Virus record (IMG/VR): IMGVR_UViG_3300030107_003322 | Span: 1 to 43,227 of that record | Length of the DNA stretch: 43,227 nucleotides | Strand: one strand, 5' to 3' | Source: a virus | Shown here: in pieces, positions 1 through 43,227 of the stretch | How positions within the stretch are numbered: position 1 is the stretch's first letter | Layout: each line of letters begins with the position of its first letter | Position numbers and translations under genes: made by a program | The notes under the pieces: model-generated | Seen by the model: only the letters and a program-made list of their open reading frames with translations | Databases searched by the model: none | Told to the model about the DNA's origin: nothing

Positions 1-45
1 AGAGCGTTGGTTCACACTCTCACAGACATAATAAGTTGTATCCAT
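1..45 (-). CDS. Clipped 5' end of a leftward gene, product unknown
   Basis: On the minus strand an ATG at 45-43 opens a frame that stays open for 15 codons to the window edge (MDTTYYVCESVNQRS). The leader just upstream is A-rich (TTTAAAATGG), the start context used by most genes here, and the frame begins directly after the terminator at 53-72, as a second gene of the leftward module would. Fifteen codons are too few to identify a product or to rule out chance. Confidence 0.3.
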   Translation of the reverse strand, partial: MDTTYYVCESVNQRS

Positions 46-52
46 TTTAAAA

Positions 53-72
53 AAAAGGGATTTCTCCCTTTT
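53..72 (-). terminator. Rho-independent terminator of the leftward gene at 78-422
   Basis: Bases 53-60 (AAAAGGGA) pair with 65-72 (TCCCTTTT) around a four-base loop, an eight-pair stem. Read on the minus strand the stem is followed by a run of T (the complement of the A-run at 49-56). It lies a few bases past the stop codon of the minus-strand gene, the expected position for its terminator. Confidence 0.7.
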
Positions 73-77
73 CTTTA

Positions 78-422
78 TTAGACAAAGTCAATTCTATTTC
101 TATATTGTCCTGAAATTTCTTTGACTGATACTAAAATTTTAGTACCTTTTACTAATCTTGTATCAGAATGATTAACTGCAGTCGTATCAAGGATATTACC
201 ACATTTGAATTCTGCAAGAGTTAATACCTTATCTTCACCATTTGTATTAGTGTAAGGTATGTTTTGGTAATTACCTGTTAGAGTTGCTGGTTTATCAACA
301 GTGTCCAACGGTAATTTAGTTCCACCACCAAAGGCTGTTGTTCTTCCTTCTTTGATGTAGTTGTCTACCTCTTTTCTAATGTTATCAATAGACATTGGTT
401 TAGTTAAAACGGATTTTCCCAT
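78..422 (-). CDS. Hypothetical protein, 114 aa, leftward
   Basis: I do not recognise the family. The protein begins MGKSVLTKPMSIDN, has a Gly/Thr-rich stretch around residues 27-35 (TTAFGGGTKLP) and ends in a strand-rich segment (KGTKILVSVKEI). There is no signal peptide, membrane segment or obvious catalytic motif. The ATG at 422-420 follows an A/T-rich leader (TTTATTATATGG-like) and a good terminator sits just past its stop. It is the only complete leftward gene in the window, so it belongs to the module transcribed away from the virion genes; in crAss-like phages that is usually the replication or early half, but nothing in the protein itself shows such a role. Confidence 0.7.
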   Translation of the reverse strand: MGKSVLTKPMSIDNIRKEVDNYIKEGRTTAFGGGTKLPLDTVDKPATLTGNYQNIPYTNTNGEDKVLTLAEFKCGNILDTTAVNHSDTRLVKGTKILVSVKEISGQYRNRIDFV

Positions 423-618
423 AATAAATATATGTATTTAATATAACTAACTAAATTATTTTAGGTTTTTATATTGATGAAGGGGAGGAGGTCCCAATCA
501 CTATTCCCGATAGGGGTTACTTTTGGGGAGGTTCACGCGCTCAATAACACACCAAATTTTAACAATCCCTTAACATTAAATTAACGTATATATAAAGGCG
601 GGGGTGTATTTTTGTAAT

Positions 619-690
619 ATGAAAAGAATAGACATATCACCGGTAATTTATATTTTTTTAATGATTTTTGTTTTTTTAACTGCATTATAA
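619..690 (+). CDS. Possible 23-aa single-pass membrane peptide
   Basis: A short frame ATG...TAA encodes a basic start (MKRIDISP) followed by about 15 hydrophobic residues (VIYIFLMIFVFLTAL). A TAnnTTTG-like box (TATTTTTG, 607-614) lies only four bases upstream of the ATG, so a transcript from it would be nearly leaderless. The T-rich sequence would produce hydrophobic codons by chance in many frames, so this is a weak call. It could equally be part of the promoter region of the downstream RNA. Confidence 0.2.
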   Translation: MKRIDISPVIYIFLMIFVFLTAL

Positions 691-701
691 AAATTTTTTA
701 T

Positions 702-709
702 TAATTTTG
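702..709 (+). promoter_or_regulatory. Bacteroidota-type -7 box (TAATTTTG) in front of the structured RNA
   Basis: TAATTTTG matches the Bacteroidota sigma-A -7 consensus TAnnTTTG. No convincing -33 TTG is seen at the usual spacing. The expected start of transcription, a few bases downstream, falls at about 713-717, exactly where the 5' strand of the closing stem of the predicted RNA (GCAAC, 714-718) begins. Confidence 0.5.
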
Positions 710-713
710 CACC

Positions 714-960
714 GCAACATTATTCAGCCCCTGGTAACCATAAAAGGGCAAAGACATCGGATTGTAGATCCTAAATAAGGATTAGAGTTTTCTCCGGTAG
801 TTGCAAAAGAGTTAAGTATAAAGCTTAGTTGGGATAGAATACACATAAGTAGGTGTGGTGAATTAACACTGATTTTATTATCCCTGGGTCCATTGGAGCA
901 CTGCTAAGACGAAATCTAAACTTGAAATAGGATCTCTAAAGGGGGATTACTATATCCTTT
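714..960 (+). ncRNA. Probable structured non-coding RNA, about 250 nt, family not recognised
   Basis: The segment has no credible protein frame but can fold into many local stems found by eye. A first domain is closed by GCAAC 714-718 with GTTGC 800-804. It contains a hairpin GCCC 727-730/GGGC 746-749 (with an inner TGG/CCA), then CGGA 758-761/TCCG 793-796 topped by GATCCT 767-772/AGGATT 778-783. Next come TTAAG 812-816/CTTAG 824-828, and a three-way element closed by GGGATA 831-836/TATCCC 879-884 holding ACAC 841-844/GTGT 853-856 and GTG 858-860/CAC 867-869. AGGAT 929-933/ATCCT 954-958 lies near the 3' side. A promoter-like box sits just upstream and a separate promoter drives the next gene, which favours an independent RNA over a plain leader. 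It does not show tRNA, tmRNA tag, RNase P, SRP or group I intron core signatures. The 3' end is uncertain. Confidence 0.5.
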
Positions 961-980
961 TGAAAAATTTCTTAAAAAGC

Positions 981-1012
981 TTGTAAGTATAATAAAATAA
1001 TTTATATCTTTG
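981..1012 (+). promoter_or_regulatory. Promoter of the rightward virion module
   Basis: TTG at 981-983, a 21-base spacer and TATCTTTG at 1005-1012 match the Bacteroidota consensus (TTG, about 20 bases, TAnnTTTG). It lies 20 bases upstream of the first rightward gene at 1033 and is the best promoter in the window, with both boxes present. It probably drives the long co-oriented packaging operon. Confidence 0.65.
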
Positions 1013-1032
1013 CCAAAAAAAATATTTAGACT

Positions 1033-1305
1033 ATGGCAAAAAGTAAATTTAAACCTAATAAGGACTGGATTCTATTACCAGATCCTACCAAAACCAAAAC
1101 AGAATCAGGAATTTTCTTAGATGAATCTACCGCACGTAAAGGGGCTACTAACATTATTAAATGTATGGAAGTAGGACCTAAATGTGTATTTGTAAAAAAA
1201 GGTGATACTGTAATGATTGACCCTCGTACAGAGGCAGTTGTTGTGGATCTAGATGGTGTTTCCCACTTATTAGTACAAGAATTTCAAGTACTTGGAGTAT
1301 TATAA
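1033..1305 (+). CDS. GroES-like co-chaperonin (Cpn10 family)
   Basis: The 90-residue protein follows the GroES fold order: an N-terminal strand reading KPNKDWILLPDP, a mobile-loop-like Thr/Ser/Gly segment (TKTESGIFLD, residues about 21-30), the central K-x-M-E-V-G-P segment, a KKGDTVMIDP strand typical of the family's VKxGDxV motif, and a C-terminal LLVQEFQVLGVL resembling GroES xxxExDILAxI. Size fits GroES (about 95 residues). Phage co-chaperonins such as T4 gp31 replace GroES on host GroEL to fold the capsid protein; the same role is inferred here because the gene opens the virion operon. No GroEL gene is in the window. Its stop overlaps the next start (TAATG). Confidence 0.75.
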   Translation: MAKSKFKPNKDWILLPDPTKTKTESGIFLDESTARKGATNIIKCMEVGPKCVFVKKGDTVMIDPRTEAVVVDLDGVSHLLVQEFQVLGVL

Positions 1306-1568
1306 TGGATATTGCAGGTACAGTAACAATAAGTTTAAGTGATTACACTAAACTAAAGGAAGAGTATCCTAAAGCTTCCATAATACGTAATAATCTACAT
1401 GCGGCATCTAAAGAAATAGAAGTATTTCTATCTTTTGTATGCTCTCGTGAGGATATATTACCGCTTGTTCATGAGTATAATAGACAAGCTAAGCATTCCC
1501 AAATTAAAATTATAGACGATAAAGCAAAAATTGAATTCAATGAAGAAATTAACAATACAAGCAAGTAG
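1305..1568 (+). CDS. Hypothetical protein, 87 aa
   Basis: Starts inside the stop codon of the GroES-like gene (TAATG overlap) and ends within the next gene, so it is translationally coupled. The sequence mixes helix and strand (SLSDYTKLKEEYPKAS, then EVFLSFVCSREDILPLVHEY, then IKIIDDKAKIEF) with one cysteine and no signal or membrane segment. I do not recognise the family. Position suggests an early-late accessory protein of the packaging operon. Confidence 0.65.
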   Translation: MDIAGTVTISLSDYTKLKEEYPKASIIRNNLHAASKEIEVFLSFVCSREDILPLVHEYNRQAKHSQIKIIDDKAKIEFNEEINNTSK

Positions 1569-1863
1569 TACTATAAAAGCTCTTCAAATCTGGAATGGTA
1601 TTTTTGATCTAACAATGATGGAATTAGAAGTACTATCTTCATTATTAGATACATCTTTAGATACAGATCTTAACTTATGTAGTGCATCTAATAAGAAAAG
1701 AGTAGCAAAGTTACTTAAGATTGATGATTATAGAACATTAAATAACTATGTTAAGAGATTAAAAGATAAAGGAGCTATATTATATGAAAATAAAAGATAT
1801 AGAATTAATTCTATACTTGACATTAAAACAAATAAAGTTGAAATTAATATCAGACGCGACTGA
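1540..1863 (+). CDS. Small winged-helix-like DNA-binding protein, 107 aa
   Basis: I place the start at ATG 1540 (MKKLTIQASS) rather than the in-frame TTG nine bases earlier. The middle reads as three helices of a helix-turn-helix (LTMMELEVLSSLL, KKRVAKLLKI, YRTLNNYVKRLKDKG) followed by a short wing hairpin (AILYENKRYRINSIL), the pattern of winged-helix regulators in which LxxxGxI precedes the wing. It may regulate late transcription or assist DNA packaging; the sequence does not distinguish these. It overlaps the previous gene by 29 bases. Small HTH proteins at this position upstream of terminase are familiar in crAss-like phages. Confidence 0.6.
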   Translation: MKKLTIQASSTIKALQIWNGIFDLTMMELEVLSSLLDTSLDTDLNLCSASNKKRVAKLLKIDDYRTLNNYVKRLKDKGAILYENKRYRINSILDIKTNKVEINIRRD

Positions 1864-1870
1864 CCTATTT

Positions 1871-1999
1871 ATGGTTATGATATATCCTTATAATAAGGAT
1901 TTATATTTTGTAGTATATCAAGCCTATGATGGTACTTGTGTTCGTGTAGATATGCAAAATATTAATTATGAAGAACAAAGAGAAACGATCTTTCCTTAA
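1871..1999 (+). CDS. Hypothetical short protein, 42 aa
   Basis: The frame is open from 1784, but that ATG lies 80 bases inside the winged-helix gene. ATG 1871 (MVMIYPYNKDLYFVVYQAY) sits just after that gene's stop and is preferred. The product is Tyr-rich and strand-like, ends EEQRETIFP, and overlaps the next gene by 32 bases. No family recognised. If the 1784 start is used, the protein has 71 residues. Confidence 0.45.
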   Translation: MVMIYPYNKDLYFVVYQAYDGTCVRVDMQNINYEEQRETIFP

Positions 2000-2318
2000 A
2001 ATGATAGCAGACTTTACTAAGGAGTCTGTTAATTTTATAAAACAAGGAGCTCCAGTTGCATCCCCAGAACAGTATGAAGAAAGAATGTCTATATGTGTAG
2101 ACTGTGAACATTATACTTCTGCTCATAAGTGTGGATTATGTGGTTGTTATATGCCTGTAAAAGCTAAATGGAAAACAACTAAATGTGCGGCTACTCCTCC
2201 TAAATGGGAGGCATTAGTAGGAGAAGACGAGATAGAAAAAGAAACAGAAAGAAATATAGAGAGAACTAGAAAACATATAGATAGATTAAAAAATGTGAAA
2301 AATCGTGGTAAAAAATAA
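1968..2318 (+). CDS. Cys-rich zinc-finger-like phage protein, 116 aa
   Basis: A treble of cysteines forms a likely zinc site: C43-x2-C46, C55-x2-C58-G-C60 and C73, with a lysine-rich linker and a terminal PPKW. The arrangement CxxC ... CGLCGC ... K ... C ... W is one I recognise in small proteins of Bacteroidota phages, where it precedes terminase genes; function is not known. The N-terminal 30 residues are amphipathic (SFLKMIADFTKESVNFIKQG) and the C-terminal 35 are a highly charged helix. It overlaps the genes on both sides, so it is part of the packaging operon. A DNA- or RNA-binding accessory role is inferred. Confidence 0.65.
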   Translation: MKNKEKRSFLKMIADFTKESVNFIKQGAPVASPEQYEERMSICVDCEHYTSAHKCGLCGCYMPVKAKWKTTKCAATPPKWEALVGEDEIEKETERNIERTRKHIDRLKNVKNRGKK

Positions 2319-2523
2319 AAAAGATATTATTTACTCACTAGCTATTAAACATGATTTACCTATAGATACAGTAGAAAGAATAGTAACATATCAGTTTAAA
2401 TTTGTTACAGATATAATGACAAAAGGAGATTTTGAAACTATTAGATTACCTTATTTTGGTAAGTTCTCAGTAAATAAAAATAGAGTTAAGTTTATAACCA
2501 AATTAAAAAATGCTAAAAAATGA
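2305..2523 (+). CDS. HU/IHF-like DNA-binding protein, arm-less short form
   Basis: The 72-residue protein begins with the two helices of the HU/IHF fold (KKDIIYSLAIKHDLP, then TVERIVTYQFKFVTDIMTKG) and continues into the hallmark strand turn around residues 42-57 (FETIRLPYFGKFSVN), equivalent to the xVxLxGFGxFxV of HU. HU proteins are about 90 residues; this one stops soon after the turn and so lacks most of the DNA-wrapping beta-arm. IHF-like genes next to terminase are typical of crAss-like phages. A role in bending the genome for packaging is inferred. Its stop overlaps the next start (ATGA). Confidence 0.75.
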   Translation: MVKNKKDIIYSLAIKHDLPIDTVERIVTYQFKFVTDIMTKGDFETIRLPYFGKFSVNKNRVKFITKLKNAKK

Positions 2524-3035
2524 AATTAGCAAAAGATTTATTAACTATAGTTGACAATAAAGCAGTGCCTTCGCCTTATGCAAAAACTGTCTTAGAGTTT
2601 AAAGATTTAGATGCTAAATCACTAGCATATGTATATTTTATGGTAGATTATAGATCTCCATATGCGGTTTATGAGTGGGAACAACGTAAAACTGAAGTAA
2701 AAAATAGTATATTTGCAAAGAAATGGAAAGAAACTCCTAAAGTTAAAACTGCTTGTGATAAGTATGCAGAACTAACTGAAACCTCAGCAGTAAAGTTATT
2801 AAAAGCTGCTAGAGAGTCTATTATAAAATTAGAAAAATATTTTAGAGATATAGATCTAACATTAATGGATGATAATGGGAAACCTATATTTCATGCAAAA
2901 GATTTAATTAATAATCTTGAAAAAATGGGTAAAGTAGTAGATGGATTAAGTAGATTAGAGGATATAGTTAGAAAAGAAGAACAAGCTAATAATAGTAATA
3001 GAGGAGGAGTAGAAGTAAATAAATATAGTATGTAA
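2520..3035 (+). CDS. Candidate terminase small subunit or packaging accessory protein, 171 aa
   Basis: Mostly helical, with a central segment rich in aromatic residues (SLAYVYFMVDYRSPYAVYEWEQR) and a long helical C-terminal half ending in a charged low-complexity tail (KEEQANNSNRGG). No helix-turn-helix is obvious. Position one gene upstream of the large terminase, size and helical content suit a small terminase subunit, but there is no diagnostic motif, so the call comes from context. Overlaps both neighbours by a few bases. Confidence 0.45.
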   Translation: MKLAKDLLTIVDNKAVPSPYAKTVLEFKDLDAKSLAYVYFMVDYRSPYAVYEWEQRKTEVKNSIFAKKWKETPKVKTACDKYAELTETSAVKLLKAARESIIKLEKYFRDIDLTLMDDNGKPIFHAKDLINNLEKMGKVVDGLSRLEDIVRKEEQANNSNRGGVEVNKYSM

Positions 3036-3322
3036 TGGAAGAATGGTTAAGAAAATATGAACAATATGAAGAAGATCTAGAACTTTACAATGCTGCAATG
3101 AATAATGCTTATCATATAATTACAAAAAAAAGAACATTAGATGATATTTATTATGAACTAGAAGATGGTGATAGAATCACATTTCCACTACCATTTAATC
3201 CTATGGAAGAAGATGGTAGAACAGAAGATATGATTGATTTAGTTATTGAGTATTTCACATCAACTGAGGAATATGAAAAGTGTGCAGAATTAGTAAGGAT
3301 TAAAGATAAGTATGTCGGATAG
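3035..3322 (+). CDS. Hypothetical acidic protein, 95 aa
   Basis: Acidic and aromatic (MEEWLRKYEQYEEDLELY, then YYELEDGDRITFPLPFNP). No recognised domain. It starts in the stop codon of the preceding gene and overlaps the terminase gene start by 11 bases, so its expression is tied to terminase. Such tightly coupled small partners can be terminase regulators, but that is only a positional suggestion. Confidence 0.6.
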   Translation: MEEWLRKYEQYEEDLELYNAAMNNAYHIITKKRTLDDIYYELEDGDRITFPLPFNPMEEDGRTEDMIDLVIEYFTSTEEYEKCAELVRIKDKYVG

Positions 3323-5285
3323 ATTTAAAGATATAGATAGAATAAGACCTGCTGCTAAATTCTTTGAAGAGCACGGATATTATACAGATTCTTTACCTAA
3401 TACTAAAGGTTATTATGATTATTGGGATGAAGAGACTAAAAGATGTATGTATGGATATACTATAGATGAATTACATGTTACAGGATTCCATTATTTTTAT
3501 TTAAATTATTGTCCTATTGATAGGGCTGTAGATGAAGAATTGCCAGATGGTACTATTCAGTCTAAACGTGAGCGTACATTTCCTAGATTTTATGATGGAG
3601 ATTGGGAATATTTTCAAGAAATAGATAAAGCTAGAGCACAGAATAGACATATGATTGTACTTAAAGCTAGGCGTAAAGGTTATTCTTATAAAGCTGGTGC
3701 TATGTTAGCACGTAATTATTTCTTTGTAAAGAATTCTAAAAACTTTGTATTTGCAGGACAAAAAGAATATTTAATTGGTGATGGACTTTTATCTAAAGCA
3801 TGGGAATTTTTATCATTTATAGATGATCATACTGCATGGGCTCAACCAAGATTAAAGGATAGAGAAATGCATAAAATGGCAGGATATAAGAAAAAAGTTA
3901 ATGGTCTTGAAATTGAGATGGGAATGAAGTCTCAAATAATGGGAGTTTCATTAAAAGATGCACCCGACAAGGTGAGAGGTAAGGCGGGAGAATTAGTATT
4001 CTTTGAAGAAGCTGGTTCTTTCCCTGGCCTCCTGAAAGCATGGGAAGTAACAATGCCTACAATGAGACAAGGAGCAAAGACATTAGGAATGATGATTGCT
4101 TTTGGAACAGGTGGTACAGAAGGCGCTGATTTTGAAGCTATGGAAGAAATATTTTATAATCCAGCAGCATATGATTGTATGGATTATGAGAATGTATGGG
4201 ATGCTGGAGCAATGGGTACTAGATGTGGATATTTTATACCTATACAAAAGAATTTAGATGGATTTATAGATGCTGATGGTAATTCTGAACAAAAAGACGC
4301 AGTAGAATATGAAAAAGAAATGAGGGAAAAGAAGAAAGGTGCAGCCGATGCCAAATCACTAGACCAATACATCGCAGAGCACCCATTCTCCCCTCAAGAA
4401 GCTACTTTACAAATAACATCTAATTTATTTGATGTAGCATCTTTACAGGAACATTATAATCATTTGAAAGCCAATGACTTACATACTAGAGGTACTCCAG
4501 GTAGATTATATTATAAAAAAGAACAAGTAGAATTTAAACCAGATTATAACTTAAGACCTGTTATAAAATTCCCACATAGAAAGGATGATGATAATACTGG
4601 ATGTGTTGTTATATATGAATCTCCGTATAGAAATAAAGAACATGTTACTCCACATAATTTATATGTAATATGTCATGACCCGTATGGTCAAAATCAATCA
4701 GCAGATTCCTCTTCTTTAGGTGCAGCATATGTATTAAAACGTCCTAATAATTTATCACAACCAGATGATATAATTGTAGCATCTTATGTAGGTAGACCTG
4801 CAACTCAAGATGATTACAATCGTAATCTATTTATGCTTGCAGATTATTACAATGCTAAAATAGGATTTGAGAATGATCGTGGTGAAATAATAGCATACGC
4901 AAAAAGATATAGAAAGTTACATAAATTGCAACCTGAATTTGAAATGTTAGATAAGAAAGAATTGCAATCTAGACGTGTAAGACGTACATATGGCATGCAT
5001 ATGACGGAAGCAAGGAAGCAACAAGGTGAGATATATATAAGAGATTGGCTAAATTCACTTAGGGGAGTAGATGAGAATGGAAAAAAATTACTAAATTTGC
5101 AAAAGATCTATGACCCGGCACTAATACAAGAACTAACAAAATTTAATCATAAAGGTAATTTTGATAGGGTTATGGCGTTAATGATTGGTATGTATCATAC
5201 TAGAGAATTATACAATGCTGAGGTAACTGATTTATATCAAGATAGATCTATGGATGAATTTTTTGATAGACAAATATTTAATTAA
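3312..5285 (+). CDS. terL: Terminase large subunit (packaging ATPase and nuclease)
   Basis: The 657-residue protein has both halves of a TerL. ATPase: a Walker-A variant KARRKGYSY at residues 118-126, in which Arg/Lys replace the usual GKT as in many phage terminases, and a Walker-B ELVFFEEAG at 227-235 with E232/E233; a conserved GTGG lies further on as the coupling segment. RNase-H-like nuclease: acidic residues D456 (CHDPYG), E520/D522 (FENDRGE) and D618 (NFDRVMALM). It pumps genomic DNA through the portal into the prohead and cuts it to length. The portal gene follows after two bases. Length and motif spelling fit crAss-like terminases. Confidence 0.93.
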   Translation: MSDRFKDIDRIRPAAKFFEEHGYYTDSLPNTKGYYDYWDEETKRCMYGYTIDELHVTGFHYFYLNYCPIDRAVDEELPDGTIQSKRERTFPRFYDGDWEYFQEIDKARAQNRHMIVLKARRKGYSYKAGAMLARNYFFVKNSKNFVFAGQKEYLIGDGLLSKAWEFLSFIDDHTAWAQPRLKDREMHKMAGYKKKVNGLEIEMGMKSQIMGVSLKDAPDKVRGKAGELVFFEEAGSFPGLLKAWEVTMPTMRQGAKTLGMMIAFGTGGTEGADFEAMEEIFYNPAAYDCMDYENVWDAGAMGTRCGYFIPIQKNLDGFIDADGNSEQKDAVEYEKEMREKKKGAADAKSLDQYIAEHPFSPQEATLQITSNLFDVASLQEHYNHLKANDLHTRGTPGRLYYKKEQVEFKPDYNLRPVIKFPHRKDDDNTGCVVIYESPYRNKEHVTPHNLYVICHDPYGQNQSADSSSLGAAYVLKRPNNLSQPDDIIVASYVGRPATQDDYNRNLFMLADYYNAKIGFENDRGEIIAYAKRYRKLHKLQPEFEMLDKKELQSRRVRRTYGMHMTEARKQQGEIYIRDWLNSLRGVDENGKKLLNLQKIYDPALIQELTKFNHKGNFDRVMALMIGMYHTRELYNAEVTDLYQDRSMDEFFDRQIFN

Positions 5286-5287
5286 TT

Positions 5288-7627
5288 ATGGCACATATAG
5301 ATTTTACAAATACACATCATAGTATACCAAAACAAAAAATACCTAATTCTAAAAAGACACAAAAATGGGGAGAGGAATGTGTAGAAGCTTATATTAGTTT
5401 ATCAGATATTGGAGGATTTGGTTCCCGCAGAGGCGATATACAGCAATTATATGATTTCTATAATGGTCATATTCTAGAGGATGATTATCACTACGTTTTA
5501 AAACCATACGGTAAAGCAAGACGTAACTTCCCATCTAAAATAAGAAATTATCCTATTATCAAACCTGTCGTAGATCTATTATTAGGAGAAAAGTCTAAAA
5601 GACCTCTTAATTACACAGTAGCTGTCGCTAATGCGGATACCATATCCCAAAAAGAAGAAATGAGGAAACAAAAGTTAATGCAAGTAATGCAACAACGTTT
5701 TGTTAATAGACTTAATGAAATGGGTCAACCTACAGGAAGTGCGTCTCAAGAAACAGAAATGCCTCAACATGTAGCGGAGTTATTTAATAAATCATATGTA
5801 GATCAAAGAGCAATTATAGGTCAAAATACTATTAGTTATTTGATGTATAAAGAAAATATATATGATAAGTTTCAAAAGTTATGGTTTCACTTTTTAGTAT
5901 CAGGAGAAGCATATACACATAGAGGTATAAGAAATAAAGAACCATTTTATGATATTATTAATCCTTTAGATATTGATTATGATAAAGATCCAGATGTAGA
6001 ATTAATAGAAGATGGAGATTGGGCTTTAGTTAGAAAAGATGCACATGTAAGTACAATAGTAGATACATATAGAGAATATTTAACTGATGCTCAAATTGAT
6101 AAATTAGAATCTCCAGAAGTATTTGATGATGGTTCATTTTTAATACATTCTATTAATCCTTCAGACGATAGAGTAAGAGGAGGCAGATCTAGACTTATTG
6201 AAGTAGTTACTGTATATTGGAAAAGTATTTCACGTGTAGGATTTTTATCTTATCCTGATCCAGTTACAGGAGATATAGAAACAATAGAAGTTCCAGATGG
6301 ATATAAAATGCCATCAGAATTAAAGAAAGAAGGAGCAGTTGTAGATTGGGGATGGATACCAGAAGTATGGGAAGGAACAAAGATTGGTGATAAAATATTT
6401 TGTAAAATAGGAAGAGTACAGAATCAGAGAAGATCTATGGATAATCCATCTATATGTAAATTACCTGTAAATGGTATTAAATATTCTGAGATAAATTCAG
6501 ATAATATATCTTTAGTTAAATTAGGATTACCATATCAAATTAATTATAATATTTATAAATATAGATTAGAGGTAGCTATTGCTAAATCAAAAGATATTAT
6601 TGCTCAATTTGATATTAATATGATTCCTAAGAAATGGGATATGGATAAGTTTATGTATTATATTGATGCTACTGGTATTGCATGGGTAGATTATAATAAA
6701 GAAGGAATGGTACTTAATCCACAACATCAAACAGTTATGGATTTATCAATTAAAACTATTGAACAGTATGTAGTTTTATTAGATTCTATATTACAAGAAT
6801 GGGAAAGATTATCAGGAGTTAATAGACAAAGACAAGGTGCTATTGGTCAGTATGAAGGTAAAGGTACATCTCAACAAGCTATTATGCAATCTTCTCATAT
6901 TACTGAAGATTACTTTAGAAAGATATCTCAATTAGAATCTAGTGACTTACAAGCTATGTTAGATTATTCTAAAATAGCATGGATAGACGGAAAGAAAACT
7001 TCTTTTGTTCAGCCTGATGGAGCTATAGAATTTTTATCAGTAGATCCATTAAAACATATGGAATCAGAATATGGTATTTTTATTACAGATTCTGGAGCAG
7101 ATATTGAGAAAAAACAAAAAGTAGAAATGCTAGCGCAGTCTATGATTCAAAATGGAGTACCAGCATCTATAGTAGCTGAAGCAATAGATAGTGATAGTTT
7201 TACTAAAATTAAAGAAAAAATTGCTAAAGCTGAAGCTATGCAGCAAAAATTAGAGCAAGCTCAACAAGAAGCTCAAAATCAAATAGCTCAACAACAAAAT
7301 GAGATAGCTCAACAAAAAATGCAGTATGATGCAGATCAAAGAGAGAAAGATAGAATGACTCAAATTGAAGTAGCTATGATTAATGCTCAAGCTAATGATC
7401 AAGAGCATGCAATGAAGATAGCTTTAGAAGCAGCTGAAATAAAACGTAAAGAAGCTGCAGATAAACAAAATGCTAAAATTGATAGAGAAAAAATTGCAGC
7501 AGATATTCAAATGAATAAGTTAGATAATGCAACTGATATTAAGATCAATAATGATGATAATAAAGTTGAAGAGAAAAAGATTAAAGCAATGGTAAAAGCA
7601 AAGCAAAATAATGGGTCTAACAAATAG
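5288..7627 (+). CDS. Portal protein
   Basis: The 779-residue product has portal features: a conserved early segment NYPIIKPVVDLLLGEK (about residue 88), a mid region with repeated Tyr-rich strands, SGVNRQRQGAIGQY (about 512-525), a helical stem/crown segment (SHITEDYFRKISQLESSDLQ), and a very long Gln/Ala/Lys coiled coil at the C-terminus (about 640-770). Portals form the dodecameric ring through which DNA enters and leaves and to which the neck attaches. Size is in the range of crAss-like portals, which carry comparable C-terminal coiled coils. It overlaps the next gene by 17 bases. Confidence 0.88.
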   Translation: MAHIDFTNTHHSIPKQKIPNSKKTQKWGEECVEAYISLSDIGGFGSRRGDIQQLYDFYNGHILEDDYHYVLKPYGKARRNFPSKIRNYPIIKPVVDLLLGEKSKRPLNYTVAVANADTISQKEEMRKQKLMQVMQQRFVNRLNEMGQPTGSASQETEMPQHVAELFNKSYVDQRAIIGQNTISYLMYKENIYDKFQKLWFHFLVSGEAYTHRGIRNKEPFYDIINPLDIDYDKDPDVELIEDGDWALVRKDAHVSTIVDTYREYLTDAQIDKLESPEVFDDGSFLIHSINPSDDRVRGGRSRLIEVVTVYWKSISRVGFLSYPDPVTGDIETIEVPDGYKMPSELKKEGAVVDWGWIPEVWEGTKIGDKIFCKIGRVQNQRRSMDNPSICKLPVNGIKYSEINSDNISLVKLGLPYQINYNIYKYRLEVAIAKSKDIIAQFDINMIPKKWDMDKFMYYIDATGIAWVDYNKEGMVLNPQHQTVMDLSIKTIEQYVVLLDSILQEWERLSGVNRQRQGAIGQYEGKGTSQQAIMQSSHITEDYFRKISQLESSDLQAMLDYSKIAWIDGKKTSFVQPDGAIEFLSVDPLKHMESEYGIFITDSGADIEKKQKVEMLAQSMIQNGVPASIVAEAIDSDSFTKIKEKIAKAEAMQQKLEQAQQEAQNQIAQQQNEIAQQKMQYDADQREKDRMTQIEVAMINAQANDQEHAMKIALEAAEIKRKEAADKQNAKIDREKIAADIQMNKLDNATDIKINNDDNKVEEKKIKAMVKAKQNNGSNK

Positions 7628-10600
7628 TCAAAAAGCTAGGATAGTAAAAATTGCTAAACAAGGAGGATTTCAAGGAGATTATACAGAATTATTTAGACAA
7701 GCAGAACAAGATAAAATTTTTGAAACTCCTGAAGTAAAACCTTATAAGAGCAATGAACATCTTAAAGATGGGTTTAAAATAGATCCTAAATCTTTACTTA
7801 TAGATAAGACACCTACTAGATTTAATACTAATCCAAATTTTCATACATCTAGCCATACGATGGAACCTAACTCTCGTGCCATTGTTAGATTCTTAATGGA
7901 TGAACAATATAAACCTTTAGTAAAACCACAATATAATCCTACTCAACCTCCTCCTAAACAAATGCCACATGGAGGATTTCATCCAGAAGGAGACAGTGCG
8001 TATTATACAGAGGATAATCCACAGCCTAATTTTCCTATTATGCCTCAAGTAATAGAAAAACCTCAAAAGCCTTTAGGCCAACCTAAAAAAGGTGAGAATA
8101 ATTTTTTTCGTAATGTATTTAAACAGGGTCCAATTGATGCATATCAAGAATCAGGTTTAGATGATTGGTCTCATATAGAAGATTGGGATGAAGCTTATAA
8201 TAATGCAAAAAGATGGTCTGTTGCTCATAATAAGAAAGATTATGAATTCACTTGGACAAATCCTGACACAGGGCATAAAGGACATTATAATATAAAATAT
8301 GCAGGTACTCCTGACCAAGAATTAGGAACTTATGGTATTAACGATAATTATGGTAATATTATACATCCTCAAGCTAGTGATTCTTATACTGTAAATAAAT
8401 ATAATTGGTTTGAAGATAGTAGATATCCTCCAAGTCATATAGCAGCATATAAAACAAGTGATCCAGATATATTTATAGATTGGGCAGATTTTCAAAAAGG
8501 AAGTGTAGCATCTACATATGGAAAAGGATTTACAAATAAAGATAGAAAACAAAAGGGATCTCAAACAATGGTTTTTAATGTTGATCAAGAACAATTTTTA
8601 AAAACACATTTAAAACTTCAAGCTTTATCTGATGAGGAATTAGAGGAAGAAGGTTTACTTGGGGGAACTATTTATAAAACATCTAAAGGAGATACAATAA
8701 AAACTTGGGCAGATTTTCACAAAGCTATACAAGAAGGAGATATTGAAGGGCATGAAGCTTATAATTTTTTAAGACATAATTGCTCTGATGTTACTAAAGA
8801 AGGGTTTGCTTTAGATATGAATGGTAATAAAGTTGCTAAAGTGCTTGGACTAGTAGATAGCCCAGCTAAAGTTTTAGATGCAATTAAATTAGGATTCCCA
8901 ACATTAGATGTTTCTGGTAGAGATAAAGATGCATATTATCATTTATATAAAAAAGCAAATGATTATTTAAAAGCAGGTGAATTTGAAGAGGTATTAAAAT
9001 TATCTTGGCCTTTAGTTAATGGTAATGATAGAAAAAGATCAATTGGATATATTCAAGAAGCATTAATAGGTGCGGGATATAAGTTACCTAAATCTACTAC
9101 TAAGTATGGTGATGTAGATCAAACATGGGGTCCTGAAACTAAAAGTGCATTAGAAAAATGGGAAAAAGATTCTGGGTATTGGCAAAGAACTGAAAAAATT
9201 AAAATGCATGAAGGAGGTATTGGTAAGCCTGGGGATATAGGATATATACCGCCACATACACATGCAGAAGGCTATTCTCATACAGAGGGTAGGTATGGTC
9301 ATCCTGAAATATCTAATACAAGTGATCTTACTTCTGCAGAATATATGCTAGGTTTAAATAATGGTTATAGTGGTGTACAGTCAAGTTTAATTGCTAAAGG
9401 ATATAAAGTAGAGGAAACTGGGAGCATGGACAACCAAACAAAAAATGCTATATTACAGTATTCTAATGAAAATTTATCACATTTACCTGTTATAGATAAA
9501 AATTGGAAATGGGATGGCATTGGATGTAGTGGTCATTCATGTTCTGAACAAGCTACTGATATGATTCATTTATTATATGATGGAATAGTTGATACAGATG
9601 TAGAAGCAGGAGCGGCACATAGTTGGTATAGACAAGGTTATATGTTAGATCATGGAGGACAAACTATTTGGTCACAGCAAGGAATTGGAACTTATACAAA
9701 AGAAGGAGTAATAGTAGGATCTAAAGAAGGTCCTCAATTACATAATTTTCCTCCAATGGATATATGGGATAAAGTTATGGTAGGGGATGTTGTACATTTA
9801 GGAGATGGGAAATACGATATGGATAATATGTCTCAAAGTTCAAGAAGTACGACTAATCCAGGAGGTGCGTATTATGAATCAGGTAATACAGGAGTTGGGC
9901 ATACAGGAATAATAATAGGTAGAGATCCTAATACAGGAATTCCTTTAATTATGCATGGAAATTCAGGAAAGATGTCAATAGAAAGAATAGATCGTATAGA
10001 TTGGGTAGGAAATACTGAAAGAGAGGATACGGAAGATCCTAGATTTAGACAAGAGTATTTTATTCAAGGTATAACAAGACCGCCTGGTTTAGTTAATAAT
10101 CCTGACGCAGTTCCTAATTATAATGCATTAGCTCCTTTTGTTGAATCTGGTGATGAATATGATATATATAGTTTTGAATTTAGTGAAGATTATCTTAATA
10201 CTTTATCTAGTGATCAACAAGAATATGCAAATTTCTTTGCTGATTATTTAGGAGGTTGGAACCACTTTGGACTAGATAATTATATAACTGAAGACGAGTT
10301 TGATAAGCGTAAAAATAGTAGCGGTAGATATGGTGTGTTTAAAAATTATGAGGAGTATATGGATGCCTATAATAAAGTCGAAGAAGGTTATTATTATGGG
10401 TATGTGAGAGACGGTGGTACTAAATTTGATCCTCATTCAGCTAATAAGAATGGACAGCCTACTAAAATATTCAATAGTACTAACGACATGGATGGTATTA
10501 AAGCAAATTCTCCTATACGTAAATTATCTAACATTACTATGATGTCAGAAAAAGAAATTGCTAACGCTGCTCAAATAGTATATGGAATTTATATGACAGA

Positions 10601-11573
10601 AACTGGAGATCCTGGAATGCTTGGAAGTAGTCAGAAAGGTATGCTTATGAATTGGGCAAAGGACACATTACCTACATATCTCAATGCTCAGCTTAAAGCA
10701 TATTCTGAATTTGATCTATTTATAGATGCAGAAGATTGGGAAACTGCTAAATCTCCTAAAAGTGAGGGTGCGTTACGTATAAAAGTTCCATATCAAATTA
10801 TGGATGCAGATAATAAGTTAACACAATTAGGTAGATGGTATGAGAAAGCAGGTTTAATACATCAAGATCACGAAGGTAATTGGATAAGTAATTTAGATGC
10901 TGGGGATGATATATTAGCTGGAATGCCAGGTAAACGTGGGTTAGCTAATTCTATTGATGCAGGAATACTTTTATTTTTAAAAAATAAACAAGACTTACGT
11001 ATGGATCCAAGATTTGATGCTGAAACTAATACTCTAGATGGAGTTCCTGTAGATTATATTGCAGCGTCTATGCATATGAATCCAAATATAGATAGAGAAA
11101 TATATAATAGTGGTAAATCTTCTTTAGGATGGATGAAGCTTGGAGATAGAAATTATTCTAATAATGTAGTTACACACGCTGCACATATGCAATCAAATTT
11201 AACAGAAACTAAAACTACATATTCTGATTATGAGCATACTGTACACGAATCTAAAACTACTAGCAATAATCATGCAAAACAAGATTGGATATATATGGCA
11301 GATAAAACAACATCAGTAATGGATGATATATATAATATTTCACTTGATGATAAGGATGGTTATGCTAGTCTGTTTTTAACAAATAATATAGCATTAAAAC
11401 AATTAAATACTCACTTAGATGATTTAATAGATAAAGGTGTTACACAAGCTAAAAACTTTAAAGATAGAATTGAATATGCTATAAAACTTAAAAAAGATAA
11501 TCCAGGTTATTCAGATAAAAAAATAATGGAATTAACCGATGAACACTACCAAGTAGTACGTGTAAGTAAATAA
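7611..11573 (+). CDS. Large virion-associated peptidoglycan hydrolase, CHAP/NlpC-P60-like with two PG-binding modules
   Basis: In the 1320-residue protein two peptidoglycan_binding_1-like modules are visible at about 473-527 (SIGYIQEALIGAGYKL ... WGPETKSALEKW) and 578-622 (YSGVQSSLIAKGYKVEE ... KNAILQY). A papain-like cysteine amidase domain follows: a candidate nucleophile C639 or C644 in GCSGHSC, then WDKVMVGDVVHLGDG, then the His motif VGHTGIIIG (H764) and IMHGNSG (H782). The N-terminal 180 residues are Pro-rich and unstructured-looking; the last 400 are helical. Without a signal peptide and lying between portal and scaffold genes, it is probably packaged in the capsid and used to open the cell wall during DNA entry rather than for lysis. 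The exact family (CHAP or NlpC/P60) is uncertain. Confidence 0.72.
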   Translation: MGLTNSQKARIVKIAKQGGFQGDYTELFRQAEQDKIFETPEVKPYKSNEHLKDGFKIDPKSLLIDKTPTRFNTNPNFHTSSHTMEPNSRAIVRFLMDEQYKPLVKPQYNPTQPPPKQMPHGGFHPEGDSAYYTEDNPQPNFPIMPQVIEKPQKPLGQPKKGENNFFRNVFKQGPIDAYQESGLDDWSHIEDWDEAYNNAKRWSVAHNKKDYEFTWTNPDTGHKGHYNIKYAGTPDQELGTYGINDNYGNIIHPQASDSYTVNKYNWFEDSRYPPSHIAAYKTSDPDIFIDWADFQKGSVASTYGKGFTNKDRKQKGSQTMVFNVDQEQFLKTHLKLQALSDEELEEEGLLGGTIYKTSKGDTIKTWADFHKAIQEGDIEGHEAYNFLRHNCSDVTKEGFALDMNGNKVAKVLGLVDSPAKVLDAIKLGFPTLDVSGRDKDAYYHLYKKANDYLKAGEFEEVLKLSWPLVNGNDRKRSIGYIQEALIGAGYKLPKSTTKYGDVDQTWGPETKSALEKWEKDSGYWQRTEKIKMHEGGIGKPGDIGYIPPHTHAEGYSHTEGRYGHPEISNTSDLTSAEYMLGLNNGYSGVQSSLIAKGYKVEETGSMDNQTKNAILQYSNENLSHLPVIDKNWKWDGIGCSGHSCSEQATDMIHLLYDGIVDTDVEAGAAHSWYRQGYMLDHGGQTIWSQQGIGTYTKEGVIVGSKEGPQLHNFPPMDIWDKVMVGDVVHLGDGKYDMDNMSQSSRSTTNPGGAYYESGNTGVGHTGIIIGRDPNTGIPLIMHGNSGKMSIERIDRIDWVGNTEREDTEDPRFRQEYFIQGITRPPGLVNNPDAVPNYNALAPFVESGDEYDIYSFEFSEDYLNTLSSDQQEYANFFADYLGGWNHFGLDNYITEDEFDKRKNSSGRYGVFKNYEEYMDAYNKVEEGYYYGYVRDGGTKFDPHSANKNGQPTKIFNSTNDMDGIKANSPIRKLSNITMMSEKEIANAAQIVYGIYMTETGDPGMLGSSQKGMLMNWAKDTLPTYLNAQLKAYSEFDLFIDAEDWETAKSPKSEGALRIKVPYQIMDADNKLTQLGRWYEKAGLIHQDHEGNWISNLDAGDDILAGMPGKRGLANSIDAGILLFLKNKQDLRMDPRFDAETNTLDGVPVDYIAASMHMNPNIDREIYNSGKSSLGWMKLGDRNYSNNVVTHAAHMQSNLTETKTTYSDYEHTVHESKTTSNNHAKQDWIYMADKTTSVMDDIYNISLDDKDGYASLFLTNNIALKQLNTHLDDLIDKGVTQAKNFKDRIEYAIKLKKDNPGYSDKKIMELTDEHYQVVRVSK

Positions 11574-11639
11574 AAAGTGGTATATAATAATAGTAAAACT
11601 ATAAACATAAAAAACAGAAAATAAATTAAATAATAATGT

Positions 11640-11647
11640 TAAATTTG
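11640..11647 (+). promoter_or_regulatory. Possible -7 box (TAAATTTG) before scaffold and capsid genes
   Basis: TAAATTTG fits TAnnTTTG and lies 17 bases upstream of the scaffold start in a 91-base gap, the largest gap in this part of the operon. No TTG is present at the right distance upstream. A separate promoter would suit the high demand for scaffold and capsid. Confidence 0.35.
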
Positions 11648-11664
11648 CATAAAAATAAATAGAT

Positions 11665-12780
11665 ATGGCAGACGAAAATAAGTTAAAATTAGACGACATT
11701 ACTTTTGATGATTTCATAAGTGATGGTTTGACGACTGAAGTAAAAGAAGAAAAAAGTAACGAAGCAGTCGTAGAAAAAAAAGAAGAAGTTACAGAAGAAG
11801 AAATTAAAGATGCTTCTAAAGAACTTGATGACGATGTAGAAGAAAAAGTCGTTGAAGAGGAAAAAGAAGTAGTTAGTAAAAAGAAAAGTAAACCTGAACC
11901 AATCGTTGAAGAAGAAGTAGAAAACGAAGAGGTTGAGGAAACTGTAGTAAATGAAGTTCTTTCTCAATTAGGATATGAATTTCCTGATGAGCAGTTTGAA
12001 GATACATCAGATGGTCTAGCAAAATTAGCTAAAGCTGTTGGAATGAAAATGGCTGAAGATCAATTAGACGGATTATTCAATGCTTATCCAGAAGTTCAAA
12101 AACATTTAGATTATCTTTTAAATGGAGGTAAGTCTGAAGATTGGATGAAATCATCTGTGCAAGTTACTGATTTTGAAAACATCAAAGTTACACAAGATGA
12201 TCTAAGAACACAAAGAGCTGTTCTTGGAGAGTATTTCAAATTGAAAGGACATGATGCAGAATTTATAAATGAGTTATTAGATGATTACACAGAAACTAAT
12301 AAACTTTATGATAAAGCTGTTAAAGCTAAAACTGCCCTTAATCAATATTATGTAAAAGAAAGAGATACTAGATTAGAGCAACAAAAAAGAGAGCAGTTAG
12401 CTAATCAACAAAGACAAAGAGAATTTTGGGATGATATAAATGATACAATCCAAAATTCAAAAGACTTTGCAGGTATTACAGTACCAGAAAGAGATAAAAA
12501 TAAGTTCTTTGATTATTTAAGTAAACCAGGTAGTGATGGTAAAACAGCTAGAGAAAAGGCTCATCAAGAGTCTTCTAAAGAAGTTAAATTAGCTATTGAT
12601 TACTTAATGTTTAAAGGATTTAATTTAAAAGATATAATCGCAACTAAAGCAAAAACAAGTAATGCTAAAAGTTTGCGTAAAAAACTTAAATCTACAGGAT
12701 CAGTTAAAGGAGCTGCTAGACCTAAAAGGAAAGGCGGATTTGATATAGAGTCTTTAGATTTAAACCTGAGTAACCTATAA
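11665..12780 (+). CDS. Acidic coiled-coil protein, probable capsid scaffolding protein
   Basis: The first 100 of 371 residues are an extremely Glu/Lys/Val-rich low-complexity stretch (blocks such as EEKVVEEEKEVVSKKK), followed by helical segments (SDGLAKLAKAVGMKMAEDQL; KRREQ-type coiled coil near 240-260) and a basic C-terminus (KSLRKKLKSTGSVKGAARPKRKGG). Acidic N-terminus, helical middle and basic tail, placed immediately upstream of the major capsid gene, is the usual pattern for scaffolds, whose basic end binds the capsid subunit. It forms the temporary core of the prohead. No protease domain is visible in it or in the window. Confidence 0.7.
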   Translation: MADENKLKLDDITFDDFISDGLTTEVKEEKSNEAVVEKKEEVTEEEIKDASKELDDDVEEKVVEEEKEVVSKKKSKPEPIVEEEVENEEVEETVVNEVLSQLGYEFPDEQFEDTSDGLAKLAKAVGMKMAEDQLDGLFNAYPEVQKHLDYLLNGGKSEDWMKSSVQVTDFENIKVTQDDLRTQRAVLGEYFKLKGHDAEFINELLDDYTETNKLYDKAVKAKTALNQYYVKERDTRLEQQKREQLANQQRQREFWDDINDTIQNSKDFAGITVPERDKNKFFDYLSKPGSDGKTAREKAHQESSKEVKLAIDYLMFKGFNLKDIIATKAKTSNAKSLRKKLKSTGSVKGAARPKRKGGFDIESLDLNLSNL

Positions 12781-12827
12781 AGCGCAAAAGGAGCTAGGTT
12801 GCTGTAACCCTTTAAATTTAAATAAAA

Positions 12828-14258
12828 ATGCAAGTATTAAAAACTTATTACAATGATGCGCAAATGACGGATACTAATTCGTTAGTAAATGCGCTATTGG
12901 AAAAGCCAGCTGAGCTTTCTCCAATAATTACACATCTTGCAGGAAGAGAAGATAGAAAATTTCCGTTAACTATGTTAACTGAAGGGGTTGGTAACTCTAA
13001 GTCTATTGATAGATGGGAGTATGAATACCGCGTAAAATCTCACACTATTAATACTCGTCCTCTTGCTGTGGCAAATGGTGGTTCTAACTTAGGTTTAGGT
13101 GGAAGCACTTTTGAATTAATATTTCCAGACAAATGGTTCATTTTCCCTTATACATTGATTTCACAATCAGGTGTACAAGCAAGAATTATGGCTGAGCCAA
13201 GAGCGGCTGGAAACAACTATGTCTACACAATGCAATTAGTAGATCCAGATGCAACGGCAACTTTGCCAGCTGCTGATCACGCTTTAGGATCAATCTGGGG
13301 TCAATTATATGCTAATGTTGGGGTTGACTTCTCTAGAGGTAATGCTTCTAATTGGAGTACACCAGGTATGGTAAGAAACAAAATTGGTACGGTTAGAAAA
13401 TCTTATCACTTCGCAGGAAATGCTAAGAACTACGTTGCTGAGTTTGCTTTACCTACTAAAGGTGGAAAAACTACCAAAATGTGGATGGACTATGAAGAGT
13501 ATCTACACATGTTATCTTTCAAAGAAGAATGTGAGTTACTTTACTGGTACGGAGAAAAAACTTATGGTAATGATGGAATAGTAAACATGACTGATGAAAA
13601 TGGGCAACCAGTAATCACAGGTCCTGGATTATTACAGCAAATTATCAATAAGGACACTTACTCTACTCTAACTGAAACTAAATTAACAAATCTTATCGGA
13701 GATTTATTCTACGGTATGACTGATGGATCTAATAAGAGCATCACATTGTTTACTGGTATTGGTGGAGCAAGAGAATTTGACAATGCATTAAAGAACTACC
13801 AAGGTGGTTTCCCTACTGCTTCTAATTGGACAGTAAATGCAGATAGTAAATTTATTACTGGGTCAGGACGTTCTTTAGGAATGACTGGTTACTTTACAAG
13901 TTATGACCATATTGATGGACATACAGTAAATGTGGTTAAACATCCAATGTTTGATCATGGTCCTGTAGCTCAAGCAAGATCTAAGCATCCTGTGACAGGT
14001 TACTCTATGGAATCATACAGAATGGTATTTGTTGATACATCTAATTATGATGGACAAGCAAACATTCAAATGATTAACAAGAAAGGACGTGAGTACTTAA
14101 GATGGGCAGTTGCGGGTTCTGTTGTTCCAGCAGGATTTGGATCTAGTGATCTACGAGCTTCTGACATTGATGGTGCAAGTGTACACATGCTTAAGACGGC
14201 AGGTATCGTTCTTAAGAGATTTGATACTTCTATTGATTTAGAGTGTGTGCGCGTATAG
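12828..14258 (+). CDS. Major capsid protein (HK97-fold, crAss-like)
   Basis: The 476-residue protein lies after the scaffold. Features include an N-terminal helix (DTNSLVNALLEKPAEL), a long E-loop-like segment (about 60-115), a central RKSYHFAGNAKNYVAEF region followed by ECELLYWYGEKTYG, and a GPGLLQQI segment that I associate with crAss-like capsid proteins. The C-terminal third includes LFTGIGGAREFDNALKNYQ and ends in LKTAGIVLKRF. Codons here are less A/T-skewed than those of most neighbours, as expected for a very highly expressed gene. It builds the icosahedral shell. A strong hairpin follows. Confidence 0.85.
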   Translation: MQVLKTYYNDAQMTDTNSLVNALLEKPAELSPIITHLAGREDRKFPLTMLTEGVGNSKSIDRWEYEYRVKSHTINTRPLAVANGGSNLGLGGSTFELIFPDKWFIFPYTLISQSGVQARIMAEPRAAGNNYVYTMQLVDPDATATLPAADHALGSIWGQLYANVGVDFSRGNASNWSTPGMVRNKIGTVRKSYHFAGNAKNYVAEFALPTKGGKTTKMWMDYEEYLHMLSFKEECELLYWYGEKTYGNDGIVNMTDENGQPVITGPGLLQQIINKDTYSTLTETKLTNLIGDLFYGMTDGSNKSITLFTGIGGAREFDNALKNYQGGFPTASNWTVNADSKFITGSGRSLGMTGYFTSYDHIDGHTVNVVKHPMFDHGPVAQARSKHPVTGYSMESYRMVFVDTSNYDGQANIQMINKKGREYLRWAVAGSVVPAGFGSSDLRASDIDGASVHMLKTAGIVLKRFDTSIDLECVRV

Positions 14259-14306
14259 TGAATGGCGTTAACTAACGTTTTCGTAGTCTATATATCTAGT
14301 TTTTTG

Positions 14307-14342
14307 TAGGATTGAGGGGGTGTAAAAACCCCCACCATCCTA
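14307..14342 (+). terminator. Strong hairpin after the capsid gene (terminator or transcript stabiliser)
   Basis: TAGGAT 14307-14312 pairs with ATCCTA 14337-14342, and GGGGGT 14316-14321 pairs with ACCCCC 14328-14333, separated by a small internal loop of three bases on each side. It is the most stable stem seen in the window. It lacks a clean T-tract (TTTCATAT follows), so it could either attenuate read-through or protect the capsid message from 3' decay. It lies in a 169-base gap with no credible gene. Confidence 0.6.
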
Positions 14343-14427
14343 TTTCATATAAAGAGAGTAGGGCCGAGTATTCTTACAAGCCTGAAAGGAAATCAACTTA
14401 ATTTAATAATTTAAAAAGAACAAAAAA

Positions 14428-15240
14428 ATGGCAAAAAGAAAAATAACAATTCTGCGTAAAGAGCCTACAGGGTTTTTACCTAAATCGGTTAGAGCAGAAT
14501 CAAGAATGTATATCAGTAGTGTTTATATGAATAGACAACCTTTAAAAGGGGTAACTTCTGATGAAGCAAAGAAATATTTAAATGGTATTTTAGATGTAGG
14601 ACCAGATCATGTAGACTGGCCTAAACATGAAAAACACTATTGGACAAATATGTCTATTATGATACCGTTTGGAGGAGTAGAATTAGATATATCTACTACT
14701 GCAGATGGAGAGCCTGAAAATATTGAAGATTGGTTAAGATATAAGTGGATATTAAAACATCCGCATGTAGGTTTAAACAAAGAAGAAATGATAGGCGATA
14801 TTAAAAAGAGATTTTTTATTCAAGACGCTCAAAGAGATTTGAGACAAGCGAATAATAAAATTCAACTTTTAAAAGATGCTGATAAAGAATTTATAAAATT
14901 ATCAGATAGTAAATCAGATATGAGAAGGGTATATCGTTTAATGGCAAATGATAATCCTGACAGATTAACTGATTTAGAAATTGAAAATAGACTTTATAGT
15001 TTAAAATCAGATAAACCTAGTAAATTTATTAGGATATCTCAAGATAAACATTTAAAAATGAAGTCTGAAATTGAAGAAATGTTAAGTGCTGAAATTTTAA
15101 GAAGGATAGGAAATCAAATTATTTACCAAGATGAAATTCTTGGAGATACGTTACAAGATACAGTTATTCATCTTACTGATAAAAAGAATTCAGGAAAATT
15201 AACAAGTTTAAGAGCGAAACTTAAAGAAGCAACTATTTAA
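14428..15240 (+). CDS. Conserved head/neck-associated structural protein, 270 aa
   Basis: Starts MAKRKITILRKEPTGFLPKS after an A-rich leader. It holds a strand-rich N-terminal 100 residues with WTNMSIMIPFGGVELDIST and a mainly helical rest (DIKKRFFIQDAQRDLRQANNKIQLL). I recall proteins with this outline directly after the capsid gene in crAss-like phages, but cannot assign a role; no enzymatic motif is present. Stop and next start overlap (TAATGA). Likely a minor head component or neck-assembly protein. Confidence 0.6.
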   Translation: MAKRKITILRKEPTGFLPKSVRAESRMYISSVYMNRQPLKGVTSDEAKKYLNGILDVGPDHVDWPKHEKHYWTNMSIMIPFGGVELDISTTADGEPENIEDWLRYKWILKHPHVGLNKEEMIGDIKKRFFIQDAQRDLRQANNKIQLLKDADKEFIKLSDSKSDMRRVYRLMANDNPDRLTDLEIENRLYSLKSDKPSKFIRISQDKHLKMKSEIEEMLSAEILRRIGNQIIYQDEILGDTLQDTVIHLTDKKNSGKLTSLRAKLKEATI

Positions 15241-16415
15241 TGACAATAGATGAAATGCATATAGGAGTACAGCATGGGGTTGACAAAATCAACTCCATGC
15301 ATTCCGACGTTTTACTTCCAGAGGAAATAGATCTAGAATTGAATAAAAATATTTTAAGATTTATTAATACTAGATTTAATCCTCGAGGTAATAGATATCA
15401 AAAAGGTTTTGAAATGTCTCAAAAACGTATAGACGATTTAAGAACTTTAGTGATAGAGCAAAGTATTCCTACAGCATATAAAGGACATGTATTTGATAAT
15501 ACTTGGGTAGATGCTGCATTTTTACCTTCAGATTATTTATATTTAATAAATGTAAAATCTTTAGTAAGATCAAATAAATGTAAAGATTTTTGTCACACAG
15601 TAGCAGTTGCGCAAATGAAGCCTTTAGCATTTATATTAAATGTAAATTTAACAATGCACGTTACTCCTAGTGGAGGTTTACCAGCTACTTTTACTAGTCC
15701 TGCAAATGCATATATTGGTTATGAATCGTTGGGTCAAAGTAATGCTCCACTGTTAACTCAAGTAACTAAAAAATATCCTGGTGCTTCAGGTTCAACAGCT
15801 CAATTAAAAAGCTTTTTTACAAATTCTTCTAATTGGTTATTTCCGGGAGTGTCAATTACTGATATGGGAGGTACATTGCTTAAGGTTGAAATGCCAATAG
15901 GAAATACTACACAATTTGATTATTTAGGAATAGTTTGGTATGACAATACTAGTGCTGCTGGGGTAGATCATCCTGGCCAAACAGATGATGCGGGAGGTAA
16001 TTCTCATCCTCATACTGCGTCAGGAATATTTAGTTCATCTTCTTTTTGGGGAGAAAAAAGATACCCTTGTGATGATGATTTTACACATACAGTTGGGATA
16101 AATGAATTTGCTCAACATGATGATATATATACAGTATTACAAGATCCATTTAATAAAACAACATACAAATCACCTTTATTTACAATTAAGGAAGATTATA
16201 TAGAAGTGTATACTGATAATACATTTATAATAAATGATATTAAAGTTACATATTTAAAACAACCTGCAGAAGTAAATGCAGGTAATAATATAGATTGTGA
16301 CCTGCCTCAACATACTCATCAAGAGATTGTTGATATGACAGTTGCCACAATTTTAGAGGGACTTTCAGATCCTCGATACCAAAGTAGCAATATGGAGTTA
16401 TTAAAATCTGAATAA
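15240..16415 (+). CDS. Probable neck/tail ring or connector protein, 391 aa
   Basis: The N-terminus is helical with MHIGVQHGVDKINSMHSDVL and LELNKNILRFINTRF; residues around 95-110 carry AAFLPSDYLYLINVKSL. The LPSDYxYL motif is characteristic of head-to-tail connector and ring proteins of short-tailed phages, and a close variant (CLPSDLYYINLV) occurs in the gene at 40835. The middle (about 135-270) is an inserted Gly/Ser/His-rich domain, and the C-terminal part has KVTYLKQPAEVNAG followed by a helix (HTHQEIVDMTVATILEGL), the usual end of such connectors. It probably sits in the neck below the portal. Confidence 0.62.
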   Translation: MTIDEMHIGVQHGVDKINSMHSDVLLPEEIDLELNKNILRFINTRFNPRGNRYQKGFEMSQKRIDDLRTLVIEQSIPTAYKGHVFDNTWVDAAFLPSDYLYLINVKSLVRSNKCKDFCHTVAVAQMKPLAFILNVNLTMHVTPSGGLPATFTSPANAYIGYESLGQSNAPLLTQVTKKYPGASGSTAQLKSFFTNSSNWLFPGVSITDMGGTLLKVEMPIGNTTQFDYLGIVWYDNTSAAGVDHPGQTDDAGGNSHPHTASGIFSSSSFWGEKRYPCDDDFTHTVGINEFAQHDDIYTVLQDPFNKTTYKSPLFTIKEDYIEVYTDNTFIINDIKVTYLKQPAEVNAGNNIDCDLPQHTHQEIVDMTVATILEGLSDPRYQSSNMELLKSE

Positions 16416-16449
16416 GTAAAATAGTTATTAACCATTAAAATTAAATAAA

Positions 16450-17439
16450 ATGGCAAAACATGTATTCGTAGACAGCACAGCATCAGCTACTGCTGCTTAC
16501 ACATTAGCAACAAACGCAGCTTTCAATGGTAATGCAGCTGGTTTAATTGGTTTGTGGAGTTTGGATTTAGGAGACCATATTGGTGGAGCTTCTGCTGCTG
16601 AAGACTTTTTTGATGGTACATCAATTGTACCTACAAGATTTCAGTTTACTCAAACACCTGCATCTGGTATGACTTATGCTACAGGTATTCTTGAATCTGC
16701 AAATGTAAAGCTTATAACGCACCAACCTCACGTAGTTAGTGCAAAAGCTGTAACTACTAACGTTACAATTAACAATTCTGGATCAGCTTTAAACAGCGCT
16801 ACTTGGGGTTTGAAAATAATCCAAAGAGCAGGAATTAGTGATTATGAAGAATTTATTAATCCTTCAAGTGACAGAGTAGACAGAGTAGGGAAAATTATGA
16901 GTTATGAGTATGAATCAGATGCTACTGGTACTGTAACTGAAATAGCTAACGGTTTAGTAGCTGCAATTAATGCAGATGCTCATTCAATCGTAACAGCTGC
17001 TTCTGGGGGTGCTGGTCAACTTCAGCTTACAGCTAAAGATTATGGCGTTGGTTTCCAAGTAATAGATACTAGTGCAACTACTATGACTTATGCTTCTGGA
17101 ACTATCGTTGGAACTTGGGGTGCTACTGAAGGTTATGGTAATGGATGGCAAGCTGTTATGGCTGAGAAAAAGTCTAGACACCATAAAGGTGCTTATCACA
17201 ACAGACTTTGGTTACCAAAAAGCGGACCTGAATTATTTGCAGACACAGCTAAAACTTATGACATCACAACAATTGTGTTGAATGGTGGTGTAAGACAAGA
17301 TGCAACTAATGCAAAAGATGATCAAATAGTTGAATTATGGATTCCATCTGGATGGGCTTCTGGTTCTTCTACTTATGATTCTCTTTTTGATGGAGCTTCT
17401 GAGTCTGGAACTGATTTACAAATTATTTATAGCGCATAG
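16450..17439 (+). CDS. Virion structural protein, 329 aa (decoration or tail-tube-like)
   Basis: Ala/Thr/Gly-rich throughout, as in highly expressed virion proteins. Residues about 155-205 hold a recognisable module found in several tail sheath/tube and fibre proteins: a helix ITEIANGLVAAINA-like stretch (VTEIANGLVAAINADAHSI) followed by strands QLQLTAKDYGVGFQV. The rest is strand-rich and ends LQIIYSA. A related helix-plus-strand module recurs in the protein at 30988. A terminator follows, so the gene ends a transcription unit that starts near 14400. Its precise place in the particle is unknown. Confidence 0.55.
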   Translation: MAKHVFVDSTASATAAYTLATNAAFNGNAAGLIGLWSLDLGDHIGGASAAEDFFDGTSIVPTRFQFTQTPASGMTYATGILESANVKLITHQPHVVSAKAVTTNVTINNSGSALNSATWGLKIIQRAGISDYEEFINPSSDRVDRVGKIMSYEYESDATGTVTEIANGLVAAINADAHSIVTAASGGAGQLQLTAKDYGVGFQVIDTSATTMTYASGTIVGTWGATEGYGNGWQAVMAEKKSRHHKGAYHNRLWLPKSGPELFADTAKTYDITTIVLNGGVRQDATNAKDDQIVELWIPSGWASGSSTYDSLFDGASESGTDLQIIYSA

Positions 17440-17466
17440 CATTATAAATTAAATTAATATGAAAAT

Positions 17467-17491
17467 TAGGGGTGAAATTCCCCTAGTTTTT
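17467..17491 (+). terminator. Terminator after the 16450 structural gene
   Basis: TAGGGG 17467-17472 pairs with CCCCTA 17480-17485 around a seven-base loop and is followed by GTTTTTATATTTTT. This is a classic stem and T-tract placed 28 bases past the stop codon, immediately before a new promoter-like box. Confidence 0.75.
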
Positions 17492-17492
17492 A

Positions 17493-17500
17493 TATTTTTG
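17493..17500 (+). promoter_or_regulatory. -7 box (TATTTTTG) for the adhesin transcription unit
   Basis: TATTTTTG matches TAnnTTTG, 23 bases upstream of the ATG at 17524 and directly after a terminator, so it most likely starts the transcript of the Cys-rich and giant adhesin genes. The -33 position overlaps the terminator stem and has no TTG. Confidence 0.45.
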
Positions 17501-17523
17501 TAACATTTAAAAAATAAAAAATT

Positions 17524-18069
17524 ATGGCTTTAACAGCGACTATTTCAGGGGACTGTAAAATTCTAACAATTGCAGGAGGAGCAGACTATGCAAACGCAGA
17601 TGTCGATATCTATTGGAATGATGTAACTATATCATCTATACCAAGAGAAACTTCCGCTCCTTACAATCCAATTTTAAGTTTAACTTCAGCAGGAGATTTA
17701 ATATTATCTTTAAGTAATTTTATAGATGATACTGGTGCTAGCTCAACAACATATACTCATTTTAATGGTATTTTTAAAATTGTAGTTACTACTGCAACAG
17801 GGACTCATGAATTAGGAGCAGTTGGTATGTGTGATATCAATTGTTGTTTAGCCGCAAAAACAAAAGAATTATTAAACTGTAAGTGTACTGAATGTAAAGA
17901 ATGTGCATCTATACTTGCAGATATAGCAAAGATATTTTTATTATTACAAGGAGCAAAAACAAATGTAGGAGGATGTGTTCAAACTACTACTCTATATGAA
18001 AAGTCTATAGATGAGTATTTGAAAGCTAAAGAGATTTGTGGAGTTCAGAATTGTAATTGTGATTGTTAA
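17524..18069 (+). CDS. Virion-type protein with Cys-rich helical tail, 181 aa
   Basis: Two parts are visible. Residues 1-105 are a beta-rich domain (LTATISGDCKILTIAGGADY, then FKIVVTTATGTHELGAVG). Residues 106-181 are helical with about fifteen cysteines (CDINCCLAAKTKELLNCKC, CKECASILADIAKIFLLLQG, ending CGVQNCNCDC). No signal peptide. The Cys-rich tail could bind metal or form disulfides once the particle is outside the cell. It lies 13 bases upstream of the giant SprB-repeat gene, whose C-terminus is also Cys-rich, which suggests that the two products assemble together. Family not recognised by name. Confidence 0.6.
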   Translation: MALTATISGDCKILTIAGGADYANADVDIYWNDVTISSIPRETSAPYNPILSLTSAGDLILSLSNFIDDTGASSTTYTHFNGIFKIVVTTATGTHELGAVGMCDINCCLAAKTKELLNCKCTECKECASILADIAKIFLLLQGAKTNVGGCVQTTTLYEKSIDEYLKAKEICGVQNCNCDC

Positions 18070-18082
18070 AATAAATTAAATT

Positions 18083-21000
18083 ATGGCTTGGAACCCTTCA
18101 CCCCCTCCTGGGCATACTTCAGGAGTTTCACATTTTGATGCTGCATTTGATGGTCTAAGATTTGCTTTAGTTAAACTAGATAATTTTAGTTTACATATGA
18201 TAAAGCCTACATGGACTTGTAATGTTAAAGGTTCAGGGTCTGGAAGTAGATGGGGTACTCAACATCAGTTTTTTGGTTATCAGGATACATTAACTCCAAT
18301 TGTTATGAGAACCGGAAGTGAAGGATCTTCATCATGTGTTACTCAATCTCCTTTAGGGTGGAATAATAATATTACTCCTTCATTTTCACATTGTACTCCT
18401 TATATTAGAAATGCTAATGTTGATATTAGTGCTTGTGAACCTGCTGGTCAATCAACTTATGGATTTGGATTTTCTTCAATGGTAGATTGTGAACAAGGAT
18501 GGGAATCTGGTGTAGCTAGTAATAATCTGTGGAATGGGTATAGCGGCTCTTGTGGAGGTGTAGCTTATAGCCAAAATACACATAAATCTTGCCATTGTTA
18601 TGAATGTTATAGAGGTGGAAATACAAGTTCGTGTACGCCCTCAACGTATCATCCTGCAGGAGCTACTCCTGTACATTATTCTACAAATATTGGTGATAAT
18701 TTTTATGGTATACATGAAAATAGTTGGACTATAGGTGGATGGGGTTTGAATGGCGCTGCTCCTGAAGGGGGAGGTGCTTATAGTGATACTAAGTGGATGA
18801 ATTTATATGGAGGAGGCGCTCAACTTTGGGGATCTCCTGCTACTCAATCTCATCAACATAATACTAGTTATTACTCTGTAGGAATGACTATGAATGATAT
18901 TACCTTAAATTCTAGTTTTATATACAAACCTTTTCCTGTTAATGATAATAGTCCATCAGGAGATGTAGGTAATGTTATATACCCTGTAGAATCAAACGCT
19001 AATATAAATATTGAGCAGAATAAATATGGTCTTGATGATAATATAAGTTATTACGCTATTATATTAATACCTACTCATCCAAGCCATAAAGCAGCTGGTG
19101 CTTTATCTTCACAATTTGAATTTAAACTTCATATGGAAAGAACTAGTGATGCTCATAAGAAAGCATATGCAGATTTATGGCCTTCGGCACTAGGACCTAG
19201 TTCCTATTCAAGTGAGGATCATTGGTATGTAATGGGTAGTTATGCTGTAGATAGCTCAGCATTTGATAGTACCGGACAAGCTCAATATGATTGGTATTTA
19301 GCTGAATCAAATACAGGTATGATGCATAATGCTTTTGCAGGAAATGATAGTGGAGATGAGTATCATCAAGTATTTGGAGGTATTATGGATGGAGAATTTG
19401 CACGTCTAGACGATGCTTGGTGGATGGATGATGGTGGCCCAAATGGTAATCCATGGAATGTAGAGTTATTAAGTGAAATACAAAAGCATATGATTAAAGA
19501 GGCTTGTTATCATAGGCTTGATACAAATTTACTACCGGATGATAGAGAGACTACAATATTAGTAACTAAAACACCTGCATGTGCTCCAGCTTGGAATGTT
19601 GTAGATGAAGGTTTATATTGGTTTAATGCTGGTGATCCTAATGAGCATATTATTATTGAAGATGATAATCCTTATTTTAATTTACACGTAACTGATAAAT
19701 CTAGCGGTAAAACAATAGTATTTAAAGATGTAGCTACAGGTATACAAGATACTAAATATGGCCGAGATTCTTACACTCTTCCTCAAGAACAGGGATTATC
19801 TTCACATTATTCAGGTCTATCGTGGAGACAAGGGCATAATGGTATGACTATTGCTGCTGAATTAATACAAGATTGGGAGAGTTATATTTTTAGTGAGACT
19901 CCATCTTTTAGTTGGGATGATATTAAAGTACATACTTTAAGAACTGTAGGATGGGATTCTTATATCGCAGACACAGGAGGTGCGGGAGTAAGTCATGGTT
20001 CCGGATATATGGACCCAACAGGAACTATAAGAGGTGCGTTTTATGAATTTGATGGTAGAACATATTTAAAGCCGCCAAATGAAATGACAGTTAAACCTTC
20101 TAGATATATACATCATGTATATGGAGATGCTACGGATAATGCTGGATGTACAGGTAAAGTACTTAGCAGACATCCTGTAGGAGCTCTGTGTGGTCATACA
20201 AATGCTCCTGGTAGTAATTATCATAATATATATGGTGCTACTACACAAGGATTTAATGATGAAATGGTTGGTCTGATGTATATAGGATTAAAAAATGCTT
20301 ATGGAGTTGGTATAAACGGAGCTCCTATTAGTAATACTAATACTGCAGTATGTTGGCCTAATGGACCTCAACCTTTAGTAACTTATGGTGCAGATACTGC
20401 AGATAATACTCTTGGTCTTTGGAGTTATGGTAATGGAGTTAATATATATGTTAGTCATGCAACTGGAAATTATGTTTGGCCAGATCATACTCATACTAGT
20501 ATTGCAAATTGGAATGCTAATCATGGTATTTTACCTTTCCATACAAATGCATCAGCTAATACAAATAATCAATGGGCAATTTGTACAGGTAATGGTATGA
20601 TTTATAATACTACTCCACTTAATACTCAATGTACTTGTAATTGTGCTGTTACAGCATTAGCAAAATGTAGTACTGGTAATGGATCTGTAACTGTTACTAT
20701 AGATAATGTCCCTCCTTCAGGTGTAACTATTGATGATATTTCCTTTTCAGGTTCTATAACAACTATTCCTTCTAATCCTACCGGATCTCAAGGAACAATA
20801 AATAGTACTACAAATTATTATTTTCTTGCTCCTGCAGGAACACATACAGTAAGTATAGATATAACAGACGGAGCTAGTAGTTATACTATAACTCAAACAG
20901 TAACTATTGGTGTAAATTTAGATATAACTTATAGTATAGATAGTGCTGTAGTACACCAAGCTCCTACTTGTTCTACAGATGGAATTGTAAGAGTTCAATT

Positions 21001-24000
21001 TGATTGTGCAAACGTATCAGGTGGTACTCAAGGAGGATCTGGAGGTTTAAAATGGGCAATATTTAAAGATAATTCAGGTACTTGGGATTATGAAAATGAT
21101 GGACATCCTTTTGCAGCCACAACTGTATATAACGGTGTAACAGGTTCAGGAGTTCCAGGATCATCTTGTCCAAATATTGTTTTTGCGGGGTCTTCTTGTA
21201 ATGATAAAGAGTTTGATATAGATGGTCTTTCAGACGGTACATATAGAGTGGTTCTTTTTGAAGCTGGAAGTATTCCTAATGGTAGTACAGATTATACTAC
21301 TTGGTATGATAGATGTTTTGATCATGCAGATGTTATAGTTTCTACTGGTACTATTGCTTTAAGTGCAACTGGAACTGGAGCGGCATGTGCTCCTGTAGAT
21401 CGTGAACATGATTATAGTGGATATAATGGCACAACCGATGGTACAGGATATATGGTAACTTGGCCTTCACTTACTCCTTCTAATATGGGTACTATAGTAG
21501 TTACTATGACTGGTGTGTCTACTACAGGTAATTACACTTTGACCCATACAATGCCAAATACATCAACTACCACATCACAAAATGCATTTCCAACTGGGGG
21601 TACTGATACATATACTGCATTAGAAAAATACTGTGCTCCCGGAACTCATACTTTTACTATTACAGATGCTGTTGGATGTACAGCTACTACGACTTATACT
21701 GTAAATGAGCCTACTCAAATGAGTTGGGATACTATACCTTCTGCAACTAGTCCTCCTTGTTCTGGAGGTTCAGGTTCAATTTCTGGAGGTGTTGCTCTTG
21801 CAGGCGGATGTGGAGGTAATGTGCAATATGCAATATCTTTAAGTACTATTGGTAATTCTACTTGGAGCGGGGGTGCTGGAAGTTGTTGTTGGGATATAGA
21901 TGCAGACTTATACTCTACATGGCAAAATACATCAGCTTTTACTCTACCAGCAGGTTCATATCGAGTATGGGCAAAAAATACATGTGGATGTTTACTTAGA
22001 TCAGATATTTTAACTATTGGAGCAGGAGGTTCTTTATCTAGTACTATAGCTGTTACAAATCCAGGATGTACAGGAGGTGTAGCAAGTATAGCGGTATCAG
22101 CAAGTGGTGGTACTGGTCCTTATACATATACTTGGACAACAGTAACTACAGGAACAGCAGGGGTTGCAGACCCTTCTTTTATAGCTCCAGCAACTAGTTC
22201 AAACTCATTTACACAACAAGCTCCAGGAGGTACTTATGATTACGAATGTCTTGTTCAAGATTCTCTTGGATGTCAGCAAATTCTTACAGCTTCTACTATT
22301 GCAGGAGCACCTTTAAATATAACAGCAGTAGTATCTTCAATAAGTTGTGCAGGCGGAAGTAATGGTTCAATTGATGTTACAGTAACTGGAGGAACTCCAG
22401 GATATACTTATCAATGGTCAGGAAGTTCTAGCGCAACAAGTCAAGATCTTTCTAGTTTAGGAGTAGGTACGTATACTTTATTAGTAACAGATAGTACAGG
22501 AGGTACTCCTTGTACTGCTACAGATACTTGGACAATAGCTTCTACAGGAGGAGCAGAAGGATGGGTAGATATTAATCAATATGCTTGGTCTGGATATAAT
22601 ACTGCTTATGGAGATTCTATTACAGGAACAGCAGCTGATAATAATACATATGGAAAATATGGAGGACCTACATGTCCTAATAGTAAAGATGGAACAATAA
22701 GATTAATGCTTGACTCTACTACTCCAGTGGTGGGAGCGTCTTTCCCATTTGAAGTATGGTTAAGTAATGATGGAGGAGCAAATTATTATAGGGCTGCAAC
22801 TAGTGCCGGAGGTAGTAACTGGTTAAGTATTACAACTACTGATCTAGTTAATCCATCAACAGGAGTACAAACTGGAACAGGAGTAGTTTATGACCCACAA
22901 ACTGCAGTAGACGGCGTTGATTACTTTGAAATAACTGGAAATGTAGATAAATGGAATCCAGGAACAGGTGATGAAGTATTACCATTTACTGAAGGATCTA
23001 CTTGGCGTATTAAATTAATAGAAGACGGAGCTTCAGGGTGTTTTGCTGAATTTGATACAACAATATTACCAAGTGATTATAGAACTGTATTAAATCAAGC
23101 AGTTGCTACAAATCCTACATGTTGTGGATGTAGTTCTTATGGAGCTAGTATAGCAACTAATGTATGTAATGGAAGTATAGATAATACTCCAATTAGAGGA
23201 ACATATGAAGATCATATAAATACTAATTATACATATTTATGGACATATGCAGGAGATAATCAAACAATATGCTCTCATCCGGGACATAATAATACAAATA
23301 CACAATGGTCTAATAAAACTACACAAGATTTAACAGCTGAATGGCCTGGAACGTATACTATATTAACAACTGATTCTTGCGGTGGAACGGATTCAGATGA
23401 TATATATTTATGGAATCCTGTAGTATATATAGATGATATTACATGGGTTCCGCCTCAATGTATAGACTGCTGTACTGGAACTCTTACAATAACTGCACAC
23501 GGAGGTGATGGTAATTTATTTGCTTCTTTAGATAATGGTTCAACATGGGTATCAATAGCAGGTTCATCTTACCCATCTGTCTACACATTCACTAATATGT
23601 GTGGAGGTATTAGTAATATATGGGTAAAAGATGGTTCAGGATGTGCTGTAGAATATTTTGCAGATCCAGATGATGGAACTCTATTACCTTCTTATTCAGA
23701 TAATTGTTTTGCAAATGCTAATCAATCAGGTATAATAAGTACTTCAGGAACGTGGACACCTACTCATAATAGTTCTACATTAGGAACGGCAACAGCTAGT
23801 GCTTTTACAGAGTCTTCTCCTACTAAAATAGAATTAATACCAGTATCTAATTTTACTGATGCTACTGCTTGTATTGCTAGTCATAATATTATTCCAGGGG
23901 ATACTAATGGAGAAATAAATTTATTTATTACTGGAGGAACAGGTCCTTATGAAGTTGCTATTGTAGCACAGGCGGGTCCTTTTTATACTCCTAGTGTTCC

Positions 24001-25735
24001 TTTTCACCCTTGTTGGGGAATAGGACCTTTAACATCGACTACTCCTTGTGACTTTACAGGGGATCCTATTAGTACTTATGGACCATCATTAAACTCTTCT
24101 TCAGTAATGACTGTATCGCATGGAGGAGCTCCTGCAGTTCCTGTAGCTGGCGCAATAATAACAACAAGTAGTACTCATTTAAAATTTACTAATGTTAGTG
24201 TATCTAGAGATTTAGGATATGGAGGTTTAGGGGCTGAATATATATTTTATGTTAGGGATTCTCACGGATGTTATAAAACTTCTCATGTAGGAATGGATAA
24301 TGGAATCTTTGGAATTATATCTGTATACGGAGCTATGAATTGCGATTGTGTATGTCCTATAGGATATGTATATGATGAAGCTTTAGAAGAATGTGTAGCT
24401 AAACAAGCTACAGTAGCTAATCCTAATGCATTAACAGGGTATTGGACACTAACTACGAATTTATATGCTGGAGCTAATACTCCTAATGTGTGGCAAAATA
24501 ATGGATGTGCGTTATATGGTGTATGGACTGGAACTGCTGTTGATTACGCTCAAAGTATTACAATAAATACTAATGACTTACCGTTAAAAAAAGATGTAAT
24601 TAGTGCAGGTACTACTGGTCCTAATCATTTATATAAATCAGTTAGTTTACTTACACAGATTGGAGTAGATTTAGGTGTATGGAATACAGCAGGTAGTACT
24701 AGTTATATAAATGATAGAGTAAAAGATATAGCAATTTGGGTAGATCAGGCTATAGGAACAATTCCTCCTGTTCCTATAGGTGAGTATATAGGATGTATAA
24801 CAGAAATTAATTTTGCTAGTAATACTCCAGCAGTTATAGGTATGGCATCTGACGCCAAAATGATAATGAAGATTGATGGAGTGCCTTGGATTGATATGGA
24901 GGGAGATGAATCGCAAGCATTAACAGTTACTTCTAATTATAATTATTTTAACTTCTTCCCTATAGTATTACCAGCAGGATTACATACTATTTCTTTTGAA
25001 GTGTTAAATACAGCTACAGATGCAATGATGGCATTTGAAGTATACACAAATCAACTCTCTACAGGGACATATTTTGTAGGAGATATTTTAGGAAGTTCTT
25101 TTAGTGCATCAGATCTTCAAAATTATATATTACAGGACTACAATGGAGATGATTTAAGTAGTAAAACATTTGCTACAAGAGAAATACAATTAGGTACTAC
25201 TTATGGATATTCTTGTGCAGATCCTGGCGACGCAGTAAGTTTCTCTGACGGATCTTTATTTTGTATTCAAGATGTTACTGCTCCATGTGAAGTACCTTTA
25301 GATTGTGGATATTGTTTAAGTGATACAGGAGTCCCAAAACCACAATTTACTAAAAAAGGACCTTGTTTAGCTGAAACTGATGGTCACCCAACTACTCCTA
25401 CATCATTAAATAATGTATGGGTAACGGATTATTCTGAATTATCAGATTTAGTAGAATGTCCAGGCGCGTTGGCTAATACTGCTTATGCTAGAATAATGGG
25501 GGCTCTAGCAACTAGAACTTTAGATGTAAGACAAATTTGGATGACTATAATCATAAGACATTTATTACATAATTTAAATAGTTGTATGACATTATCTGAT
25601 ATACAAGATGTGTTTACAGGTTTCTTAGATGAAGTATGTCCAACATGTGAAGTAGATGAAAAATTAACACCTGCTCAGATGGAAGCTTTAACTACAATAT
25701 TCTCACTTAATACAAATTCAAACTTTGACTTTTAA
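18083..25735 (+). CDS. Giant virion adhesin with SprB-type/Ig-like repeats, 2550 aa
   Basis: Residues 1-840 are a unique Gly/His/Trp/Cys-rich region without a signal peptide. Residues about 847-2070 are a chain of roughly ten beta-sandwich modules of the SprB-repeat kind; the best copies read CTGGVASIAVSASGGTGPYTY (split: CTGGVAS, IAVSASGG, TGPYTYTW, near 1324) and CAGGSNGS, IDVTVTGGTPGYTYQW near 1419, each ending in TxxxxVxDSxGC. SprB is the mobile gliding adhesin of Flavobacterium. The C-terminal 250 residues are helical and Cys-rich (YARIMGALATRTLDVRQIW). As it is made in the cytoplasm within the virion operon, I infer a tail appendage that contacts the host surface. Receptor specificity cannot be read. 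Confidence 0.68.
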   Translation: MAWNPSPPPGHTSGVSHFDAAFDGLRFALVKLDNFSLHMIKPTWTCNVKGSGSGSRWGTQHQFFGYQDTLTPIVMRTGSEGSSSCVTQSPLGWNNNITPSFSHCTPYIRNANVDISACEPAGQSTYGFGFSSMVDCEQGWESGVASNNLWNGYSGSCGGVAYSQNTHKSCHCYECYRGGNTSSCTPSTYHPAGATPVHYSTNIGDNFYGIHENSWTIGGWGLNGAAPEGGGAYSDTKWMNLYGGGAQLWGSPATQSHQHNTSYYSVGMTMNDITLNSSFIYKPFPVNDNSPSGDVGNVIYPVESNANINIEQNKYGLDDNISYYAIILIPTHPSHKAAGALSSQFEFKLHMERTSDAHKKAYADLWPSALGPSSYSSEDHWYVMGSYAVDSSAFDSTGQAQYDWYLAESNTGMMHNAFAGNDSGDEYHQVFGGIMDGEFARLDDAWWMDDGGPNGNPWNVELLSEIQKHMIKEACYHRLDTNLLPDDRETTILVTKTPACAPAWNVVDEGLYWFNAGDPNEHIIIEDDNPYFNLHVTDKSSGKTIVFKDVATGIQDTKYGRDSYTLPQEQGLSSHYSGLSWRQGHNGMTIAAELIQDWESYIFSETPSFSWDDIKVHTLRTVGWDSYIADTGGAGVSHGSGYMDPTGTIRGAFYEFDGRTYLKPPNEMTVKPSRYIHHVYGDATDNAGCTGKVLSRHPVGALCGHTNAPGSNYHNIYGATTQGFNDEMVGLMYIGLKNAYGVGINGAPISNTNTAVCWPNGPQPLVTYGADTADNTLGLWSYGNGVNIYVSHATGNYVWPDHTHTSIANWNANHGILPFHTNASANTNNQWAICTGNGMIYNTTPLNTQCTCNCAVTALAKCSTGNGSVTVTIDNVPPSGVTIDDISFSGSITTIPSNPTGSQGTINSTTNYYFLAPAGTHTVSIDITDGASSYTITQTVTIGVNLDITYSIDSAVVHQAPTCSTDGIVRVQFDCANVSGGTQGGSGGLKWAIFKDNSGTWDYENDGHPFAATTVYNGVTGSGVPGSSCPNIVFAGSSCNDKEFDIDGLSDGTYRVVLFEAGSIPNGSTDYTTWYDRCFDHADVIVSTGTIALSATGTGAACAPVDREHDYSGYNGTTDGTGYMVTWPSLTPSNMGTIVVTMTGVSTTGNYTLTHTMPNTSTTTSQNAFPTGGTDTYTALEKYCAPGTHTFTITDAVGCTATTTYTVNEPTQMSWDTIPSATSPPCSGGSGSISGGVALAGGCGGNVQYAISLSTIGNSTWSGGAGSCCWDIDADLYSTWQNTSAFTLPAGSYRVWAKNTCGCLLRSDILTIGAGGSLSSTIAVTNPGCTGGVASIAVSASGGTGPYTYTWTTVTTGTAGVADPSFIAPATSSNSFTQQAPGGTYDYECLVQDSLGCQQILTASTIAGAPLNITAVVSSISCAGGSNGSIDVTVTGGTPGYTYQWSGSSSATSQDLSSLGVGTYTLLVTDSTGGTPCTATDTWTIASTGGAEGWVDINQYAWSGYNTAYGDSITGTAADNNTYGKYGGPTCPNSKDGTIRLMLDSTTPVVGASFPFEVWLSNDGGANYYRAATSAGGSNWLSITTTDLVNPSTGVQTGTGVVYDPQTAVDGVDYFEITGNVDKWNPGTGDEVLPFTEGSTWRIKLIEDGASGCFAEFDTTILPSDYRTVLNQAVATNPTCCGCSSYGASIATNVCNGSIDNTPIRGTYEDHINTNYTYLWTYAGDNQTICSHPGHNNTNTQWSNKTTQDLTAEWPGTYTILTTDSCGGTDSDDIYLWNPVVYIDDITWVPPQCIDCCTGTLTITAHGGDGNLFASLDNGSTWVSIAGSSYPSVYTFTNMCGGISNIWVKDGSGCAVEYFADPDDGTLLPSYSDNCFANANQSGIISTSGTWTPTHNSSTLGTATASAFTESSPTKIELIPVSNFTDATACIASHNIIPGDTNGEINLFITGGTGPYEVAIVAQAGPFYTPSVPFHPCWGIGPLTSTTPCDFTGDPISTYGPSLNSSSVMTVSHGGAPAVPVAGAIITTSSTHLKFTNVSVSRDLGYGGLGAEYIFYVRDSHGCYKTSHVGMDNGIFGIISVYGAMNCDCVCPIGYVYDEALEECVAKQATVANPNALTGYWTLTTNLYAGANTPNVWQNNGCALYGVWTGTAVDYAQSITINTNDLPLKKDVISAGTTGPNHLYKSVSLLTQIGVDLGVWNTAGSTSYINDRVKDIAIWVDQAIGTIPPVPIGEYIGCITEINFASNTPAVIGMASDAKMIMKIDGVPWIDMEGDESQALTVTSNYNYFNFFPIVLPAGLHTISFEVLNTATDAMMAFEVYTNQLSTGTYFVGDILGSSFSASDLQNYILQDYNGDDLSSKTFATREIQLGTTYGYSCADPGDAVSFSDGSLFCIQDVTAPCEVPLDCGYCLSDTGVPKPQFTKKGPCLAETDGHPTTPTSLNNVWVTDYSELSDLVECPGALANTAYARIMGALATRTLDVRQIWMTIIIRHLLHNLNSCMTLSDIQDVFTGFLDEVCPTCEVDEKLTPAQMEALTTIFSLNTNSNFDF
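20625..24300 (+). repeat. Coding region for about ten divergent SprB/Ig-like protein modules
   Basis: At protein level module starts fall near codons 847, 960, 1096, 1222, 1324, 1419, 1527, 1675, 1789 and 1929 of the giant gene, each opened by a Cys followed by GxI/V and closed by a VxDSxGC-like strand. Spacing varies from about 95 to 150 residues and the DNA copies are diverged, so this is an old module chain rather than a recent tandem duplication. Confidence 0.55.
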
Positions 25736-25746
25736 AATATAAAACT

Positions 25747-27057
25747 ATGGCAACAAAAGTAAATTCTTTAACAACAAAACAAATAACACTAGCTTCTGAT
25801 GCTGCTAATGAATATTTATATATAACAAATACATTAACAAGAAATGATAGTAAAATGTTATTATCTAATTTATTTCTTAATGTTAAATCTGTAGGACAAG
25901 GTGCGCCTCTGATTACAAGTAATACAACTATTAATAGTTTTGAATGTAAATCTTTATCTTCAAATTCAGATGTATTTGTAATTAGTGATAAAGGATCTAC
26001 GATTGATTTTATTTTTGAGCCTAGTTTATTAGACCTATCTAAATGTAAAAATACTACTACTCCATTTTTGTCAACAGTAAATTTAGCGTCTAATGTAGGA
26101 GCAACAGTATTACCTACTGCAAATGGAGGAACAAATAAAAGTTCTGCTTATGTTGTTGGAGATGTAGTATATGCATCAGCTACAGATACATTAGCAGGAT
26201 TAGCAGGAGTTGCTACAGGAAATGCATTATTATCTGGAGGAACTGGTACTGCACCTGCTTGGGGTAAAATAGGATTAACTACTCATGTTTCTGGCACTTT
26301 ACCTGTAGGTAATGGAGGAACTGGAGCTACTAGTTTTACTTCAAAAGGAGTTTTATTAGGTAATAATACAGGCGCGGTTGCAGTAAGTAACGCAGGATCA
26401 ACAAATGGAACAGTATTACTTGGTAATGCTTCTGGTAATCCAGCTTTTGCTGCTGTTACATCTCCTGATAACACAATTCAATTTACAACTGGTGCCGCTT
26501 CTTTAGGGTTATCTACAAGAATTACTACTTTAGAGAATTCATCAGGAACCGCAGCTTTAATGGTTGATGGTAGTGGAAATATGGTTTCTCAAGCAAATGC
26601 AACCTTGACGTATAAAAAACCTGTAGAAAGTATAACTGCTGCCACCTATAATGTAGAGGCAACTCAATCAGGAACTTGTTTTACATTAAATAGAGCTGGA
26701 GGTATTGCAATAACTTTACCAACAGCTGCTGCTGGATTAATATATGATTTTCATATAACAACTACATTTACAGGAACACTTACAATTACTGCAGATAGTT
26801 TAAATGATACATATACAGGAGCTGTAAAAAATATAGATAAAGATGAAAAAGGAAGTGTTGTAGCTTTAAATGAAGGTATTGACACAACAGGATGGAATAT
26901 TCCTGGATTAACAGATTATATATTAACTTTAGATGGTGATAGTGATGGTAGATTTTTAGGAGGGCATCTTAAATTTACTGCTTTATCAGCTTCAATATGG
27001 CATATAGAAGGTACTTTATTTGGAGATGGAACTGTTACACACATCTTTAGTGCATAG
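25747..27057 (+). CDS. Tail fibre protein with GGTG repeats, 436 aa
   Basis: The middle third has repeated trimeric-fibre signatures: TANGGTNKSSAYVVGDVVYAS, LSGGTGTAPAWGKI, VGNGGTGATSFTSKGVLLGN (each about 20-40 residues apart), which are standard in phage tail fibres. The N-terminal 110 residues are probably the attachment domain; the C-terminal 150 are beta-rich with a likely small receptor-facing or capping domain (GIAITLPTAAAGLIYDFHIT; ending TVTHIFSA). It follows the giant adhesin after 11 bases, so it is in the same transcript. A role in host recognition is inferred from family. Confidence 0.72.
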   Translation: MATKVNSLTTKQITLASDAANEYLYITNTLTRNDSKMLLSNLFLNVKSVGQGAPLITSNTTINSFECKSLSSNSDVFVISDKGSTIDFIFEPSLLDLSKCKNTTTPFLSTVNLASNVGATVLPTANGGTNKSSAYVVGDVVYASATDTLAGLAGVATGNALLSGGTGTAPAWGKIGLTTHVSGTLPVGNGGTGATSFTSKGVLLGNNTGAVAVSNAGSTNGTVLLGNASGNPAFAAVTSPDNTIQFTTGAASLGLSTRITTLENSSGTAALMVDGSGNMVSQANATLTYKKPVESITAATYNVEATQSGTCFTLNRAGGIAITLPTAAAGLIYDFHITTTFTGTLTITADSLNDTYTGAVKNIDKDEKGSVVALNEGIDTTGWNIPGLTDYILTLDGDSDGRFLGGHLKFTALSASIWHIEGTLFGDGTVTHIFSA

Positions 27058-27075
27058 AATATTAAAATATTTTTA

Positions 27076-27083
27076 TATCTTTG
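27076..27083 (+). promoter_or_regulatory. -7 box (TATCTTTG) before the 27118 gene
   Basis: TATCTTTG is identical to the -7 box of the main virion promoter at 1005-1012 and lies 35 bases before the next ATG. No good -33 TTG is visible, so an internal promoter of moderate strength is likely. It lies in the 60-base gap after the fibre gene. Confidence 0.45.
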
Positions 27084-27117
27084 CAAAAATTAATTATTAA
27101 ACTAAAATTATAGACAA

Positions 27118-27531
27118 ATGGCAAAAACAAAAAATTATGTTAAACGTGATCTAGTAAATCTTATGCAAGGTTTACTACAAGTAGAAAATTTAAAAGGAGT
27201 TAAATTTGCTCTTGCAAATGCAAAAAATAAGCAAATTATAACTACTGCTTTAAAAGACATTGAAGAAAAAGCAGTTCCAACTGAAGAGTTTCAAGCTCTA
27301 GCACAGGAAATGCAAAAATTTAATATGGAAACAGAAGCAGATAAGATTAAAGAAAAAGAAGCAGAGCCTGCAAATGTAAAAATTATTGAAGAAAGAAAGG
27401 CTCAAATGGCTGAGGTAGATAAACTTTTGGAAGACTCTATAGAGTTAGAATTGGTAACACTATCAGAATCTCAATTACCAAAAGATATTAACATGAAGCA
27501 AGTAGAAGCGATACAATTAATAATAAAGTAA
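27118..27531 (+). CDS. Helical hypothetical protein, possible assembly chaperone, 137 aa
   Basis: Nearly all helical and charged: YVKRDLVNLMQGLLQVENL at the N-terminus, KNKQIITTALKDIEEKA in the middle and a Glu/Lys-rich coiled-coil stretch (about 80-110), ending MKQVEAIQLIIK. The outline, a leading LxxLMxxL helix and a late short strand, resembles small phage proteins thought to assist tail or fibre assembly, but the match is only in style. The next gene starts two bases after its stop. A chaperone for the adjacent fibre proteins is an inference. Confidence 0.5.
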   Translation: MAKTKNYVKRDLVNLMQGLLQVENLKGVKFALANAKNKQIITTALKDIEEKAVPTEEFQALAQEMQKFNMETEADKIKEKEAEPANVKIIEERKAQMAEVDKLLEDSIELELVTLSESQLPKDINMKQVEAIQLIIK

Positions 27532-27532
27532 T

Positions 27533-27880
27533 ATGAGTCTAAATATTAAAAAGAACGTAAATGAACCATTAGTAAAAGAGCCTCAAGACTTGTATAATGC
27601 TATTGAGCAATTACTAGCAGCTCCTTATGGTATGCAAGGTGCTACTATTATAACTACTACAGGAGCAGAACATGCTGTTAGTGGATATTGTATGGTAGCT
27701 ATTGAAGACGGCACTCAATTAGATGTTTCTAATTGTGATACTAATTGGAGAGAAGATATAAATGCAAGTGCTTCAGGAACATTAGTAACAGATATAGTGT
27801 TACCTGTTGGAGTTCCTTTTTATGGGGACTTTAGTAGAATATTTTTACTATCAGGTAAAGTTATAGTTTATAGTAAATAA
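27533..27880 (+). CDS. Small virion decoration-like protein, 115 aa
   Basis: After a short helix (PQDLYNAIEQLLAA) the sequence is a compact beta fold: GATIITTTGAEHAVSGYCMVA, DGTQLDVSNCDTNW, GTLVTDIVLPVGVPFYGDF, and a closing strand IFLLSGKVIVYSK. The pattern of a probable single-domain jelly-roll-like sandwich with the segment VLPVGVPFYGDFSRI is one I associate with small structural proteins of marine phages. It is followed without a gap by the next gene. Exact position in the particle is unknown. Confidence 0.55.
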   Translation: MSLNIKKNVNEPLVKEPQDLYNAIEQLLAAPYGMQGATIITTTGAEHAVSGYCMVAIEDGTQLDVSNCDTNWREDINASASGTLVTDIVLPVGVPFYGDFSRIFLLSGKVIVYSK

Positions 27881-28144
27881 ATGAGCCCTGTACGTAATAT
27901 AGGACGAGGAACAATTAGGTGGGGCCCTAACTGGCCTTCACCTAATATAAGTTCAATAGATTGTTTTTTTGAACCTTGTAATAACGTACCAGCAACTCAA
28001 TTAATGCCAAAGGCAGTTATTATAGATTATTGCGATACGTTTGATTTAGATGGAAATGGAGACATAATGCCAGAAGTTAGCCCTTTAGCTTCTGGGCATT
28101 TTGAAATTGATGCTAATGGCGATATAATGCCAGAGGCACCTTAA
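27881..28144 (+). CDS. Small virion-type protein with duplicated DxNGDIMPE motif, 87 aa
   Basis: Starts immediately after the preceding stop (TAAATG). The N-terminal 40 residues are Pro/Trp-rich (RGTIRWGPNWPSPNISS). The C-terminus carries a duplicated motif, FDLDGNGDIMPE at about 57-68 and FEIDANGDIMPEA at about 75-87, separated by seven residues. DxDGNGD resembles a calcium-binding loop. I recall the GDIMP motif from small proteins near fibre genes of other marine phages but know of no function. It may bind fibres or a divalent metal. Confidence 0.55.
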   Translation: MSPVRNIGRGTIRWGPNWPSPNISSIDCFFEPCNNVPATQLMPKAVIIDYCDTFDLDGNGDIMPEVSPLASGHFEIDANGDIMPEAP

Positions 28145-28155
28145 AATAAAGAAAT

Positions 28156-30138
28156 ATGGCAACAAAAAAATTAGTACCAAGAGCAAATAATGAAGGTGGA
28201 ATAGGAACTTCTGCTAAAACATGGGGCGCTTCATGGTTGCAAAATTTGACTTTAACTGGGCTAGCAACAGACGCGTCTTTAACAAGTATTTTAGTTGAAG
28301 ATTCAGGTTTAATCAAAAAAAGACCTTTATCTGGATTAACTATGACAGTTGCAGATACAGATGATACAACTTGTTATGTAGGACTTTGGGAAGATGCGAC
28401 AGGTAATTTACAACCTAAAACAGATGAAGTTTTTAAATTTAATGCTCATGATGGCTCTCAAGCTTTATATGTTCCTAGAATATATGGTAATACTAATACA
28501 ACAAGTGCTGCATCAGATTTAAGACTGCAAGCAGAATCTGCTATTAATGGAGGTCCAACTGATGCCGCTGGAGGATTTGTAACTATTCATGGATCTTCTG
28601 GTACAGGAGCTGGAGCTAGTGGTGGAGTTAAAATATATGGTACAAGACCTACTACTAGTGGTACAGGAGGACATACTGCAGGATATATTGCTTTGTTTGA
28701 TAATAGAAGCGCAGCACATAGTGAAATGACTATATGGGATCCTGCTTCAGTATCTCCTACAGATTATTTTAGAATTTCTGTGACAGCTAGTGGTGAGACC
28801 ACTTTACAGACAATAGATGTAGCAGGAGGAGATGCTGATCTTGATATAAAAGCAGATGGTGATGTACTTTTACATGCACAAGCAGGAAATACAACATTTC
28901 ATTCTGAAGGCTCAAATGATTTCTTTTGGATGGGAGGAGGTAATGTATCTGATTATTTACAACTTAGAATTGGAAGTGAAGGACAGGCTCTATGGACAAC
29001 AATTGATGCTGCAGGAAGTGATGCTTATATGCATTTTGAAGCTGACGGGTATATGCATTTCAAGCCTTTCTCTAAACAAATTTGGGTTGGTTCTCCTGAT
29101 AATACTCTTGATTTAATTGCAAGGAGGACTGCACCTTCAGGGGTTGCTGGAGGTGCGTTACAAGTAAGTGCAGGAAGTATTACTGGAGTAACAGATAAGC
29201 CTGGGGGTATTTTATATTTAACGGCTGGGGCAGGTACTGGGGCGGCAACGCTTTCTTCTGTAATGATGACGGTTTATAAAACAGGTTCAAGTGGTAGTAC
29301 TGCACAAACTGGATATGTTGGATCTGCTTTATCTACTGGTTCTTTAGGTACTACGACTCAGTGGACATTGTTTTCTCAAGATGGTGGTGGAGATCAATTT
29401 GAAACAGAAGTTAGTGGTAATGGAGCAACAGAATTGCGAACGGTTGATGCCGCAGGAATGACAGCTCATTTAACTTTAAATGTAGATGGAAATATAGAAT
29501 TAAACGCAGATACCGGACAAATTCAATTTAAAGATGATTCCCAACTAAATGCTGAGTTAGATGTTAATGGACAATTCTCTTCTCTGAATTATAGAACAAT
29601 GTATATAGATGCAGGAGCTATGGCACCTTCTGTAACTAGTGGAGCTGCTTTAGGATCTGTAGAATCTAGTACTAATAAAGTTATAAATGATTATCTTGCA
29701 TTTGATAAAGATTCAGATGAATATGCACAATTCAAACTAGTTATGCCTGCTGAATGGGATCCAAGTACAGCTATTAAGGCTAAGTTTTATTGGATGCCTA
29801 AATCATCTACTACAACTACTCATGATGTTACATGGGGTATACAAGCTACTGCTCATGCAGATGGAGGCACAGTAGATAGTTCTTGGGGTACTGGTGTTAC
29901 AGTTAGTGACGCTGTATTAGGAACAGCTGCAGCTAGAGTACATATAACAGCTGCAACAGGAGGAATGACAGTTGCTGGAAGTCCAGCAGCTCATGCTGAT
30001 GAATTAGTATACTTTAGAGTATATAGAGATGTTGATGGTGCTGGAACTGCAGCAAATGATGATTTAAATGAAGACGCTTATTTATTAGGTGTAATGATAC
30101 AATATAAAGAAATAATAACTCACGACGCAGCTTGGTAA
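28156..30138 (+). CDS. Long tail fibre protein, 660 aa
   Basis: The N-terminal GGIGTSAKTWGASWLQNLTLTG (residues about 14-35, split GGIGTSAKTWGAS and WLQNLTLTG) is the common opening of phage fibre shafts. It is followed by repeated strand units with alternating TIDAAGxDA/LxxxxDGD segments (for example DVAGGDADLDIKADGD, DAAGSDAYMHFEADGY, DAAGMTAHLTLNVDGN), spaced about 70-130 residues, indicating a trimeric beta-helical shaft. The C-terminal 170 residues form a distinct sandwich (MPAEWDPSTAIKAKFYWMPK ... DELVYFRVYRDVDG ... YLLGVMIQYKE), a tip domain I have seen on marine phage fibres. A receptor-binding fibre is inferred. Confidence 0.75.
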   Translation: MATKKLVPRANNEGGIGTSAKTWGASWLQNLTLTGLATDASLTSILVEDSGLIKKRPLSGLTMTVADTDDTTCYVGLWEDATGNLQPKTDEVFKFNAHDGSQALYVPRIYGNTNTTSAASDLRLQAESAINGGPTDAAGGFVTIHGSSGTGAGASGGVKIYGTRPTTSGTGGHTAGYIALFDNRSAAHSEMTIWDPASVSPTDYFRISVTASGETTLQTIDVAGGDADLDIKADGDVLLHAQAGNTTFHSEGSNDFFWMGGGNVSDYLQLRIGSEGQALWTTIDAAGSDAYMHFEADGYMHFKPFSKQIWVGSPDNTLDLIARRTAPSGVAGGALQVSAGSITGVTDKPGGILYLTAGAGTGAATLSSVMMTVYKTGSSGSTAQTGYVGSALSTGSLGTTTQWTLFSQDGGGDQFETEVSGNGATELRTVDAAGMTAHLTLNVDGNIELNADTGQIQFKDDSQLNAELDVNGQFSSLNYRTMYIDAGAMAPSVTSGAALGSVESSTNKVINDYLAFDKDSDEYAQFKLVMPAEWDPSTAIKAKFYWMPKSSTTTTHDVTWGIQATAHADGGTVDSSWGTGVTVSDAVLGTAAARVHITAATGGMTVAGSPAAHADELVYFRVYRDVDGAGTAANDDLNEDAYLLGVMIQYKEIITHDAAW

Positions 30139-30139
30139 T

Positions 30140-30943
30140 ATGGCACATATACAACATAGAGTATTAGGAAGAAGAGGAAACATAAAAGGCACAGTGACTC
30201 ACGGAGGACATGGTGGCTCTGTGGGTATTGCTAATCTTTGGAGAGAGGGTATAACTAGCTCAATGGAGGATATAAATGATGATGGAAGTGAAGAGCCTAC
30301 AGAAGTAAGAGTTGTTTCTGCATGGGAAGGTCAATATGGAGCAGATGCAGGAAATGCTACGCAAAGTGCAGCTAATAATAGGCCTGTACTTTTTAATGAT
30401 TATTCATTAGATTTTAGGCATACTTCAGACTCTGCAGAATATGGAGACTATATGACATTTGATAGTAAAACTAGAATAGCAGCTAGTACTCCTTTTATGT
30501 CTTTTTTAGTGTGTAATTTAGATAGTTCTAGTACATCTTGTTATTTATCTGATTCAGGGGCGGAAGTTCTTCAATTTACTTCTGGAAATGCACATCAGAT
30601 AAAAGCAGGATCAGCAACTAATATGACGCATAGTTCTAAATTTACAGTTCCAGATGGGTCAAAATTTTTAATGGTTGTTGCTAGAGTAAATACACAAGAT
30701 ATTAAATTATGGAAGAATGGTATTGAGTGTAATGGACACCAAAATTTAGGCTCAAGCACAACTGGAGTATTAGATATAGTAAGTTTAGGAGTAAAAAATG
30801 TAGGAGGAACTCCTTCAAACTTTTTTGATGGTAAAATATATGATGTAATTGTTATTGATGATATGTATGACGATGCTGTAAGAAGAAGTATACAATCATA
30901 TCTTATTAGAAAACATGGACTAGAACTAGAGGCTTCAGACTAA
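30140..30943 (+). CDS. Concanavalin/LamG-like lectin-fold virion protein, 267 aa
   Basis: Residues about 70-265 read as a LamG/ConA-like jelly roll: LDFRHTSDSAEYGDYMTFD, PFMSFLVCNLDSSSTSCYLS, FLMVVARVNTQDIKLWKNGI, FFDGKIYDVIVIDDMYDD, and the diagnostic closing helix AVRRSIQSYLIRKHGLEL, equivalent to the YLxxKYGL ending of the family. The N-terminal 35 residues are basic and Gly/His-rich (HRVLGRRGNIKGTVTHGGHG), probably for attachment to the particle. Such domains bind surface polysaccharide. It starts one base after the fibre stop, suggesting a tip or accessory protein of the same fibre. No catalytic residues could be assigned. Confidence 0.65.
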   Translation: MAHIQHRVLGRRGNIKGTVTHGGHGGSVGIANLWREGITSSMEDINDDGSEEPTEVRVVSAWEGQYGADAGNATQSAANNRPVLFNDYSLDFRHTSDSAEYGDYMTFDSKTRIAASTPFMSFLVCNLDSSSTSCYLSDSGAEVLQFTSGNAHQIKAGSATNMTHSSKFTVPDGSKFLMVVARVNTQDIKLWKNGIECNGHQNLGSSTTGVLDIVSLGVKNVGGTPSNFFDGKIYDVIVIDDMYDDAVRRSIQSYLIRKHGLELEASD

Positions 30944-30987
30944 TTAATATAAAGTTAAAATAATAATAATAAATAAAAAATAATAAA

Positions 30988-32589
30988 ATGGCGACACTTA
31001 AAAGTACAATTAAAATTGACAGTAGCGATTTTTTTAGCACTAAATTAAATGTATCTACTTCTAATAGTACATTAACATCAGGAGATGATAGAGCTTTTAG
31101 TGTTGAACGTGTTCCTCTAGGAGTGAATGCTTATACTACTATAACTCAATCAGAAACAAGTTTATCTAATATGAATAACAAAACAATGATATTCACAGAT
31201 AATCAACAAAATACACATACAATTACGTTCAGTAATACATATTCTAATGATGCTGCAGGTAATAAAGCAGCTACAGATATAACTGTTACTTCTTTTAATA
31301 TGACAAATTGGGATGGTAGAACCCTAGTTTTAATAGATAATAATCCAGTAGCAGCTAGAACCGTGACAATTACATTTGAGAAAGATACTACTACAACTGT
31401 AAGACAGGCAGGAGCTACTACAACTGCTATTTCATATGTTTGCGGTGTAAATGGACTTGGAACTAACGAGGCTATTAGAGATAAAATAGTAACTCATATA
31501 AATACTATTAGAGCTGCGAATGATTTAGATATTTATGCAACTAAGCATTTATCTAATGTTAATATAGTTACTCTTACTCAAGATTATATAGGTAATGGAG
31601 GTAATACGGCTGTAACAGGAACTGTAGATGACTCTACTGCAGTAGTATCAGCTTTAACAAACTTTACATTAGGAGGAGAGGCTTATACTTCATCTATTGC
31701 AGGTATAGTAGATAATGCTGCTACAACTACAGCACACTTAACATCGTTAAGAAATTCATTAATTAAGGCTATTGGTGAAAATAAATTAAATATGCGTGTT
31801 GGTCCTGTACCTACTGCAAGTACTTTATTAGTATATATGGATGGTCCTTATGTAAACGATAATACAATAACAGTATCAGGAACAGCTATAACTGCATCTG
31901 AAGCGACAGCTACAGCCTTTTCAGGCGCAGGGGCGCCAGAAGAATTACCTTGTGGGGAATTTAATAGTAAATATAATAAAGTTTATTTCTATGGATGTAA
32001 TAAAAGTAATTCAGGTATTATAAATTTATATCATAAAGAAGCAGTTGCTAGAGGAGCGGGATCAGTAACTATGTCTAAAGCAGATACTACTGATATTAAT
32101 GATGGTGGAGCTGGAGTTATGACCTTAAGATCAGCTAAAGGAATTGATTATACATTTACAATTGTAGCAGCTGGTGATATAGATGTAGGTGCAAAAGTAA
32201 GTGATACAGCGTATCAAGTAGAAATGAATGCAGCTTCTGATGTATTTATGCAAAATCTTATTGAAACTATAGCTTTAGTAGATAATAAAGCTGGTAGAGA
32301 AACAAGACCATTTGAAGCTACAGTCTCAGAAAATGATCTAAGTCTTAATATTAGACAAACAGATTCAGATGCTGGTACAACTGGTAATACTACAATATCT
32401 CAAAACTGGACTGGAGGTACTTTAACAGTAACAGATGCTGATTTTACAGGAGGTGTAGATAGATACCATTTAATAGCTAGATTAGAGCCGGGTGAGCATA
32501 TATATATACCTATGTCAGGATTTCCTAAATTATATGTAGATGCAAATGACGCAATAACTAATTTTGAATATTTAACAATTGAAAAGTAA
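30988..32589 (+). CDS. Virion structural protein with three related modules, 533 aa
   Basis: Three repeats of a helix followed by strand-rich segments are visible: AIRDKIVTHINTIRAANDL + NIVTLTQDYIGNGGNTAVTG (about 165-215), LTSLRNSLIKAIGENKLN + NDNTITVSGTAITASEA (about 252-305), and VFMQNLIETIALVDNKAG + DLSLNIRQTDSDAGTTGN (about 413-470), each with an aromatic/Gly-rich closing stretch such as FTLGGEAY or FTGGVDRYH. The same kind of module occurs once in the protein at 16450. The C-terminal 60 residues (YHLIARLEPGEHIYIPMSGF) are a separate small sandwich. No fibre repeats. A tail or capsid decoration function is inferred. Confidence 0.55.
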   Translation: MATLKSTIKIDSSDFFSTKLNVSTSNSTLTSGDDRAFSVERVPLGVNAYTTITQSETSLSNMNNKTMIFTDNQQNTHTITFSNTYSNDAAGNKAATDITVTSFNMTNWDGRTLVLIDNNPVAARTVTITFEKDTTTTVRQAGATTTAISYVCGVNGLGTNEAIRDKIVTHINTIRAANDLDIYATKHLSNVNIVTLTQDYIGNGGNTAVTGTVDDSTAVVSALTNFTLGGEAYTSSIAGIVDNAATTTAHLTSLRNSLIKAIGENKLNMRVGPVPTASTLLVYMDGPYVNDNTITVSGTAITASEATATAFSGAGAPEELPCGEFNSKYNKVYFYGCNKSNSGIINLYHKEAVARGAGSVTMSKADTTDINDGGAGVMTLRSAKGIDYTFTIVAAGDIDVGAKVSDTAYQVEMNAASDVFMQNLIETIALVDNKAGRETRPFEATVSENDLSLNIRQTDSDAGTTGNTTISQNWTGGTLTVTDADFTGGVDRYHLIARLEPGEHIYIPMSGFPKLYVDANDAITNFEYLTIEK

Positions 32590-32825
32590 TGGCAACTTTA
32601 TCTCAAAAAATAGCATTAATGGAGCAAAGAATGAATTCAGTAGAAACTAAAATTGATAGAATTGATGAAAAAATGGATATGTTAACTGAGAAGTTATTAG
32701 ATCCAGATAGAGGTGTAACGGCAAGAGTTAATAGAAATACATCTTATCGTAAAGTTATGACTAAGGCGTTATGGGTAATATACGCAGTTACAATAGGTTT
32801 AATAGTTAAATTGTTTTGGGAATAA
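32589..32825 (+). CDS. Small coiled-coil membrane protein, XhlA/holin-accessory-like, 78 aa
   Basis: Residues 5-36 form a clear heptad coiled coil (KIALMEQRMNSVETKIDRI), followed by a basic linker and one membrane helix at about 58-76 (TKALWVIYAVTIGLIVKLF). The plan, a cytoplasmic coiled coil and a C-terminal anchor, matches XhlA-type proteins that cooperate with holins. It starts in the stop codon of the structural gene before it and its stop overlaps the next start. It opens the membrane and lysis cassette. Confidence 0.6.
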   Translation: MATLSQKIALMEQRMNSVETKIDRIDEKMDMLTEKLLDPDRGVTARVNRNTSYRKVMTKALWVIYAVTIGLIVKLFWE

Positions 32826-33106
32826 TGGCTAAAGAATTAAACGAAGAAACAGGGTTTATATTAAGTATAAAAACAATAATAGGTTTAGCATTTGCTATAG
32901 CAACTATTGTAGGTATGTGGTTTGCTTTACAAGCAGATATTGAAGAGGCTAAAGAATTACCAGCACCTCCTGATCCTGAAGTAACACGTATGGAGTTTGA
33001 TATGAAAGACCAAATGATTCGTAATACTATTATGGATACTCAAAAGGATGTAGAAGAGATTAAGGAGACTCTTGAAAAGATAGAAGATAAGTTGTATGAT
33101 AGATAA
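32825..33106 (+). CDS. Single-pass membrane protein with C-terminal coiled coil, holin-like, 93 aa
   Basis: I use ATG 32825 (MAKELNEETGF), which overlaps the preceding stop as TAATG, rather than the in-frame TTG nine bases earlier. One membrane helix (about 14-36, IKTIIGLAFAIATIVGMWFAL) precedes a Pro-rich linker (LPAPPDPEV) and a long coiled coil (about 52-90). It mirrors the previous protein in topology, with anchor first and coil second, so the two may form a complex across the inner membrane. It could be a holin or a spanin-like spacer protein; the data do not decide. Confidence 0.55.
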   Translation: MAKELNEETGFILSIKTIIGLAFAIATIVGMWFALQADIEEAKELPAPPDPEVTRMEFDMKDQMIRNTIMDTQKDVEEIKETLEKIEDKLYDR

Positions 33107-33464
33107 AATAAATAATGGTAGTTGGAGATTACTTAGTTTGTATATGTTTGTTTTACTTTTTATGTCGATCTCTAGCGGAGCATGGGCGCAAATAGAAGCA
33201 AAGCATTTTAATGCAGAGTGGAATAAAGCTAATGATGTTGATTGGTTTATGCAGCTTAAAGAGTGTAAAACAAAAGGATATACAGATATAGCTAAAAACT
33301 CTGACGCTGCTAAAAAATATAAAATAGCTGTTGTACCTACTATTATTATATTTAAAGATGGGGAAGAAGTTGCTAGATTTCAAGCTGATTTAAGTTTTAA
33401 AATGGTAGCAACTAGAGAAGAAGTACAAGATGAAATTGATAATATATTAATGAGTGATTTTTAA
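33096..33464 (+). CDS. Exported thioredoxin-fold protein lacking the CxxC active site, 122 aa
   Basis: Residues 1-31 form a signal peptide (LLSLYMFVLLFMSISSGAWA, with a likely cut before Q32). The mature part follows thioredoxin order: FNAEWNKANDVDW, where CGPC should follow the Trp, then the helix, AKKYKIAVVPTIIIFKDGEEV with the cis-proline P81, and a final helix. The redox CxxC is absent (NKAN in its place; the only Cys is C57), so it cannot act as a dithiol oxidoreductase. It may bind a partner in the periplasm or act as a chaperone. The start overlaps the preceding gene and its stop touches the nuclease start, so all are co-expressed. Confidence 0.68.
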   Translation: MIDKINNGSWRLLSLYMFVLLFMSISSGAWAQIEAKHFNAEWNKANDVDWFMQLKECKTKGYTDIAKNSDAAKKYKIAVVPTIIIFKDGEEVARFQADLSFKMVATREEVQDEIDNILMSDF

Positions 33465-33808
33465 TGTATACTTATAAAGCAAAATTAGATAGAGTAATAG
33501 ATGGGGATACAGTTGATGCTCATATAGATTTAGGATTTGATATTACTATACATAAAAGGATTAGATTAGCAGGCATAGATAGCCCAGAATCTAGAACTAG
33601 GGATTTAGAAGAAAAAGCTAGAGGGTTAGCTGCTAAAGATAAATTAATAGAATTACTAGATGATGGTAATTTTATTTTAGAAAGTAAGGAAGTGGGAAAA
33701 TATGGAAGAGTTCTTGGAACTTTACATATAAATGATATAAATATAAATGATACATTAGTAAAAGAAGGATTTGCTGTAGAGTATAATGGTGGATCAAAAA
33801 AGAAATAA
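33464..33808 (+). CDS. Staphylococcal-nuclease-like (SNase/TNase) protein, 114 aa
   Basis: The full catalytic set of SNase is present. D15 lies in VIDGDTVDAH, R34, D39 and E42 in IRLAGIDSPE, and R82 in KYGRVLG, matching D21, R35, D40, E43 and R87 of the Staphylococcus enzyme. The core OB-fold is complete but the protein is shorter than the approximately 150-residue mature enzyme, and it has no signal peptide. It likely cuts DNA or RNA with calcium in the cytoplasm, where it might degrade host DNA or take part in genome handling. It lies between an exported thioredoxin-fold protein and a secreted repeat protein. Confidence 0.82.
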   Translation: MYTYKAKLDRVIDGDTVDAHIDLGFDITIHKRIRLAGIDSPESRTRDLEEKARGLAAKDKLIELLDDGNFILESKEVGKYGRVLGTLHINDININDTLVKEGFAVEYNGGSKKK

Positions 33809-33812
33809 ATAA

Positions 33813-36338
33813 ATGAAAAAATTATTATTAGCAATATTATTATTACCATTACTAACTTTTGGTCAGAAAGAAATGGTTATCATGTTAAAAACAGATAGCT
33901 ATCCTTCTGAAACTAGATGGGCGTTATATGATTCTGCATATCAAGGTCCTTTATTAGCTGATGTTCCGTATGGACATTATACGCAAGCTAATACGATGCA
34001 TTATGATACTATTTATATATCAGATAGTATTACTAATATATCGTGGGTTATATTTGATTCCTATGGTGATGGTATTTCTAATGGGGAATATTATGTAACT
34101 ATATGTGGTGATACAGTAATAAATTATCCTGTTAGTACATTTACTAACGGTTTAATACATAATAGAACTGTTCCTCAATGTATGCCACAACCTCCTCCAG
34201 TACAACTAGTTCCTGCTAAAGTTATTATAAATTTAGATCAATATCAATCTGAAACTAGTTGGAATATTAAAGATACAAGTGGTACAATATATGCGTCTGG
34301 GGGTAATTATAATACACAGCCTGATTATGCTACCGTAGTTGTTCCAGTACAAATTCCAAAAGGACAACTAGTATTTACTATATATGATACATATGGAGAC
34401 GGGTTAAATGGTTCTTTATGGCAAGGACAAGATGGTTCTTATTTTGTAAAACAATGTAATGACACATTAGTATATGGAACAAATCCTGCTTTTGGTAATG
34501 ATACAGCACATGTATTTGTTTCTGATTCATGTCCTCCTATATTGGGATGTACAGATGACGATTATGTAGAATGGAATCCATTTGCTACTGTAGATGATGG
34601 AAGTTGTCAAACATTAAAGATCTTTGGATGTATTGATTCAACTATGTTTAATTACGATCCTAATGCTAACACAATGGAGCTTATTGATACTTGTGTTTAT
34701 ACTTTAATATTACATGATTTAATGGGCAATGGTTGGGTAGGATCCCATTTAAAGTTAATACACCCTGATACGTCATATCAATTTACACACACAGGAGGAT
34801 TTAATGATATATATTATGTAGGACTAACTGCACCAGATCCAATAACATTTAGATTTCATATATCAACACAAGCTAGTTTAACTACAATAGAATGTGGTTT
34901 TACATTTATAAATCCAGAAGGAGATACACTAATAAGTATACAACCTCCATTTATACAGCCTTTACTGCCTTATCAAATAATAACTAATTGTGGTAATACG
35001 TGTGAAGAAAAGGTATTTGGATGTTTAGATTCATTAGCTGTTAATTATGACAGTTTAGCTAATACAAGTGATAATAGTTGCTACTATACTCCAGGATGTA
35101 CAAACTCATCTTATTTAGAATATTATACACAAGGTTTTACAGCAGATTATAATAATGGTTCTTGTACGACATTAGCTGTATGGGGATGTATAGATAGTAC
35201 AGCTTTTAATTATGATTCTTTAGCTAATATTAGTAATGGTGGGTGTATACCTGTTATAACTGGCTGTATGCAACCTTTAGCTTTTAATTATAATCCTAAT
35301 GCTAATACTCCTGACACATGTATACCAATTATATATGGATGTATGAGTAGTATTGCTATAAACTATAACCCTCTTGCAAATACTGATGACGGCAGTTGTA
35401 TAGGTGTAACTTATGGTTGTACAGATAGTACTATGTGGAATTACTCTCCTAGTGCAAATACAGATGATGGTAGTTGTATACCTTATATATATGGATGCAC
35501 AGATGCTACTATGTTTAATTATAATCCACTTGCTAATACAGATAATGGAAATTGTATTCCATTTATATATGGTTGTATGGATACATCTGCGTTTAATTAT
35601 GATCCATTAGCAAATACTGATAACGGTACATGTATTCCAATAATATTAGGATGTACTAATCCTATAGCATTAAACTATTGTGATACATGTAATACTGATG
35701 ATTTTAGCTGTATACTTCCTATATATGGTTGTACTGACAGCACAATGTTTAATTATAATCCTTTAGCCAATGTTGACAATAATTCTTGTATACCTTTTAT
35801 TTATGGCTGCACTGACCCTAATATGCTTAATTACAACCCATCCGCTAATACTGAAGATTTTAGTTGCATTCCTTATATTTACGGTTGTATGGATAGTACT
35901 GCTCTTAACTATGATTCACTGGCTAACACTGACAATGGTTCGTGTATTGCTGTGGTTCAAGGATGTATGGATCCAAATGCGTGGAACTATAATCCTCTAG
36001 CAAATGTAAATAACGGACATGATTCTTTAGGGTGTTTATATGCAGCAGAGCAATGTGTAAACGGATCTGGTAATCCTTTCTTTTTAAACGACGAGTGCTA
36101 TGCTTGGGTAATAGAAGTAGATGAGTATTGTTGTTATAATGAATGGGATACAATATGTCAAGCTACATACGATCATTGTCAAAATAATTGGACAGGACCT
36201 TTACCAAAAAGAATAGAAAATAGGAATCTAATAATGATTACAGATTTATTAGGCAGGCAAGTAAATGAAACTAAAAATAGAGTATTGTTTTATATATATG
36301 ATGATGGGACAATCAAAAAGAAAATAATAATTAAATGA
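33813..36338 (+). CDS. Secreted 26-aa-repeat surface protein with signal peptide and T9SS-type C-terminal sorting domain, 841 aa
   Basis: Residues 1-18 are a signal peptide (MKKLLLAILLLPLLTFGQ). Residues about 20-240 contain two similar domains with DSYGDGISNG and DTYGDGLNGS calcium-loop-like motifs. From 245 to about 741 run fifteen repeats of about 26 residues with GCxD, NYxPxANTD and GSC as conserved parts; Asp/Asn-rich and with two Cys each. The last 45 residues (IENRNLIMITDLLGRQVNET, then VLFYIYDDGTIKKKIIIK) match the T9SS sorting domains of flavobacterial proteins (xDxLGRxVN, LFYIYDDGTxxKKIIxx). Such domains send proteins through the outer membrane and anchor them on the cell surface. 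Surface display on the infected host is inferred. The gene overlaps the next by four bases (ATGA). Confidence 0.78.
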   Translation: MKKLLLAILLLPLLTFGQKEMVIMLKTDSYPSETRWALYDSAYQGPLLADVPYGHYTQANTMHYDTIYISDSITNISWVIFDSYGDGISNGEYYVTICGDTVINYPVSTFTNGLIHNRTVPQCMPQPPPVQLVPAKVIINLDQYQSETSWNIKDTSGTIYASGGNYNTQPDYATVVVPVQIPKGQLVFTIYDTYGDGLNGSLWQGQDGSYFVKQCNDTLVYGTNPAFGNDTAHVFVSDSCPPILGCTDDDYVEWNPFATVDDGSCQTLKIFGCIDSTMFNYDPNANTMELIDTCVYTLILHDLMGNGWVGSHLKLIHPDTSYQFTHTGGFNDIYYVGLTAPDPITFRFHISTQASLTTIECGFTFINPEGDTLISIQPPFIQPLLPYQIITNCGNTCEEKVFGCLDSLAVNYDSLANTSDNSCYYTPGCTNSSYLEYYTQGFTADYNNGSCTTLAVWGCIDSTAFNYDSLANISNGGCIPVITGCMQPLAFNYNPNANTPDTCIPIIYGCMSSIAINYNPLANTDDGSCIGVTYGCTDSTMWNYSPSANTDDGSCIPYIYGCTDATMFNYNPLANTDNGNCIPFIYGCMDTSAFNYDPLANTDNGTCIPIILGCTNPIALNYCDTCNTDDFSCILPIYGCTDSTMFNYNPLANVDNNSCIPFIYGCTDPNMLNYNPSANTEDFSCIPYIYGCMDSTALNYDSLANTDNGSCIAVVQGCMDPNAWNYNPLANVNNGHDSLGCLYAAEQCVNGSGNPFFLNDECYAWVIEVDEYCCYNEWDTICQATYDHCQNNWTGPLPKRIENRNLIMITDLLGRQVNETKNRVLFYIYDDGTIKKKIIIK
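35184..36035 (+). repeat. Tandem 78-bp coding repeats (26-aa Cys units) inside the T9SS-type gene
   Basis: Unit starts (GGN-TGY) lie at 35184, 35262, 35337, 35415, 35493, 35571, 35649, 35727, 35805, 35883 and 35961. The spacing is exactly 78 bases from 35337 to 35961; the 35262 unit is one codon short. Neighbouring units share much DNA sequence, and earlier diverged units extend left to 34545. The array could gain or lose copies by homologous recombination or slippage without changing frame. Confidence 0.85.
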
Positions 36339-37435
36339 AGAAACTATTAATATTACCATTATTAATTTTAGCATCCTGCTCTACTCCAAAGAAGTGTTGC
36401 AGTCAAGATTTAAATATTGAAAAAATTCTTAAAGATCAGCTTAAGTTTTCTACTATATATGGAGCTGTAAATGGAGGGACATCAGTATCTGATGTAAAAA
36501 CATTTTCTGTATTAAATGGATTAGAAACTTCTATTATAGAAACTCCATATGACTATTCAGTTACTGTAGGTATACGTAAAATAGCTAGATTTGGTTATGA
36601 AAATAAAGCTAATACTTTTTACGATGGTACAGAATCTAATTATACAGATGCAGCAACTGTTGGAAAAGTACAAGGATTTGAATATTTATTTGAGTTAGAT
36701 TATGCTAGACAACAAGGTAAAGATTATATCGATCAACATCATTTTATAAGATATAGTTCTGATGATGATTGTGAAGGGCCTTATTGTATAGATCATTTTG
36801 CAGCTAAGATAGAATATTTAAAAGATGGTTTTGCTGATGTAGAATACTTTGAATTATCAGAAAGATATAGATATAAGAAAACTGCGGACTTAGCTTTTAG
36901 TATAGGAGCTGTACATCGTTTAGCAGAACCATATGGTTATGATCCTCTACAAGAGTGGATCTTGGATAATGGAAATCTTCATTACACTTATTTAGCAATT
37001 CAAGAAGGGTATACTATTAATGTTGCTGCTAGTGAGTATAAAGATCCAAACGGTGTAATAGTAGCTAATAGTGCAGATGTTTGGAAAGAGGTAGTTATAC
37101 CTCAAGTATTAGCAGATTATACAGAAAAGAAAAGAAATGAGTTAGAAAATATAATTCAACATTCTATTGTTATAGGATTTGATTATTATAAATATTCTAA
37201 AAAAACATGGTTACATGCGTGGGGTAATTTAATGCCTTGGCATTATGATGATGGTAGTGAATTTTCATATCATAATTTTATAGAAGATGATCAATGGTAT
37301 GATTACTCTGGTGGATTAATTTATGGTATAAAAGTAAATAAAAATTTAGGATATTTTGTAGAAGGAAAATACAACAAGTACTGGAATCGTGAGTGGTACG
37401 ACTTTAAATTGGGTATTAATTATATAATTTTTTAA
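36335..37435 (+). CDS. Outer-membrane lipoprotein, probable beta-barrel end, 366 aa
   Basis: A lipoprotein signal is clear: MKKLLILPLLILASCS with the lipid-accepting C15 in L-A-S-C. The following STPKK lacks the acidic surface-export signal known for flavobacterial surface lipoproteins, so it may face the periplasm or use its own strands to cross. The rest is rich in alternating Tyr/Phe/charged strands and ends YNKYWNREWYDFKLGINYIIF, a typical last strand of outer-membrane barrels with terminal Phe. It overlaps the T9SS-type gene (ATGA), so both are made together. It may alter the envelope, for example blocking a phage receptor; that is inference. Family not named. Confidence 0.62.
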   Translation: MKKLLILPLLILASCSTPKKCCSQDLNIEKILKDQLKFSTIYGAVNGGTSVSDVKTFSVLNGLETSIIETPYDYSVTVGIRKIARFGYENKANTFYDGTESNYTDAATVGKVQGFEYLFELDYARQQGKDYIDQHHFIRYSSDDDCEGPYCIDHFAAKIEYLKDGFADVEYFELSERYRYKKTADLAFSIGAVHRLAEPYGYDPLQEWILDNGNLHYTYLAIQEGYTINVAASEYKDPNGVIVANSADVWKEVVIPQVLADYTEKKRNELENIIQHSIVIGFDYYKYSKKTWLHAWGNLMPWHYDDGSEFSYHNFIEDDQWYDYSGGLIYGIKVNKNLGYFVEGKYNKYWNREWYDFKLGINYIIF

Positions 37436-37437
37436 AA

Positions 37438-37623
37438 ATGAAAATAAATTGGATAAATGGCTTTAATGCCGGTAATAAAAAACAAAAGTATGAATTAAAT
37501 TTTAGGCTAGGAACTTTCACAGTTTTAGAAATTAAACTATGTTTGTGTGAAAATTGTGAAAATAAAAAAGCATACTGCTCAAAATTTAGACTTATGATAT
37601 TAAATTTGGGATTTGAAATATGA
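37438..37623 (+). CDS. Small hypothetical protein with four close cysteines, 61 aa
   Basis: ATG directly follows the TAA of the lipoprotein gene after A-rich bases, and the stop overlaps the endolysin start (ATGA), so it is in-line and coupled. The protein is basic with CLCENCENKKAYC (about 35-47), a C-x-C-x2-C-x6-C pattern suggestive of a metal site. No signal peptide. Function unknown. Confidence 0.5.
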   Translation: MKINWINGFNAGNKKQKYELNFRLGTFTVLEIKLCLCENCENKKAYCSKFRLMILNLGFEI

Positions 37624-38090
37624 AAAACATAAGTGAACATATAAGCTATAAAGAAGCTACTGTTAGCGCAACAGCTTTAAGATTAGGTCTAGACAATACT
37701 CCAGGCCCAGATCAATTAAAATGTATGCATGAAATAGCTAAATACTTATTTGAACCTTTAAGGGAGTGGGTAGGAGGACCTATTAAAATTACTAGCATGT
37801 TTAGAGGGGAACCTGTAAACACAGCTATAGGAGGGTCTAAAAACTCACAGCATATGAAAGGTCAAGCTTTAGATTTAGATGATACTTTTGGATATAAAAC
37901 AAATGCAGAGATGTATCATTATATAAAAGATAATTTAGATTTTGATCAATTAATTTGGGAGTTTGGTGATGATAAAAATCCTAATTGGATACATGTAAGT
38001 TATGTAACACATCGTCCAAATAGAAAAAAATTAACAGTAGCTTTAAAAAAGAAAGGTAGAACGGTCTACGAGCATAGAGAACATAAATAA
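37620..38090 (+). CDS. Endolysin, peptidase M15 family (zinc DD/LD-endopeptidase-like)
   Basis: The zinc ligands of the M15 fold can be read: H78 and D85 in SQHMKGQALDLDD, and H125 in NPNWIHVSY, with the catalytic acid probably in DQLIWEFGDD. The whole 156-residue protein is the catalytic domain, the usual size of M15_3-type phage endolysins; no PG-binding module or signal peptide is present, so it needs a holin to reach the wall. The holin gene follows after seven bases. It cleaves the peptide cross-links of peptidoglycan at lysis. Confidence 0.82.
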   Translation: MKNISEHISYKEATVSATALRLGLDNTPGPDQLKCMHEIAKYLFEPLREWVGGPIKITSMFRGEPVNTAIGGSKNSQHMKGQALDLDDTFGYKTNAEMYHYIKDNLDFDQLIWEFGDDKNPNWIHVSYVTHRPNRKKLTVALKKKGRTVYEHREHK

Positions 38091-38097
38091 TAAAATT

Positions 38098-38490
38098 ATG
38101 AGTATATTAGGAAAAATATTTTCAGGAGGTGCAGCTGAGTTAGTTAAAGGAGTAGGTGGTGTTATAGACGAACTACATACTTCTAAAGAAGAAAAACTAG
38201 CAGCTGAAGAAAAGATAAAGAACATGATAATGGGTTATGAAGCTGAGATGCAAAAGCAAGTAACTGAAAGATGGAAAGTTGATATGACATCTGATTCATG
38301 GTTATCAAAAAATATACGACCTTTAGTTTTAATTTTTTTAGTAGTATCTACAGTGTTATTAATATTTATAGACGCTGGAGTTATACAATTTGAAGTTAAA
38401 GCATCATGGGTTGACTTATTACAGTTAGTTTTAATAACTGTTATAGGGGCTTACTTTGGCGGTAGATCGCTAGAGAAAGTTAAAAAGTAG
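38098..38490 (+). CDS. Holin, 3TM-type superfamily, 130 aa
   Basis: An N-terminal Gly-rich amphipathic start (GKIFSGGAAELVKGVGGVID), a charged helix (KEEKLAAEEKIKNM), then W-K-V-D-M-T-S-D-S-W-L-S-K-N, a signature I associate with the holin family first described from gene-transfer agents, then two membrane helices at about 74-94 (RPLVLIFLVVSTVLLIFIDAG) and 104-121 (WVDLLQLVLITVIGAYFGG), ending in a basic tail. It sits next to the M15 endolysin, completing a lysis pair. It makes holes in the inner membrane. Confidence 0.75.
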   Translation: MSILGKIFSGGAAELVKGVGGVIDELHTSKEEKLAAEEKIKNMIMGYEAEMQKQVTERWKVDMTSDSWLSKNIRPLVLIFLVVSTVLLIFIDAGVIQFEVKASWVDLLQLVLITVIGAYFGGRSLEKVKK

Positions 38491-38510
38491 TAACTAATAA
38501 CTAGATATAA

Positions 38511-39641
38511 ATGGACAAAAACCAAATCAAGGCCTTTTTGAAAGACAGGCCTGGTTACCTTAAAGAAGGTGCTGAACGTCTTTCTGAGCGCTTAGATTGT
38601 AGTGTAGAAGCATGTAGAAATGCTTTACGAGAAGCTAGAATAGAAGCAAAAGAAAATGATTTTGATTTAGCTAATGTAAGTAAATCTGAAATCACAGAAT
38701 TTAAAAAGTTCTTAGACAGTAACGGTATAGCAGAGGAAGATGTTAAATCTGTAAAATTCTGGCAAAGTATGAGTGGCGAGAATAGATTCTCTGTAGTTAC
38801 AAAAGGTGAGGACAATATAATGAAAGAGGTTAAAGAAGAAATTATAAAATCTCTTGAAGAGTATAGTCCTAAAGTTGAGAAGAAGTATGAACCTGTAGAT
38901 GATCCTATAGTTTATGAAGTCTCTTTACCAGATGTTCATTATGGTAAAATGGATGGCCAAACTTTAGATGAATCTGAAGAATCTTATATGAATGTTATTA
39001 AGGATCTTATGAATAAAGCATCAGGTTTAAATATAGAAAGAATACTTCTACCTATAGGTAACGATGGTATGAACTCTGAAGGATATTCTAGAGCTACTAC
39101 TAAAGGAACCTCTCAACAAGATAGTGCAGGATGGCAAGAAACATTTGTTGGTTATTGTAATTTAATGGTAAGAGCAATAAATTTTTTAGCTAGAACAGCA
39201 CCAGTAGATGTGGTTATTATTCAAGGTAATCACGACTATGAAAGAATGTTCTATTCAGGAGAATTTTTACGAGCGTTCTTTTTAAATGATGAAAGGGTTA
39301 TGGTTGATAATGGCTATGATTCTAGAAAGTATTATAAATATGGAACAAATATGATTATGTTTACACATGGAGATAAAGAAAAGAAAGCAGAGATGCCTTT
39401 AATAATGGCAACTGAGCAGCCTCAAATGTTTGCAGAAACTAAGCATAGAGAGGTACATTGCGGACATCTTCATAAAGAAATGGTAAATGAATACCGTGGT
39501 ATAAAAGTAAGATTCATACCATCTATTTGTGGTAATGATGAGTGGCATAAAATGATGGGGTATGAAGCAAAAAGAACTGGACAAGCGCATATATGGAATA
39601 AGGAGAGAGGATACGAAGGCTATTTACAAACTAACCTATAA
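38511..39641 (+). CDS. Calcineurin-like metallophosphoesterase with helical N-terminal domain
   Basis: The metal-binding motifs appear in order: D141-V-H143 (LPDVHYGK), G-N184-D185 (IGNDGMN), G-N240-H241-D242 (QGNHDY), H286 (FTHGDKEK) and G-H319-L-H321 (CGHLHKE). Residues 1-130 form an extra helical region, starting with an HTH-like stretch (LSERLDCSVEACRNALREA) that might bind DNA. The substrate may be a phosphodiester or nucleotide; it cannot be read. I recall related phosphoesterases in flavobacterial and crAss-like phages. It lies between lysis and neck genes, which suggests no obvious link with either. No signal peptide. Confidence 0.8.
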   Translation: MDKNQIKAFLKDRPGYLKEGAERLSERLDCSVEACRNALREARIEAKENDFDLANVSKSEITEFKKFLDSNGIAEEDVKSVKFWQSMSGENRFSVVTKGEDNIMKEVKEEIIKSLEEYSPKVEKKYEPVDDPIVYEVSLPDVHYGKMDGQTLDESEESYMNVIKDLMNKASGLNIERILLPIGNDGMNSEGYSRATTKGTSQQDSAGWQETFVGYCNLMVRAINFLARTAPVDVVIIQGNHDYERMFYSGEFLRAFFLNDERVMVDNGYDSRKYYKYGTNMIMFTHGDKEKKAEMPLIMATEQPQMFAETKHREVHCGHLHKEMVNEYRGIKVRFIPSICGNDEWHKMMGYEAKRTGQAHIWNKERGYEGYLQTNL

Positions 39642-39646
39642 ATAAA

Positions 39647-40354
39647 ATGACCCTAGATCAAATTGCATACAATATTTTAAATTTAATCAGAGGAGGAAAG
39701 ACTCATCATGATGAGACAATTTCTTTATCTCAATTAAAATTTAATATTAAATACTATAGAGCAATGCTTTTAAGAAGAGACTTTGCTCGTAATGGTTTAG
39801 TAACAAGACATGTAGAACAAGATTTAGGATGTTTAAAACTTATAAAAGTTGACGCAACTAAATGTTGTAAACTTCCTATAGACTGTCATGTTATGAGAAC
39901 TGAAATGAAAGTTCCTAGAACTATTAGATTTAATTTTAATGATGCAATTACATATGTAGGGGCTGTAGATGGAATAACTAGAATACCTTTGGTAGAGCCT
40001 CATATGGTAAAATATTTAATGTGGGATAAATATACAGGTAAGAACACTAAGGCATATATGATAGAAGATTATTTATATTTATATGAACCACATGAAATAG
40101 GTATGGTTAATATTAGAGGTGTGTTTGAAGACCCAGAAGAACTATCTAAATTTGATTGCGATACTGGAGATTGTTATGATTCTACATCTGATTTTCCTAT
40201 ACCAGCAGATATGATTTCAACTATTACACAAGGCATTGTACAAGGAGAGTTAGGGCTATTGGCTTCTACATTTAGTGATAAAGAGTTAGACAGACATCAA
40301 GATTTAGCACCTGCTCCTAATATACCTAGACCTCAACAAGAAAGAGAAGAGTAA
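39647..40354 (+). CDS. crAss-like neck/ring structural protein, 235 aa
   Basis: A helical N-terminus (TLDQIAYNILNLIRGGKTHHD, then LSQLKFNIKYYRAMLLRRDFARNG), a beta middle part (CLKLIKVDATKCCKLPIDC, TYVGAVDGITRIPLV) and a C-terminus SDFPIPADMISTITQGIVQGEL are the order I remember from conserved proteins of the neck in crAss-like phages, located directly upstream of the tail hub genes. Its stop overlaps the next start. It probably forms one of the stacked rings between portal and tail. Confidence 0.65.
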   Translation: MTLDQIAYNILNLIRGGKTHHDETISLSQLKFNIKYYRAMLLRRDFARNGLVTRHVEQDLGCLKLIKVDATKCCKLPIDCHVMRTEMKVPRTIRFNFNDAITYVGAVDGITRIPLVEPHMVKYLMWDKYTGKNTKAYMIEDYLYLYEPHEIGMVNIRGVFEDPEELSKFDCDTGDCYDSTSDFPIPADMISTITQGIVQGELGLLASTFSDKELDRHQDLAPAPNIPRPQQEREE

Positions 40355-40833
40355 TGGGATACACTTTAACACATATATATAAAGCTTATAAAGATGAGGT
40401 TTTAGATGCTGTAGATAATACAACATTTAAAGATATTTGCAGTGACTTTAATATAATGATTATGGATTATATATTAGAAGGTAAAGAGTTTAATATGGGA
40501 TATAATTTATCTACATTATCTATAGTTAGAATGGAAAGAGATCCTAGAGCTCCTAGAGTAGATTGGTCAGAGTCTAATAAATATAAACAAGAACTTAAAG
40601 ATAGTGGTGAACAGTTATATAATAAAGAGACAGGAGAAGGTGTGAAATGGCAAATATATTTTACTGATGATTATTATTATAAATACTATTGGAGAAAAGG
40701 TAAATGTAAAGTAAAAAATAAATCAGTATATAGATTTGATGCTACAAGAGGATTAAAAGGGAATAAAGAAAGATTAACTAGATTATTAAAAGAAGACGAG
40801 TTAGCTTATTTAAAATTTAAAAAATATAAATAA
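40354..40833 (+). CDS. Conserved crAss-like assembly or neck protein, 159 aa
   Basis: Contains HIYKAYKDEVLDAVDNTTFKD-type helix, then FNMGYNLSTLSIVRMERDPRAP and VDWSESNKYKQELKDSG, YFTDDYYYKYYWRKGKCKVKN, and ends with NKERLTRLLKEDELAYLKFKKY. The pairing of VDWxxSNK and TDDYYxxYYWxK followed by a GNKxRLxxLLKxDExAYLxF end is one I recognise from crAss-like genomes, always between two neck genes. No domain name known to me. Strongly basic; it may bind DNA or the portal vertex. Confidence 0.62.
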   Translation: MGYTLTHIYKAYKDEVLDAVDNTTFKDICSDFNIMIMDYILEGKEFNMGYNLSTLSIVRMERDPRAPRVDWSESNKYKQELKDSGEQLYNKETGEGVKWQIYFTDDYYYKYYWRKGKCKVKNKSVYRFDATRGLKGNKERLTRLLKEDELAYLKFKKYK

Positions 40834-40834
40834 T

Positions 40835-41713
40835 ATGGCAATATATAAACAAATATCTAGTCAAACTATTATCAGAAAGATAATGAGAGATCTTGGTTTA
40901 AGTACAGACAATTGGATTGAAGATGCTATTGAATGGATGGGGGAAGCTTTAGAGCATATAGGGGCAGCACCTCAACTAGAAAAGAAAGTATGTACTTTAA
41001 CTGTTTCTGAGTATACAGCTTGTTTACCTTCTGATTTATATTATATTAATTTAGTAGCAACTAATAAAAGAGTTGCGGGCAGTATATCAACTGAGTTAAA
41101 AACTCTTACTACTAAGATAGCAGAAATAAAAGCACTGCTAGATGCTAATCCTGATCAAAATGTATTAACAGAATTAAGAGAATTAAATTCTAGATATGTA
41201 GTATTAGAAAGTATGTATTGGGAAAATCCTGATGAATTATCTCCTTTATCTTATGCTACTTCTGACTTTCCTGTAGCACTGCATTGTGACAATTGTTTAA
41301 ATCGTAATGCCGCTACAAAAGATACTTACTTTATAAACGGAGGTAAAATTAAAACATCATTTGTATCAGGAACTATTTGTTTAAGTTATATGTCTTTTCC
41401 AACAGATGATATGTGTTATCCTATGATACCAGATGATATAAGTTTTAGAGAAGCTATGTTTTGGTATATTTATAAAAAACTTTTATTAAGAGATCCTAAC
41501 ACTAAGCCTAATGGAATAACTTATGATATAGCAGAGCAGCAATGGAAATATTACTGTACACAAGCTAGAAATAGCGCTATATATCCTGATATTGATAGAT
41601 ATGAGTCATTCATGAATCAATGGGTGAGATTAATACCTAGAATTAGTGAACATGATTCTAACTTTGCAGTATTAAATACAAGAGAACAATTAGATAGAGA
41701 CCCAACAGAATAA
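40835..41713 (+). CDS. crAss-like neck ring/connector protein, 292 aa
   Basis: Opens with SSQTIIRKIMRDLGLSTDNW and EWMGEALEHIGAAPQLEKK, leading to the strand pair KKVCTLTVSEYTACLPSDLYYINLV. This is the connector/ring motif also present, in variant form, at 15240. A helical insertion (KTLTTKIAEIKALLDANPDQN) follows, then GGKIKTSFVSGTICLSYMSF and a helix of the YIYKKLLLRDP kind, ending in FMNQWVRLIPRISEHD. These features match neck proteins of crAss-like phages. It would sit between portal and tail hub. Confidence 0.68.
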   Translation: MAIYKQISSQTIIRKIMRDLGLSTDNWIEDAIEWMGEALEHIGAAPQLEKKVCTLTVSEYTACLPSDLYYINLVATNKRVAGSISTELKTLTTKIAEIKALLDANPDQNVLTELRELNSRYVVLESMYWENPDELSPLSYATSDFPVALHCDNCLNRNAATKDTYFINGGKIKTSFVSGTICLSYMSFPTDDMCYPMIPDDISFREAMFWYIYKKLLLRDPNTKPNGITYDIAEQQWKYYCTQARNSAIYPDIDRYESFMNQWVRLIPRISEHDSNFAVLNTREQLDRDPTE

Positions 41714-41714
41714 T

Positions 41715-43227
41715 ATGAAATTTTTAAAAGGATTAAATAGAGACACAAACCCTGTAGATCAACCGCCAGGAACATGGAGATACGCTAGAAATATAGTGGT
41801 TCCTCCAGGATCAGGAACGATACAGACAGAAAAAGGGACAGAAAGAGTAGTTAATGTTACTGCGGGATTTACTGTTATAGGTAGTTGTTTATTACCTGAT
41901 GAAAAAGTGTGTTTATTTCTTGCTTGGCCTGGATCTGCTAATCAATCTAGAATAGGAATATATGATCCTGTAACTGATATTTATACTACCGTGTATAGTG
42001 ACAGTTCTTGTACTAATACTAATAAATTAGATTTTAGAATAGAGTTTCCTATTCAAGCAGAATCTAAAATGGACATTACAGGTAAAATATCTGTATACTG
42101 GACAGATGATTATAATCCTATGAGATATATAAAACTATATGACCCTCCAACTTGTCCACATCCTGTTGAAGATTTTGATATATTTCCACAGCTTAGTGAG
42201 TTGCCTTATCCTGAATTAGATAGATTACAATCTGGTGTATTAACTGTAGGAGCTTACGCTTTAACCTTTGCTTTATTAGATGATGAAGGTACTCCTACAA
42301 ATTATTTAGCAATGTCTAACTGGGTATATATAACTCCTAACACATCTCCAGAATCTAGTGCGTCTGGGGCTATAGGAGCTAATATGCAAAGTAATCTTAG
42401 TGGTAATATGGGGTGGGTAAGTAACCTTGATGGTCATTCTACAATGAATTATCAAGGAGGTCCAACAGGAACAGCTGGAGCTAAAGGTATTATATTTAAG
42501 ATTAGCAATTTAGATCCGAGATATTCTTTTATTAGACCGTGTATAATAAAAAGAGAGGGAGGCGTTCTTACGGCACACAGATTACAAGATTTAGATTATG
42601 ATACTACTGCTAGTACTGAGATATTAATTTCATACACAGGAAATGAAATAACAGAGGCTGAAACTGTAGAAAATGTTTTAATTCCAAGAGAAACTTATAG
42701 CAGGGCTAAAACAGTAGCCCAAGTAGATGATACGTTATATTGGGGTAATTTAGAAAAAAGTAAAATAGACATAGGGTATCAACCATATGCAATGGGTATT
42801 GAAATTCATGCAAGTCAATCTAATTGGTCTTTTGCTAATACTAAAACTATTAATGGTATTAATGTAGATATGGATATAAATAGACCAGACAGTACTAACG
42901 CTATGAGAGACTCAAAAGATAAGTACTTTTATACAGGATATCAGAGAGATGAGGTATATGCTTTTTATATAACATGGATAACAATAGATGGTAATGAAAC
43001 TGTAGCTTATCATATACCTGGCAGACCTCCATTAGCTCTTGATGATTATGCAGGAACAGGCCTTAAGGAAAATGATTTAGCATGTTCTACTGTTAATGAT
43101 GTTCCTTATATGGATACAGGAGATGGTACTACTACTCCTTCTCCTAATCAGTTAGAAAGAATGGGACAGAATAATCCTTCTACTGCTACGGTACAAATAG
43201 GAGATCTTACTACTCATGGAGCTACTT
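41715..43227 (+). CDS. Tail hub/stabilisation-like protein of crAss-like phages, 3' end beyond the window
   Basis: An ATG one base after the preceding stop opens a frame that stays open for 504 codons to the window edge. It begins MKFLKGLNRDTNPVDQPPGT, then WRYARNIVVPPGSGTIQTEK; the GLNxDxxPxDQPxGTxRxAxN opening and following IGSCLLPDEKVCLFLAW, SRIGIYDPVT and VYWTDDYNPMRYI segments are characteristic of the large tail protein next to the neck genes in crAss-like phages. The strand pattern suggests a beta-propeller followed by other domains. Only the N-terminal part is seen, so full length and any C-terminal enzyme or receptor domain are unknown. Confidence 0.7.
   Translation, partial: MKFLKGLNRDTNPVDQPPGTWRYARNIVVPPGSGTIQTEKGTERVVNVTAGFTVIGSCLLPDEKVCLFLAWPGSANQSRIGIYDPVTDIYTTVYSDSSCTNTNKLDFRIEFPIQAESKMDITGKISVYWTDDYNPMRYIKLYDPPTCPHPVEDFDIFPQLSELPYPELDRLQSGVLTVGAYALTFALLDDEGTPTNYLAMSNWVYITPNTSPESSASGAIGANMQSNLSGNMGWVSNLDGHSTMNYQGGPTGTAGAKGIIFKISNLDPRYSFIRPCIIKREGGVLTAHRLQDLDYDTTASTEILISYTGNEITEAETVENVLIPRETYSRAKTVAQVDDTLYWGNLEKSKIDIGYQPYAMGIEIHASQSNWSFANTKTINGINVDMDINRPDSTNAMRDSKDKYFYTGYQRDEVYAFYITWITIDGNETVAYHIPGRPPLALDDYAGTGLKENDLACSTVNDVPYMDTGDGTTTPSPNQLERMGQNNPSTATVQIGDLTTHGAT

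Follow-up and report, generated by a model that had tools for sequence, protein, structure and literature searches.

What role does a giant protein with SprB-type modules, a family named after a bacterial gliding adhesin, play in a bacteriophage? The question is raised by an open reading frame of 2550 codons in IMG/VR virus record IMGVR_UViG_3300030107_003322, of which a stretch of 43,227 nucleotides, hereafter the window, was analyzed. An initial annotation had described about ten SprB-like modules in a signal-peptide-less protein encoded inside the tail-fibre block and had linked them to host gliding adhesins. The analysis presented here leads us to the view that the gene probably encodes a giant Crassvirales tail adhesin with a C-terminal anchor, an Ig-like rod and a variable N-terminal tip.

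The window is a piece of a Crassvirales genome. In addition to the major capsid protein it encodes a terminase and a portal protein (PHROGs, 2e-137 and 3e-119, respectively), and the succession of major capsid protein, gp33 counterpart and R3-5 ring protein matches that of phicrAss001, with the gene order being repeated in dozens of contigs (Table 1). The gene for the 2550-residue protein is the third after the ring gene. It starts 13 nt past the gene of a 181-residue protein and stands just before the gene of a 436-residue probable tail fibre, i.e., by synteny it had correctly been placed inside the tail-fibre block. The match of the 181-residue protein with tail hub protein gp38 is weak and covers 29 C-terminal residues (hhalign E=6e-4, probability 28.6%), and its position fits. 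The muzzle gene is located at 41715, and the tail tip gene is distinct from that of the 2550-residue protein. Two further proteins of this block were inspected. The ring R3-5 protein has a poorly conserved insertion of ~175 residues between conserved ends, and its length varies among relatives. The gene of a 329-residue protein (16450–17439) has the position of the capsid auxiliary gene in phicrAss001; the protein gave weak tail-sheath matches (phrog_165, 1.3e-5) and a weak match with the capsid auxiliary protein gp36 (hhalign probability 3.6%).

Table 1. Features of the candidate tail adhesin and of the surrounding structural genes in the window (aa, residues of the 2550-residue protein).
Feature	Position	Strand	Basis
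Major capsid protein, Crassvirales	12828..14258	+	Pfam Crass_capsid E=3.7e-83
Counterpart of phicrAss001 gp33	14428..15240	+	hhalign E=2.9e-10
Tail ring protein R3/R4/R5, gp34-like	15240..16415	+	PDB 7qoj_E E=2.9e-8
181-aa Cys-rich protein, possible tail-hub A (THA, gp38) counterpart	17524..18069	+	Position; weak C-terminal match
2550-aa candidate tail adhesin with Ig-like/SprB module array	18083..25735	+	ORF, Pfam SprB, relatives
N-terminal region, aa 1–849, least conserved, replaced in distant relatives	18083..20629	+	Identity comparison
aa 850–1120, probably more Ig-like domains	20630..21442	+	C/G/D pattern by eye; missed by module HMM
SprB-type module 1, aa 1123–1206	21449..21700	+	Iterated HMM
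SprB-type module 2, aa 1221–1304	21743..21994	+	Iterated HMM
SprB-type module 3, aa 1321–1403	22043..22291	+	Iterated HMM; Pfam 30.7 bits (22043–22150); AlphaFold β-sandwich
SprB-type module 4, aa 1413–1483	22319..22531	+	Iterated HMM; Pfam 56.1 bits (22322–22426); AlphaFold β-sandwich
SprB-type module 5, aa 1673–1771	23099..23395	+	Iterated HMM
SprB-type module 6, aa 1786–1855	23438..23647	+	Iterated HMM
SprB-type module 7, aa 1929–2067, long insertion	23867..24283	+	Iterated HMM; Pfam 20.4 bits, below cut-off (23897–23950)
C-terminal region, aa 2070–2550, Cys-rich, most conserved of the family	24290..25732	+	Relatives
436-aa probable tail fibre, LP..NGGT motifs, conserved neighbour	25747..27057	+	Motifs, relatives
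Ring 2, ring 1, muzzle start	39647..43226	+	Pfam CrAss_Ring_2 6e-40, CrAss_Ring_1 2.9e-58, crAss_MUZ 1.4e-24

We searched the 2550-residue protein against the Pfam SprB model PF13573, as the initial annotation had suggested, and obtained a match with E = 6.5e-15 and 54.9 bits at a curated cut-off of 28. It comprises three stretches, two of them above the cut-off. SprB was the sole family matched at E up to 1, and BACON (PF13004 or relatives) was absent. The Pfam model spans only the first half of a module (37 of ~80 residues). A module HMM, seeded with the strongest module and iterated over the family of the protein, found seven tandem modules of ~80 residues between residues 1123 and 2067 (37–57 bits, E 1e-10 to 7e-17), five of which are below the Pfam cut-off or unrecognised by Pfam. 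Every relative contained six to nine modules. As controls, 900 shuffled family proteins gave no match with this HMM, and neither did any of 20 iterated searches seeded with shuffled sequence. The modules follow the pattern C...G.I....GG...Y.Y.W...GTY...V.D..GC, with one Cys pair per module. At its N-terminus (MAWNPSPPPGHTSGVSHF) the protein lacks a hydrophobic segment, and a signal peptide is absent. SprB-family modules in a phage protein without signal peptide were therefore confirmed. As for their count of about ten, seven were found by the HMM, and ten is reached only with three Ig-like-looking stretches that the HMM misses (residues about 850–945, 947–1115 and 1490–1670).

For modules 3 and 4, AlphaFold produced two all-β sandwiches with a mean pLDDT of 86.3 from an alignment of 70 tandem pairs; in this model both modules have an Ig-like β-sandwich fold. 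Its structural matches were Ig-like and FnIII chains in general, with GhpA at the top (VIA-align Z 10.2, 156 residues, rmsd 4.5). GhpA, a grappling-hook adhesin of the Bacteroidota member Aureispira (PDB 9flp, 9flw and others), was also the best match of a wider module profile (E=1.1e-20). It differs from the phage protein in being a bacterial, T9SS-secreted adhesin of 5898 residues, and its structural Z is barely above that of unrelated Ig chains (9.5), for which reason we dropped the VIA-align list as a pointer to SprB-like structures. A family-only profile matched the Ig-like domains of T5 and N4 decoration proteins, neck whisker gp24 and Hoc with E from 3e-6 to 2e-4 (Hoc, 3shs, E=1.6e-4). 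In contrast to the 2550-residue protein, these are short proteins of one to few domains on heads or necks. We assigned the modules to PF13573 and the gene to the Crassvirales tail-region proteins with Ig-like arrays. The comparison with the BACON protein of crAssphage made in the initial annotation was apt, as that protein also has an Ig-like tandem array encoded near tail genes of a Crassvirales phage (PMC6949934). The BACON array is, however, of another Ig family and another lineage, and its variable end is C-terminal, whereas that of the window protein is N-terminal.

Searches of IMG/VR yielded full or partial relatives of the 2550-residue protein on about ten contigs. Identities for N-terminus, modules and C-terminus, respectively, were 33/48/52% (contig L095), 31/45/50% (L098) and about 17/29/30% (L096), i.e., conservation increases from the N-terminus over the modules to the C-terminus. 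The N-terminus of the relatives is divergent and in more distant ones wholly different. By contrast, the C-terminal ~480 residues are a constant part kept in all relatives and look helical towards the end, with a CPxC segment and a terminal DF motif. Residues 1–849 had no Pfam, PHROG or PDB-sequence match, and AlphaFold on residues 1–1200 with four sequences gave a pLDDT of 28.7 and no usable N-terminal fold. Neither an N-terminal nor a C-terminal profile matched PDB sequences. We also considered the C-terminus as a fused tail-hub protein and dropped this idea, since it had no match with gp38 or gp39. Likewise, a diversity-generating retroelement behind the N-terminal variability was rejected, because no reverse transcriptase was found in 11 relatives, several of which are fragments. 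Neither the whole protein nor modules 3-4 had a tblastn match in 50,697 phage genomes, and a cultured relative was therefore not identified.

In other members of the clade, the slot between the genes of the 181-residue and the 436-residue protein is nearly empty or holds unrelated proteins of 740–2840 residues. Swapping of unrelated proteins in one slot is as expected of a host-range module. Two groups of these unrelated slot proteins in sister phages have a similar hairpin-like CxxC end (hhalign E = 0.0013), which is suggestive of a C-terminal anchor. The slot marks where a candidate host-recognition device is exchanged, and the 2550-residue protein is a concrete candidate for such a device in a crAss-like group to which no cultured phage of the collection searched is closely related.

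As a tail adhesin, the 2550-residue protein would be fixed to the virion by its Cys-rich C-terminal ~480 residues (aa 2070–2550, the proposed anchor), probably at the tail hub, with the possible hub gene, that of the 181-residue protein, located directly upstream. Hubs and rings of phicrAss001 are stabilised by disulphides (PMC10172136). The module array would form a stiff rod, perhaps disulphide-pinned, that reaches through the surface layers of the host, and contacts of the rod itself with surface glycans are possible. Recognition of the host would then fall to the tip, formed by the fast-changing N-terminal ~850 residues, the proposed distal receptor- or glycan-binding part. Phage fibres are mostly anchored by their N-terminus. 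The proposed C-terminal anchoring is therefore unusual and, if real, would set this protein apart from the common polarity of tail fibres.

Other roles have to be weighed against that of a tail adhesin. PHROGs labels residues 1318–1482 as 'Hoc-like head decoration' (PHROG 2973, E=3.8e-6), and because of this label a location on the capsid is conceivable. In that case the 2550-residue protein would serve, in the manner of Hoc and of the decoration proteins of N4 and T5, as a capsid fibre or decoration by which the phage is held to mucus or to polysaccharide on surfaces. The profile matches with T5 decoration, the N4 32-kDa decoration protein and Hoc agree with this role, and phicrAss001 has two kinds of head fibre (PMC10172136). 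An Ig match is, however, silent on location, as matches were obtained with tail proteins (9c2d) and a neck whisker (9occ), too. Given also the size of 2550 residues and the gene's place between ring/hub and fibre genes, we regard a capsid fibre as rather unlikely. Still less probable is a non-virion protein, i.e., a bacterial-type adhesin carried as cargo that the infected cell would display or release. In its favour, SprB modules are a typical component of large Bacteroidota proteins, and the same phage encodes a separate exported-type protein (33813–36338, see below). Unlike the latter, the 2550-residue protein has neither a signal peptide nor a T9SS sorting domain (no Pfam or NCBIfam match at E up to 1), and its gene sits among structural genes, which leaves a cell-displayed cargo hardly credible.

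The gliding adhesins to which the protein had initially been linked might be imitated or bound by its modules, enabling the phage to dock on the moving adhesin of its host, to compete with it or to ride it. In Flavobacterium, the gliding machinery has been proposed as part of a phage receptor (PMC7345892). The closest bacterial modules, obtained in a scan with an alignment of closer members, are almost all from Bacteroidota and up to 67% identical in part, which would fit a Bacteroidota host, and modules 4 and 5 had a bacterial best match in all 10 equal-sized replicates. Overall, however, the best matches of the modules were mixed as to a host or a phage origin (35 of 55 bacterial, with both comparison sets chosen by similarity search and hence biased), and many unrelated phages contain such modules, too, beside PKD, cadherin and Ig domains. 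An IMG/VR scan with the best-conserved module gave 199 loci. Most of the 80 examined encode proteins without signal peptide on contigs outside the family of the 2550-residue protein, many with up to nine modules. All 33 viral records tested passed the Pfam SprB cut-off, and five viral module proteins scanned as a whole reached 71–136 bits, above the score of the window protein. PHROGs labelled three of these viral module proteins 'Hoc-like head decoration' or 'virion structural protein'. Moreover, phage proteins in UniProt are already named 'SprB repeat' (A0A6J5LD72, A0A6J5LDA4, A0A6J5MUM3). Such phage proteins, widespread at 700–1400 residues, have the module, the tandem array and mostly the lack of a signal peptide in common with the window protein. 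Those inspected differ from it in consisting largely of modules or in combining them with cadherin, PKD or BiPBP_C domains, and in their genomic settings; among the loci searched, the C-terminal profile had no match in them or elsewhere outside the family of the 2550-residue protein. Apparent jumbo phages have module arrays as well: viral contigs of 317–482 kb (L119, L131, L157, L172) carry SprB-module proteins, the one of L131 with a signal-peptide-like N-terminus.

In bacteria, SprB repeats are present in 50 of the 198 Bacteroidota genomes sampled, frequently as multiple copies spread over many large proteins, hence the module is no marker of gliding. With the family-only profile, RemZ of F. 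johnsoniae scored 3.5e-4, slightly weaker than the phage decoration and whisker proteins. SprB itself has a type B sorting domain. The gene of the 2550-residue protein is not accompanied by sprC, sprD or sprF and lies among ring, hub-like and fibre genes of the phage. Lacking signal peptide, sorting domain and sprCDF neighbours, the 2550-residue protein is not a SprB adhesin, and beyond the modules it has no T9SS- or SprB-specific parts. In addition, homology of rod modules does not imply binding to the homologue. A specific link to the SprB adhesin was thus not borne out, with the modules being common in unrelated phages, and nothing was found in favour of a ride on the gliding machinery. A gliding link is possible and is not indicated by the protein itself, and imitation or binding of a host gliding adhesin appears very improbable to us. 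SprB-type modules recur in many unrelated phages and in numerous surface proteins of bacteria; for this reason they seem to be an all-purpose spacer or sticky rod and no sign of a gliding link. 'SprB repeat' should accordingly not be read as gliding; in its wide distribution the module resembles BACON, Big and PKD domains.

The exported-type protein mentioned above (33813–36338, 841 residues) has a signal peptide and about a dozen GCTDSTxxNYxxxANTDxGSC repeats. Its C-terminus (DLLGRQVNETKNRVLFYIYDDGTIKKKIIIK) has the appearance of a type IX sorting domain. This copy itself reaches no Pfam or NCBIfam sorting-domain match, and its homologue in contig L102 (10575–13109) passes TIGR04183 with 23.9 vs 23 bits. 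Relatives are found on seven contigs of the clade, with a signal peptide and a type IX-like C-terminus in those read through. Relatives of parts of the protein were also found in 6 of the 198 Bacteroidota genomes. T9SS cargo encoded by phages has been reported before (PMC7468147; crAss cluster 2 in PMC6949934). Slot adhesins of sister phages (L102, 1732–5334; L057, 8592; L064, 7795) contain GCTD...DGSC repeats and no signal peptide. As GCTD...NY...DGSC repeats are common to these slot adhesins and the exported protein, the latter could mask or saturate the receptor of the adhesin. These phages might then act twice on the host surface, with a slot-swapped virion adhesin and with a protein exported via the type IX system of the host, a scenario that we put forward with considerable doubt. 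If true, the exported protein could bring about superinfection exclusion or, before lysis, change the contact between cells.

Several genes surround that of the exported protein. On one side, near this Cys-rich protein, a thioredoxin-like protein of 122 residues with hydrophobic N-terminus (33096–33464) possibly serves disulphides. It is followed by a staphylococcal-nuclease-like protein of 114 residues (33464–33808; NCBIfam EcnA/NucI, E 1.7e-10 and 8.9e-9, below cut-offs). On the other side, a predicted lipoprotein of 366 residues (MKKLLILPLLILASCS; 36335–37435) is encoded between the genes of the exported protein and of an M15 peptidase endolysin (37620–38090), and a holin-like gene is located at 38098–38490. 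Finally, a protein of 267 residues (30140–30943) weakly matched a LamG/ConA-like lectin (Pfam 1.2e-4, below cut-off) and is possibly another glycan-binding part of the virion.
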